Assembly: GCF_027580225.2 (NCBI RefSeq)
Contig: NC_073342.2
Span: 12,621,001 to 12,685,000, forward strand
DNA from: Misgurnus anguillicaudatus
Lineage: Eukaryota > Chordata > Actinopteri > Cypriniformes > Cobitidae
Direction: 5' to 3'
Length of the DNA stretch: 64,000 nucleotides
The translations under genes were made by a program, and so were the position numbers. The notes under the pieces were generated by a model that was not told the origin of the DNA, searched no databases, and saw only the letters and a program-made list of their open reading frames with translations. The number at the start of each line of letters is the position of its first letter. Positions within the stretch are counted from its first letter, which is position 1. Positions 1-64,000 of this stretch are shown piece by piece.

Positions 1-943
1 TTTCCACTGCCGCAGCAGTGATGTTTCCCCTGCCTCCTGCTGATGCCTGTCTCTCCAGCGCCGGAGGATTTGTTTTTCCTCTTCTCCGCAGGTACAACGC
101 TTTTACTAACGTCCACTGCCACAGCAGTGATGTTTCCTCTGCTCCCGCAGGAGCCCTGCTTTCCACAATTTTTCCTCCACTGCCGCAGCAGTGATGTTTC
201 CCCTGCCCTCGCAGGAACCTGTTTTCACAGTGGTGCCATTTCCTCTGCTCCCGCAGGAGCCCTGCTTTCCACTAATCTCTACTACCATCGCAGTACTGTC
301 TCCTCTGCTCCCGCAGGAGCCCTATATTTCACAATTCTCTACTGCCACAGCAGTGATTTTTCCTCTGCTCCCGCAGGAGCCCTAATTTTCACAATTTCTC
401 AACTGCCGCAGCAGTGATGTCTGTACTGCTCCCGCAGGAGCCCCACCTTTCACAATCTCCACTGCAACAGCAGTGTCACTTTCCCTGCTCCCGCAGGAGC
501 CCTGCTTTTCACAATCTCTGCTCCCGCAGGAGCTCTGTTTTTCCCAACCGCCGCAGCGGTACTATTCCCTCTGCTCCCGCAAGAGCCATGCCTTCTCACA
601 ATCTCCACTGCCACAGCAGTGTCACTTTCCCTGCTCCCGCAGGAGCCCTGCTTTTCACAATCTCTGCTCCCGCAGGAGCTCTATTTTTCCACCGCCACAG
701 CGGTGCTGTCTCCTTTGCTCCCACAGTTTTCCACTGCTCCCGCAGGAGCCCTGTTCTTACAATTTCCCCACTGCCGCAGCAGTGATGTCTCCTCTGCTCC
801 CGCAGGAGCCCTGTTTCTCCACCGCCGCAGCGGTGCTGTTTTCTCTGCTCCCGCAGGAGCCCTGCTTTTCACAATTTCCAACTGTCACAGCAGTTATGTT
901 TTCTACCATCCCGCAGGAGCCCCGTTACCTCCCACTTTACATT
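1..943. repeat. Minisatellite array of alternating short hairpins
   Basis: About 13 copies of the inverted repeat GCTCCCGCAGGAGC (stem GCTCC/GGAGC, loop CGCA) alternate every 25-35 bp with a second hairpin, CACTGCCGCAGCAGTG (stem CACTGC/GCAGTG, same CGCA loop). Variants keep pairing: ACCGCCGCAGCGGT, ACTGCCACAGCAGT, ACTGCAACAGCAGT. Linkers are T/C-rich, such as ATGTTTCCTCT and CCTGCTTTTCACAATC. Open frames exist in all phases but only because the array is GC-rich and stop-poor; they encode repetitive low-complexity peptide with no domain. The array runs off the left edge and abuts an LTR, so it may be the 3' internal part of an LTR element. Confidence 0.85.
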
Positions 944-1015
944 CAGCAATTTTTTGGGGGGACACACACAGTTCCCGGCTGCTGTCCGATGCTAGTTTGC
1001 GATCTTTTGGGGGAT

Positions 1016-1406
1016 TGTTCTGGGTTCGGGCCTAAGGCTGAGCCCGGAACCCTCTCCCCGCCAGGAAGCGCTCCGGGCTCAGTCCATTACCGAGCTCGGA
1101 GCCCTCTCCTCGGACAGCACGCCAAATACGCATATTAATAACTCTGTTCTGAATTATTTGTAAGTGTGAACTCGTGAAATGATGTTTTTATTAACAAAGT
1201 TCGGGAGGAACACGTTCAAATAATCAACCTAATCACCTCAACTACGACCAGCTGTTGACAATCAGTAATCAGGTATCCACCTGATTGGCATCAACAGAAA
1301 CCTATATAGACTGGAAACCAACTCACCCTCATTCCTTGATAGTTTCAGCATCCCTCCACCTCCCCTTCTCCGCACGATTGCCTAAGTCACCTTACTAACC
1401 AGAACA
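1016..1406 (+). mobile_element. LTR of an unclassified LTR retrotransposon
   Basis: The 391-bp unit begins TGTTCTGG and ends CCAGAACA, an exact 8-bp terminal inversion with TG...CA ends. A G-rich run (GGGGGAT) stands just before it, as a polypurine tract would before a 3' LTR. A TATA-like CTATATAGA lies at 1302-1310 and is the likely promoter. A second copy of its first 166 bp starts only 8 bp after it ends. No coding region is attached. Confidence 0.7.
1302..1310 (+). promoter_or_regulatory. TATA-box-like motif in LTR
   Basis: CTATATAGA lies about 100 bp before the LTR 3' end. Position in an LTR and sequence fit a retroelement core promoter; there is no direct evidence for use. Confidence 0.4.
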
Positions 1407-1414
1407 GGGGGGAT

Positions 1415-1580
1415 TGTTCTGGGTTCGGGCCTAAGGCTGAGCCCGGAACCCTCTCCCCGCCAGGAAGCGCTCCGGGCTCAGTCCATTACCGAGCTCGGAG
1501 CCCTCTCCTCGGACAGCACGCCAAATACGCATATTAATAACTCTGTTCTGAATTATTTGTAAGTGTGAACTCGTGAAATG
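1415..1580 (+). mobile_element. Truncated second copy of the same LTR
   Basis: The segment repeats the first 166 bp of the LTR at 1016-1406 almost base for base, again preceded by GGGGGGAT, then stops at the shared GTGAAATG. The two copies are separated by 8 bp only. This is an LTR-to-LTR junction with no internal region, produced either by tandem integration followed by deletion or by recombination. Confidence 0.7.
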
Positions 1581-1837
1581 AAAAAAACTCAGCATAGGCC
1601 TATGTGCCTCATACAATAACATTAAATATATTTGCTGCATGGTTCTAGACAGGCCCGGCTGCAGGATGAAATGACTGAGGGGGCATGTGAAATTGTTGAG
1701 GGGGCTTAACTTTATACCATCAATGATACACTGAGATCTTGCTTTGAAAAGACATATTTTTAAATGCAGCAGTCAATAAAACACTCCATATGCAACTGCA
1801 CCTCACAGGTAACCAGAAACTCACTAATGATGATAGA

Positions 1838-2722
1838 CAGTGCTTTAAGTGGCCCAAAAGAGGTGCTGGTACTCTATTTTTTATTTTTATTTTTTGCTGA
1901 CTCGACTCCTATATTGAAGGGGTTTTATATTCAGCAGTCAACAGACGACCTTGTAAAAAATAATAAATCCTTTTATAAGTTTGTGGATTTGTTTAAGCTA
2001 GAAATAGCTTCTGAACATAAATAAAATGTGCAAAAGTATTTTGAAAAAATACCATTAGAAAGAGCTATAGAACATAAATAAAATGTACAAAATGTAGATA
2101 TGGGAGTCAAATTTTCAGCATTTAAATGCTAAAACTAGTTGTTCAGATAGAAAGAAAAACTTTAAAATGACACCAAGACCATGTCTATGGGTTCAAGAAT
2201 AACAAAATACTGGCCATTTGAAACTCGAAAGTCATCACTTTATTTTCTCACATTGTTTTCCATTTTGCGGGTGGTAAAACTACTGTGCGCGTCATTCAGA
2301 TATATTGAAATTTCGTTCACTTGTAGTTTAGCAATTAAACTAAATGTCTATTACAATTTCAAGAATGTTTTTACTCTGCACATCTCCTGAGGAAATCCGA
2401 AGTTGCGTTGAGGGGAACCAAGCTGACAGCCGCGACAGCGGAGATGTCACATACCTACAAAAGGGTATTGGAGAAAGCTTGCATCTGACCTGCAGCTATC
2501 ATTCTGGCTTGTTGGAATGTCACTCAGCGAGTCCTCTGATTCTGAACTTGTTTTTTACTACTCAGAGTCTAAAACCAGGAGGGCATATTAAGTGTTCATT
2601 GTATTTTCATTTTAACCGAGCAGCTATGGTTGCGCGTTTCACACACAAACACACACCTCTCCAGACTGACAGCAGCGAAAGCGACGCATGCACTTTTAAC
2701 TTGTAAACGCGGGGGTGTATGG
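1838..2722. mobile_element. Left part of a hAT element split by inversion
   Basis: The end CAGTGCTTTAAGTGG starts at 1838, preceded by ATGATAGA. Its partner end is at 9240 in the same, not opposite, orientation and is preceded by TCTATCAT, the exact reverse complement. It hosts the insertion of the larger hAT that begins at 2723. No coding region is recognised in this part; short frames at 1764-2706 have no known domain. Confidence 0.75.
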
Positions 2723-3093
2723 CACTAGCGTAGCCAGGATTTACAATGTGGGTGGGCCCAGAAAAAATCAGGTGGGCATCAGGTCAGCCTAAAATGCATC
2801 TGTTATCAAAATATAACACATAACTACACCTGCTTGATTATATCACCGTTTATTAATACAACAAAAGCCTGTATGCCACCATAAGCACATTGGCACTGCG
2901 GCCACACCACACACAGGCGCGAGCACGCGCACAAACAACACCATCATCAAATCAGCATAGTACAGTAGTGAACAGTATGTAAAACAATACTTGGTCATAG
3001 TCTGGCTCAGCGACCACATAAACCACATTAAAAACAACTGTGGCTAGAAAACATAGCATGCAACTAAATACATAATGGGAAATTGTCTTACTT

Positions 3094-3543
3094 TTATAAC
3101 AGGAGACGACGGGGCTTAGAGTTGAACACGGCAATAATCTCATTATAGTCCAACGATTCAGTCAACTTTCTTTCAAATGAAAGCAGGGACAAAGAGTTGA
3201 GTCTATGTGTTAACATTGTTGCTCTGATGCCAGTTTTGATTCGATTTACAGTCGAAAACAATCGTTCGACAGTACAGCTTGTTATGGGTGTTGTGATGAG
3301 AGTGCGCAGCAGACGGTTCATTTTAGGAAATATATCACTTGGACATGCATCGAGCACTTCCAAGAGTGATGGAAATACCCTGTCATTTAAAACTTTTCTT
3401 TGCAGCTGCTGAAAAAACACCTCACGTTCAGAATCCTCAACTGTGATTTTAAAGTGTGCAGCAGCAGGCTGTAATAAAGCCTTTTCACCGAAGGTGTTTG
3501 AATGAGGCAAGCAAGCAGCGGCAGCTCTCATTAGTCCGTACAT
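3094..3543 (-). pseudogene. hAT transposase, C-terminal dimerisation domain
   Basis: This 149-codon frame ends the transposase of the hAT whose 3' terminus is at 2723. It shows the hAT C-terminal signature: TVERLFSTVNRIKTG followed by RLNSLSLLSFER, the region through which hAT transposases oligomerise. Upstream coding continues beyond the Tc1-like insertion, but the frame is lost near the insertion site (TA at 3554-3555 and 7893-7894). The full protein would have combined an N-terminal TTF-type zinc finger, an RNase H-like DDE core and this domain. The gene is dead: split by a transposon, frameshifted and separated from its N-terminus by inversion. Confidence 0.75.
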
Positions 3544-3999
3544 GTTTGTCTAGTACAGTTGTGTTCAAAATTATTCAACCCCAACTGAAATTGATTGTTT
3601 TGGCCGGTTTGACATTGATTTTGATTAGTGATGCACCGATGTGAAAATTTTGGCCGATGCCGATAACCGATATGACCCTTGTCTGTTATGGCCGATACCG
3701 ATATTTGCCGATGCCGATATCTCTGTATAAAAACACATTTTAATGATAATCAAATAAAGAGCTATTTTCCAAAAAAAAAATGTACTTTTGTAATTTATTC
3801 CCAGAAATGACTGATTGGGCACCTTTACCCATGTGCATAATGTCATCAATTAGCTGATTGATATGTAAGCTTATTCTTTGTAAGCTTCGGGATGCTTATT
3901 TTTTAAGTGGGTGATCAAAATTGGTTGTGTTGAACAATTTGTCCCGAACTCCCCCTCGTATCACCCGGCCCTCACTCTCATTGCATACAGCAGCAGGGG

Positions 4000-6010
4000 T
4001 GTCCAGACTTTTTTGTGTGGTGATCTACTTTTAAAATGATAAAGCCGACAAGATCTACATGCTAAAAAACACTTTAAATGCGTGGACTATACTGCATATA
4101 TCTCTACATTAGATTTAGGGCTGTCACCATTACTCAATTTTTTTGAGAAGTTGAAAAAAATCCTGGAGTTCATGTACTGTATAAAATAGCAGAGACACGG
4201 TTTAGTAAAACAAACTAGAAAGAAAATGACAATAGTATCAGAAGCATATAAATCAGCACAATGCTGCAGCTCTCTCTCTCTCTCTCTTCCTCCCTCGTTC
4301 GCTCGGGCGCGCGTACACACACCGGGCGCGTGCATCAGCTGCATGAAGGAAAGAATGCGATTGCATCCTGGTAAATTTCGGAAGTTTACACTGCAGCGGG
4401 CAGGCATAAGATTTATAAAAACACATTTCAGAAGAAAAGCACAGCAACTCAAAAAGACTTTGTGTTTCACAATTACTCTAAGACAGTGGTGTCCAGACTT
4501 TTAGCCGACAAGTTCTACATGCTAAAAACTCTTTAAATGCGTGTACTATACTGCATATATCTCTACATTCGATTTAGGGCTGTCAACCATCAGAGCATGT
4601 GAGTGAAGCCGAGCGCTGTGACGCTCCGCTAAATATTCCGTTCTACTGTTAAAGCGCTCCACTCAGTCGCTCACCGCCCAAGCAAGCGCTCCGTTAACTT
4701 TCCGCTCACGCTCGCAAATAAACCAATTCCCGCTCAGATCGCGCTCCGATATAATTTTTTTAAGTAAGCCAAATTGTTTTCTTGGATAATTGCATTTAAT
4801 TAAAGTATTAGCTGATAAATCGCAGTTATGTACAGTTGTGTGTTGGCTATTATAGTTTAACTGATACGGAGCTCCGGATATAATTACAAATTGTTTCCAC
4901 GACATTCACATGTTTTACTAATTTTAAGTAATAATAAATGTAATAAGTAATTACGAAATATTATAATAATTCGTTCCTCTTATGAGAAAGATTAACAAAC
5001 TATTCTGTTATATAAATATATTATTTGAAAAAACTAAAATAAATTGAAGAACAATTTCTTAACAAGAAGGTTTTTAAAGTGCAAATTTACAGTGCATCAG
5101 TAAATACAGAACACAGCTGTGTCTTAAAGAAATTAAAATTAGACAGTATTTATGAACCTGTAAATGTACAAAACGAATGCAATACAGAAGGCCATGAGTA
5201 TTTATTTATGGCATTTTCAATAGTATATTGGTAGATAAATTAACGTGTATTTATATAGTATGAAAACGAATAAATCATTATTTTGGCTAAATTCATCTGG
5301 ATATATCATTTTAGTCAGACTGATTTGTCATCATTTCAGAAGCTTAAATGCTATCTAAAACAACTTACATTTTATCCCGAGTGTTACTTGGTCAAAAATA
5401 TTTTTAAATATAGCCGCGAGAGCAAATTATAGCACAAAAATGTTTAGCTCACACGGACCGAATGAAAAGCCGTTAATTAAGCGAACTCTCTGTAAAATAG
5501 AGGACGTGCTGAATCAGTCGAGTCGGCAGATTCTCATCAATGTTTATAATGTTCCACGCATGCTGTTGATGAAAAAAATAATATCTAAATGTCCAGGGAA
5601 GAGTCCAGTGTTCAGTCAGTTAATATTAAATGCGTTTTTGGCTGAAGCTTTCTCATCCACGGAGCGGAGAACTATAAAGATTCTTATTTTAAATGGTTTT
5701 AATGCTGGTAAGCAATCAGTTAGCCTATATTATGGCGCTTTGTATTTGTGTTGATCAGTTAGATTAAAGTAGCTATTCTCGAACTAGCAAATTACCAAAG
5801 GGCATTCTGGGATGAGCGAGCGGTGCTGAGGGTATTGAGCGAGCAGAGCGGAAATTACGGAAATGCGCTCTGATGGAAATATTACCGCACCGCTCACATG
5901 CTCTGGCGGGCAGGCATAAGATTTATAAAAACACATTTGAGAAGAAAGGCACAGCAACTCAAGACTTAAGTTACGTGTGTCACAATTACTCTTGGAGGCA
6001 TTGAGCAGCA
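4000..6010. repeat. Tandem duplication of about 490 bp, second copy interrupted
   Basis: The block GTGTCCAGACTTTT...GATCTACATGCTAAAAA...GGGCTGTCA at about 4000-4130 recurs at 4487-4590, and the block GCGGGCAGGCATAAGATTTA at 4397-4460 recurs at 5906-5970. In the second copy the sequence between the two blocks is replaced by the hAT at 4591-5905. A (TC)n tract and a GC-rich stretch lie at 4270-4335. Short frames here are not conserved. Confidence 0.7.
4591..5905. mobile_element. hAT-like element within the duplicated block
   Basis: Ends are CAGAGCATGTGAG and CTCACATGCTCTG, an inverted pair, with further ends rich in GCTCCG-type words. The flanks do not match (left TCAACCAT, right GCGGGCAG). 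The right flank equals an uninterrupted site in the other copy of the duplication (about 4397), so the left flank was probably deleted or replaced after insertion. A 104-codon plus-strand frame at 5440-5754 has no recognisable domain. Confidence 0.7.
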
Positions 6011-6513
6011 TAAGGATACACAGTTAATTTATGTGCAATCTACCGGCATTGCCTTTGCGATCGCGATCGACGTATTGGACACCCCTGTCACACAGCATAG
6101 CGAGGATCTTCTTCAGACACTTTGAAGAACGACCAGGCAAACGACAATACCTGCTTCAGCACATGTGTAACTTATGCCCTTGTGCAAAAACAAACGTACT
6201 CGCCCCCACACTCACGTCTCCTACACACACACGTCAAATACACAGGAATGATTATCGGCCTGTTCACATCGGCCCTATTTTGACATCGGGCCGATGTGTA
6301 AAAAAATGACCATATCGGCCGATATTATATCGGCGGCCGATATATCGTGCACCACTAATTTTGATCATTCAGTCATCCTGCTTACAATTACATCAAAGAG
6401 GCATGTGTAGGTCAGACAAATATAACATAACATTTATAATGAAATAACCACAAATGTCTTTTCTGTGCTCACATCATTATCAGATTTATTCAACCCCCAA
6501 GTGACATTCAATC

Positions 6514-7539
<1,026 letters not shown>

Positions 7540-7998
7540 TTAGAAGGAGTTGAGTTTCACAGTCATTTTAAAGCTGCCTAATTGGTGCTTATTAGGCTTT
7601 ATTGCTGTTCCCTGACATCCATAGGTGTTTTCAATACCTGATTGAAAACACTTCAATGAACCTCTGTTCTTCAGAGTGGTAGTTCTTGAATAGTTGAATA
7701 ATTGTGTCAATTAAGAATTCACAAAAGAAACATTTACTACTATATTACAAAACCAATTGATGTCATTTTAGTTGCATATGGTTCTTTAAGAAGTCATTGT
7801 AGGATTTAATTCTGAATACAATTACAAATGTACACTAAATTCCCTAAAACCCTTAACAGCATTGGGGGGTTGAATAATTTTGAACACAACTGTATATCAT
7901 TCCACAATTGTTTCAGGTCTGAGTTGTCCTTGACAGGACGCTTTGCCCACGGTAGACTTGACCAGCGTATCACTCAACTTAGCTGGCAGCTTCCTCTT

Positions 7999-8578
7999 TC
8001 AGGCCCCAGTGACGTCCCAATTCATAATCTCGTGCCTTTTCATCAAATCATCCGTCAGTGCCATAACTTTATCAATGTCATTTTCTTCATTTCTGAATGT
8101 AGTGTAGCTCTTTTTAAGCCCTTTGATTAGATCAATGCAGTCTGTTACTGATACAGTGGCAGACTGCAAGCCCTTCGTGGCATAATCACTGGTTTCAAAC
8201 AACTTGTTGAATGTTACAAGCAGAAAGATACATTTTTTCGTTTGCATTTGATGCAGTAGTGAGTCAGCCTCAAATTTTGTCTGACCTGAGCTTTCTGAAA
8301 ATTCAGCAAGAGTCTCCAATATAGGACCAAAAAGTGTAAGCACTTTACTTACTGCACTTGACCACGAGCTCCATCGGACATCACATGACCTGTCGAGTTC
8401 TAAAGTCGTTTTCCCTGTCCGCAGCTGTTGCTGGATTTCCATAAATCTAGCATGTCTATGTGACCCCGTCATAAAACTGTGCAAGTTGTTAATGACATCG
8501 AAAAATGTTGATATGCTGGGGGACACCTTTGATGCTGTGCACAGGATGAGGTTAATAGTTCGCAGTTGATGTCCCTTT
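7999..8578 (-). pseudogene. hAT transposase, central region
   Basis: Reading on the minus strand from about 8578, the frame starts GHQLRTINLILC, corresponding to the H-x-L-N-L-x-L motif of the hAT core, and continues through a CDVRWSS motif (the conserved R-W) and a helical region. It ends in a stop at 7999. It lies upstream, in transcription order, of the C-terminal fragment at 3094-3543. Sequence upstream of 8578 reads TTTTCCAAAG, which could be a splice acceptor or simply the inversion break. Residues before the H-x-L motif are not found on this strand but occur on the plus strand at 15420-18000. Confidence 0.7.
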
Positions 8579-8599
8579 GGAAAACATAATTAAAAATCT

Positions 8600-8930
8600 A
8601 ACAACCATCAATGTAATGATGTCTAATTATGTGAATGTTTTATTCTTTAAATATAAAAATATTTGCCTAATTAAACACGGAGTGTTTTTTTTACAAATAT
8701 TTAGTTATATAGACTGCAATGTAAGCTTTTATGAAAGTGATGGCCCCTAGTGGAGTCATGTGGGATAAGGTATAGCTAAGAGCGCTCCAGACCAACCTTA
8801 CGAACGTATGACTTACAGAAGTGATACGTAACTAAGAGCGTTTCGGAAAACACGTATTAGCGATAAGGTACAGCTTAAGGTACAACTTAAGAACGACATA
8901 GCGTTAAGGTAGTTTCGGAGAACGCAGCCC
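8600..8930. other. Left inversion-breakpoint interval, no gene
   Basis: AT-rich sequence (8600-8720) is followed by a stretch with repeated TAAGGTAC and CTTACG words (8750-8930) that resembles a transposon end but has no partner that I can find here. The left breakpoint of the inferred inversion must lie in it. Confidence 0.4.
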
Positions 8931-9207
8931 TGATCTATACTAATATACCTGGTATATACCAGCTAATAAATGTAGTCTTAATTTGGGTGGGCACACTGCA
9001 TTTGAAATTCAATCTGCATCTAATATAGCTAAACCAAGTAAATTTGCTCGAATTAAAGTCATTTTATGATTAAGTCAAGTTTAATCATAAAAAATGTATT
9101 TTACCAGCAACAAAATTGTGGACAGTAAAAATGCTGAGTGGCTAGTAGCTTTGGAAAACAACTAGCCACTTTGGCTGGTGAGCAAAAAAGTTAATGTCAA
9201 GCCCCGC
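8931..9207 (+). mobile_element. Foldback hAT-like MITE, 3' half (inverted block)
   Basis: It is nearly identical to 14313-14585, the right end of the complete copy at 13681-14585, including GGTATATACCAGCTAAT and the terminal GTTAATGTCAAGCCC. The remaining part of this copy lies at 18370-18548 and 28641-29093 on the opposite strand. The flank next to this end, read on the minus strand, is TAGTAAGC, against TAGTAAGT next to the other end at 29096. Confidence 0.75.
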
Positions 9208-9239
9208 TTACTATCAAATAATATCTCATGCTCTATCAT

Positions 9240-9489
9240 CAGTGCTTTAAGTGGGCCGGAACGCGCCGGTACTCAGTACCGCCACTTCCAAAAATAGCTC
9301 TTGAGGGTACCACCACCTTTCCGTGCGCCCAGAACGTGCTTTTAGCGTACAGGAACGCTCATTTGCACTGTTTAAAAATCAGAGGTTTAATTTAATCTTT
9401 TGGCTGCGCTGACGCTTTTCAGAGCGCCCTTCACAACGTACGCATACTAATTCGTCCCACCGAGAGCAGAGACTACATTACCCATACAC
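9240..9489. mobile_element. Other end of the hAT begun at 1838, inverted
   Basis: It starts CAGTGCTTTAAGTGGGCC, matching the end at 1838, with GTACTC also shared. The preceding 8 bp TCTATCAT are the reverse complement of the ATGATAGA at 1830-1837. In an undisturbed element the two ends would face each other; here they point the same way because this end lies in an inverted block. Confidence 0.75.
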
Positions 9490-9808
9490 CAGCCGCGTAG
9501 CTGTGGGTGGGCCTGGGTGGGCCTTGGCCTGCCCACTGGTCAGCAAGGCCCACCCACCTACGAGCTAGGTATCCTAATTAAGTAAATTATGTTGCAATTA
9601 TCATACTTGATATATAAATAAATTGTATTTGTTTTTTAACACTTGTTTGCCATATTTTAATATAGAATAACTTAATTTTGTAAAAAATATTAGTGCCATA
9701 TATAGCGCATTTTGAAAAGCTTATTGCCCATCCCCCACACGCACGCACCGCAAGCACATTTAACAGAGGGACACGACATTTAGCTAACATTCGGTATGTA
9801 AAACTTAA

Positions 9809-10007
9809 ATGAAACAGAGTACTTTACTAAAGTTTGTATCCAAAATACGTCGGCCACAGGATGAAGAGAATGCAGATGTTCCAGAGACATCAATTTCGAG
9901 TAAGGATTTGATTAGCTCTTCTTTTGCCACTGCATCCATTTCTCCATTATCGGCAGCGTGCCATTCTCCAACATCTACCTCCCCTACACGTACACGCCAG
10001 TGTTCAG
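9809..10007 (+). pseudogene. hAT transposase exon 1
   Basis: The frame starts MKQSTLLKFVSKIRRPQDEE, a short basic leader common in TTF/ZMYM-type hAT transposases, followed by a Ser/Thr-rich stretch. It ends at TGTTCAG|GTA, a splice donor, in phase 1. A Tc1-like element is inserted at the TA of this GTA, so the donor is directly disrupted. The next exon is at 15420. The start is the first Met after the 5' terminal repeat; no other Met competes. Confidence 0.6.
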
Positions 10008-11331
10008 GTACAGTCTTGTTCAAAATAATAGCAGTACAATGTGACTAACCAGAATAATCAAGGTTTTTAGTATATTTTTTATTGCTACGTGGCAAACAAG
10101 TTACCAGTAGGTTCAGTAGATTCTCAGAAAACAAACAAGACCCAGCATTCATGATATGCACGCTCTTAAGGCTGTGCAATTGGGCAATTAGTTGAAAGGG
10201 GTGTGTTCAAAAAAATAGCAGTGTCTACCTTTGACTGTACAAACTCAAAACTATTTTGTACAAACATTTTTTTTTCTGGGATTTAGCAATCCTGTGAATC
10301 ACTAAACTAATATTTAGTTGTATGACCACAGTTTTTTTAGAACTGCTTGACATCTGTGTGGCATGGAGTCAACAAACTTGTGTGGCACCTCTCAGCTGTT
10401 ATTCCACTCCATGATTCTTTAACAACATTCCACAATTTATTCACATTTCTTGGTTTTGCTTCAGAAACAGCATTTTTGATATCACCCCACAAGTTCTCAA
10501 TTGAATTAAGGTCTGGAGATTGGGCTGGCCACTCCATAACATTAATTTTGTTGGTTTGGAACCAAGACTTTGCCCGTTTACTAGTGTGTTTTGGGTCATT
10601 GTCTTGTTAAAACAACCATTTCAAGGGCATGTCCTCTTCAGCATAAGGCAACATGACCTCTTCAAGTACTTTAACATATGCAAACTGATCCATGATCCCT
10701 GGTATGCGATAAATAGGCCCAACACCATAGTAGGAGAAACATGCCCATATCATGATGCTTGCACCTCCATGCTTCACTGTCTTCACTGTGTACTGTGGCT
10801 TGAATTCAGAGTTTGGGGGTCGTCTCACAAACTGCCTGTGGCCCTTGGACCCAAAAAGAACAATTTTACACTCATCAGTCCACAAAATCTTCCTCCATTT
10901 CTCTTTAGGCCAGTTGATGTGCTCTTTGGCAAATTGTAACCTCTTCTGCACATGCCTTTTTTTAACAGAGGGACTTTGCGGGGGATTCTTGAAAATAGAT
11001 TAGCTTCTCACAGACGTCTTCTAACTGTCACAGTAGGGCTGTGCAAATAATCGTTTTTCGATTTCAATTTCGATTTTTGCACATTTCGATTGCAAAAACA
11101 AGATAATCGAGGGAGATCGATTAGTGTGCCGCATTTCTGTTATTTCGTTTTGAGTCATTAATCCGACGCGCCATAAGCAGCTGCGCCTCGCACACAAAGT
11201 AGAAATCCTCATGTATTTGTTCAGTTTTATGCTTTTCAAGCGAGCGGAAACTATCCCTCACATTTAAAATATCAGCTGGATCGTGGCGCCGCTCTCCGTG
11301 CATAGAGCTGCGCGCTCAGTCATCTGTTTAA

Positions 11332-12763
11332 AACTTGTTAACACGCACCGGCCCGGCGGCGGGCCCTAGGGGGCGTTTTTACGTGTTTTTGTACTTTGTT
11401 TAACATCAAATATTCAATCAACAATCATAAACTTTGCATTATTTGAAAGTTTAAACACTCCAAATTCATGTTCTGAGCTTATTTTTGCAATCAATACACT
11501 GGTGTGGAAAAAATTTAATGAAATGCAGACGGAATGCATATAAAAAATTTTGTGGGTACTCACATGGCTTGCCATATGGTTCTGACAATTTCTGACAATT
11601 CCCAAAAACTTCAACGTACATTGCAAGGTAAGGGTCCACTCTTCAAAAAGCATCCCACGTTTTAATCCATAACAATGAAAAATAGTGAGAAATCCAGCAA
11701 TATCCTCCTTTGTTTACATCCGCGCGTCCGCTAAGTATGATCGATCATGTTTATTTTCTATCAAATATCGATTTTTATCAGTGAAAATCCATCTCTTCCT
11801 GCTTCGTTAGACTGTTCAGATAAATATCCCGCCCTATTTTTCTGTTTTGTCCAATCAGAAAAGGTTTGACAACTCAAAATCTCATGCGATCAATGATTTG
11901 CCTAGATAGATGTCTTTCAGCTTGCCATAGGCTTTTGACTGGATTACACCAAAACAAAGCCAGCCAATGCATAGTGAGCAAAGCTTTGATTGACAGAGGA
12001 AGTAACCAATCATGAAACGATTACAAGGATTCAACTTACGTCAGTAAAGTGTACTTCTGCGCAAATCTACAGAAGCGCATGGAGAGAAATGCCCACGCCC
12101 CCTCCGTGCGCGTTTGTTTGGGTAGCATAGCAGCCGGCTAAGCTCTCCGGAGCCGCTGAGAAACCTCTTCAAAGGTTAGATATAACATCTCCATTGTGGA
12201 TCGTGGACTACAGATGACTTTTTTGTGTTGAAAGTGTTTTGGAGAAGTTGATAAAGAGCATGATCGCGGATCAACAATGCAAGACTGGATGTAAACAAAG
12301 CGCGTCGTCGAGGAGAGATGGACCGGATTATGAGCTCAGCTGCGCTCGCTTGGATAAAGTAAGTGGATTCTTTTGTTGATTTACGTTACATTTCTTGTTT
12401 CATGTTAGCTGTTTTGATTATAAAGTAACACTGGAGATGACTAATATACGAGTTTTACATGGTTTCGTTTTTGTATGACATGTTATATAAATGCATCATA
12501 TTTATAGCTATATGAATCAAATGCACAGAATATACAAACTAAAAACTAGAAAATAAGATATGTGGTGGAAAATATGAGTATTACCAGCTGAGAAATATAG
12601 GTTATTTGGCAAACATAAGACATTTGTAATTATAAATAAATATATTCATGTAATGTGTGTGTGTTTGTGTATATGTATTATGTTCATGTATATTACATCA
12701 TAGTTTCTCATACAAATAGTTGTATGTCTCTAACTTTTGACTCAAACTAAAATCCTCTCTTGC

Positions 12764-12858
<95 letters not shown>

Positions 12859-13515
12859 TGTGATGTAAAACAGGACTTCAGCTGACACAGGAGGACTGGA
12901 ATCTGGAGTGCATTCATGAGCGACCACATTCAAAATAGCAAGTATTTTGTTATAATGTGCAAATGTTTTTTTCTGAAATAGTTTTTTCTTTGTGCTTTGG
13001 TGGGCAGAGAAGTTCTGAATTGATATACATAATGTAATATGTAGTCCTGACTCATTTTCTTTTTATAATCATGTCATATTGTTATCATGTGTATATTTGG
13101 AGTTTCCAAGTGCACTTTTTCTGAAAGGACGCCTGGACTTTTTTGAAATAAAAGCTCACAGAAACAACATTTTTTGGAGTATCATTCTCAAATTTGAATC
13201 ACAGCATGGTCAGACATTCAGTTCACCTATATGGTGTCCCCAGGTGTCTCACATGACCATTTCATACCTTTTTTGCTAAGTGAATGTTATTTAAAGAAAA
13301 ACGGAAGTCATTTAATGTATATTTTACCTTGTTTTACTCTGTTTCTTTACTACTCTGAGTTGTTATGACTATTAGGCAACAATATGTCAAGTGTCTAGTT
13401 TCAAACAAGACCAGAATTATGAATATAGACCATAGGGTTTAAGAGCTGCAGATGTTTTAGTTTGGAGTTGTCGTTTTTCAGAAAATGCTCAAAAATATAA
13501 GTGCTAGCTAACAGG
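11332..13515. mobile_element. TTAA-targeted element (piggyBac/Kolobok-like, non-autonomous)
   Basis: It lies between TTAA at 11328-11331 and TTAA at 13516-13519. The related hAT at about 43055 shows the uninterrupted site (CTAAGTCAGATCAC against TTAAAGTCAGGTCAC here). Ends are only partly inverted (ACTTGTTAACACGC and GCTAGCTAACAGG). A long (GT)n tract is inside. No transposase frame is seen; superfamily is inferred from the target. Confidence 0.6.
12765..12857. repeat. (GT)n microsatellite
   Basis: About 45 uninterrupted GT units. Minus-strand frames of Thr-His across it are artefacts of the repeat. Confidence 0.98.
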
Positions 13516-13680
13516 TTAAAGTCAGGTCACTAGGTAATAATCCTGTTTTTTGTTTGTAAAGTAATATGCATTTCAAGCGATCGTGTTTTAAATGTGAATC
13601 GCGTTCTGCTGGCACTTAAACACTACTGCTTTGACACGTGTAGCCTTCTGCAGCAACACTAAACAATGCGTTGAATGTAT

Positions 13681-14585
13681 GCAGGGCTTGACATTAACAC
13701 CAGCCAAATGCGGGTATATTTCGGCTGCGACCGTTTGTGGAGACGCGCGCGCGTTCAGCGGAGCGTTGCGGACCAAAGCGCCACCTCCCAGAGAGCGCAC
13801 GAGAGGTGATGGATTTGCGAATGCACAAGAGGACGCAGTCTGAGCGCATACACACTTCGGGAAAGATATAACAATTGCATGGAAGTGATTGGAGAGATAT
13901 ATATTGCGTGCACATTCTCAGGGCAAGAGCAGAGAGAAATTCAGCGCATTCCTGAATGAACACGAAATCAAATGAAACCCGCCAGCTGAGAGGTTCGCGC
14001 ATCATTTTAATGTAAGCTACTTTGGGCAACAATAATGCCCTCTCGACAGTTGTCATTAAAAGTCTTAAATCACTTTTAACAGAAAACATGATCAAGCATA
14101 TAAAATACAATCTTTATAAACAAGTTGAAAGTAAAATTCATGTACATTTCTTGACTGCTGTTGTTAATAAATATTTAAAGTGGTTGTCGAGGGGTTTTGT
14201 GTATATCTTTTCAGTTAATCTTCTACACCCCTGCTCCACTTTTAATATATTCATTCAATGTAAATCTATTTATGCCTTACTAGACTGTTTTTATGCACCT
14301 AAATATATGATATGATCTATACTGATATACCTGGTATATACCAGCTAATGTTGTCCTAATTTGGGTGGTCAGACTGCATTTGAAATTCAATCTGCATCTA
14401 ATTTAGCTAAACCAAGTAAATTTGCTCAAATTAAAGTCATTTTAGGATGCCAAAGTCAAGTTTAATCGTATAAAATTTATTTTACCAGCAACAAAATTGT
14501 GGCCTGTGAAAATGCTGAGTGGCTAGTAACTTTGGAAAACAACTAGCTACTTTGGCTGGTGAGCAAAAAAGTTAATGTCAAGCCC
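13681..14585. mobile_element. Complete foldback hAT-like MITE (905 bp)
   Basis: The ends are GCAGGGCTTGACATTAAC and GTTAATGTCAAGCCC. Flanks share ATGTAT (left GAATGTAT, right ATGTATAA). It is the reference copy for the split copy whose pieces lie at 8931-9207, 18370-18548 and 28641-29093. There is no coding capacity of note. Confidence 0.8.
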
Positions 14586-16375
14586 ATGTATAAATGCATG
14601 TTTTTACAGTCATTTAAGTAATCGTGTTAAATAATCGAGATTAAGATTTTTATCAAAACAATCGGGATTATGATTTTTCCCATAATCGCGCAGCCCTATG
14701 TCACAGTACTTACAGGTAACTCCAGACTGTCTTTGATCATCCTGGAGGTGATCATTGGCTGAGCCTTTGCCATTCTGGTTATTCTTCTATCCATTTTGAT
14801 GGTTGTCTTCCGTTTCCTTCCACGTCTCTCTGGTTTTGCTCTCCATTTTAAGGCATTGGAGATCATTTTAGCTGAACAGCCTATCCTTTTTTGCACCTCT
14901 TTATAGGTTTTCCCCTCTCCAATCAACTTTTTAAGTAAAGTACGCTGTTCTTCTGAACAATGTCTTGAACGACCCATTTTCCTCAGCTTTCAAATGCATG
15001 TTCAACAAGTGTTGGCTTCATCCTTAAATAGGGGCCACCTGATTCACACCTGTTCACAAAATTGATGACCTCAGTGATTGAATGCCACACTGCTATTTTT
15101 TTTAACACACCCCTTTCAACTAATTCAACTAATTGCCCAATTGCACAGCCTTAAGAGAGTGCATATCATGAATGCTGTGTCTCATTTGTTTTCTGAGAAT
15201 CTACTGAACCTACTGGTAACTTGTTTGCCACGTAGCAATAAAAAATATACTAAAAACCTTGATTATTCTGGTTAGTCACATTGTACTGCTATTATTTTGA
15301 ATAAGACTGTACATACAAATGTCAGGCTAATTATTTGATTAATACATAAAATATTATTCATAAAAATTTACTATAGCAGCGTTATGATTTCGGACGTTTA
15401 TTGTTTCAGACTCGACTAAGCCTAAGGCGAGTACTGAGGACCTAACTGCCCCATCTGACTTATCCAGCATTGATGACCATGCTACCCAAACTCTGTTCAT
15501 TTCCAGTCACCACTATAGCAAGCAAAGTTCACGTGGCTAGAGTACAGTATTTCGAAAGACGCTGTGTTTTGTAAACCATGTCGCAATTTCCCTAAAGCAG
15601 TCAGCGAGAGCCGATTTATAAAATCTGGCTTTAGAGACTGGATGCATCTTTCCCAGTGTTGTGTTAAACACGAGGCTAGCAGGGCACATACAACAGTGTT
15701 GGCCAGATCTGAAGGATACAGACAAAGTCATAAACCAGGACGGGGAAATATAATTAACCAGCTGCACAAAGATGATATCAACAGTTCGTTTGTCCAAAGG
15801 AATAGAGAACACATTAAAGTTGTAATAGACCTTGTTTTATTCTGCGCAAAACAAGACATTCCCTTGCGTGGGCATCGTGAAAACCAAGAGGCACTAAATA
15901 AAGGCAACTTCTTAGAATTACTTCAACTGATCTCCAGCTATGACCCAGAAATAAAAAGGCGACTGGACGAATTGCCTCGAAATGCAAAACTCACTAGCCC
16001 CGACATCCAAAATGAAATACTGGAAATCGCAGCATCATTAATTATATCCAAAATAAAAGGGGATTTACACAACGATGCAGATACATACTACGCAATTTTG
16101 GCAGACGAATGTAAAGACTTATCAAAAAAAGAGCTTGTGGCAGTTTGTATCCGATACATACACAAAGGCGTGTTGAAGGAAAGAGCTGTGGGGTTTGTGG
16201 AAACACAGGACATGAAGGCAGGTGCTATATCAGGAAAGATTTTGGAAGTATTGGAGCCTTTGCAACTGGATCCATCTTTGTGTGTTGGATTTGGGTTCGA
16301 CGGAGCATCGGTTATGTCGGGCAGTAAAGGAGGGGTACATGTGATTTAAAAAAAAACATTTCCTCGCGCAGTATA

Positions 16376-17973
16376 CAGTCTTGTTCAAAATAATAGCAGT
16401 ACAATGTGACTAACCAGAATAATCAAGGTTTTTAGTATATTTTTTATTGCTACGTGGCAAACAAGTTACCAGTAGGTTCAGTAGATTCTCAGAAAACAAA
16501 CAAGACCCAGCATTCCTGATATGCACGCTCTTAAGGCTGTGCAATTGGGCAATTATTTGAAAGGGGTGTGTTCAAAAAAATAGCAGTGTCTACCTTTGAC
16601 TGTACAAACTCAAAACTATTTTGTACAAACATTTTTTTTTCTGGGATTTAGCAATCCTGTGAATCACTAAACTAGTATTTAGTTGTATGACCAAAGTTTT
16701 TTAAAACTGCTTGACATCTGTGTGGCATGGAGTCAACCAACTTGTGGCACCTCTCAGCTGTTATTCCACTCCATGATTCTTTAACAACATTCCACAATTC
16801 ATTCACATTTCTTGGTTTTACAGCATTTTTGATATCACCCCACAAGTTCTCAATTGGATTAAGGTCTGGAGATTGGGCTGGCCACTCCATAACATTAATT
16901 TTGTTGGTTTGGAACCAAGACTTTGCCCGTTTACTAGTGTGTTTTGTCTTTGAAACGACCATTTCAAGGGCATGTCCTCTTCAGCATAGGGCAACATGAC
17001 CTCTTCAAGTATTTTAACATATGCAAACTGATCCATGATCCCTGGTATGCGATAAATAGGCCCAACACCATATTAGGAGAAACATGCCCATATCATGATG
17101 CTTGCACCTCCATGCTTCACTGTCTTCACTGTGTACTGTGGCTTGAATTCATAGTTTGGGGGTCGTCTCACAAACTGCCTGTGGCCCTTGGACCCAAAAA
17201 GAAAAATTTTAATCTCATCAGTCCACAAAATGTTCTTCCATTTCTCTTTAGGCCAGTTGATGTGTTCTTTGGCAAATTGTAACCTCTTCTGCACATGCCT
17301 TTTTTTAACAGAGGGACTTTGCGGGGATTCTTGAAAATAGATTAGCTTCACACAGACGTCTTCTAACTCTCACAGTAATTAAAGGTAACTCCAGACTGTC
17401 TTTGATCATCCTGGAGTTGATCATTGGCTGAGCCTTTGCCATTCTGGTTATTCTTACATCCATTTTGATGGTTGTCTTCCGTTTTCTTCCACGTCTCTCT
17501 GGTTTTGCTCTCCATTTTAAGGCATTGTAGATCATTTTAGATTATCAGCATATGTTTTTTTTCAAGTATTTATAGGTTTTCCCCTCTCATATCAAATTTT
17601 TAATCAATGTTCTCTGTTATTATTAACAATTTCTTGAACGACCCATTTTCCTCAGCTTTCAAATGCATGTTCAACAAGTGTTGGCTTCATCCTTAAATAG
17701 GGGCCACCTGATTCACACCTGTTTCTTTACAAAATTGATGACCTCAGTGATTGAATGCCACACTGCTATTTTTTTGAACACACCCTTTTCAACTAATTGC
17801 CCAATTGCACAGCCTTAAGAGCGTGCATATCATGAATGCTGGGTCTTGTTTGTTTTCTGAGAATCTACTGAACCTACTGGTAACTTGTTTGCCACGTAGC
17901 AATAAAAAATATACTAAAAACCTTGATTATTCTGGTTAGTCACATTGTACTGCTATTATTTTGAACAAGACTG
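16376..17973 (-). mobile_element. Tc1-like element, copy 2 (1.6 kb)
   Basis: Same terminal repeats and orientation as the copy at 10011-15309, flanked by TA at 16374-16375 and 17974-17975. It interrupts exon 2 of the hAT transposase. It carries no nested insertion. Confidence 0.92.
16672..17535 (-). pseudogene. Tc1-like transposase, frameshifted
   Basis: Pieces on the minus strand in order: 17535-17305 (ALKWRAKPERRGRKRKTTIK, the basic linker after the helix-turn-helix), 17351-17073 ([20 protein letters not shown] with the first catalytic Asp, then [13 protein letters not shown]) and 16962-16672 (TSKRAKSWF, then [19 protein letters not shown] with the catalytic Glu, ending GHTTKY). The N-terminal helix-turn-helix is degraded around 17540-17640. 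Several frameshifts and the loss of sequence near 16955, where the second Asp motif should be, make it inactive. Confidence 0.85.
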
Positions 17974-17999
17974 TATGTACATTGTAATTCCCACCGTCT

Positions 18000-18369
18000 T
18001 AAATGCTACAGGATTAAGAAACTATTTAAAAAATATATTTTGGGTGATGGAGTTGGTGAAACTGGCAGCTGTACAGCGAATCCTACGATTTCATTTGTGC
18101 ATTTCATATCCGTTAAATCTTAGTCTACCGGCAAGTATTTTAGCTGCATAAATAAATCGGGTAAAATAAAAAATATAACACTAATTAGGATTGTTAATGT
18201 TAATTCGACTTTGCATCGAAGTTTTTTAATGTTTTATAACTTTGAGGCAACTGCATGCCATATTCTTTAAAAACATTCAAAACAAACTGCGCACTTGCTT
18301 ATAGTCCCTAAGGTCAACACAATTTCCACATTAAAACTAATTAAAGCTAAAATCTATTTATTATTAGCA
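18000..18369. other. Right inversion-breakpoint interval, no gene
   Basis: AT-rich sequence between the end of hAT transposase similarity (about 18000) and the start of MITE similarity (about 18370). The right breakpoint of the inferred inversion must lie here. No domain or repeat is recognised. Confidence 0.4.
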
Positions 18370-18548
18370 GTAAATACTGTCAAGAAATGTATATGATTTT
18401 TACTTTCAACTTGTTTATGCAGATTGTATTTTATATGCTTGATCATGGTTTCTGTTAAAAGTGATTTAAGACTTTTAATGACAAATGTTGAGAGTGAATT
18501 ATTGTTGTCCAAAGTAGCCTACATTAAAATGATGCTCGAACCTCTTAG
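18370..18548 (-). mobile_element. Foldback MITE, middle part (left of gypsy insertion)
   Basis: This is the reverse complement of about 13990-14160 in the complete copy, with shared words such as AAGTGATTTAAGACTTTTAA. It continues on the other side of the gypsy element at 28641. The uninterrupted reference CTCTCAGCTGG shows where the gypsy inserted. Confidence 0.8.
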
Positions 18549-19166
18549 TGTCACAGGTCGGAGCGGACCACAGACTGTGTGCGTCTCGCTCCTTCCCAAG
18601 TTCCACCTCGAGTAGGTCCCAAAGCACCCCAATGACCAAACAACAAGAGATAAGTACTTTAAACAATAAGCTTTATTTAAATTATTTAAAAACTGTTTGG
18701 GAATAGGGAAAGGGAATCTAAAAAAAGTCTCGCTTCTCGCCCTCAGGGGGAGTACTACGGGGCCGGGGACGTTGGAGAGGAGAAGCCTCTTCTGCGGTGA
18801 CCAGGGGACAACAGGGCAAGGGCCGGGCGGAGCTCCTTCGTCCACGGCCCACCTCCTGCGTATAAGGACTTTCCGTGGCGTGCCTCATTCCTCCTGAGGG
18901 CTGAATAAACAAAAGGTAAGTTCTTCGTTGGATCAACTCACACAATACCTTCCTTCGTCGTGCCTGTACCGGATGGAGTAGAGCTTCAACTCTAGCCTGT
19001 ACACAAGTAAGTAGGATTTTCCCCATTAGGATTCTTCGTACAAGGTAAGGGTCGTTAATACATAAATGAAAATGAACTGGAGATAAGGTAAGTATCTTCC
19101 TTTATTTACATGTTTTTCTAGGGCTGTGGATCATTGCGTGGTAAATTAGCTTTAACTAGTGAGAAA

Positions 19167-20342
19167 CAGTGTTGTTTTCGTAAACGATGACGATAACGAA
19201 ATGATTTCGTTGACGCACCTATTTTTTATGACCCTAACGCGACGATGACTAGCTAAAAATGTCTCTAATGTGACGAAAACATGACGAGACGCTTTCGAGT
19301 TTTCGTTGACGAGACGGAACGAAAATTATTATAAGTTTGACGTTCACAATGCATGTCATTTCTGCCTATTTTGCATGAAATCTGTCTGTTTTTAGCTAAA
19401 AAGTATCAGCAATGCTGCCCCTTCCGATCCTTGTTTTGGGTCAACACAGTCTCATTTATGCTCACGCCCACCACACGGCTGCCGCCATGCCGCGCACGCG
19501 CACGCGCACCAGATTTCAAACAACAACAACAACACACTTGCGGCTGTGGCGAGTTCGAAGGGCCGTAGCGGTGACGGTGACGCCAATAAACGGAACCGAC
19601 GAGATGATTTATGGACCTACTTTTAGTATAATCCATCAGACAGAAAAACGGAATGCATATTGGAAGACGACGGCAAATGTGGCCACAAACTAGGTGGGAA
19701 GAATACCACCAACCTCAAGCGGCACCTGAAGGCTCACGCTAATATTTTTTAAAGGTAACTAACAAGTCACGCTGTTAACATATCATATACATTTAATTTT
19801 ACTCGACATTCGGCTTCTGACACATTTCATGGTAAGCTTAAGGTTTTACATGTATTTACTTGTCAAACCTAAGCCCATTTCCAATACTTTTTGTGGTGTA
19901 TTTAAATAAGGCAAGGCACGCGTTTCTCAACTTTATAAGCGAGGTCTCAGCGTAACACACAAACTTAACATGAGGGTATATCAGGCTCATCTTTTTTTTT
20001 CATAACTTTTTGTTATGACATGTGCAGAAGGCACACCGACTAAAACAACGACAAGCCCTCAGGGACAACCTTAATGCACATGTTAATTGTATTAAATACA
20101 CCACACTTTTTAACCTAAATTCATTGGTTAAAAAATACTTTTTTTAGTAAAATTGACTTAAACTTAACTAAAACCTTTTTGCGTTTTCGTCAACTAAAAC
20201 TTGACTAAAACCTTTTTGTGTTTTCGTCGACTAAAACTTAACTAAAACTATAAATTTTATAAGTGACTAAAATGTGACTAAAACTAAAAGCATTTTCGTC
20301 CAAAAGACTAAGACTAAAACTAAAAGGGCTGCCAAAAACAAG
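19167..20342. mobile_element. hAT element inside the gypsy LTR
   Basis: It starts CAGTGTTGTTTTCGTAAACG and ends with GACTAAAACTAAAAGG-type words. Flanks are GTGAGAAA and GTGAGAAG; the other LTR shows the empty site GTGAGAAGG. Interior is rich in CGTTGACGA and ACTAAAAC words, with no transposase. It entered after the gypsy, since only one LTR carries it. Confidence 0.85.
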
Positions 20343-20349
20343 GTGAGAA

Positions 20350-20690
20350 GGTAAGCATCTTCCTTTCTTTACAGGTTTTCTAGGGCTGTAGGTCGTTGCT
20401 TAGTAAGTTAGCTTTAGCTCGTGAGAAGGTAAGTATCTTCCTTGCTTTACATGTTTTCTAGGGCTGTGGGTCATTGCTGGGTAAGTTAGCTTTAGCTCGT
20501 GGGAAGGTAAGTATCTTCCTTGCTTTACAGGTTTTCTAGGGCTGTGGGTCGTTGCTGGGTAAGTTAGCTTTAGCTCGTGAGAAGGTAAGTATCTTCCTTG
20601 ATTTACAGATTTTCTAGGGCTGTGGGTCGTTGCTGGGTAAATTAGCTTTAACTCGTGGGCGGGTAAGTATCTTCCTTTCTAGGCACGGGA
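20350..20690. repeat. 78-bp tandem repeats in LTR
   Basis: Units begin GGTAAGTATCTTCC at 20350, 20428, 20506, 20584 and 20662, exactly 78 bp apart; one more unit lies before the hAT at 19087. The partner LTR has units near 27112, 27190, 27268 and 27346. On the plus strand each unit has a consensus-like splice donor AAGGTAAGTAT followed 20 nt later by a pyrimidine tract ending CAG. Confidence 0.9.
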
Positions 20691-21956
20691 GTAAGATCAG
20701 AACTGAAATCCATACATCACCGCAGTCGTCCAATGTAGCAAGAGGCGAGGGGCTTCGATGGACTCACGGCCGGGGCCGACACGTTACGTCCCGCTGAATA
20801 AACTCCAAACGGCCAGCGACTGCACGTCCTCTTCCCTAGGCAGGCGAAGATCTAGACGAAAGAGAGGAGTTATCACACATTAGCTTTCATACGTAACGTA
20901 CGTAAGAACGCCCAGGTTCCCTTGGTCCCTCCTCAACTACCCCTCTGCTGCTTGGGCGGCTGATGTAGCTACCAAACTCCTCACCGTACCTCACTCAGTG
21001 TTTCCACTTAACTCCTGCTGGACACCGCTACAAAGCATAAATGAGTTGGTTGGGCACACACCGTCGTGGGGGCCCCCAATGGCATCCACAAGGGTTCAAT
21101 CCCTCCTGAGGTGAGTACAAACAACAAGGACACAGCACAACACTTCAAAAGCTTTGTGTACTCACGTCAAATAAATCACTCACTCGTTGCACAGCACACA
21201 CTCCAGTGGATAGGTTAATGTCCGTACTCCTCTCCTGGTGGGACTGTGCCTGAATAGCAGGGTAGAATTGTACTGGCCACGTAATACAGTGCCTCAACCG
21301 GATGGCAAAACTCTCGCTGTCCCGTATTACTCAATACACGTCCCTCGGCTCGCCCACCTACTACACACATCTAGTGGGGCCGTTTAGAAATGGATTACAC
21401 TCTCCTTTAAAATGTAAGCATTCAATATTAGTTGCTCAATTGCTGTTACTCATGGTTTGGCGGGTTTCTAATCAATCTCTCTCCCTCTCCTTATTTCTCC
21501 TTCCTCAGGACGTTCCCGATATAAACCATGCCCTTGATGCAGAGTTCCCAATCCTTTGTGTAGACAACAACAACAAAAGGTGCCGATGGGTACGTTCCAA
21601 ATACAAGATACTCTTACTTGACTTTGAAAGGTGTTTCTTCTCTCTTCACAGATCCCAGGCGTATCACAGCAACGTATTCCAGCACCAGAACGACTCACAG
21701 CCCAGCCGGTATCCACAGCATACATCCAACGCGATCAAACTTCACCAAGCAACTCCTACTTTCTCCGTTTATATCCCTCTCTTTAGCGTGGCTCGTCCAA
21801 TCCTCATTCGCCACGTCGCTCACACAGCTGTGCCATATTATGGTGATTGCGGGGGATCCCCGGGAAACCCGGAAGTGCCGGTGTCTGTGCAAACCGGCCC
21901 GGGCGTAACCTCTTCACTCTACTTTTGGTTCCGCCCTGTCTAGTCACTCTGTGACA

Positions 21957-21969
21957 TCCTCCCCCACCA
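21957..21969 (-). promoter_or_regulatory. Gypsy 1 polypurine tract
   Basis: On the minus strand TGGTGGGGGAGGA stands immediately before the 3' LTR, the normal place for the plus-strand primer of reverse transcription. Confidence 0.75.
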
Positions 21970-21998
21970 ATCGGTTCTAGTCCCTAGAACGTCCTTGG

Positions 21999-23059
21999 TC
22001 AGCCCATTCGCCGGAGGTCGTCCTGTTGTGACACAATCACATAGGAGGTGCTTTCCCAGCGATTACTAAGTTTACTTTTTCCCTGACGGCGGTTGTCCCG
22101 CACCAGGACCCTCTCTCCAGGAAGTAAAGGGGCCTCCCGGGCCGTGCGGTCATAAAGCCTTTTGTTCTTCTCAGCTGCTTTTTGCAGGTGCCTCGTGACC
22201 TGTTCATAGGCGAACCGTAGATGTCGGTGATGCCGATCTTCTCCCAGCGCTGGTGCTCCCATCCGTAGATCCACGGGTAATCGCACATGCCTGCCGAACA
22301 TCAGAAATGTGGGGGCATACCCCGTGGTGCTGTTTACACTATTATTGTAAGCCTGAAGCAAGGCGGGTAAGGCACTCACCCAGTCCCCTTGGTGGTCATG
22401 ATCCAAAGTTCCCAGGAGCCCCAGGAGGGTCTGATTAAATCTTTTGCACCCCCCGTTCCCCTGGGGGTGATAGGAGGTTGTATGGGTCTTGGTACATCCA
22501 TAGAGCTGACACAATTCCTTCACCACTCGGGACTCGAAGTTTGCCCCCTGGTCGGAATGCAAAAACTCTAATCAAACAAACGGCTGGAAAATGGTCCTCC
22601 AGAGGGCCGTGGCCATCGTGTGGGCGGTCTGGTCCAGCGTCGGAATGGCCCAGGCATATTTTGTGAACAGGTCTGTTACTACTAAGATGTTCTGATAGCG
22701 ATCTGCGGGTCTTCCTAAGGTCAGAAAGTCCATTGCCACAATATGCAACGGGGCCCGTGCCTTCACCGGGAACAGCAGGGCCTTCGGTTCCCATCTTGTC
22801 TTAAAGAGGGTGCAACGGGGACAAGCCTGAATGAAGGTACGGCGGCCTCCAGTCCTGGCCAGTAGAAGTAACGACGTACCAGTGAGGCCGTTTTCTCCTT
22901 TCCCTGGTGTCCCAGCTGGTCGTGATATGCTTTAAGCAAGGCCTGCACCTCTCCGGTGGGCACCACCACCTGATGGACCTCTTCTCCCGTCCCTTGTTCG
23001 GAGACCACTCTGCACACGACCCCGTCTTGTAGCTTCAGCCGGTCCCATTGCCCCAGCAA
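21999..23059 (-). pseudogene. Gypsy 1 integrase
   Basis: Integrase joins retrotransposon cDNA to the genome. Pieces in order: 23059-22763 with an HHCC-like zinc region (YHDQLGHQGKEKT, YFYWPGL); 22766-22572 with the first catalytic Asp (HIVAMDFLTLG); 22562-21999 with the second (MHSDQGANFE) and a C-terminal region (RVLVRDNRRQGKSKLSNRWE). The expected catalytic Glu falls at PQGNGGCKRFNQ (about 22450), where it is Gly. Frame breaks separate the pieces near 22770 and 22565. It cannot encode active integrase. Confidence 0.88.
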
Positions 23060-23304
23060 CTTACGGACTCCTCCATCCTGGGTCCTCCTTTCCTCTGGCG
23101 TCTGCCCTTGGCCCCGTTCCGCACGGTCCGCACTCGCTCATCCCTTTGCTGTCGTTCTCTCCACCGGGCGGGGTCCCACCCCCAACTGGCCAGCACTGCC
23201 TCTCGGTGACTTCCCGGGGCCTCGATCACGCCCACCAAGTACCCATCCTCCGCTACCTGGGCCTCTCTCGTCGACCCCTTGACAGGGCTTTGTCCCTCGG
23301 GCAG

Positions 23305-23860
23305 TCAGGACAGCACATCCGCATTTACGTGTTCCTTCCGTGGATGATACTGGAGCTGATAATCATAATTGGCTAGCTGTGCCACCGACCGTTGTTCCAC
23401 TGCTCCCAACTTAGCGGTTTGTAAATGGACCAGAGGGTTGTTGTCCATCACCACCTGAATCTTGGCGCCCCACAGATAATCTTTAAACTTTTCACTTAAG
23501 GCCCACTTTAGGGCCAACAGCTCCAGCTTAAACGAACTATAGTTGGCATCATTCCGCTCTGCGGGGTGGAGGCTCCGGCTGGCGTATGTGATCACCCTCT
23601 CGGCTCCATCCTGCCACTGGGCTAGCACAGCCCCCAGCCCCAGGTTACTGCCGTCTGTATATAGAATAAAGGGCAAGTTAAAATCCGCATAAGCCAGAAT
23701 AGGGGCTTGTAACAATTCCATCTTTAATTGTTGGTACGCAGCCTCACATTCAGGGTCCCAGGTTATCGAGGGTGACCCCCGGCCTCGGGGTTGTCCTGTC
23801 CCTGCCAACAGCTGATTCAGAGGTTTAGCAATTTTAGAAAACCCCTTGATGAATCGTCAG
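23305..23860 (-). pseudogene. Gypsy 1 RNase H
   Basis: The frame contains FILYTDGSNLGLGAVLAQ (first RNase H Asp), SRSLHPAERN, a Glu in LELLALKWAL, and VVMDNNPLVHL, the typical gypsy tether and RNase H order. It follows the RT after stops at about 24076 and 23860 (in the phase reading FVGYY, stop, RFIKGF). It ends at NADVLS, where the gypsy consensus enters the integrase spacer. RNase H degrades RNA in the RNA-DNA hybrid during cDNA synthesis. Confidence 0.88.
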
Positions 23861-24846
23861 TAGTAGCCCACAAACCCTAAGAAAGATCTAACATGCTTCA
23901 CCGTCGCCGGGGCACTCCACTCTCGCACAGCTTCGACTTTCTCAGGGTCCACGGCCACTCCAGCGGCACTCACTACATGACCCAGGAAGTTTACTTTTCT
24001 CTGTAGTAAGTGGCACTTCTCTGGTTGCAGCTTGAGCCCATACCGTTCTACAACCTGGAAGACTTCCTCTAGATGTTAAAGATGGGTTTCAAAATCCGGT
24101 GAGTACACAATAACATCATCAAGGTATACCAAAGTCGACTCCATCAACCGCCCTCCCAGGCATCTCTGCATCAATCGTTGGAAAGTGGCGGGAGCGATAC
24201 AAAGCTCGAAGGGCATCCTGTCCCACTCGAAAAGGCCGACAGGGGTGGTAAATGCGGTCTTCCCACGATCTTCTTCCTCCACTCGCACCTGCCAATATCC
24301 ACTCGCCAAGTCCAGGGTTGAGTACCAAGCGGATTGGGTCAAGCTGGCTAGAGAATCCTCAATCCGTGGCAGGGGGAAGGCGTCCTTCTTCGTTACCTGG
24401 TTCAATTTTCTATAATCAATGCAGAACCGCCAGGCCCCGTTCTTTTTCTGTACAAGAATGATCGGTGCCGCCCAAGGACTGCTACTCTCCCTCACTATCC
24501 CGCGGTCCAGCAGGCCCTGCAACAACGTTCGTATCTCTGAGTACAAAGTGGGTGGGATGGGTCGATACCTTTCACGGCTGGGCCCGGCTTCCCCAGTAGG
24601 GATCTGGTGTCGTACGACATCAGTGCACCCATAGTCCTCGTCATGGGTGGTGAATACATGTTGCCAGCGAATCAGCAATTCTTCCCCACTCAACGCGGCA
24701 TTCCTCAGGTGCCTAGGTATTCCCTCTCCTATTTCTCTCGGGGACATGTCTACCTGGGTTAGGGCAACTTCGACTACAGTGGGTTTAACCTGCCGAAAGC
24801 TCACTTCTCGCCCTTCCCGGACCTGGTGGGGGCCAACCCCGGTCAC
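23861..24846 (-). pseudogene. Gypsy 1 reverse transcriptase
   Basis: Domain order is clear: RGIVRESSSPWAAPIILVQK, WRFCIDYRKLN, STLDLASGYWQV, TAFTTPVGLFEWDRMPF and the active-site STLVYLDDVIVYS with both Asp present near 24120. A stop follows at 24076; the remainder (EKCHLLQRKVNFLGHVVS) continues in frame to about 23861. The catalytic box is intact, so loss of function rests on the stops. Confidence 0.9.
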
Positions 24847-24891
24847 TCGGGCCAGTCGTTGGTGTCAATGTAACTGTACTGGATATAAACT

Positions 24892-25710
24892 TTAATTTCT
24901 TACTTTCACAGGGATTTTCCCTCGGCGGACCACAGCCAACCCTTGAGCCACTTCCACGTGTTGACAGTCTAGTTGGGGCTCGACTAACACCCAGCCATCA
25001 GGTCCAAAGTCTTGTCGGGGGACTCTCACCCATACCAGGGCTTCACTCCTTGCTGTGATCGACAGCGCAAACCGACAGGCCACTTGCCCTGTATCCTCGC
25101 GCTCCATCTTCACTTTAGCCGTCTGGATTCGCCGACAATCTGCGGCGACCCTCTCCCACTCTCGTTGCTCGGCCCTAGGGCCAGTCTTCGCAGGTCTAGC
25201 CCGAAATAGTTCCTCCCAACATTCGGCAATGACGTTCATCCCCAGCAAGGCCCGATGTGCTCCTAGGCAACAGTCCTGGACCACCACTATCCCCTTCTGG
25301 GGAACGAGGATCCCTCCTACCTCTATGTTGGTCACCACATAACCGATGTACTGGATGTCCAGCCCATTTGCACCATTTAGAGTCAGCTAAGATGAATCAC
25401 TCTCTTCCTTACTTCTTCCCTTAAACACTTCTCGTGACAGGCTTTCGGAGAAGAGGGTGACTTGGGAGCCAGTGTCCACTAAACATGAAATATTCACACC
25501 ACCAACCTTTGCCTCTATGGTGGGACTTCTTCCAATCAATGCTTCTGCCAATTCTTTCCTTCCAGGCGGGTCTCTTAAAGGGGATCCGACCACATGACCC
25601 ACTGTGGCCGGTCGTCTTAAAAATCCCCCATCGAGCCTCTTCAAGGGCCACACTGTCGGCTGCAATGGCCAACCTCTCCACAACAGTTACATATAGGATG
25701 CCCCTGCTCG
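24892..25710 (-). pseudogene. Gypsy 1 nucleocapsid knuckle and protease
   Basis: A CCHC zinc knuckle reads CNCCGEVGHCSRQC around 25650-25695, followed in another phase by the aspartic protease motif NISCLVDTGSQVTLF (frame 25683-25387) and then a 148-codon frame (25338-24892) with ALLGMNVI, the second protease landmark. The knuckle and protease are in different frames and a stop at 25387 separates the protease halves. Confidence 0.8.
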
Positions 25711-25741
25711 TCCCACTCGAAGCGTGGCCGCATCGGCTGAC

Positions 25742-26539
25742 TCACTCCTTTCCGCAGGCCTCGTTCTCTGTCCGAATGAGCCCTCTCTCGGGGCACGGCC
25801 CACGCGGGGCCCCTGCTCGAAATTCTTCTATGAGCGTCCTAGACAACTCCTTCATCTGTTCCTGCACATCCTTCAGAACTTCGGCCTTAAAGGCTTGCTT
25901 CCAGTCTGCCTCTACAGAGGAGGCAGCACCACTCACCGCGGCACATACTGGGGGTTCCTTGGTCTCTTCCTGGTCATGTTCAAGGGCCATCGCCTCCTTC
26001 TTTAAATCCTTGAAGATGAGGTCTGGGTCCTGGCGGAACTGTACCCGTAGGCTCTGTCGCACGGGGCCCTCATGCAACCCCAGCAGAAACTGGTCTCTCA
26101 AGAGTGTCTCACCATCCTCCAGACCATGATCCGGGCATTTTTGTAGCCACGTCAGTTGCTCTCGTAGTCGTAATGCATACGCCCTGATGGGCTGCCGGGG
26201 CCCTCGTTTACACCCAAAGAACTGGGCCCTCAGGACTGCAGTAGGGGTGGTGTTGCCATACTGTTCGGACAGGAAATTGAACACGGTCTGTGCTGTGGCT
26301 CTCACGGCCTCAGGTGCAGCCTGTACCTCCCGACCCGCTTCTCCCTCTAAGGAACTGAGGACAAATTGTAACTGCTGGGCAGCGGTCAGGCCCTGAAGGC
26401 CGGCTAGGTATTCAATCTGGGCCCGCCACTCCGAGAGTTTAACTTCGGACTCGGCACCACCATACTTCTGGACCCAGGGATTCCTTAACAGCACGGGCAT
26501 GATTAGGGGTGGGACTTCAGGCAACTCGTTGTCGGCCAT
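25742..26539 (-). CDS. gag: Gypsy 1 gag (capsid)
   Basis: The frame from the Met at 26539 (MADNELPEVPPLIMPVLL) is 266 codons and open to 25742. It holds a retrotransposon gag capsid region: WRAQIEYLAGLQGLTAAQQL, VFNFLSEQYG, LREQLTWLQKCPDHGLEDGE and RDQFLLGL, like the PNMA-related gag of gypsy elements. The open frame extends further upstream into the LTR, but the Met lies just after the primer-binding site, so I use it. Gag would package element RNA in cytoplasmic particles. This is the only gypsy 1 gene without a break, though its zinc knuckle is out of frame downstream. Confidence 0.8.
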   Translation of the reverse strand: MADNELPEVPPLIMPVLLRNPWVQKYGGAESEVKLSEWRAQIEYLAGLQGLTAAQQLQFVLSSLEGEAGREVQAAPEAVRATAQTVFNFLSEQYGNTTPTAVLRAQFFGCKRGPRQPIRAYALRLREQLTWLQKCPDHGLEDGETLLRDQFLLGLHEGPVRQSLRVQFRQDPDLIFKDLKKEAMALEHDQEETKEPPVCAAVSGAASSVEADWKQAFKAEVLKDVQEQMKELSRTLIEEFRAGAPRGPCPERGLIRTENEACGKE

Positions 26540-26572
26540 TGGGGAACTTAGGTCGCTCCACTCGAGGTGGAA

Positions 26573-26590
26573 ATCCTGCCGACTATGCCA
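26573..26590 (-). promoter_or_regulatory. Gypsy 1 primer-binding site, tRNA-Ser type
   Basis: On the plus strand ATCCTGCCGACTATGCCA equals the 3' end of vertebrate serine tRNA plus CCA with one difference (A for G-C position, TATG against TACG). It sits 6 nt from the 5' LTR. It would prime minus-strand cDNA. Confidence 0.7.
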
Positions 26591-26596
26591 AAAATC

Positions 26597-28638
26597 TGTC
26601 ACAGGTCGGAGCGGACCACAGACTGTGTGCGTCTCGCTCCTTCCCAAGTTCCACCTCAAGGAGGTCCCAAAGCACCCCAATGACCAAACAACAAAAGATA
26701 AGTACTTTAAAACAATAAGCTTTATTTAAATTATTTAAAAACTGGTTGGGAATAGGGAAAGGGAATCTAAAAAAAGTCTCGCTTCTCGCCCTCAGGGGGA
26801 GTACTATGGGGCCGGGGACGTTGGAGTGGAGAAGCCTCCTCTGCGGGACCAGGGGACAACAGGGCAAGGGCCGGGCGGAGCTCCTTCGTCCACGGCCCAC
26901 CTCCTGCGTATAAGGACTTTCCGTGGCGCGCCTCGTTCCTCCTGAGGGCAGAATAAACAAAAGGTAAGTTCTTTGTTGGATCAACTCACACAACACCTTC
27001 TGCGTGCCTGTACCGGATGGAGTAGAGCTTCAACTCTAGCCTGTAAACAAGTAGATTCTTCGGACAAGGGAAGGGTCGTTATTGGATAAATGAACTTGAA
27101 CTGGCGATAAAGTAAGTATCTTCCTTTCTTTACAGGTTTTTCTAGGGCTGTGGATCGTTGCAGGGTAAATTAGCTTTAACTAGTGAGAAGGTAAGTATCT
27201 TCCTTGCTTTACAGGTTTTCTAGGGCTGTGGGTCGTTGCTGGGTAAGTTAGCTTTAGCTTGTGAGAAGGTAAGTATCTTCCTTGATTTACAGATTCTCTA
27301 GGGCTGTGGGTCGTTGCTGGGTAAATTAGCTTTAACTCGTGGGCGGGTAAGTATCTTCCTTTCTAGGCACGGGAGTAAGATCAGAACTGAAATCCATACA
27401 TCACCGCAGCCGTCCAATGCAGCAAGAGGCGAGGGGCTTCGACAGACTCACGGCCGGGGCCGACACGTTACGTCCCGCTGAATAAACTCCAAACGGCCAG
27501 CAACTGCACGTCCTCTTCCCTAGGCAGGCAAAGATCTAGACAAAAGACAGGAGTTATCACACATTAGCTTTCGTACGTAACGTACGTAAGAACGCCCAGG
27601 TTCCCTTGGTCCCTCCTCAACTACCCCTCTGCTGCTTGGGCGGCTGATGTAGCTACCAAACTCCTCACCGTACCTCACTCAGTGTTTCCACTTAACTCCT
27701 GCTGGACACCGCTACAGAGCATAAATGAGTTGGTTGGGCACACACCGTCGTGGCGGCCCCCAATGGCATCCACAAGGGTTCAATCCCTCCTGAGGTGAGT
27801 ACAAACAACAAGGACACAACACAACACTTCAAAAGCTTTGTGTACTCACATCAAATAAATCACTCACTCGTTGCACAGCACACACTCCAGTGGATAGGTT
27901 AAGGTCCGTACTCCTCTCCTGGTGGGACTGTGCCTGAATAGCAGGGTAGAATTGTACTGGCCACGTAATACAGTGCCTCAAGCTGATGGCAAAACTCTCG
28001 CTGTCCCGTATTACTCAATACACGTCCCTCGGCTCGCCCACCTACTACACACATCTAGTGGGGCCGTTTAGAAATGGATTACACTTTCCTTTAACATGTA
28101 AGCATTCAATATTAGTTGCTCAATTGCTGTTACTCACGGTTTGACGGGTCTCTAATCGATCTCTCTCCCTCTCCTTATTTCTCCTTCCTTAGGACGTTCC
28201 CGATATTAACAATGCCTTTGATGCAGAGTTCCCAATCCTTTGTGTAGACAACAACAACAAAAGGTGCCGATGGGTACGTTCCAAATACAAGATACTCTTA
28301 CTTGACTTTGAACGGTGTTTCTTCTCTCTTCACAGATGCCAGACGTATCACAGCAATGTATTCCAGCACCAGAATGACTCACAACCCAGCCGGTATCCAC
28401 AACATACATCCAACGTGATCAAACTTCACCAAGCAACTCCTACTCTCCGTTTATATCCCTCTCTTTAGCGTGGCTCGTCCAATCCTCATTCGCCACGTCG
28501 CTCACGCAGCTTTGCCATATTATGGTGATTGCGGGGGATCCCCGGGAAACCCGGAAGTGCCGGTGTCTGTGCAAACCGGCCCAGGCGGAACCTCTTCACT
28601 CTACTTTTGGTTCCGCCCTGTCTAGTCACTCCGTGACA
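26597..28638 (-). repeat. Gypsy 1 5' LTR
   Basis: 2042 bp, starting TGTCACAGGTCGG and ending CTCCGTGACA in plus orientation, nearly identical to the unexpanded partner LTR at 18549. It contains the 78-bp repeats at 27112-27360. Confidence 0.9.
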
Positions 28639-28640
28639 TC

Positions 28641-29093
28641 AGCTGGCGGGTTTCCTTTGATTTTGTGTGCATTCAGGTATGCGCTATGAATTTCTCTCCG
28701 CACGCAATTTATATCTCTTCAATCACTTCCATGCACTTGTTTTATCTTTCCCGAAGTGTTTATGCACTCAGACTGCCTCCTCTTGTGCATTTGCAAATCC
28801 ATCAGCTCGTGTGTGCGCTCTGGAAGGTGGCGCTTGGTCCGCAACGCTCCGTTGATCGCGCGCGCGTCTCAACCAACGGTCTCTATTTTTTGCGCTGGGT
28901 GCAGAGTGCTCATGGGAGGTGTAGTTTCGGGTGTCGCATTGCGCATTGTTTATCATTTCGCATAACTTTTAAGAAAACTTCAATAAAAAGATTATATTCA
29001 ACCTGCCAAAGTGCTAATGTGGGATTGGCTGTCTTACCCGCCACAGCCGAAATCTACCCGCATTTGGCGGGTGTTAATGGCAAGCCCTGCTAG
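28641..29093 (-). mobile_element. Foldback MITE, 5' part (right of gypsy insertion)
   Basis: Reverse complement of 13681-13990 in the complete copy, ending GGTGTTAATGGCAAGCCCTG. The flank following it reads TGC then TAGTAAGT, matching TAGTAAGC beside the other end of this copy near 9208 when that is read on the minus strand. Confidence 0.8.
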
Positions 29094-30261
29094 TAAGTGT
29101 GGATTGAGAATGTTTAAAATCTCTAGCCTCAGCAGATTTGCAAAGGTTTATTTATCTTCACAAATAAATTAAAATTAGCAGGGTAACTGTGCAGTATACC
29201 ACATTATATAGCCTATGTCCTATGTGATTTCCATATAGACAAGAGTATTCAACGGCAATAAACGTCTGCAATAAATATCCTTACTACATTATTTCTCAAA
29301 ACTTTAAATATTCTGCATATGATTTGATTATTAGAGAATTTATATAACGGCAATGGACGTCTCATATAAATATCCACATAGGCTATAACTTAACATAACA
29401 GCATAATAAAATTAATAAACAGAAGGAAGCAGGATTGACATGTAAATTGTATTATTATTACCGGAAAAACAGCAATATTACTGAAATAAACTCTGAGGTA
29501 TGCTAAATGCGCCAAACACACTGTTAACCGCAAGTTTAATAAAAGTGGATAAAACATTATTGTATTTTTGTCATATTAAGCTTTATATGACAAAAATGAT
29601 ATTTAAAGAAAATGTATTCTTACAGTTATTCAAAGATGCACAAATTATTCCATATAGCCTATTATTTCCTGCACGTTTGTCTCTGGCCTCGCTCTGTTAT
29701 GTAATAGCTGCTTGACAGGTGCGCATCCTCGTCTTTCAAACAGGTATAATTAACCTTTATAATAATAGAGTAAACTTTATAGTTGCTTCCACTGTGTTTG
29801 TCTGATATGAATAACACGCGTCGGCAAAATATTATTATCTGAAAATGATTTTTATTTATTATTTGCAAATTATGATCTTATTTAAATAGATTTTTATTGC
29901 TGCTTCCACAGACATCAGGGTGTATTTTACAAACTATAGGCTATTGTTTTACCAGTGCTTATGTGTTTTTAAATATCTGAAATCTAAAATAAACATTATG
30001 AGGTTGAAAATACTAGTGTTAACAGCACTGAGCTCGTCCGTCTGGCTCAGCGTCAACCAACGCGAAAGACGTTTGAATCTGGCAGTAATGTCACGTCACT
30101 GAACATTCAAAATCCCAAATGGGGATAAGGTTAAATTTTTATTTAACTCAAAAGGATGAAAATTTTATTTGTAACCATAAATACAAAAATAAAACAGAGG
30201 GGGCACAAATCAGATCTGAGGGGGCAATGCCCCCTTTTGCCCCCTCGTGGCGCCGGGCCTG
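29094..30261. other. Right part of outer hAT, no gene recognised
   Basis: AT-rich sequence with no conserved frame. The last 85 bp are the right terminus of the outer hAT (CCCCCTTTTGCCCCCTCG then GCCGGGCCTG). Confidence 0.5.
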
Positions 30262-30269
30262 GTTCTAGA

Positions 30270-30628
30270 ACAGACAAGGGCTTTCTCGCACACAGTTAGA
30301 CCCGCCTTGGCCGGTGCGTCTCTGAAGGTGCCTGTTTTATCCATTGGTTTTATCATGTTGCAACATTCCGCATAAGATGGGCTTAGATTTGAAAATACAT
30401 TACATCTACATTTTAGTGGTAACAGATAAGGTGAAGATGATCATCCTCTTTATTTATTATTATTAGCACTACCTCAAACTAAAGCGCAGTCTCTTCGGAG
30501 CTGTCATTTTCTTAAATGAGCCACTGCAATTTTCAAATGAGCTTCACAAACGTCTTTATCTTGTCTTTATCTCGATCACCTTGTACCTAAACCATTTTGA
30601 AACTAAGCAGCCTTTTGTCATCCGATTC
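30270..30628. other. No recognised feature
   Basis: I see no gene, repeat family or conserved frame in this stretch. Confidence 0.5.
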
Positions 30629-30636
30629 GTGTGTGT

Positions 30637-30670
<34 letters not shown>

Positions 30671-30672
<2 letters not shown>

Positions 30673-30946
30673 CTGGTAATTATCACGTTGTGGGGACCAA
30701 TTGTCCCCACAAGGATAGGAATACCAGTGTTTTTGTGACCTTGTGGGGACATTTTGATGTCCCCATGAGGAAACAAGCTTATAAATCAAACAAGATCATG
30801 TTTATTGAAAATCTAAGGCACAAGAAAGGCTTTTGTGATGGTTGGGGTTAGGGAATGGGGTAGGTAAGGGGAGTAGAATATACAGTTTGTATGGTATAAA
30901 ATGCATTACGTCTATGGAATGTCCCCACAAAACATGGAAACCAGAA
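30671..30946. repeat. 275-bp unit flanked by (TG)n on both sides, copy 1
   Basis: It starts ACCTGGTAATTATCACG and ends AACCAGAA between (TG)n tracts at 30629-30670 and 30947-30960. It contains palindromes GTGGGGACCAATTGTCCCCA and GGGGACATTTTGATGTCCCC. A second copy of the same length is at 47766-48040. No protein is encoded. Confidence 0.85.
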
Positions 30947-30960
30947 TGTGTGTGTGTGTG

Positions 30961-31491
30961 TATTTATATTATATTGAAAAGTCAACCTTATCATGGTTTT
31001 ACTACAGAGAAAGTTACATTCCTGTTGAACATCCCCACAAGGCTCATTATGTGGCTCATTATGCAACTCTTTTGTTCCTCAGCTTTCCCACCTCCACGCA
31101 TACAGCCTTTCCCAGGATAAAGTGTCTTAGAAATTGTAAATCAACATATTGTTTTATGTGAACGAGTAGGCCGAATGATTTTCACATCATTTTGAAGAAA
31201 AAAACTCTTGAGAAAAGTCTTGGGAAAACATGTTTAGAATGAGTTTTGTGGACTTATATCTGTGACTTAAACATTTTGCTTTTTCAAAAACCATGCATAA
31301 ACATTTTTCTCTCAAAAGTACAAACATGTACATACATGTTGATTATATAATATTGTAGCCCAGTTTGTGCTGAACACAGTGTTATGAGACTTTTTCCATT
31401 AATATGGTTTTAAGCAACTGAAAAAAGCACAAATGTCAGTGCATGTCAAAACTTCCCAGGGCCCTAAAAACCCCTTAGACCCCAGAGGGTC
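30961..31491. mobile_element. Right half of a TTAA-type element
   Basis: From about 31040 it matches 57385-57848 (shared TTTTATGTGAACGAGTAGGC-like and GTTTTGTGGACTTATATC words) and ends GACCCCAGAGGG, the same right end. A copia element has inserted in the terminal GGGTC. A 55-bp piece (30986-31040) is identical to 40322-40376. The left end of this copy is not found. Confidence 0.6.
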
Positions 31492-31714
31492 TGTTAAGTT
31501 TAAGACATTAAAATGTGTTTATGTATATTATAGCTCCATGCTAAATATTGTTTATTATTTCACATAACCTTTTACCGAAGCTAAAAGGGGACTTTTATTA
31601 TGAAGCCCGGGCGGAAAGCCGGTTGTTGTTTTTGAGCTTGTGTTGGAGCGGATGTTATCGAGGCAAAATAAAGACAAAACGTTATAAATACTGAAGTTTA
31701 TTTTTTGTCTAACA
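31492..31714 (+). repeat. Copia 5' LTR
   Basis: TGTTAAGTTTAAGACATT at the start and TTTTTGTCTAACA at the end. An AATAAA lies about 45 bp from its 3' end. Confidence 0.95.
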
Positions 31715-31715
31715 T

Positions 31716-31731
31716 TGGTAGCAGAGGATGG
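31716..31731 (+). promoter_or_regulatory. Copia primer-binding site, initiator tRNA-Met
   Basis: TGGTAGCAGAGGATGG is an exact 16-nt complement of the 3' end of vertebrate initiator tRNA-Met, one nucleotide after the LTR. It overlaps the start codon at 31728. Confidence 0.9.
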
Positions 31732-33098
31732 CTAGCAACTATAGAGTACTGCCAACCTTTAATGAAGGAAAATCATATGAAAGTTGGAAGAATGAAGTCG
31801 CGATTTGGACCAGAGTTACAGAACTCGAAAAGAAAAAACAGGCGCTCGCTGTGGCTTTGGCGCTGTCGGGAAGAGCGAGAGAAACGGCGATGGAAATACC
31901 GGTAGACGATCTGAATGAGGACACTGGCATGAACACTTTACTTACGAAACTCGATGACTTGTTTCTCAAAGAAGAAAAGGACCAAGTTTACGAGGCGTAC
32001 TCGAGCTTTGACCGGATTATCAAAGATAGCAGTGTTTCCATGACAGACTATATCATTGATTTTGAACAGCGGTACTCGCGGATGCGTAAATATAAGATGG
32101 AGCTTCCCGATGCAGTATTAGCATTCAAACTGCTGGACACTGCGTGCTTAGAAGTGAAAGATCGACAGTTGGCACTGACAGCATGTACAGATTTGAATTT
32201 TCCGTCAATGAAGTCAGCACTGAAGAGGATTTGTGGAGGAAAGTCTGCTTCTACAGTGGGGATTAATCAGGAAACAGCATATGTAACAGAACAAAGGCGA
32301 CAAAGGAGCAAGCCATGGTCGCAAAATGTTCAGCAAAAGACACCACTGCCTGGCACTAACCCCCTGGAGAGGTATGGACGCAGATCAAAATGTGCTGTTT
32401 GTCAAAGCACTTTCCACTGGGCCAAAGACTGTCAACACAGAGGTGAGCAAGTCAAACTTACTGAAGATTGTGAAACAAATGATATGGAGGAGTGCAACAT
32501 TACTCTGTATACAAAAGAGTCACCCACTGAAGCAGAAATATTTATGACAGAGTGTTTCGGCTCAGCAATAATAGACACTGCATGCACACGGACTGTGTGT
32601 GGACAGGAATGGATAAATAGCTACATCGCTGAACTAAGCCAAAATGAGATAAAAGACCTGAGGAAAACAGAAACTCACAGTCACAGACCCTTTAAGTTTG
32701 GTGATGGAAAAGTGGTTCAGTCCTCTGAAATAGTGAAACACTTTGTCCATGTCTGGATAAGTGTCCATGGTCCACCTCAGAAACTGTTTAGCGACAATGG
32801 GGGAGAATTTAATAATGATGAGGTTAGAGACATGGCAGAAAATTTCAATATAGAAATAAAGACAACAGCAGCATACAGCCCGTGGAGCAATGGACTTATA
32901 GAGCGACACAACCAAACACTTACAGAGATCATAATGAAAGTGAAGTCAAGTAACGGCTGTGACTGGGACACTGCATTGGACTGGGCACTTATGGCAAAGA
33001 ACACCATGCAAAATGTCCATGGCTACAGTCCTCATCAGTTGGTGTTTGGACAGAATCCCAACCTGCCCTCCGTGTTAACCGACAAGCCCCAGCTTTAG
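31728..33098 (+). CDS. Copia gag-protease-integrase fusion with internal deletion
   Basis: 456 codons from MASNYRVLPTFNEGKSYESW. Residues 1-200 are copia gag; a CCHC knuckle CAVCQSTFHWAKDC is near residues 222-235. The protease active site AIIDTACTRTVCG is near residue 283. Soon after, the frame jumps to the middle of the integrase core: second catalytic Asp in LFSDNGGEFNN (about 355) and Glu in NGLIERHNQTL (about 391), with normal spacing. The integrase zinc-binding region and first Asp, and the protease C-terminus, are missing, so a deletion around 32710-32740 fused the parts in frame. The stop at 33096 and a phase change separate it from the next frame. The copy cannot integrate on its own. 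Confidence 0.9.
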   Translation: MASNYRVLPTFNEGKSYESWKNEVAIWTRVTELEKKKQALAVALALSGRARETAMEIPVDDLNEDTGMNTLLTKLDDLFLKEEKDQVYEAYSSFDRIIKDSSVSMTDYIIDFEQRYSRMRKYKMELPDAVLAFKLLDTACLEVKDRQLALTACTDLNFPSMKSALKRICGGKSASTVGINQETAYVTEQRRQRSKPWSQNVQQKTPLPGTNPLERYGRRSKCAVCQSTFHWAKDCQHRGEQVKLTEDCETNDMEECNITLYTKESPTEAEIFMTECFGSAIIDTACTRTVCGQEWINSYIAELSQNEIKDLRKTETHSHRPFKFGDGKVVQSSEIVKHFVHVWISVHGPPQKLFSDNGGEFNNDEVRDMAENFNIEIKTTAAYSPWSNGLIERHNQTLTEIIMKVKSSNGCDWDTALDWALMAKNTMQNVHGYSPHQLVFGQNPNLPSVLTDKPQL

Positions 33099-33121
33099 AG
33101 GGCACAACGAAAAGTGAGTGG

Positions 33122-35374
33122 ATGGCAAAACACATCTCTGCATTACATGCATCGAGGAAGGCGTTCACAGAAGCAGAATGCTCAGAAAGAATACGGAGAG
33201 CACTACGTAAACAACTGCGTCAGACAGATGAGACATATGAAAGAGGTGACAAAGTGTACTACAAAAGAGTTGAATGTCAAGAGTGGAAAGGACCAGGAGT
33301 TGTCATTGGCAAGGACGGTGCAGTGGTGTTTGTCAGACATGGAGGAACTTGCATTAGGGTACACTACCTCAGACTAAGAAAAGTAAACACAGACAGCGGA
33401 GATCAACATGTCACTAGTAATGATGCTGAAATTGACACAAACAATATGCAAAGACAGGAGATGACAGGATCTGCTGTCAACAACACAGAGGGAGCAGAAA
33501 CTCTACCTGAAATACAGCAGAGTTCAATACAAACTGAGGACACAGGAGCATCAACTTTAGATCTGAATGTAGCAGCACAACACACTAGTGATGACATAGT
33601 GGCACAAAGTGATACGGAGCAGGGAACTGATGTTCGTTTAAAAACAGGGCAAGTTCTAAAATACAGAGACAGAGACAGTGGGGCCTTGCACACAGCAAAA
33701 GTACTAGGGTGTGCAGGCAAAGCCACAGGCAAATACAAAAGCTGGTACAACCTTCTGCTCATTGAACCAACTAATGTTGCAGGCAGTAAAGATTCAGTTG
33801 ATGTATCATGTTTAGACGGTCTTCAAATTGAGCCCGCTGTTACTGATGTTAGTGCCACAAATGTCAGTGAGGATGTATTGGTAACAAAAGATCTATCCTT
33901 TGACCTAGCCAAACAAGAAGAGATGAAGAGCTGGAGAGATAACAGTGTGTTTGAGGAAGTTCAGGATGAGGGACAAAAGTGCATCTCTACCAGATGGGTG
34001 TGCACTCTTAAAGAAACCCTAACTGGAATAGTACAGAAAGCACGATTGGTGGCCAGAGGTTTTGAGGAGTTAAATGTGTCAGAGCTACAAAAAGATTCTC
34101 CCACATGTGCTTCTGAGTCTCTTCGACTGCTGGTTGCAGTTATTTGTCAAAAACAGTGGACACTTCATTCTATGGACATAAAATCAGCATTTCTGCAGGG
34201 AATAGAACTGTCACGTGACATCTACATCAGGCCTCCCCCTGAGGCTATCTGTGAGGGAATATTATGGAAGCTAAAAAAGTGTGTATATGGTCTGGCAGAC
34301 GCTTCATTGTACTGGTACAATAAAGTAAAAGACATAGTGCTGAAAGCAGGAGGAAAAATGTCCAAGGTCGATCCAGCTGTTTTTTATTGGCTAGATCAGG
34401 ACTGTATTGTAACTGGGGTGCTTGCCTGTCATGTGGATGACTTCTTATGGGGGGGTACACAAAGTTTCTCCACCACCGTAGTACCACATCTAAGATCTGT
34501 TTTTCAAGTTGGACGTGAGGAACATGATCACTTTTGTTATGTGGGAATAGATTTTGTGACTGTTGACAGAAAAGTACAAATACACCAGGAAAGCTACATT
34601 CAACACATGCAACCCATTCATATGGATCCTTCACGAGCTGTGGAACAGGACTCACCTCTCTGTGAGGAGGAAAAGGATCAGCTCAGGTCCAAAATAGGTC
34701 AAATTCTTTGGGTGGCAAGACAGAGCAGGCCAGATGTCAAATTTGATGCTAGCAATTTGACATCAAACATAAAAAATGCAACTGTGCAGACAATCCATGA
34801 AGCAAACCGAATAGTGTGCAAACTTAAGTCCAAGAAGGTAATTCTAAACTTCCAACACTTGGGCAGAGACAGTGCCCTTAAGATGATTGTGTTCAGCGAC
34901 GCTTCGTTTGGAAATCTTTCAGATGGAGGCACCCAAGGAGGGCACCTGATTCTTTTAATGGGAGAGAACGGAAAATTCTCACCTCTTTCTTGGCAATCAA
35001 AGAGAGTCAAGAGGGTTGTGCGGAGCACACTTGCGGGTGAAACATTGGCAATGTCTGATGGAATTGACAATTCTATTTTTCTGTCCATACTGTTCTCAGA
35101 ACTAACTACTGGTAATGCTGAACATGCTCCACCAATAATATGTGTCACTGACAATCATTCGCTTGCTGATGCAATTAAGTCCACAAAGTCAGTCTCAGAG
35201 AAAAGACTCCGCCTGGAGATAAGTAGTATCAAAGAACTTGTCCAAACACAGAGAGTTGAGCGAGTACTGTGGTACAACACAAAAGAACAACTTGCAGACT
35301 GCCTTACCAAACAGGGGGCATCAGCTTGTCAGTTACTCAAGGCACTAAGTGAAGGACAATGGAAACTGAATTAA
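33122..35374 (+). CDS. pol: Copia integrase C-terminus, reverse transcriptase and RNase H
   Basis: 750 uninterrupted codons. Residues 1-90 are the integrase C-terminal part with the copia GKDGAVVFVRHGG and RVHYLRLRK motif; a variable acidic linker follows. The RT starts near 280 (STRWVCTLKE, QKARLVARGFEE) with MDIKSAFLQG and the active site CHVDDFLWGG near residue 438. RNase H has SDASFGN (about 592), AGETLA (638), TDNHSL (676) and ADCLTK, so all four acidic residues are present. The natural polyprotein would continue from the preceding frame; the first codon used here is the first Met of this phase. This is the best preserved enzyme in the window, apparently intact and recently inserted. Confidence 0.92.
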   Translation: MAKHISALHASRKAFTEAECSERIRRALRKQLRQTDETYERGDKVYYKRVECQEWKGPGVVIGKDGAVVFVRHGGTCIRVHYLRLRKVNTDSGDQHVTSNDAEIDTNNMQRQEMTGSAVNNTEGAETLPEIQQSSIQTEDTGASTLDLNVAAQHTSDDIVAQSDTEQGTDVRLKTGQVLKYRDRDSGALHTAKVLGCAGKATGKYKSWYNLLLIEPTNVAGSKDSVDVSCLDGLQIEPAVTDVSATNVSEDVLVTKDLSFDLAKQEEMKSWRDNSVFEEVQDEGQKCISTRWVCTLKETLTGIVQKARLVARGFEELNVSELQKDSPTCASESLRLLVAVICQKQWTLHSMDIKSAFLQGIELSRDIYIRPPPEAICEGILWKLKKCVYGLADASLYWYNKVKDIVLKAGGKMSKVDPAVFYWLDQDCIVTGVLACHVDDFLWGGTQSFSTTVVPHLRSVFQVGREEHDHFCYVGIDFVTVDRKVQIHQESYIQHMQPIHMDPSRAVEQDSPLCEEEKDQLRSKIGQILWVARQSRPDVKFDASNLTSNIKNATVQTIHEANRIVCKLKSKKVILNFQHLGRDSALKMIVFSDASFGNLSDGGTQGGHLILLMGENGKFSPLSWQSKRVKRVVRSTLAGETLAMSDGIDNSIFLSILFSELTTGNAEHAPPIICVTDNHSLADAIKSTKSVSEKRLRLEISSIKELVQTQRVERVLWYNTKEQLADCLTKQGASACQLLKALSEGQWKLN

Positions 35375-35527
35375 AACAAAGTCTGTCTTTGAGTTAAACT
35401 TGAGAGCTTGTTGAAATATACTAGGTCGTATTTTTTGTTCAAGTATGTTGATGTTCAGTATGGCCTGTTAGTATGTTTGATTGAAAGTTATTTATTTCAT
35501 TATAATTTTTTTTAAAGAGTGGGAGTT

Positions 35528-35750
35528 TGTTAAGTTTAAGACATTAAAATGTGTTTACGTATATTATAGCTCCATGCTAAATATTGTTTATTATTTTACA
35601 TAACCTTTTACCGAAGCTAAAAGGGGACTTTTATTATAAAGCCCGGGCGGAAAGCCGGTTGTTGTTTTTGAGCTTGTGTTGGAGCGGATGTTATCGAGGG
35701 AAAATAAAGACAAAACGTTATAAATACTGAAGTTTATTTTTTGTCTAACA
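35528..35750 (+). repeat. Copia 3' LTR
   Basis: 223 bp, four substitutions against the 5' LTR, followed by GGGTC. Confidence 0.95.
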
Positions 35751-36035
35751 GGGTCAACAGAGACTGATTGTTTGTGCATGTTTAGTGTGCTGCACGTGCA
35801 TTTATCTAATTTACCTCGGGATGAGTGATACGGCGTGGAGGCTACATTCTCTCTCGGTTTGTATGGTTGTTTTACTTGTGTTACGTCATTGTCTTTTTAC
35901 TACTTTGTGCGTCTTATGTTGGCAGGTAACTGCACGTCTATGAGTCTCAGTAGTCAGCGATATGGGATGTGGAACGTAAACTCTCTGTGATGTGACTACA
36001 TTGCTGCTTTGCCTGGGCTTTATTGTCCTATTTTA

Positions 36036-36769
36036 GGGGCTGTTTACACTTGGAATTAAGATGTGTTTTCGTCGATCGGATCACAAGTGGACGAGAGAGA
36101 CACATTATGTTTACACCTGGTATTTAAATCCGTCTCTTTTGTCCACTTTCGACCGCTTCTGTGCTGAATACTATGAGGGGGTGGTCTGTGAGACGGTGGG
36201 CGAGTCTCTCTGCCTGTCATTCAAACCCGAGCGAGAGTAATTATGAGTTTATATGGACGCAAAGTAATATTATGTCGGAGTGCACTGCTTGTTTAGCAAG
36301 TAAACATGCTGCACAGTGTTTTGTAGATGAGTATGTAAGAGCTTTCTTTGAATTTTCAGCGCAATTGATGAAATAGGATCGCGCAACTTTCACACGCTTT
36401 CAAAACAAAACTACGGAGACCAGCCACTTAGTTTTATCAATGAAAGGCTAAAAATAGCGCTGTTCACCGAATTTTCACGCCAGAAGTCAAAAAAGACGTA
36501 AAACTTGTGTTTAATACCTCAGATTAGATAAATGGGCGGAGAGAAGGCGGTCGCGTGTGGCTGTTCGAACGCATTCAACCACATGTGCGTTCCGCAACTC
36601 CAAAGCGATCCGATCGAAAGTGATTTCGACCACCTCTGGATGTGGTTGAAAGTGGTCGAAAGTGGACGAGCTCAAAACGTTTTGAACACCGTTTACACCT
36701 GGCATTAACGTCATCCACTTGTGATCCGATCGACGAAAACACATGTTAATGCCAAGTGTAAACAGCCTC
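36036..36769. mobile_element. MITE with long inverted repeats, TTA target (Harbinger-like)
   Basis: Ends GGGGCTGTTTACACTTGG and CCAAGTGTAAACAGCCTC are inverted, and both continue into CGTCGATCGGATCACAAGTG and its complement. Flanks are TTA at 36033-36035 and 36770-36772. A reverse fragment lies at about 41545-42029 and a small piece at 55260-55335. Confidence 0.75.
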
Positions 36770-37953
36770 TTAGTTGTGTACCCATCAAACTGCGACACCA
36801 TTAACACTCTGGGGTCGACTGTGGCGCGGGCGCCACAAGCTCTTTATTTTTCATTCACTCCGCAAAGAGACTTAGATAACTCTGCTGATTTTGGACATAC
36901 AGATATGATTCATACATCATTTAAAATGTTAAAGTGTCTGTTTTTTTTCTGTCCACTCCCAATAAAAACAGAATGTTTTGCTTTTCGCAAAATTAAGAAA
37001 ATAAACATGATGCGCGTTTTGTTCTCCCTCCCTCAGTGAAGTCCTTTCTCAAACGCGTCAGAAAAATAAACTGTAACTTAACGAATACATGACATAGAAA
37101 CAAAAGATAAACGTCTACACAATGCTTGGAATGTCAGCTTTTAAATTATGTAAGTGAGTTCGAAAACACATATTGTCATTCGGTGTAAACTTTATGAGAA
37201 GGAGGAGAAGTACCGTCTATCTCTTGTTACCTGATTATCTATAATGAGATGAGATCGCCACACCCCCGGGCCATTGAAGTGAACGAGCAAATACATCCAT
37301 ATGCATAACTCGTGCCTCCTGCAGTCAATAGATACGTAATCCACAATCCAGTCTCTCCATTCCTTATTGTTTCATCCGAATGCACCAAACACGACATCTA
37401 AATCCTTATTTACTTGCGAGTGTTTTCTTTGTTCTTCCGTCAAACATTTCACGCGAGGGAACACACACAAACTAACACACGAGTCAGGAAACTCGACACG
37501 GTTTTTGGTATTCTTATAAAATACGTGATTGCAAACAATACAATCCTTATTTAGTTGCGTCTAAGCGCATATCTCCGCACAGCAAGTTTATTAAACACAG
37601 TATCACTCGCGTGTGCACACATACTGTTTCATGATCAACATGTGAGGTAATGGCGGCGGCTGTAAACAAACATTCGCTGCGTCCCAAACGCAGGGATTGA
37701 TAAGTTTTTACACGCTTGTCCCTTTTTGAGTTTCTACTATAATGATTACAAAAACACAAATAAGAGTCCAGACAACGATAGGCAGTTTTTATTTTGAGCT
37801 GTTTACTGTACAAAAGTAAAACTCTCGTTTGCCAACCAAACACTACCCTGTGTTTATTTTTATAATGGCCAAAACAGTACCTTTACTACGATTACTATGG
37901 TTTTTAAAGATATACTTGTGAAATTAATAGAAAATATTTCTATATATACACAC

Positions 37954-40272
37954 TAGGGTTGTGCCGATAGACGATATCATCGTCCATCGTGATGGTTGAC
38001 TGACATCACGATGGAGAGTCACCATCGTGATGCCACGCCCCCTCCCCACTCCGCTGCGAGTCGACATACACTTACTCTCTTCTATATAGACTATAGTTAA
38101 CCTAATATCTTTGCGTGAATTGCTCTATAAATTAAATAGAAAATATAACTATTGCATATATGCTATTTTAAATACTGTAGTTTATGCCTGAGACGTGACG
38201 TGTGTTAGTCTGTGAAAATATCCTGTCAGGCATTTGATCTTGACTAGGGATGGGCACGGATATTCGAATATTCGAATGGCAATAATAATTCGAATTTAAA
38301 AAATGCTATTCGAATGTTTGTTTGTTTTTAATGTGCCACCAAAGGGTAACAACTTATTTGATGCTTTTTCACTTCATCTATACTGTCTTTTACAGACTTA
38401 AATGTAAAATATACATGAACATTAATTTGTATGTATTTCTGATTGTTTGGCAATGCAGATTGCAGACGAATTTAAGTTTTTCCTTTTATCTCCGGGTTTG
38501 TCCGCGCCGTGCCGTATTTGGCCACTGGCTCAGTGAGGGCTCACGTGTTATTAAACGTGCTTCTCCGCCGCCCGAATCAACACATCATGAGAGATTTGTA
38601 AGCTTTCTGTTATAAAGTCTACTTTATTTTGTTAATAAGGAGACAGACATGGAGAACGAAATGAAACGGAGAACATTTATTATATGTGGTGCTCTTTTGA
38701 AAATGAACCGGATAACTGCACATGGCAGTTTAAAGCAAAGCATTATTGTATCTAGTCAGAAGAACGGGCTTTCACCGAAGCAGGTAGGATAAATACGGTT
38801 TTCTTTATTCACAAATACATGTCAAACTAAACTGAGAAGATATTTAAATGGCAACTGAGCAGTCGGTTATGTAGATGTGTTTTTTCATTTGCTCCGGGCT
38901 CTTGGTGTTTTGAGTCTGTTTAAATGATGATAGCCTACTTTGTCAAGTCCTCAAACTTTAAACTTCGCAAGTGCTCAAACTTCGCTTAGATTTGGGGTTA
39001 GTGTATAATATTTGGTATAATATAATGTATGTAAGATCAAACAGTAATGAATTAATACTAACGACCGACTTGAAACTAAGGATTTGACTAGACTTCGCTC
39101 CGCATTAAGTTTTAACGCATTTTTTTCTGTAGGATATTTTTTATGAAGAATTTAAAATATATATAAATAAAATATATTTTTTTACAATGTTTTCAACTTA
39201 AAAATACATACATATATATATATATATACACATACAGAATATAAGTTTAGCTTGTTGTGGATATTTCCTAATTAAGCCTTCTGTGAAATTATGACTAAAT
39301 GAAAAATACAAAACACGCATGTCTTAATTAACATAATATAAATAAACGAATATTCGTTCTTTAAGAGCTTAAATATTCGAAAAATTAAATATTAAAAGTA
39401 ATAGTAAATTACTGGTAATAGTAAGTTACTGGAAAATGCCCATCCCTAATCTTGACATTGCTAGAATCTTGTCTTTTTACATGTTGTACATTTATCTTAA
39501 AATAATTAATTTTGTACAAGAAAACAGCCCATATTAATCATTTATTAGTAGCCTATTGTAGTGTCTCGGGAGATCGTGCTCATTGTTACATTGAGGCTAT
39601 AGCTACTGCACTGAAGCAGCAGATTAGGATATAAACCCAGAATTCAGCGAACGTCAAGAACAAGAAAACACTCCGACCGAAACGCGGGATTTACATACAC
39701 AGACCATGTTTAAATTTCGATGTGTCTGGCCCTGTTCACTTTGTCTAGTTTTAATAAGCTGCGGATTGAAGTGCTGGCTGCTCCCCGCGGTGCTGAAGAC
39801 CCGCTCTCTGACGGAGTACTGGTGGCACATATGCACAGATATTTACGTGCAAAATTTGGAAAGCGCAGAGGAGTCGTTGGGTAAGTAAAATAACGAAATT
39901 ATAGCTTTTAAATAGAAAAAAATATTTATGTAAAGAGATTAAAAAGTGCTTAAAAGTGCACAACTCTTCTTCAGTGGATTAAAGCTACTTTTTCCCCTTA
40001 TGTGCAACCTATAGTAGTTGGGATAGTAAAATAACAAAATAATAGATTTTAAGTACAGAATAGTATTTATGTAAAATATATATTAAAATAAAAAGTGCAC
40101 AAGTCTTCTTAAGTGGAAGTAATAAAGTAAAATAACGAATAATAATTATATAATAACGAATAATAACGAAAAATTAAAATACCCCCCTCCCACCTAACGA
40201 TATCATCGTCCATCGCGATGGTTTACGTAACCATCGTCAACTGCCAATTTATGGGGACATCGCCCAACCCTA
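37954..40272. mobile_element. hAT element with TSD ATACACAC
   Basis: Ends TAGGGTTGTGCCG and CGCCCAACCCTA, both followed inward by ATATCATCGTCCATCG; exact TSDs ATACACAC at 37946-37953 and 40273-40280. It carries a second hAT. A 59-codon plus-strand frame (39706-39882) ends at TTGG|GTAAGTAA, a good splice donor, and might be a remnant exon, but I recognise no domain. Confidence 0.9.
38245..39448. mobile_element. Nested hAT element with TSD ATCTTGAC
   Basis: Perfect 12-bp inverted ends TAGGGATGGGCA and TGCCCATCCCTA, exact TSDs ATCTTGAC at 38237-38244 and 39449-39456, interior end regions rich in ATTCGAATA words. 1204 bp, no transposase. Confidence 0.93.
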
Positions 40273-40701
40273 ATACACACATTATATGTATAATTTTTTT
40301 GTTATAAATTCCCAAGTAAACCTTATCATGGTTTTACTACAGAGAAAGTTACATTCCTGTTGAACATCCCCACAAGTTAATTACACAACATAAATCACAA
40401 TATAAGTCAAACTAAACAGAAACAATAACTGAGCACTGATACAAATGAAAAAGAAACTAAATGGTCCCTGTTCAAAGGAGGCAGGAAACCTACTGCACAA
40501 ATGGTCAGTACCTTTACGTGTGCTGTAAGTCAAACGCAACCGGCAGACTCGCTAGCACAAACCCCTGAGGTCAAAATGACAGTAAACTCACCTTTGGTAT
40601 CACTTACAAAGTCATCAAATCCACTCTAATACACATGCGGAAATGATAGTTTATCAATGAAATAGACAAAAACCTTACAGGGTAATATATATAATAGTTA
40701 A

Positions 40702-42380
40702 AGCTCCAGTGTGTACTTTTTTTAGTTATTTCTTAGCAAAAACCCATGTTTTCTTCCAAAAGTATGTGCTCATTCATGTGTAATTACTTCCACCCCACTA
40801 ATCAAAGTATTCTCGTAAGTGTAGAATCTGCTATTTAAAATACATACCGCCGTAGCGCTCTCTGGCTGAATCCATGTTGTGCCTCCATCTTTGAAATACA
40901 TTCGCCGACGAGGGACATTCCTGAAATTCAAGCTCCGCCTTTCGCGCTTTCAGAGTACACTCAAGCTGGCCGCGAGCTGAAGCCTACGGAGGTTGCATGT
41001 GTAGGCGGTATACGTCATCAAGACAGTCTTATTTCAGAATATTAACAATTATAAAGCTGACATTTATTCTTAGTTAATTGTAAATTGATGTAATATGCTT
41101 ATGACTTGCGAATGTAATGCTCAGTTAATTTAAATAAACCAGGCTTGATGACGTATGCAGCCCGGATATGCGACCTGCGTTAGACTGAATCCTTCGGCCG
41201 CACGCCGTGATAAACCTGCGATCTGCTTTGAAAGCCTGTTGAAGAACTATTCTCGAGGACATTAAAACAAGTCGCCAAGGAAGCGAAACAGGGATTTTAA
41301 ACGACAACGCGACAGGAAAAACATCAAGACCAAAGTCAATATTGGAGTTAGTTTTCCAAGATGGGGCTCAATCAATGGACACTGAAGTTACTTTCTATCT
41401 TCACCACAGGTAATTCAGCATATTCGTTTACATCTATACAGTTTATGTTGTAAACTTGAAGTTTTATAGTTCCTTGGCTAACTATAGCATGGGTATGCGT
41501 AACACTTGTTAGTGTAAACATGCATGTGGTTTAATGTCTTGGAACAGCCACACGCCGTCTCTCCGCCCATTTATGTAATCTGAGGTACTGAGATAAATGT
41601 TTTTCATCTTTTCTGACCTCTAACACAAACACACGGTGTACAGCGCTATTTTTAGCCTTTCATTGATAAAAGCGTCTGATCTGCGCGTCTTTCGTTTCAT
41701 TTTACAAGCGTGTGAAAGTTGAGCGATCTTATTTCACCAATATCAGAGAAAGCTCTTACATATACACGGACATGTAACGTTTACTTAAACATAAGCATTG
41801 GACTCTGACATATTAGTTCGCGTCCATTTAAACCCGTCATTACTCCAGCTCATGAGTAAATGACAGAGGGACTCGTCCACAGACCATCTCCTCAGTAATC
41901 TGAAGAGAAACGGTCGAAAATGGACAAAAAGAGACGGATTTAAACACCAAGTGTAAAAGTAATGTGTCTCTCTCGTCCACTTGTGATCTGATTGACGAAA
42001 ACGCATCTAAATACCAAGTTTAACAGCCCCTGTGATATTTTTCCTCGCGTCGATGAAAAAAGAAGTGTCTAAGCTACGTTTATGGTTGCTTTTTGTATGT
42101 GATTTTAAGCGGACATATCATGACAATCAGACTTTTTCCATGTTAAACATAAATCTGTGTGCTTTGATGGATCACACGCAAATGACATTGCAAATTGTTC
42201 ATTTTTTTCATTGCTTTTGCTTTGTAGCTACTGGAAGCCATGTTAACCTTGGCATGACACGGCCGGGCCACCGTACGAGTTAAAACGCGTTCCGAATGGG
42301 GGGGGCTAGAAAGTAATATTCAGTTGGTTGTCATATAGACTTTCACGGCTTGATGGGAGTAGATCCTACACAGTGGAGCT
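40702..42380. mobile_element. TTAA-targeted element, 1.68 kb
   Basis: Ends AGCTCCAGTGTGTA and TACACAGTGGAGCT between TTAA at 40698-40701 and 42381-42384. The neighbouring repeat unit AATAGTTAAGCCCAGAC is the empty site. It contains an older, reversed fragment of the MITE of 36036-36769 (41545-42029). A short plus-strand frame at 41362-41410 ends at a splice donor but has no known domain. Confidence 0.75.
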
Positions 42381-42432
42381 TTAAGCCTAATACACATGCA
42401 GCAATGATAATGTACAAAGGCAATGGGCAAAG

Positions 42433-43534
42433 ACTAGGGCCCTATAATTTCCGCTATCACGGAATCGCGGACGGAATCGCGGAATTGCCTAATTAACACG
42501 GAATCTAGTATAAACGCGGAATTTCGCGGAATTTGACATATTTTGAATAAAATTATGTTTTTGTGTGGGAGACGAACGTATGTCTGTGGGAAATGCAGAC
42601 CGGGGGAAGTAAATCTGGGCGACACGCCCCCTCCCGTCGTTTCAGACCTCCGCCAAAACACTGAAACCATGGCGAAGCGGCTCTCCACGACTCTGATTTC
42701 GTCAGCGAAAAAATGAAGAAATTCGACGCTAAGCACTTAGTTCCGAGCAGGTCTCACATGACTTTTATGTGACCGGAGAACTGTTAGTTTGGAAGTTTAG
42801 TCAACACTCTGTTCACGGTGAGCGCAAAGATACATGCACTCTCTCATCCATGTCTGTCTCACTGTACCTCTCACGGTCATGCGCTCACGCATCTGTCCGA
42901 AGTGCGAACACAAATCCTCATGTATTTGTTCAGTTTTATGCATTTCAAGCGAGCTGAGGCAAACTAACGATCCCTCGCATTTAAAATATAATCATCTGCA
43001 TCATGGCGCCGCTCTCTGTCTCTCTTTCGCTCGCACGTGCAAAGAGCTGCGTGCTCATGCTGTCCTAAGTCAGATCACTATCCTGTGTATGTTTGTAAAG
43101 TTATATGCATTTCAAGCGATTGTGTATAAAATATGGATCGCGTTCCGCTGGATTGATGTGTTTAAGGCACTTCTGAAGGCACCACTGCTTTAACACCTTG
43201 TTGTAGCCTCCTGCAACAACACTAAAAAAAACAATGCATTGAATTGAGTTGTGTGTGCGCGCGGGTGTGTATGTGCTTGTGTAAATGCATCTTTTATAGT
43301 CATTAAGTAATCCTGTTATCCAGTTTTTCCCCCAAAACATTTACATTTTACTCTTTAACATTAAAAGGCACACTCTTTTTATGACTAAAATAAAAGTAAA
43401 GGGTAAAAAATATAATTGCCAAAAATTAAAACGGATAAAACGGACTTTGCAAAAATTAAAACGGAGAAAACGGAATTTGGGAAAAAATAAAACGGAATTT
43501 GGGAAAAAATAAAACAGATTTTATAGGGCCCTAA
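42433..43534. mobile_element. hAT element with ends TAGGGCCCTAT
   Basis: Left TAGGGCCCTATAATTTCCG, right TTTTATAGGGCCCTA. Flanks share AAAGAC (left AAAGAC, right AAAGACCT), so the duplication is probably 8 bp with changes. Its middle is related to the hAT at 11034-14698. Confidence 0.75.
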
Positions 43535-44220
43535 AAGACCTCACAAAGAATAATAGTTAAGCCCAGACCAATACACAGACAGGCATTGAAAGTTTACAGA
43601 GGAACTGGCCAATGACTTCACAGATTATAATAGTTAGGCCCAGACTAATACGCTTGCAGCAAAGGAGGTTTACAGAGGAACTGGGCAATGATCTCACAGA
43701 TTAAAATAGTTATGCCCAGACTAATACACTTGCAGCAATGGAGGTTTACAGAAAGTTTACATTCCACGTCCCATAACTCTGACTACTGAGACTCATAGAC
43801 GTGCAGTTACCTGCCAACATAAGATGCACAAATAATACAAAGACAATGACGTAACACAAGTAAAACAACCATACATACCGAGAGAGACCGTAGCCTTCAC
43901 GCTGTATCACTCATCCCGAGGTAAATTAGATAAATGCACGTGCAGCACACTAAACATGCACAAACAATCAGTCTCTGTTAACATCAAAGGTTTCCGACGT
44001 CACCATAAACAATTCCACCTGCTGCAGCGGCGAACGCAGCAACACACAGCTGTCAGAAGCCATCGGAAAATCTGCTCATTCAAAAAGAGTGCTTTCATGG
44101 AGAGGGTGATAAATTAATGACGCTTCCCAAGCTCTACACCACTAGGACTTTTATGCCTTGTAAACCAGGCTCTGATTGGTTCACAGATTTAACTGAAACC
44201 AACCAATGAGCACTTGTGCT

Positions 44221-44890
44221 TTATGCCACTTCACTACATGTAGTTTGTCTTTTTTTCCTTTCGGCCCTTCTGCATATCTGTCTCAGGGATCGAGTAGTAT
44301 TATTTACCCAGGACTCAGAAATGGATTTCAGGTGTTTTATTCTCAGTGGTGCTATATCATCTAAAATAGTATTGCAGGTAAAATCAAAATTATAAAGTAG
44401 TTCGTCCGGCTTCAATTCTGATAAAACAAATCCAGGATAATTAAAATGCTCCTCAAAAGCTTCAGCAAAGGCAGTGGAGGTAGCCTCAGTGATTCTATGT
44501 GTCTCCATCCCTGTTTTACAAAGATTTATCATGTTAAGTGCTAGAGGCATATTAAATGTGATGGGTTTATGATCAGAGAAACTATGATCGCATATCTCAA
44601 TTTCACTCAGCAATATCCCATGGGACAGAATAAGATCGAGGGTGTGCCCCTTTATATGTGTAGGTCCAGTAACCAGTTGCACTAAGTCAAAATCTTCTGT
44701 GAAGTTTATAAAGTCTTTGATGAATGAATTTTGGGGGCAGCATATATGAATATTAAAATCCCCCAAAATTAAAAATCTCTCAAAGTCTGACATAAAATCT
44801 CCTAAAAAGTTAGCAAAATCACTCGGAAAGTCTTTATGTGGCTTTGGGGGACAGCAACACCAATAGGAGAATTTGAATTTGAAACCAAAA
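44221..44890 (-). pseudogene. LINE endonuclease fragment
   Basis: The frame shows the apurinic-type endonuclease of non-LTR retrotransposons: YW-CPPKPHKDF, RFLILGDFNIHIC (catalytic D/N), VTGPTHIKGHTLDLILSHG and the C-terminal SDHKPITFNM. This enzyme nicks target DNA for target-primed reverse transcription. Coding similarity starts abruptly near 44890 and the frame stops at 44221 before the reverse transcriptase, so only about 220 residues of an L2/CR1-like ORF2 remain. The clade is not certain. Sequence 43982-44220 holds no recognisable gene. Confidence 0.85.
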
Positions 44891-44914
44891 GCCGCGGAAC
44901 TCGGGTCCCCGACG

Positions 44915-45960
44915 GACACGCTGTGCTGAATTTCGGGGCCCGATGGCCTCCTGAACCCTAGCCCTACCGTCGACGGCCTACTGTATACTGGTATAAGTTG
45001 GGCGCATCCGGGGGTTCTGTGCGAATGTCATTTTATTTCCAAGAGGCCAAAAATCAAACATAGGAATGACAGATAGGGCCAAAACTTTGAGCATCTGTTT
45101 GGGGGGCCCTTGTGGGTTGGGTGTGGCGAGTTTCGAGGCCCTGCGATGATATAAACAGCTTTCCTTCTGCCATGTAATGTTATGGTAGGGACATGCTGCT
45201 GCACAGGAAGCACCAGCTGCGACTTAATTGACTTCTTACAAGTTTGCTTCTTGTGTTTTTCGTTATTCGTTCTTACATCTCCGCACCACATGGTCTTCGT
45301 AGCACCATGTGCTCATGGAATGTTTTTTTTTTGCACAAGACGCACAAAGATTCCTTTGACCCCCGAGATATAGAGTTTCCGTCTGTCACATAATAAGTTA
45401 CGGTTGAGACTTCCTGGTTTGCATGAAGGGCGCCAAGAGCCACGGAACTCTGTGACCCAACCCGGGGGCTCCAGCTGATGCGCTGTGCTGAATTTCAGGG
45501 CCTGGGGCCGAGGGCCTCCCTAGCTCTACCATTGACGACCTATCGTATAAGTTGGGTGCGTCTGGGGGTTTCATTCAGCACCCAAATGACCGAGGGGCCC
45601 TGAACTTTGCATCCTGGTTCGTCGGGGGTCCCCGCCCGTCATATCTGAGTGCCGGCTCCCTGGGAGCTAGGTAAAAATTTTTGACTGGTACAAAGAATTC
45701 TCTCATGCGGGGTTGCTCACTAGCACCCTTTTGAATAGCACATTTTCTCAAATTTGTATTTTTGCCTAAGAGGCAAAAAGTCATACTTAGGAACGACGCG
45801 GAAGGACGAAACTTTAGGGGTCCGTTCAGATGGCCCCTCAGGTGCCACCGACCTGAATTTCGAGGCTCCCTTCAACCTCTGTGTAACGCAGCGTCCAATA
45901 ATGACCTAAGAAAATAGGCTGCTGCTGTCTTTTGGGGCTGATCGAGTGCTTACCCGGGCC
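44915..45960. repeat. Degenerate internal repeats of unknown family
   Basis: GCTGTGCTGAATTTC with GGCCTCC, then TATAAGTTGGGYGCRTC-type words occurs at 44918-45010 and again at 45480-45565. Another motif, AGAGGCMAAAA followed by ACTTTGAG or ACTTTAGG and GGCCC, occurs at 45038-45110 and 45757-45835. TGTCTTTTGGGGCTGATCGA at 45930 has a near match at 54705. I do not recognise the family; there is no credible protein. Confidence 0.5.
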
Positions 45961-46074
45961 ACAGAACTTTCAATATTACTTTAACATACAGACATGTTGA
46001 ATAACTTGCCTTTCCAGATTAAATGTCTGTTCTTCGGCTTGGATTTTGTGAAATAATTTTCTTAATAAACGCAA

Positions 46075-46176
46075 CGTATAGTCCACTGTGACTTATATAT
46101 GTTATTTTGTATTAATGATGCATTTTTGAATGATGCAGCTTATACTCCGGTGCGGCTTATAGTCCGGAAAGTACGG
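46075..46176. mobile_element. End fragment of a DNA transposon
   Basis: CTTATACTCCGGTGCGGCTT and ATAGTCCGGAAAGTACGG form the kind of repeated terminus seen in a widespread vertebrate DNA transposon group. Only one end is present. Confidence 0.5.
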
Positions 46177-47271
46177 TTATCAAAATTTTCGTTACTATAA
46201 CATGACTTGCCTTGAGACTGGGTTGAAAGGTCTGCACCAAGGGGGGAAACAAACTTAAGTTCGATAAAATTGAACCAAACAAGGCATAAAACCCACTCAC
46301 ATACTTAAAGTATCTATTTAGCTAAGAACCATTTGCACCAGTGGTCTCAAACTCCCGGCCTCCCCCTCTCTGCGGCCCGCATCGTCTTTCAACAATATAA
46401 GATAATCTGGCCCGCAGAAAGATTTTTATTCACATTGTTTCAAATTCGTTTGATTTTTGATTTAAACATTTAAGGGTTCGTTCACATGTCACGTCTAACA
46501 ACACATGTTAAAATGAGTCAAGGCGTTTCTTATTTTCCAAAGTGCTCGGGAGTGGAGATTGCGCTCCGTGGCATTGCATCGCGTCACCCATTGCTATGCA
46601 GCCATAAACCGTGTGCTCCGTGATGCGAGGATAACGGAATACGTGATCGAATTTTAATTCTTTATCTGAACCTCGCATCAATCATATCATCGTCACCATG
46701 CAATTATTTAAGCTGGTCGGGACTTTGTAGTGTTTGTCCAGAGAAGATTTGTTACTTCCGGGTGGATATCAGCTGTTACTCAGAGAAGAGGTGCTGTGGG
46801 TTTTAGCTTCTAATGGAGACATCACATTGGGAGGCAGAGCGGTAGATGTAATGCAACACATATTAAATATAAAGATAAAGAAAAGGGCCATCAAGACCCC
46901 AGGTTAAGAAAAGAGGAAAGATGAGGAGAAATATAGGCCTACAGAGGATAAAAGTATGCATACTGCTATATATAATGAAGTATTTATTGTTATGTAGCTT
47001 GCTATGCAATTACACATAGAGCAGTATCATTATTTTCTTCTGTGCAACTAGCTTATGTAACATTCAAAAGTTTTAGGATCACTTTCACTTATTAATATTT
47101 TTCCACATTTAACGGCAAATTCATTAAAACTGTCAAATAAGGAAGATGAAACACTCAATACTATGACTGAAAACAGTCCAAAATAAATAAAAACAAACAC
47201 TTATTGGTGGTAAATTTTTTAAATAGTTTATAAATGTATACAGGAACTAAATTTGTTAGTTTAGTGCAGGG

Positions 47272-47710
47272 TCTCACAGTGAAAAATGAGGAATGAAAAA
47301 AATGAGAGGCAGAGATCACAGGGATAACAGCTTTTATTGAGAGTAAATAACAAAGGCAGTCTGTTGTTAGAGCACACAGTACTGGGTAAAAACTGAAAGA
47401 CTTGACTCCCGTTCTGGGAAAAAACAATCAGAAGCTCCCTGGAAGCTGGTTTGAAGCACAAGACTGGACAAGACAAGACAAGATGGTGAGTAGTTCTCTG
47501 ACTAGACATGTTTGTAGCTGTAGAATACACAGGAGACATTAGCAATGCAATAATCCGACAAAGAGACTGCCAGAACAGCCACCAGATAAACGCTAAGGGC
47601 AGAGTGGAAACAGGTGTCAAAGCAAATCAGCGTGAGCATGACAAACAGGTGAGAGAGAGGGAGAGAGAGAATAATTCTCTAACAAGCAATGAGGGGTGTG
47701 TCTCAGTGTG

Positions 47711-47767
<57 letters not shown>

Positions 47768-48039
47768 CTGGTAATTATCACGTTGTGGGGACCAATTGTC
47801 CCCACAAAGATAGAAATACCAGTATTTTTGTGACCTTGTGGGGACATATTGATGTCCCCATGAGGAAACAAGCTTATAAATCAAACAGAAGGATGTTTCT
47901 TGAAAATGTGAAGTAGGAGAGGGGTTTCTGTGATGGTTGGGTTAGGGAATGGGGTAGGTTAGGGGAATAGAATATACAGTTTGTACAATATAAAATGCAT
48001 TACGTCTATGGAATGTCCCCACAAAACATGGAAACCAGA

Positions 48040-48076
<37 letters not shown>

Positions 48077-48104
48077 AGAAACAGAAAAAAACAGACTCAT
48101 AACA
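47272..48104 (-). repeat. Gypsy 2 3' LTR, carrying the TG-flanked unit
   Basis: Starts TCTCACAGTGAAAAATGAGG (TG mutated to TC), ends GACTCATAACA. A 275-bp unit sits in its (GT)n tract, absent from the partner LTR. Confidence 0.85.
47766..48040. repeat. 275-bp unit flanked by (TG)n, copy 2
   Basis: Nearly identical to 30671-30946, between (GT)n tracts 47706-47765 and 48041-48075. The partner LTR has plain (GT)n here, so this is a dated insertion into the microsatellite. Confidence 0.88.
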
Positions 48105-49377
48105 GTACCCAGGCGGCTACCTTACTAAAGCCTTGAATAAAGCGCTGGTAGAAATTTGCAAATCCCAGAAATCTCTGAAGCGTGACTCGAGACTCAGGAA
48201 CCAACCAATTTAGAACCGCCTGGACCTTGTCAGGATCCATTCGAATCCCCTCCGCAGAAACGACCGAACCGAGAAAGTAACCGATCGAGCATAAAAGACA
48301 CACTTCTCAACCTTAACAAAAAGGCGATTCTCTAGTAAGCGCTGCAAGACCCAGGGAACGTGTTGTACGTGTACCTGAGGAGACGGTGAGAAATTAGAAT
48401 GTCATTTATATACACAAATACAAAGATGTTCAGCATGTGTCTCAAGACATCGTTAACTTAAGCCTGAAAGATAGAGGGGGCGTTGACTAGCCCGAACGGT
48501 AAACCCGTTATTCAAAGTGCGGTCTTCCACTCGTCCCCCTTCTTAATGCGCACTAGGTGGTAGGCGTTTCTCAAGTCCAATTTAGTAAAGATCTTTGCGC
48601 CCTGTATGATCCCAAAAGCAGACGACATAAGAGGCAAAGGATAGCGATTCTTAACTGTTATGTAGTTCAGCCCCCTGACAATCGATACACGGACGCAAAG
48701 ACCCGTCCTTCTTCTTGACGAAAAAGAAACCAGCACCGGCAGGAGACGAAGAGGAAACAATAACCCCCGCGTCAAGAGACTCTGTGAGATATTTCTCCAG
48801 AGCCTCTCGCTCGGGCACAGAGAGTAAAGTCTGCCGCGGGGGCGTGGTGTTGGGGAGGAGCTCAATAGGGCAATCGTAGGGACAGTACAGCGGTAGAGAA
48901 ACCGCCCGGGAACGGCTGAAGACCGATCGCAAATCATGGTACTCCTCCGGGACACCAGACAAATCACCTGACTCATCCTGGAAAAAAGAAACAAAGGGAA
49001 CGGGAGACACAGCAAATACCAAACAATTAGTATGACAAGACAATTTCCATGAATGAACAGCCCCCTTGACCCAGTCTATCTGAGGATTATGAAGAGCAAG
49101 CCAGGGATGTCCTAACACAATGGGGGTATAGTGAGATTGAAAAACTAAAAAGATGATGATTACCGGAAACAGTAAGACTAACCGGACAGGTGGCGCCGCA
49201 AACTGTAAGCTCTCTGCCATCCAGGGCAAAAACAGATGCAGCATCCGCCAAATCGACCAATGAGATCTTGTGCTGGTGGGCCCACCCCTCATTGATGAAA
49301 TTGCCCTCGGCTCCCGAGTCAATGAGAGCAAGGCCAGAGGCGGAGTGCCCAACCCAGTGGAGAAAAGCAGAGATCAT
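48097..49377 (-). pseudogene. Gypsy 2 protease and reverse transcriptase, truncated
   Basis: Protease motif [18 protein letters not shown] is near 49320. Reverse transcriptase follows: [20 protein letters not shown], then [10 protein letters not shown] and [16 protein letters not shown], then VYINDILI at 48401-48415 where the usual pair of Asp is N-D, and [39 protein letters not shown]. Coding stops at KVAA, joined directly to the 3' LTR, so RNase H and integrase were lost by deletion. Frameshifts are at about 48680 and 48500 and there is a stop at 48512. It is not functional. Confidence 0.88.
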
Positions 49378-49414
49378 GGTTCGGGACCAGGGGGAGAGGA
49401 GATGACAGACATGC

Positions 49415-50538
49415 TCACCAGTACTCCTCCGTCTGCTGGCGAGCCTTGGCTTTTAAACTGCAGTTAGAGGCGAAATTGCCAGCGGTACCACAGTAGAGAC
49501 AGACGCGGTTGATGATACAGTGCTCCGGAGAGATGCGCACGCTACCCAACTGCATGGGCTCAGCGTCAGCCGGGTGACGGGCAGGGGCAGCAGTCGAAAG
49601 GGAGTCATAAGCAGTGGAGGAAGTGCGAGCTCGTCTTCTCTGCTCGAAGCACCTGTCCAGACGATCAGCGGGTCGAGCTCTGCAGGTGTGCCTCGGACAT
49701 AAATCTCCTCCCTCAGCTCCAAACTCAGACCCTCCAGGAAGTGAGCGACCAGGCAGAATCGTTCCACCCACCAGTAGAGGTGAGAGTACGAAACTCTTTC
49801 GCAAATTCGGCCACGGATCTCTTTCCCTGTCGAAGAGTGGCGAGGAGACAAGAAGCTTCAGTGGGCGACAGTGGCTCAGTGGTTCATGTAGGTTGTCTAC
49901 AAACCGGAAGGTTGGTGGTTCAATCCCCGGCTCCACCGGACCAAGTGTCGAGGTGTCCTTGAGCAAGACACCTAACCCCAGCTGCTCCCGACGAGCTGGA
50001 TGGCGCCTTGCATGGCTGACACCGCTGTCGGTGTATGAATGTGTGCGTGAATGGGTGAATGTGAGGCAAACTTGTAAAGCGCTTTGGATGGCCATAGGTC
50101 TGTTAAAAGCGCTATATAAATGCAGTCCATTTACCATTTACCAAGCTTCACTGCCAAAAACTGATCTATCCAAGACCTTGGTCATCTCCTCCTTAAAAAG
50201 ACTGTACTTGCTGCAGCATGCGGTGTTCACCTCCCACACAGACGTTCCCTATTCGCGTGTTCAACCCGTAAGAAGGGAGAGAACAAATGGACGCGAGCCC
50301 AATCCTCCGCATACGTCTGGGTCTGAAGAGAAAAGACAACCTCACATTGGATGAGAAAAGCTCTGCACTCAATGGGCTCACCGGCATAACAAGAGGAGTT
50401 GTTGACCCTTGGCACGGCCGCATCCTGATGGAGGTGGAGTAAATGGGCAGACAGATCGGCCACCTAGGCAGAAAGACTCCCTACAGCCTGATGTATCTCG
50501 ACTGCTGATAGGACAGACTTCTCCTCTGCCGGATCCAT
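49415..50538 (-). pseudogene. Gypsy 2 gag, interrupted by a SINE
   Basis: Translation would start at 50538 with MDPAEEKSVLSAVEIHQAV, soon ended by an in-frame TAG near 50463. Capsid sequence continues (SCYAGEPIECRAFLIQCEVV). A SINE occupies 49861-50142. After it come ERVSYSHLYWWVERFCLVAHFLEGLS and a zinc knuckle reading CLYCGTAGNFASNC, in which the His of CCHC is Asn. Confidence 0.85.
49861..50142 (+). mobile_element. tRNA-derived SINE with LINE-like tail, plus strand
   Basis: The head has RNA polymerase III boxes: TGGCTCAGTGGTT (A box) and GGTTCAATCCC (B box). The tail GTAAAGCGCTTTGGATG and AAAGCGCTATATAAATGCAG resembles L2-like LINE 3' ends, which supply the retrotransposition machinery. 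TSDs AAGCTTCA lie at 49853-49860 and 50143-50150. A reverse copy is at 62459-62712. Confidence 0.9.
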
Positions 50539-50556
50539 ATCCTGGTCGGATTATTC

Positions 50557-51053
50557 TGTCACAGTGAAAAATATGGAATCCAAGAGGCAGAGATCACAGG
50601 GATAACAGCTTTTAATGAGAGTTAATAACAAAGGCAGTCTGTCGTTAGAGCACACAGTACTGGGTAAAAACTGAAAGGCTTGACTCCCGTTCTGGGAAAA
50701 ACCAAACAGAAGCTGGCTTGAAGCACAGAGGAAGATAACTCAGGAAAGCAGGGTAACCCTCAGCATCAAATGCAGCGGGACATGACAATTACAGTTAGGA
50801 GGCAAGACTGGACAGGACAAGACAAAACAAGATGGTGAATACTTCTCTGACTAGACACGTTTGTAGCTGTAGAATACACAGGAGACATTAGCAATGTAAT
50901 AATCCGACAAAGAGACTGCCAGAACAGCCACCAGATAAACGCTAAGGGCAGAGTGGAAACAGGTGTCAAACCAAATCAGCGCAACCGCAGATTGCAATGA
51001 CAAACAGGTGAGAGGGGAGAGAGAGGGAGATTAATTCTCTAACAAGCAATGAG

Positions 51054-51120
<67 letters not shown>

Positions 51121-51166
51121 TGTGCTTGTGAGAGAGAGTGAGACAGAGAAAACCAGACTCATGACA
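50557..51166 (-). repeat. Gypsy 2 5' LTR
   Basis: Starts TGTCACAGTGAAAAATATGG and ends CAGACTCATGACA. It includes an uninterrupted (GT)n tract at 51056-51120. Confidence 0.88.
51056..51120. repeat. (GT)n microsatellite
   Basis: About 30 GT units within the gypsy 2 LTR; the state without the 275-bp unit. Confidence 0.97.
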
Positions 51167-51381
51167 CATGGTCTTAATAGGCTTAAAGGTTAAAATAATA
51201 ACTTACTTTGTATATTTAAAACATAAAACCCACTACTTATATATTTTTAAGTGTTATTATACATTAAATAATAGAATTTAAAGACTTTTTGAACATCAAA
51301 ATAGCTCTGTGGCCCTCCGATGAAGTGTCAGTCTCAGAAATGGCCCCAAGCCAATTTGAGTTTGAGACCCCTGCTTTGCAC

Positions 51382-52424
51382 CCTTTTTCATGAATAAAAT
51401 GTACATTTGCTTTTATTTCATCATCATCCTTGTATCCTTGAGGTTTAGTTAAAACACTGTTATTTTGATGCTAGACGAGCATCCTTCTTTAAATATTTTT
51501 AGAAACCGTTTGGAGTCTTATTTGAAAGAATCATGTTCTTGTTTTACTTAAGATTTATATATTTTATTAATAAGAATTGTAGTTCTGAGTGCTGGACAAG
51601 ACTTTTTTATATTGTTTGTCTTGAAATATTTTTTTGTGTGAAACTTTTTGGCCACGACTCCTGGTATAATTAAATGATTGCTGGTAAAATAAAGGATAAA
51701 TTAAAAAAAAAAATCTGCTAGTTGTTGACATGTTTCAAAATGTTGCTACACATAACAAGTCTGTGATTAAAAATAAGGTTGGATTTTAACACATAAAAAA
51801 CACAGGATGATGAAATTTACTTTTATGCCTGCAAAACACTCTTTGATAAGGTAAGACATTTAAACAATTTAAATTTAATCAATTTAAAGTTTAAAATTAA
51901 AATAAGATATTTTCTTTACATTGGGGGTAATTTGCCCACTCTCAATTAGTGAGTCCCATGTCAGTTTTTGGCAGTTCCTGACAATTATCTGTGCTGCCTG
52001 CACATTCCCATGAACAGTCGTTTACATGAAACTTCTGTGGCAATTTATAGTGCTATTAACTGATAAAAATCACACTTTTCATGCAGTGTAGATGATTACA
52101 TAGGTGTTTAAAAATGGTTAAATATGATAGTTGCTAAAATAATTGGTTACATGGGTGAAAAAAAGGTTACTTGATGATTACAAATCAGATGATTACATTT
52201 AGGATAGACAGTAACACAGAACATTGATATGACTTTATATTTTATCCAGCCAGTCGAGAAAATGTATGCAAGACATCATGTTTTGGTCCAGTGTGTAGTC
52301 GCCAGAGTTTCAACTATTTTTCTAATCTCGTGTTTCTCATCTTTTGAAATCAACGCCAGACAGACCTCTGATACATATGTACACATACACATGATCTCAT
52401 CTCTATATTTAGACACAACATCCA
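51382..52424. other. No recognised feature
   Basis: AT-rich sequence without a conserved frame, paired termini or a repeat I can name. Confidence 0.5.
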
Positions 52425-52429
52425 AAACT

Positions 52430-52931
52430 TGTCACGATACGTAGGAGAGAACCCAAGTGCAAGACACAGATGTACAAAAAATTGGAATTGTGACACAAAA
52501 ACAGAAATCAACAACCCACGAGGGGGCAAAACAACATGACCAGGAATACAGAATATGATGGACTACACTAAACTGGGTATCACTAAACAATAAACTGACA
52601 GAACAAAATACACAGGATTAACCTAGACTAGACTAACAAAGTACTTACACGGATGTAACGAAGCATAGTAAAACACATGGAACAACAATGAACAGGCACT
52701 GACTAACAAACACAAGGACTAATAAATAGGGGAGAAATAATGAAGACAACAGGTGACATGAATAAACCAATGAGGGTGAAAAGGGAGCGAGGTAAAAGTG
52801 ACAAGACACCGGGAACATGTGGTCTAGTAAAACCAATACTCAGACCACGTGATCCCACACAGAACATGGGAATGTCATCATTCTGCCACAAGACTAGATT
52901 AAACACAGGATTAACTGGCAGAACCATGACA
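52430..52931 (-). mobile_element. Gypsy-type solo LTR (502 bp)
   Basis: Starts TGTCACGATACG, ends AACCATGACA, with exact TSDs AAACT at 52425-52429 and 52932-52936. No internal sequence remains, as after LTR-LTR recombination. Orientation is guessed from similarity to other LTRs. Confidence 0.8.
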
Positions 52932-52936
52932 AAACT

Positions 52937-53417
52937 TTTCTCAGGCTGGCACAGACACTTGGTCATTAATGCAGAAGCTACTCATATTGTCCCATGAATT
53001 TGACAGTCCTCTCACGGCAGACATTTTTTCCTTGAAATTTGAAAGACAAATGCTAGATTGTCTTATGCATCAAGTTCGCCAGTTGCCTTTTGTAATACCT
53101 TTTAAACATAGAGGGTATGATGATTCGCAGTCTGCAGAAGTTCCCCATCTTGTGTTGGTTACACTTTATCCACATTTGTTTTTCAGAAATCAACGATGTC
53201 AAAAATAAGGGTGGCGCTTTTGTCACCCTGCAGGTTTTCTGAGATTTCTTCTAGTTTTGAGATGATGCTCGATTCATCTTTTAACTTGTGGAAAATGGCT
53301 CCTGCAGCTCCTTGTTTTGCTCGAGGATCAGCCTTTAACCTGCTGCATTGTAGAGCATAGTTGAAGGATGGGTTGAAACAGCTTGCCTATAAACTCTCCA
53401 AAGTGTAAGTCAAAAAC
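52937..53417. other. No recognised gene
   Basis: A 79-codon plus-strand frame (52969-53208) shows no domain. I cannot assign this stretch. Confidence 0.4.
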
Positions 53418-53449
53418 GTATGTTGTACTGTACTGTACTGTACTGTAAG
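53418..53449. repeat. (TACTG)n short tandem repeat
   Basis: Five to six units of TACTG directly before a hAT end. Confidence 0.9.
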
Positions 53450-53452
53450 GTG

Positions 53453-54669
53453 TAGGGCTCTATCTTACACCAGGCGCAATGCAGCGCAATGCAGCGCAAT
53501 GCGCGACGCAAGTGTCATTTGCTATTTTCCACCCTGTGCAATTATAATTTTCACATTTAGCGCCGCGTTGTTTAAATAGCAAATGCATTTGCGCCCCCTT
53601 TTGCGCCCATGGGCATTCTGGTCTGAAAACGAGGTGTGTTCAGGCGCATTGTTGGCGCGTTGCTGTTTTGAGGCAACTAAAATAGACTACGCCATTGACC
53701 AACAAAAACCTGGTCTAAAGTTAATTACGCAATATATTTTTTTGTTATTTAAAGAGCGCATTAGTAATATGCGCCTAAACGGGAAGACAACGCGGGTTTG
53801 CTTAACACATACATGAATGCGCAGGAGCACAAAAATGCTTTTAAATATGAAAGATTATTATTGAGTCTCTTGGACATAAATGAGGACTAATTATGAGACG
53901 TTAGAAGGCGCAAAGAGCTGCTTCACCTGCAGCCTGGTAAGTAAATATATGCTTTGCTTTAAACAAATGCATCTGTTTTTAAATGTTTTTTTAAATGCTA
54001 CCACACTGATTTATTGTATTTGATGACTCTGTACCTGTGGATATGGTAAGATGAGAAACATTTTTAAGTAATGCTTAAAAAATCTTGTGACACTGTCCAA
54101 GTGCTGAAAGGAGAGCCGTTTGTAAATTCTATATCTCCTGTTTGTTACAAATAAAGTTTTTTTAGAGTAAAAACCTTTTCTTACATACTTGTAAATAATT
54201 TTTTGATGATATTGGATAGCCATACATGTAAAGCATCTAAAGCCTGCTTTTTACTTCCATGACTAAAAGAAAACGGGTTTTAAAGGTTTTAATAAAAAAA
54301 TATATAAATTTCAATACAAGTGAAAAACAACACAATTATTTAACATTAATCTTAAACTGGGGATCTTCTTCCTCCGCTTAGTTTTTCAGTTTACAAAGTC
54401 CGTCATCTAAATAGGGATTAGACATAGCGCCAGCGCAACAGGCTTTTAAAGGGGATGAGAGCTGAGACTCTCATTGGTTTATTGCACGTTACGCCCGAAA
54501 TACTCCCATTTCTCATTAAAAAAATTGTACCAATCCTTTTCGACCATGCGCTCGGCGCACAAACCATTTTTCCCGTCGTTAAATTAGCAAAAGTGGATTC
54601 GGACACGCCCATTTAGACATTGTGCTGTGCGCTTTAGACAATGCGTTTAGATCGTTGAAATAGGGCCTG
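53453..54669. mobile_element. hAT-like non-autonomous element
   Basis: The left end TAGGGCTCTATCTTACACC pairs with the right end GATCGTTGAAATAGGGCCTG. Both ends hold GCGCAATGC or AATGCGTTTAGATC words. Flanks are unclear. No transposase. Confidence 0.65.
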
Positions 54670-54671
54670 TA

Positions 54672-54815
54672 GCGTCCGAGTACCACTTATAATATATAAG
54701 CTGTTTGTCTTTCGGGGCCAATTGAGTGCTTAACGGGGCGGAGGGGAGGCGGAGTCGGGGCTAAAGATCGAAAGACATGTACAGCTTATATTTTTAAGTG
54801 GCAGATGGGAAATGG
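54672..54815. repeat. Inverted repeat with about 33-bp arms
   Basis: TACCACTTATAATATATAAG then CTGTTTGTCTTTCG is followed after about 60 bp by CGAAAGACATGTACAGCTTA and TATTTTTAAGTGGCA. The GGGGCCAATTGAGTGCTTA in its loop has a near match at 45935. Confidence 0.7.
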
Positions 54816-55430
54816 TCAGAAACAATTATAATGTTCTCATGACAGCCAATTTCAAAACCAACCACATAACAGTTTAATGTAATGTTAACCCATTAAGCTA
54901 GGTAGTTTCTTAATTAATCTGCTATGTCATGTTTATGACAGATTTATGACAAGTTATGTTGTCTTGGTAATTTAAAATTGTCCTGACAAGTTATGATGTA
55001 TTGGTTTATGCCAAGTTGTCATAGCAAAGATATCTCAAACAATGTCATCATTGCATTAAAAATGACGTAATTGAGTGAATGCCACTTAATGGCAGTTAAG
55101 CGTTCATAAAATCGTTCATAACGTTCATTTTATCAATGAAATCCTAAAGACCGTGCTGAACACAGTGGGTTCATGCTACAAGTCAAGTCTGATGAAAAAA
55201 CATTGTGCCTGGTAGGCTACATCACATTTGACCAATAGGCAGAGAGTAGGCGGTTTTATTAAATGCATTTTCAACTACCTCTGGATGTGGTCAAAAGTGA
55301 ACAAGCTCAAAATGTTTACCCCGTTTACCTATGTCTTTGTTACCTGGCAAAACACACAGTAATACCAGCCTCTATGATCGGTACCTGTGAAGTGGAGATC
55401 CCTCACGTCCTTCACCGCTGCAAGCGCCAG
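54816..55430. other. No gene; small MITE fragment
   Basis: Apart from a short piece like 36610-36700 (CTACCTCTGGATGTGGTC at about 55275) I recognise nothing. Confidence 0.45.
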
Positions 55431-55437
55431 CACTGGC

Positions 55438-55490
55438 ACACACACACACACACACACACACACGTACATACAGCCACACACACACATACC
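55438..55490. repeat. (CA)n microsatellite, interrupted
   Basis: CA units with a CGTACATACAGC interruption. Confidence 0.92.
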
Positions 55491-56648
55491 CTTACTTACC
55501 CGTAGATGCCGCTCTTGGAGTTGCGAGTGCCCCGCATTTTCTGGTAGCATTAGGTTATACTCATCCACCATTCGTACTTCCCTTTTGTCATTCATACTGG
55601 ATAAATCACACACACCCAATCGTCTCTTAGTCTTATTTTATTGTGAATTATTGTTTTGTTTGTTGGTGTAATCGGGTTGCTGGCAGCTATACGGGCGAAC
55701 CCGAGCTGTGGAATGGCGATCGCTTATGACTAGGGTTGCCACCTGTCCCGGTTTTACCGGATTGTCCTTTTTAATAACCTGTCCCGGGAAATTTATCAAC
55801 TCTCCCGGGACACTGAATGTCCCGGTTTTCGAAAAGCTATGTTAACCCCCAGGGGTCCAAAAACGCGGGGACGCGTTTTGACGTGTTTTCTCCTTATCAT
55901 AGCAGAATCAACTTAAAATACTCCATCATTAATAATCAAACACTTACGTGTTTGACATCATTTGAAACTCTGAAGGTTCCTCTTTAATTAGTGTACATTC
56001 ACAATAACAAGAGATCTTTGTGTTTTTGTCAAATAAAGAAAATAAACAGGGTGCTCATTCAGACATTTCTGTCTCCGCCAGCTGTCTCTCAAATCACGTT
56101 ACAAAAATTAGTTGAAACTCCGCGAATACTTGTCACACAAACATAATACACATATCCAAAGAAAGCCTGAAATGTCTACTTTTAAACAAGCTAATTATTA
56201 TCAAAAACAAATATTTCCTGTTTATATAATCTGCATTGAAGTAAAGAGAGTACCGTTTTTCCTGGCTGAGCTCATTATCTCTAATGCGGTCACGCCCACA
56301 CGCTGTTGACATGGTAATGAAGAGAAGAGCTGTTCAAACCAGCAAAGCGTAATGTTTGATAAGATTTAAAGACTTTAGCGCATGTTTGGATTATAAACTT
56401 TATACACACACGTGAGGAATATCTTCATTTATGTCTGGACATTGAGGAAGAGAAGCGTTTATCTTTAACGTTACCTAAGAAGAAGAACAATGGAAGGCGC
56501 AATGGAGGCGGATATATTCCTGAAGAAACTGTAAGTCATTTGTCTTCATTTATATTTACTATCATGTAATATGTTATGGCTTGTGCAGTTCAGCCTACAT
56601 AAGCCACCTCAGCAGACTACACGCTTCGGATTGAAAAACGTTCGCATT

Positions 56649-56935
56649 GTTTACAAACGAGTAACTTACGCGTGATCACGTAATGGCGGATTTCATTGTT
56701 TGCTGTACAGTGTTAGACACAGTTATTCACTTTCGTATCCTTCATGGCAACTTTGAGTAATGCTGCACTGCTGTGTCTTTTAAGTGTGTGCTGTAAGATT
56801 CCATGTTTACATGCTTATTTACAAACGAGTACGCGTGATCACGTAATGGCGGATTTCATTGTTACATGCTGTACAGTAGACACTTTCGTATCCTTCATGG
56901 CAACTTTGAGTAATGCTGCACTGGGGGATCTGCTG
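56649..56935. repeat. Direct repeat of about 120-160 bp
   Basis: TTACAAACGAGTA, then CGTGATCACGTAATGGCGGA and TTCATGGCAACTTTGAGTAA, occur at 56649-56790 and 56818-56925, 163 bp apart. Short deletions separate the copies. Confidence 0.85.
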
Positions 56936-57106
56936 TAATATGATATTGTTTACATGCAACGCATTCCATACATTGTGCTTTACACGCGACACAGTTTTAT
57001 TATGAGCTCCGCGTTGTTTACACGGAGACTCGCCTTTTTTTTTATTATAAATTTACCTTGGCCAGTCTACCTAGGTGTGTGAAAGACATCAATCACATGA
57101 CCAAAT

Positions 57107-57174
57107 GGTTGCGCAGTGGTAGTGCGTTAGGCCGCCACGTGGTAGACCCGGGTTTGAGACCCGCCTAGGCCAAG
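57107..57174 (+). other. tRNA-like sequence (pol III promoter boxes), not a clear tRNA
   Basis: GGTTGCGCAGTGGTAGTGCG resembles an A box and CGGGTTTGAGACCCG a B box with a T-arm-like stem, followed by a run of seven T that could terminate RNA polymerase III. I cannot fold a proper anticodon arm. CCTAGGCCAAG after it is the complement of CTTGG...CCTAGG at 57057-57075. It may be a SINE head. Confidence 0.4.
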
Positions 57175-58383
57175 TTTTTTTATACAGTATATTGAGTATA
57201 TTGAGTTTAGGCGACCACCGTTACAAGTGCTATCATTTACCCATCAGTTATGTATGTAAGGGTATTTCTGTGGACAATTTATGCTAACAGCTGTTCATAA
57301 CTCTCTTACAGGTCTGCATCCCTCTCATCAGTAAACTATGAAGTGGAAAAACATATTCACACTCTTTGGACATAAAGTTCAAATCATTATGCAGCTCATT
57401 ATGCGAGCCTTTGTTTGCTAGCTGTCAATCAATCCTTCTCGCATACGGCCCCTCTAAACAAAAAGTGTCTTACAATTTCTAAATCAATATACTGGTTTAT
57501 GTGAATGAGTAGGCAGGATGATTTTCACATCATTTTAAAGAAAAAACTCTAGACTACTAGATTCTGTTTAGGAAAGTCTTGTTAAAACATGTTTAGTATG
57601 GGTTTTGTGGACTTATATCAGTGACTTAAAATTTTAGCTTTTTTAAAAACCACGCATAAACCTTTTTCTCTCAAAAATACAAACATGTACATACATGTAG
57701 CTCATATAATATTTTAGCCCAGTTTGTGCTGAACACAGTGGTATGAGACACTTACCATTATTATGTTATAAAGCAACTGAAAAAAGACCAAATGTAAGAG
57801 CATGTCAGAACCTCTGACAGTGTCCCAAAATGGTCGGACCCCAGAGGGTTAATATGAAATTTAGCGCGCGCACGGCAGAGAGGGAGACCTTGCGTCTGTG
57901 TGTGTGTTTGCCTCATTTAGTGCATGTAAGACAGAGAGCATCCTAATTGGCCTGTTTCAGGACATCAACCAATCAATTGTCAGTGTGGGCGGGCTTTTAT
58001 CTCTTCTCCCGAAACAAATTAATCATTGTATCTAGAAGCAGGAGTGCCATGGCAGAGGGAGAGTGCCCCAAAAATAAAAATAAAATATAAGACACATTTT
58101 ATGCCAGACTACACGAAAGTGTATCCCTGAGTTAAAATCTTGCATGGTGTAGAGTTTGTAACAGTGACTTCAGCTTTTCCCATGGCGGGTTAAATGATTG
58201 TAAAATACATGTTGAGGTGAGTTCAACAAGTTTAATTTTTATGTGCATATTTGCTAGTTGCTATTTAGACCTGTTTAAAGTTGCAATGGAATATAAATAA
58301 AAAAAAGTTTACATAAATAGTATAAGCAACTTTAATAAATTGTAAACCTGATTTACATATTTTAACATAATGAACAAATAATT

Positions 58384-58696
58384 GGGTAACACTTTACAAT
58401 AAGGTTCATTAGTTAACACATGAACTAATAATAAACTGCACTTATAGCATAAAGCAATTTTTTATCTTTGTTAATGTTAATAATACATTTATTTAAATCT
58501 TGTTAACATTAGTTAATGCACTGTGAACTAACATGAATAAACCATGAACAGCTGTATTTTTATTTACTAACGTTATCAAAGATTAACAAATACAGTAACA
58601 AATGTACTGCTGACGGTTAGTTCATGTTAGTTAATACATTAACTAATGTTAACAAATAAGAATTGAAAAAAAAGAGAATCGTAAAGTGTTGCCAAT
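58384..58696. mobile_element. Foldback MITE (GGTAACACTTTAC ends)
   Basis: GGTAACACTTTACAATAAGG at the left and CGTAAAGTGTTGCCAATAA at the right are inverted; the interior alternates TTAGTTAAC and GTTAACAAAT. This is a familiar fish dispersed repeat, non-coding. Confidence 0.8.
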
Positions 58697-58757
58697 AATT
58701 GCATAGGCCTCATGTCCAGGTTTTTTATCAGACATGGGTGGCAACCCTACTTATGAC

Positions 58758-59212
58758 GTCATCGGTCAGCGCCGTGCCGGCGCAATGAACCAGAACCCGT
58801 TGAAACCATTTGTGGTTTTTTTGTGTAGGGGAACCCATAAAATGAGATCTGTAAAAGATAACAATAATTTTTAAATTATTTTGTTATTTGTTTTTAATAT
58901 GTTATTATTCTGTTGATATTATGTTATTATTAAATGATCATAAAGGGGATGATTAAGGAAATGTAATACCTACCTGGGCAATAATGAAAGGGGCAGAGCC
59001 TGGCCTTTATAAGCCAGCCTCCAGTTTAGGGCTTGTTTACCAAGTTGAGCGAGCAAAAACCTGGTGCCTTGAGCAAAAACCTACCTGTATATTGTGGATA
59101 CTGAGAGTGAGTGTAAATATATTTGTACAGTGATTTGCGTTTTTACATTTGTTTCTTTTTTTGTTTCATCGTTGTTTTGGTACTTTGGGTTATTTCTTTT
59201 GTTCACTGTATG

Positions 59213-59216
<4 letters not shown>
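58758..59216. other. LTR-like stretch, unproven
   Basis: CCTGGCCTTTATAAGCCAGC at about 59000 has a TATA-like core and inverted arms, and AATAAA occurs at 59316. This resembles a fish LTR, but I cannot define both ends or a TSD. Confidence 0.25.

Positions 59217-59284
<68 letters not shown>
59215..59284. repeat. (TA)n microsatellite
   Basis: About 34 TA units; the Tyr-Ile frames across it are artefacts. Confidence 0.97.
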
Positions 59285-59285
<1 letters not shown>

Positions 59286-59399
59286 TCACTGCTGGATTAC
59301 TTTGGTGTACATGTAAATAAACACCACTTTACTCTGAAGAGTAGCCTACTTACAGGTTGAGCCATCATTTACTATCATTTTTTTAATTATTACACGTCC

Positions 59400-60680
59400 A
59401 ATTTATCTCAGTACCAAACACTGAGAATGTAAAAAAAATCAGGTTTGTATGATTTGTATCTTAGTAATTGTTAGTTGTGTTAGCAGGTACAATTATAAAA
59501 CTTTCTCCCCCAAAAAAATCTGGAAAATGTCACTTGCATCAGATGCCATTACAGTAACAACAGCATATTAGGGAATCCTGGATATAGAACTTGCCTACAG
59601 TAAAACAGTATTAAGAGAAGCAAACTTAGAAGTTTATAACATATACAACCTATTTGTGAAATTATTTACTGCAAATTCAAGAATAAAAATCAGTCTGTTT
59701 TGACAGAGTATTGTTTTCTGGTTTGGATCAAGGCCATCATAACTCTTTTTTAGGACATATGATGAATGTTTTATATATTTTATGAAGACAAATTTCTGAT
59801 CGTCTTGTCACTGAACTGGTATGCACTATTGCCAAGGAACACACAAAGCAATAAAATGTACCCATGAATGCCCTGTAAGCTTGATTAAATAAAAACAGGC
59901 AAAATGAATAAATGTTAATATCAAAGAGTCAAACGTTACCCTAATTTAAGTGCATATTATTTAAATGTTTGTTAGCATAAAATATAATTTATATCTAGTC
60001 ATTAATTTATGTTTGTTCAGTTTGCACACCCACTAATTAAATCTAATATTGTTTAAATTACCATAGTAATATTAAGGTGTACCATTATATTAAGGCGTAC
60101 CTGTCCAAAAGGTGTAGTCTGTTGTTTAAAGAACATTTTTTATAAACGCACATTTCATACGTATCAGTTTACTTTACAATATTAAACAGGAAATGACACA
60201 TCAAATATCATATTTTAGGATGCTTATTTCATGTACACAGAAAACTGGATGGAACATGTTTAAACAATCAAAAGCTTGCCACAGATGTTTGCTGTCTTAT
60301 CAAGAAAGATCTACAACTACAATGAACTCAGGGATATCAAACACTGCATAACCCATCATGTTAAGTTTACTCAACTGAAGAAACCAATTGCATTACATTC
60401 TATACCTTTAAAAACTAAGTTGCTGTTATTAATTGTATTTTTAACATCCACTTGTACATCTACACATTTAATAAACCCCCAGAATCTGTTAACTAAACTC
60501 AGCTAGTTTCTTTAATAATGTTTGATACAGATCACTTAAATGTGTGATGTTTATAATCCTCAAAATAGGATGAGCAAGTATGAAGAGACTGATCTCCGTC
60601 TCTTTGTACTAGCGAAATCTCCAACAAATCAACATGAAACCTTTTTTGCTGAAAAACATAAAACAGCACTTACACTCTAA
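59400..60680. other. No recognised feature
   Basis: AT-rich sequence with short frames only and no paired ends. Confidence 0.5.
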
Positions 60681-60686
60681 AATGCT

Positions 60687-60745
60687 GGGTTATTTTCAAC
60701 CCATGAAAAAGGAACAAACCCAACCAATGAGGTTGTAATTTAACC
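60687..60745. repeat. Short dispersed repeat with TGGGTTATTTTCAACCCA core
   Basis: The self-complementary GGGTTATTTTCAACCC motif is a common fish dispersed repeat end; only a fragment is here. Confidence 0.45.
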
Positions 60746-60840
60746 CAGTGGTTCTCAAACTGGGGGCCATGAGATGGTGCCAGAGGGGGCATCAGTTTTA
60801 TGGCATTTTATAAAATACATTAATTTATCATAAATTCTAT
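60746..60840. mobile_element. hAT left-end fragment
   Basis: CAGTGGTTCTCAAACTGGGG followed by GAGGGGGCATCAG is a typical vertebrate hAT terminus. No partner end is seen in the window. Confidence 0.6.
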
Positions 60841-60844
60841 GTAA

Positions 60845-62230
60845 TTAAACCTCAGAAAAAGAATTCCTTCTGGAATCCATGATATCCTTTACCAAGTAAG
60901 CTGGAGCTCCATCAACATCCAGTGGTGGGGGGTCCCTCTTCTCAGTGGTAGAACCAGGAGCGGGGTGAGCAGGTTTAAACAGTGATGTATGAAAGGAAGG
61001 AGAAATGTGATAATGAGCAGGCAACTCCAACCTGTATGTTACTGGATTTATTTGTTGCAATATACGAAAGGGGCCTACATAACGTGGACTGAGTTTTCTA
61101 CTGGGTAGCCGCAACCATAGATCTCTGGGGGATACCCATACTTTTTTCCCAGTTGATAGTTGGGGTGGGGACCCTCCTGCGATCGGCTTTAATCTTCTGG
61201 GCTCTGATTGCTCTCTGTAACCTCACATGGGCGCTATCCCACACCCTCTTACTTCTTCTGACCCAATCGTCCACTACAGGAACTTCAGATGGTTCACCGG
61301 ACCAAGGGAACATGGGAGGTTGGTATTCTAGAACACACTTGAAGGGGATGAGACCTGTAGATGAGTGAGTTAATGAGTTTCTGGCATATTCTGCCCAAGG
61401 AAGAAATTCAACCCAACGTTCTTGTTCCTGGCTACAGTATGATCTCAGGTAGCGTCCTAATTCCTGGTTAACTCTCTCCACTTGACCTTTAGCTTGGGGG
61501 TGATAGCCTGATGTTAAGCTTACATTTATGTCCAACTGTTTGCAAAAAGCTCGCCATACTCGAGGCGTGAATTGTGGACCTCTGTCTGAGACTATATCTT
61601 CTGATATACCATAAGTTCGAAATACATGATGAAACAATGCTTGTGCATTCTCCAAAGCTGTGGTAGTCCCTTTAATGGTACAAACTGACATGCTTTAGAA
61701 AATCGGTCACAAATTACAAGAATCGTAGTATACCCCTCAGAACTGGGAAGATCCGTGACAAAATCCACCACCAGATGTGGAACCAGGGTCGCTGAGGGAT
61801 GGGTAGAGGTTCCAGGAGACCAGCTGGAAGTTTTGTGTTTTTTTTAGAAATGTCATTAGAAAAACTTGGCCACCAAAATGAGTTACGCACCAGATCCTCT
61901 GAGTTCTCTGAGTACCAGGGTGTCCAGAACTCAGGGGTGTGTGTATCCACTGCATGATGCGTTGGCGAAGGGCTTCAGGAACATATTGACGTGTTGGGGA
62001 GCATTCTGGTGGTGCTGGTTCATTTTGTTGTTCTCTTTTAATCTCTTCCATGCCGTCCCACCGGATCAGTGCCACAATCACTGATGATGGTAAAATTTGC
62101 CCTTGACAGTTAACATTTTCCTCAGATTCATATCTTTGGCCTGTAGTGGTGACACCGCCACTGGATTCTGGTCAGGCGTAGTATTCTGTAATGGAGACTG
62201 ACTTGGAGAAGTAGTAGAATCCATATGCAG
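60845..62230 (-). pseudogene. Gypsy 3 (chromovirus-like) integrase remnant fused to a gag-like start
   Basis: Minus strand. From 62228 a frame starts MDSTTSPSQSPLQNTTPDQN, a gag-like leader, and within about 30 codons meets sequence that belongs at the RNase H-integrase border (ILPSSVIVALIRW in another phase). The integrase follows in pieces: [12 protein letters not shown] and SSGHPG zinc region, [16 protein letters not shown], then 61691-61098 with the second catalytic Asp ([11 protein letters not shown]) and Glu ([13 protein letters not shown]), and a chromodomain-like end ([18 protein letters not shown]) to 60845. Protease, reverse transcriptase and RNase H are gone, and frames are shifted at about 61700, 61900 and 61100. 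No LTR is found at either side. Confidence 0.8.
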
Positions 62231-62458
62231 AGATTTATAAGACAACAACAGTACAGACAAGGGCAAGGCAGTGAATCGTGGTGCAAGATACAGGCAGTGG
62301 TTCGGTAAACAAACAGGAAATGCGTATAGGAAACAAGTCCAAAACACAATTTAAGAATACAAGGTCAGAAACAGGCTGTAAATCATGCATGTGGCAAACA
62401 ATGAAGGGAATAAGAAAACGCTTGGAGACAGTGGTGAGCTGGCAATGTTGGTCTCAAT

Positions 62459-62712
62459 ATATAGAGCTTTTAACAGACCTATGGCCATCCAAAGCGCTTT
62501 ACAATTTTTGCCTCACATTCACTCATTCACTCACTCATTCATACACCGACAACTGTGTCAGCCATGCAAGGCGCCATCCAGCTCGTCGGGAGCAGCTGGG
62601 GTTAGGTGTCTTGCTCATGGACACCCCAACACTTGGTCAGGTTAAACAGGATATTGAACCACCAACCTTCCGATTTGTAGACAACCTACATGAACAACTG
62701 AGCCACTGCCGG
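62459..62712 (-). mobile_element. tRNA-derived SINE, minus strand
   Basis: Reverse complement of the SINE at 49861-50142, with tail words CCATCCAAAGCGCTTTACA and the region AGGCGCCATCCAGCTCGTCG. It is more diverged than the other copy. The long frames through it are not genes. Confidence 0.88.
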
Positions 62713-63240
62713 AAGTAGAGAGAGAAAGAGCATAGTCAATACGCGGCTGATGGCGCCCTGAGTGTTGTATGAATGGATGGCAGGTGTTACAAACTGATTC
62801 TGCTAACATTATATTTAATATAATTTTGTGCTGTTGCTTTATAGTATTTGTTTGGATTATGGATCAGTTCAATCTCCAAATACGATCTTGCCAGATGTGT
62901 CCACTTTGCCACAGGTTTCATCAAAAAACAATTCTAATCTTCTGTAACTTACATCTCATTGAATATGATTTGTTGGCATTTTAAGTATGATTTTCTGTCG
63001 ATAAAAAACAAGACTGATCATGCTTGCTAAGAAATAGCAACAGCATGTTTAGGATGCTATATTTGGGTGGCCTGTGAAAAAATTATGTCTTGTTGATTAA
63101 GAGTCACATCCTTGTTTAAACAAATAACAAATGTATTGTTTGACAGAATGTGTTACTCATAGTTTAAATAGATTGTTTAATCTCAAACACCAACAAAGAG
63201 TAAATATTTATTGTGTTCCCAAGATCTACTTGACCCTAGG
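62713..63240. other. No recognised feature
   Basis: No repeat or frame that I can assign; it leads into the candidate first exon. Confidence 0.45.
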
Positions 63241-63316
63241 CAAAATTTAAGTACCACCCTCTGATCACAAAGTAAAAGTCACTGGAAACAGGTGAGCTGG
63301 AGCAGAACGGATCTCT

Positions 63317-63395
63317 ATGGGGTCAGTGAAGATGTTCCAGATGAAGATGCTGGAATGGGCTATAGTGCTACTCGGCCTGCAGTCTGCATATGCAG
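63317..63395 (+). CDS. Candidate first coding exon with signal peptide
   Basis: ATG at 63317 opens 26 codons, MGSVKMFQMKMLEWAIVLLG then LQSAYA, and stops at GCATATGCAG|GTGAGT, a near-perfect splice donor (donor G at 63396). The peptide is a good signal sequence: short polar start, hydrophobic WAIVLLGL core and small residues at the cleavage site. The donor phase is 1, usual for leader exons of cell-surface and immunoglobulin-superfamily genes, so a secreted or membrane protein is likely. The rest of the gene would lie downstream of the window or beyond the hAT at 63555. No family can be named from this exon. A second in-frame Met at residue 9 or 11 could also start. Confidence 0.5.
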
Positions 63396-63554
63396 GTGAG
63401 TAGACTACAATAACGGATTTCAACTAAATTAATAAATAGCTCAACTGTTCTAAAAAATACTGTAAATTTATCTCTGTGTCAAGGATATTTGAAAAATGTT
63501 GGGCACACAGGGTCAGAAGAATTGGATGTTTTTTTGGCAACAACGGGTAACTAT

Positions 63555-64000
63555 TAGGGGTGTGCAGTAGACCTGTTTGAGTCGCGACTCACTCGGATCT
63601 TTAACCCGGATCTTTAAATTAACTCATGAGTCGCGAGTCTCTAGTGTCATTTACCTGGATCAGTTGAGTCCTTCTACAATTCAATGTAAAACCATAAACA
63701 GCACCACACACACAAACCTCTTTCAACATTATTGATGAGACTTCGCTCGCACTACAGATCCACTCGTAACCGGCTGATCTGTGCGAGAACTGACCCGAGA
63801 TTCTCACTCAGAGCGGGAAACATTGCAAACTTGAGAGACCCGCGGATCCGCGTGAGCCGCGAATTGCCCCGAGATTCTCACTCAGAGCCGGAGCCGCGAA
63901 CTGACCCGAGATTCTCACTCAGAGCCGGAAACATTGCAAACTCGAGAGATCTGCAAATCTGCTCTGACTCGAGAATCTTTCAACTCGTAACCGGCTGATC
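63555..64000. mobile_element. Left end of a hAT running off the window, with tandem repeats
   Basis: TAGGGGTGTGCAGTAGACC is a hAT-style left terminus preceded by TAACTAT. Inside, GAGATTCTCACTCAGAGC recurs three times and ACTCGTAACCGGCTGATC occurs at 63762 and 63983, giving a period near 220 bp. Confidence 0.6.

Follow-up and report, generated by a model that had tools for sequence, protein, structure and literature searches.

Two kinds of described rearrangement, and one family of transposons, come closest to the locus reported here. The Galileo inversion 2z3 of Drosophila buzzatii (PMC2775673) is revealed by target-site duplications (TSDs) that are reverse complements of each other and has nested elements at its breakpoints, and the present locus is alike in both respects. 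At the 2z3 breakpoints two homologous copies in opposite orientation recombined (PMC2775673), whereas a search for such copies here found none, and it is the elements that are cut. Non-homologous rearrangements linked to human transposable elements, according to PMC9675761, include inversions a few kb long within DNA rich in transposons, with short homology at the junctions, as here; nearly 96% of such events have junction homology under 5 bp, and extra complexity at both breakpoints was recorded in four of seven Alu-mediated inversions and in none of eight LINE-1-mediated ones. The human cases differ in having Alu or LINE-1 partners at both breakpoints (PMC9675761), whereas here DNA transposons are cut and no exon sequence is lost. 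The innermost of these transposons resembles the ZMYM1-like/DUF4371 hAT elements of fish, with a transposase 80% identical to the Sinocyclocheilus protein P0001, an 8-bp TSD and a Dimer_Tnp_hAT domain; unlike them, this copy is broken by the inversion, three Tc1-like insertions, in-frame stops and a change of frame. In the literature sampled, no paper was found that unites hAT, inversion, reverse-complement TSDs and zebrafish, which is not a claim of absence from print.

The stretch of DNA analysed (the window) comprises 64,000 bases and contains no N. A 9.4-kb piece of nested transposons within it appears, on good support, to have been flipped end for end in the assembled sequence. The segment measures 9,443 bp, has TTAA on each side, and is bracketed by elements whose TSDs record its orientation:

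8556-17998, no strand: inverted segment, drawn from breakpoint placing, exon continuity and reversal in silico
1650-30261, no strand: outermost hAT (hAT3), enclosing the whole inversion, with direct TSD GTTCTAGA at 1642-1649 and 30262-30269
1830-1837, plus: TSD ATGATAGA of the host hAT (hAT2), left end at 1838
9232-9239, minus: second TSD of hAT2, TCTATCAT, the reverse complement of the first; the right end of hAT2 (9240) now lies within the inversion
2715-2722, plus: TSD GTGTATGG of the inner hAT (hAT1), 3' end at 2723
9482-9489, minus: other TSD of hAT1, CCATACAC (reverse complement), 5' end at 9490
3626-6357, no strand: control hAT-like element left of the inversion, within a Tc1, exact direct 8-bp TSD ATTTTGAT
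11034-14698, no strand: control hAT-like element wholly inside the inverted segment, exact direct 8-bp TSD TGTCACAG

The flanks of hAT1 and of hAT2 had each been described in a preliminary description of this DNA as reverse complements, and the ends of hAT2 as standing in direct orientation. Both pairs of flanks are exact reverse complements, each flank occurs once in the window, and the two ends of hAT2, CAGTGCTTTAAGTGG(C/G)CC, point the same way in the window as it stands. Random 8-mers from the window formed reverse-complement pairs in 55 of 2,000,000 trials; finding two independent exact matches at element ends is thus far more than chance would give. Exact direct 8-bp TSDs are seen, as expected, in three hAT-like elements left uncut by the inversion (hAT3 and the two controls); these three elements are those with both ends recognisable by eye rather than the product of a census, and the ones at 11034-14698 and 3626-6357 are called hAT-like by their 8-bp TSD. 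The further claim that an outer hAT with a direct TSD encloses the inversion holds for hAT3 and fails for hAT2, whose right end is inside the inverted segment.

The transposase gene of hAT1 is divided between the strands:

9809-18002, plus: N-terminal part of the hAT1 transposase, in pieces 9809-10021, 15522-16376 and about 17976-18002
3094-8555, minus: central and C-terminal part of the hAT1 transposase, interrupted by a Tc1-like element at 3554-7894

Two Tc1-like elements interrupt the N-terminal part. The division, with the N-terminus on plus and the centre and C-terminus on minus, had been noticed before, and tblastn with P0001 bears it out with zero residue overlap: 9809-16376 on the plus strand matches residues 1-354 (pieces 9809-10021 and 15528-16376), and 8556-3097 on the minus strand matches residues 362-720 (pieces 8556-7936, 7937-7893 and 3546-3097). 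DUF4371 (PF14291) was found in the N-terminal part (87.7 bits, cut-off 32.1) and Dimer_Tnp_hAT (PF05699) at the C-terminus (25.3 bits, cut-off 21.4, E 1.4e-5); a zf-C17orf113 zinc finger at the N-terminus stayed below its cut-off (22.7 versus 29.5), the central part had no Pfam match, and the search for solved-structure relatives of the junction region gave a single chain at E 0.49, which is not meaningful. With the joined protein as query, 458 relatives passed E <= 0.001; the first of the 120 listed was P0001 of Sinocyclocheilus rhinocerous, with 80% identity over 99% of the query. Among the matches listed, the best named relatives are for the most part TTF/ZMYM1-like proteins of fish, and the best relatives bear PF14291, several of them PF05699 too. 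These relatives suggest that the DNA comes from a cyprinid-like fish. The inner element belongs to the hAT superfamily by its 8-bp TSD (GTGTATGG at both ends after reversal), its C-terminal dimerisation domain and its relatives with the same domains. Local alignment of one hAT1 end with the other gave only a 12-bp match, set in by 24-36 bases from one end and by 12-24 from the other, and the outermost bases are partly similar by eye.

Identity to P0001 is 84% for the N-terminal part, 84% for the middle and 80% for the C-terminus; for P0002 the corresponding values are 74%, 77% and 70%. Because these identities are alike and the halves abut in relatives, the halves are of one subfamily and, most simply, would come from one copy. 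A check for different subfamilies, proposed in advance as a way to refute the inversion, thus left it standing, each half being 84% identical to P0001. Inverted duplication in place of inversion was rejected, as the halves have no residue overlap and no second copy of either was found in the window.

The exon of hAT1 that is cut places both breakpoints:

8552-8555, no strand: left breakpoint TTAA, where the hAT1 exon (minus strand) meets an insert, X
17999-18002, no strand: right breakpoint TTAA, where the hAT1 exon (plus strand) meets X

The cut points are most likely at these two sites, to judge from the letters of the exon. The plus-strand half ends VHCNSHRL and the minus-strand half starts NLILCTAS, with TTAA at both places; after reversal VHCNSHRL is followed directly by NLILCTAS, with one TTAA kept, in frame and with no base gained or lost. 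The 16 residues around the join are contiguous in all 108 evaluable relatives (12 of the 120 listed were not evaluable). Since the joined protein had served as query, the halves were also aligned separately to the 30 best relatives, and in 28 of these the target residues abut without a gap; of the remaining pair, P0029 keeps the same spacing at the join, two residues being left unaligned, and in P0023 the residues surrounding the join are absent. The preliminary description had set the breakpoints at about 8.58-8.93 and 18.0-18.37 kb. The left breakpoint lies about 25 bp outside its range.

Beyond X, on either side, are parts of a MITE-like element that is itself split, and of which an undivided copy is present in the window:

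13681-14585, no strand: undivided MITE copy, the reference, of the same family as the split copy
8931-9206, minus: left part of the split MITE, matching the reference
18379-18548, plus: right part of the split MITE, resuming at 28639-29089 past an LTR retrotransposon
28639-29089, plus: right end of the split MITE, with flank CTAGTAAG at 29090-29097
8556-8930, minus: X, first part, ending GGGCTGCGTTCTCC at 8930 against the MITE
18003-18378, plus: X, second part, with no defined right end and forming no terminal inverted repeat with the first

Within the split MITE, 8931-9204 is oriented as the reference part 14313-14585, and 18379-18548, 28639-28881 and 29044-29090 have the opposite orientation relative to reference 13681-14155; the LTR retrotransposon between the pieces runs from 18549 to 28638. 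The split and the opposite orientations thus stand as they had been described, and the outer flanks, which had been offered as a matching pair, agree at seven of eight bp (CTAGTAAG against the reverse complement of CTTACTAT, 9207-9214). The part matching reference 14156-14312 (157 bp) is absent from the split copy.

Reversal of the segment in silico, which had been proposed as a check, brings all pieces of the split MITE onto one strand and places all five P0001 matches on minus, in the order of the protein; the tblastn match that spans the junction grows from residues 362-549 to 353-549. Both cut hATs regain direct TSDs, and their inward-facing ends lie at 17064 and 17314 in the reverted string. 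A single inversion had been put forward to explain the flanks of both hATs, the MITE and the transposase together, and this restoration supports it. It had also been called proven, which is right for the assembled sequence and not yet for the animal.

Nested transposons serve here as oriented markers; with their help a small, old inversion can be detected and its breakpoints assigned to single bases in one genome, no relative being needed. Rearrangements of this kind are common, and the present one, in dead transposon DNA and with no evident function, is a well-preserved and very clear example. A scan for hAT-like elements with reverse-complement TSDs would catalogue inversions with their breakpoints and could test for an excess of TTAA.

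At each junction, exon and MITE are about 375 bp apart (8556-8930 and 18003-18378). These two stretches are preferably, if not conclusively, read as one insert, X, that would have lain in the MITE and been cut at its own TTAA, with pre-inversion continuity across GAACTATTAAATGCTACAGG. No other copy of X was found in the window. As a coding element X was rejected: its two short open frames had no Pfam match, and a search for their protein relatives returned two candidates, neither at E <= 1. The two parts of X were compared with the missing middle of the MITE in both orientations and scored 32-46, against shuffle maxima of 43-53 (100 shuffles each); the sole excess among the four comparisons, 45 for 8556-8930 against a shuffle maximum of 43, was judged unconvincing. 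Three points qualify the placing of X in the MITE. The position of the second break depends on the exon boundary and on the transposon-like end GGGCTGCGTTCTCC at 8930; X has no recognisable right terminus, and no relative joining its two parts was found; and the 157 bp of reference MITE (14156-14312) that are missing require an extra deletion or a variant MITE.

Duplication of a TTAA target is typical of elements with terminal inverted repeats, such as piggyBac and Kolobok. An unlikely alternative makes use of such a duplication: in the same inversion, X (about 750 bp) would have been inserted in the exon, and the breaks would have fallen inside X (8930/8931) and in the MITE (about 18378), with loss of about 157 bp of MITE. 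It draws on the TTAA that flanks the exon on both sides of X and on the absence of reference 14156-14312 at that place. It is weakened by the lack of a terminal inverted repeat, none being found at the very ends of X under either reading (the best match is of 15 AT-rich columns, 16-41 bases inside), by ends beside TTAA that differ from the GGG/CCC of piggyBac as given in PMC4625184, and by the transposon-like end GGGCTGCGTTCTCC at 8930, which it leaves as a coincidence. A piggyBac insertion in the exon in particular was rejected, the ends being TTAA-ATGCTACAGG and GCGAACTA-TTAA. Breaks at 8930/8931 and about 18378 are close to the ranges of the preliminary description. The inversion is common to both placings of X, the end of the segment shifts by about 0.4 kb between them, and an insert in the MITE takes fewer special assumptions than an insert in the exon.

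With X placed in the MITE, the likely course of events is that the piece at 8556-17998 was rejoined backwards after two breaks at TTAA. The nest of transposons inside hAT3 (1650-30261) would have taken two double-strand breaks, the first in the central exon of the transposase of the innermost hAT and the second in X, within the MITE-like element on the right-hand side of the host hAT, and the 9,443-bp piece between them would have been rejoined in reverse, in the animal presumably as a germline event. Joining may have proceeded through TTAA microhomology, by end joining or by a replicative template switch. Since both breaks would be on the palindrome TTAA, the joined ends have 4 bp in common and the exon shows neither loss nor gain. 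The transposase gene may have been interrupted by Tc1 elements already when the inversion cut it, or may have been interrupted afterwards. The stretch common to both breakpoints is exactly 4 bp, TTAA, and long repeats are absent. Local alignment of the 300-bp breakpoint flanks scored 24 in inverted and 23 in direct orientation, where 200 shuffles averaged 22.3 and peaked at 32; a score of 24 was reached by 50 of the 200 shuffles and by 44 of 191 random window pairs. When breakpoint pairs were drawn at random from this sequence, 1.9% (400,000 trials) shared at least four bases, which favours microhomology and makes mere coincidence an unlikely source of the TTAA. Two-break repair using TTAA microhomology fits these junctions best.

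It is distinctly improbable that a fault of assembly or library has turned round a segment which lies the other way in the animal. Nested repeats are where assemblies fail; set against this, no N is present, both junctions are clean and reciprocal, and they share 4 bp only, with no repeat in the flanks able to mislead an assembler. Proximity ligation of filled-in T^TAA ends would leave the scar TTATAA, and the junctions read TTAA.

TTAA is the target of piggyBac (PMC4625184). An enzyme that cuts TTAA, such as a piggyBac-type transposase, might conceivably have opened two TTAA sites and closed the complementary overhangs crosswise to give a base-perfect inversion, which is given little credence here; an excess of seamless TTAA-to-TTAA inversions would then be expected in fish genomes. 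The window has 513 TTAA sites, and by arithmetic, with five positions per site, two random breakpoints would both fall in one in about 0.16% of cases, a figure to be read with the motif having been noticed post hoc.

Two further mechanisms, ectopic recombination and aberrant transposition, are disfavoured, since the homology between the breakpoints is limited to 4 bp and neither breakpoint coincides with a transposon end. Recombination between a pair of oppositely oriented copies of the same transposon would explain a reverse-complement TSD register, which is the signature used for Galileo in Drosophila (PMC2775673); it is most improbable here, given that no homologous inverted copies were found at the breakpoints, that the flank scores of 24 and 23 are within the shuffle range, and that the elements bearing the TSDs are cut by the inversion instead of sitting at both breakpoints. 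A transposition of hAT or Tc1 that used ends of different copies is held to be just as improbable. The nest is rich in both kinds of element, but neither breakpoint has a recognised element end, the exon sides are both coding, the closest Tc1 end is 24 bp off (17975 versus 17999), and the junctions share TTAA only, with no 8-bp or TA duplication. Independent insertion of half elements with no inversion, for which no support was found, may be dismissed, as three elements would each need a matching half with a matching flank, at the random rate given above, and the exon pieces abut to the base.

Several mobile elements are nested within hAT1, the inner, transposase-bearing hAT cut by the inversion, and within the split MITE, the MITE-like element found in pieces:

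3554-7894, Tc1-like element inside hAT1
10009-15311, Tc1-like element inside hAT1
16374-17975, Tc1-like element inside hAT1
18549-28638, LTR retrotransposon inserted within the split MITE

The Tc1-like element at 3554-7894 retains an open transposase frame of 337 residues that matches Tc1/Sleeping Beauty domains, and the other two are about 96% alike across 1 kb. The long repeats of the LTR retrotransposon are 91-96% alike over parts of their length, and its minus strand carries open frames that, judged by eye, are pol-like. Its flanks, TTAG and TCAG, differ at a single base and are probably the two copies of a 4-bp duplication. The undivided reference copy has no counterpart to about 160 bp of the split MITE (28882-29043), which makes the two copies distinct length variants within a single family.

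The interval 31728-35374 holds a pair of long, neighbouring open frames, apparently little damaged, that resemble a Copia-type gag-pol, a tentative name based on reading of the frames. Near the left end of the window, an irregular tandem array of CTGCTCCCGCAGGAGCC-like units occupies 1-930. Beyond it, two identical 174-bp direct repeats (1009-1182 and 1408-1581), separated by a 225-bp spacer, may together form a very short terminal-repeat retrotransposon, or they may have arisen by recent duplication.
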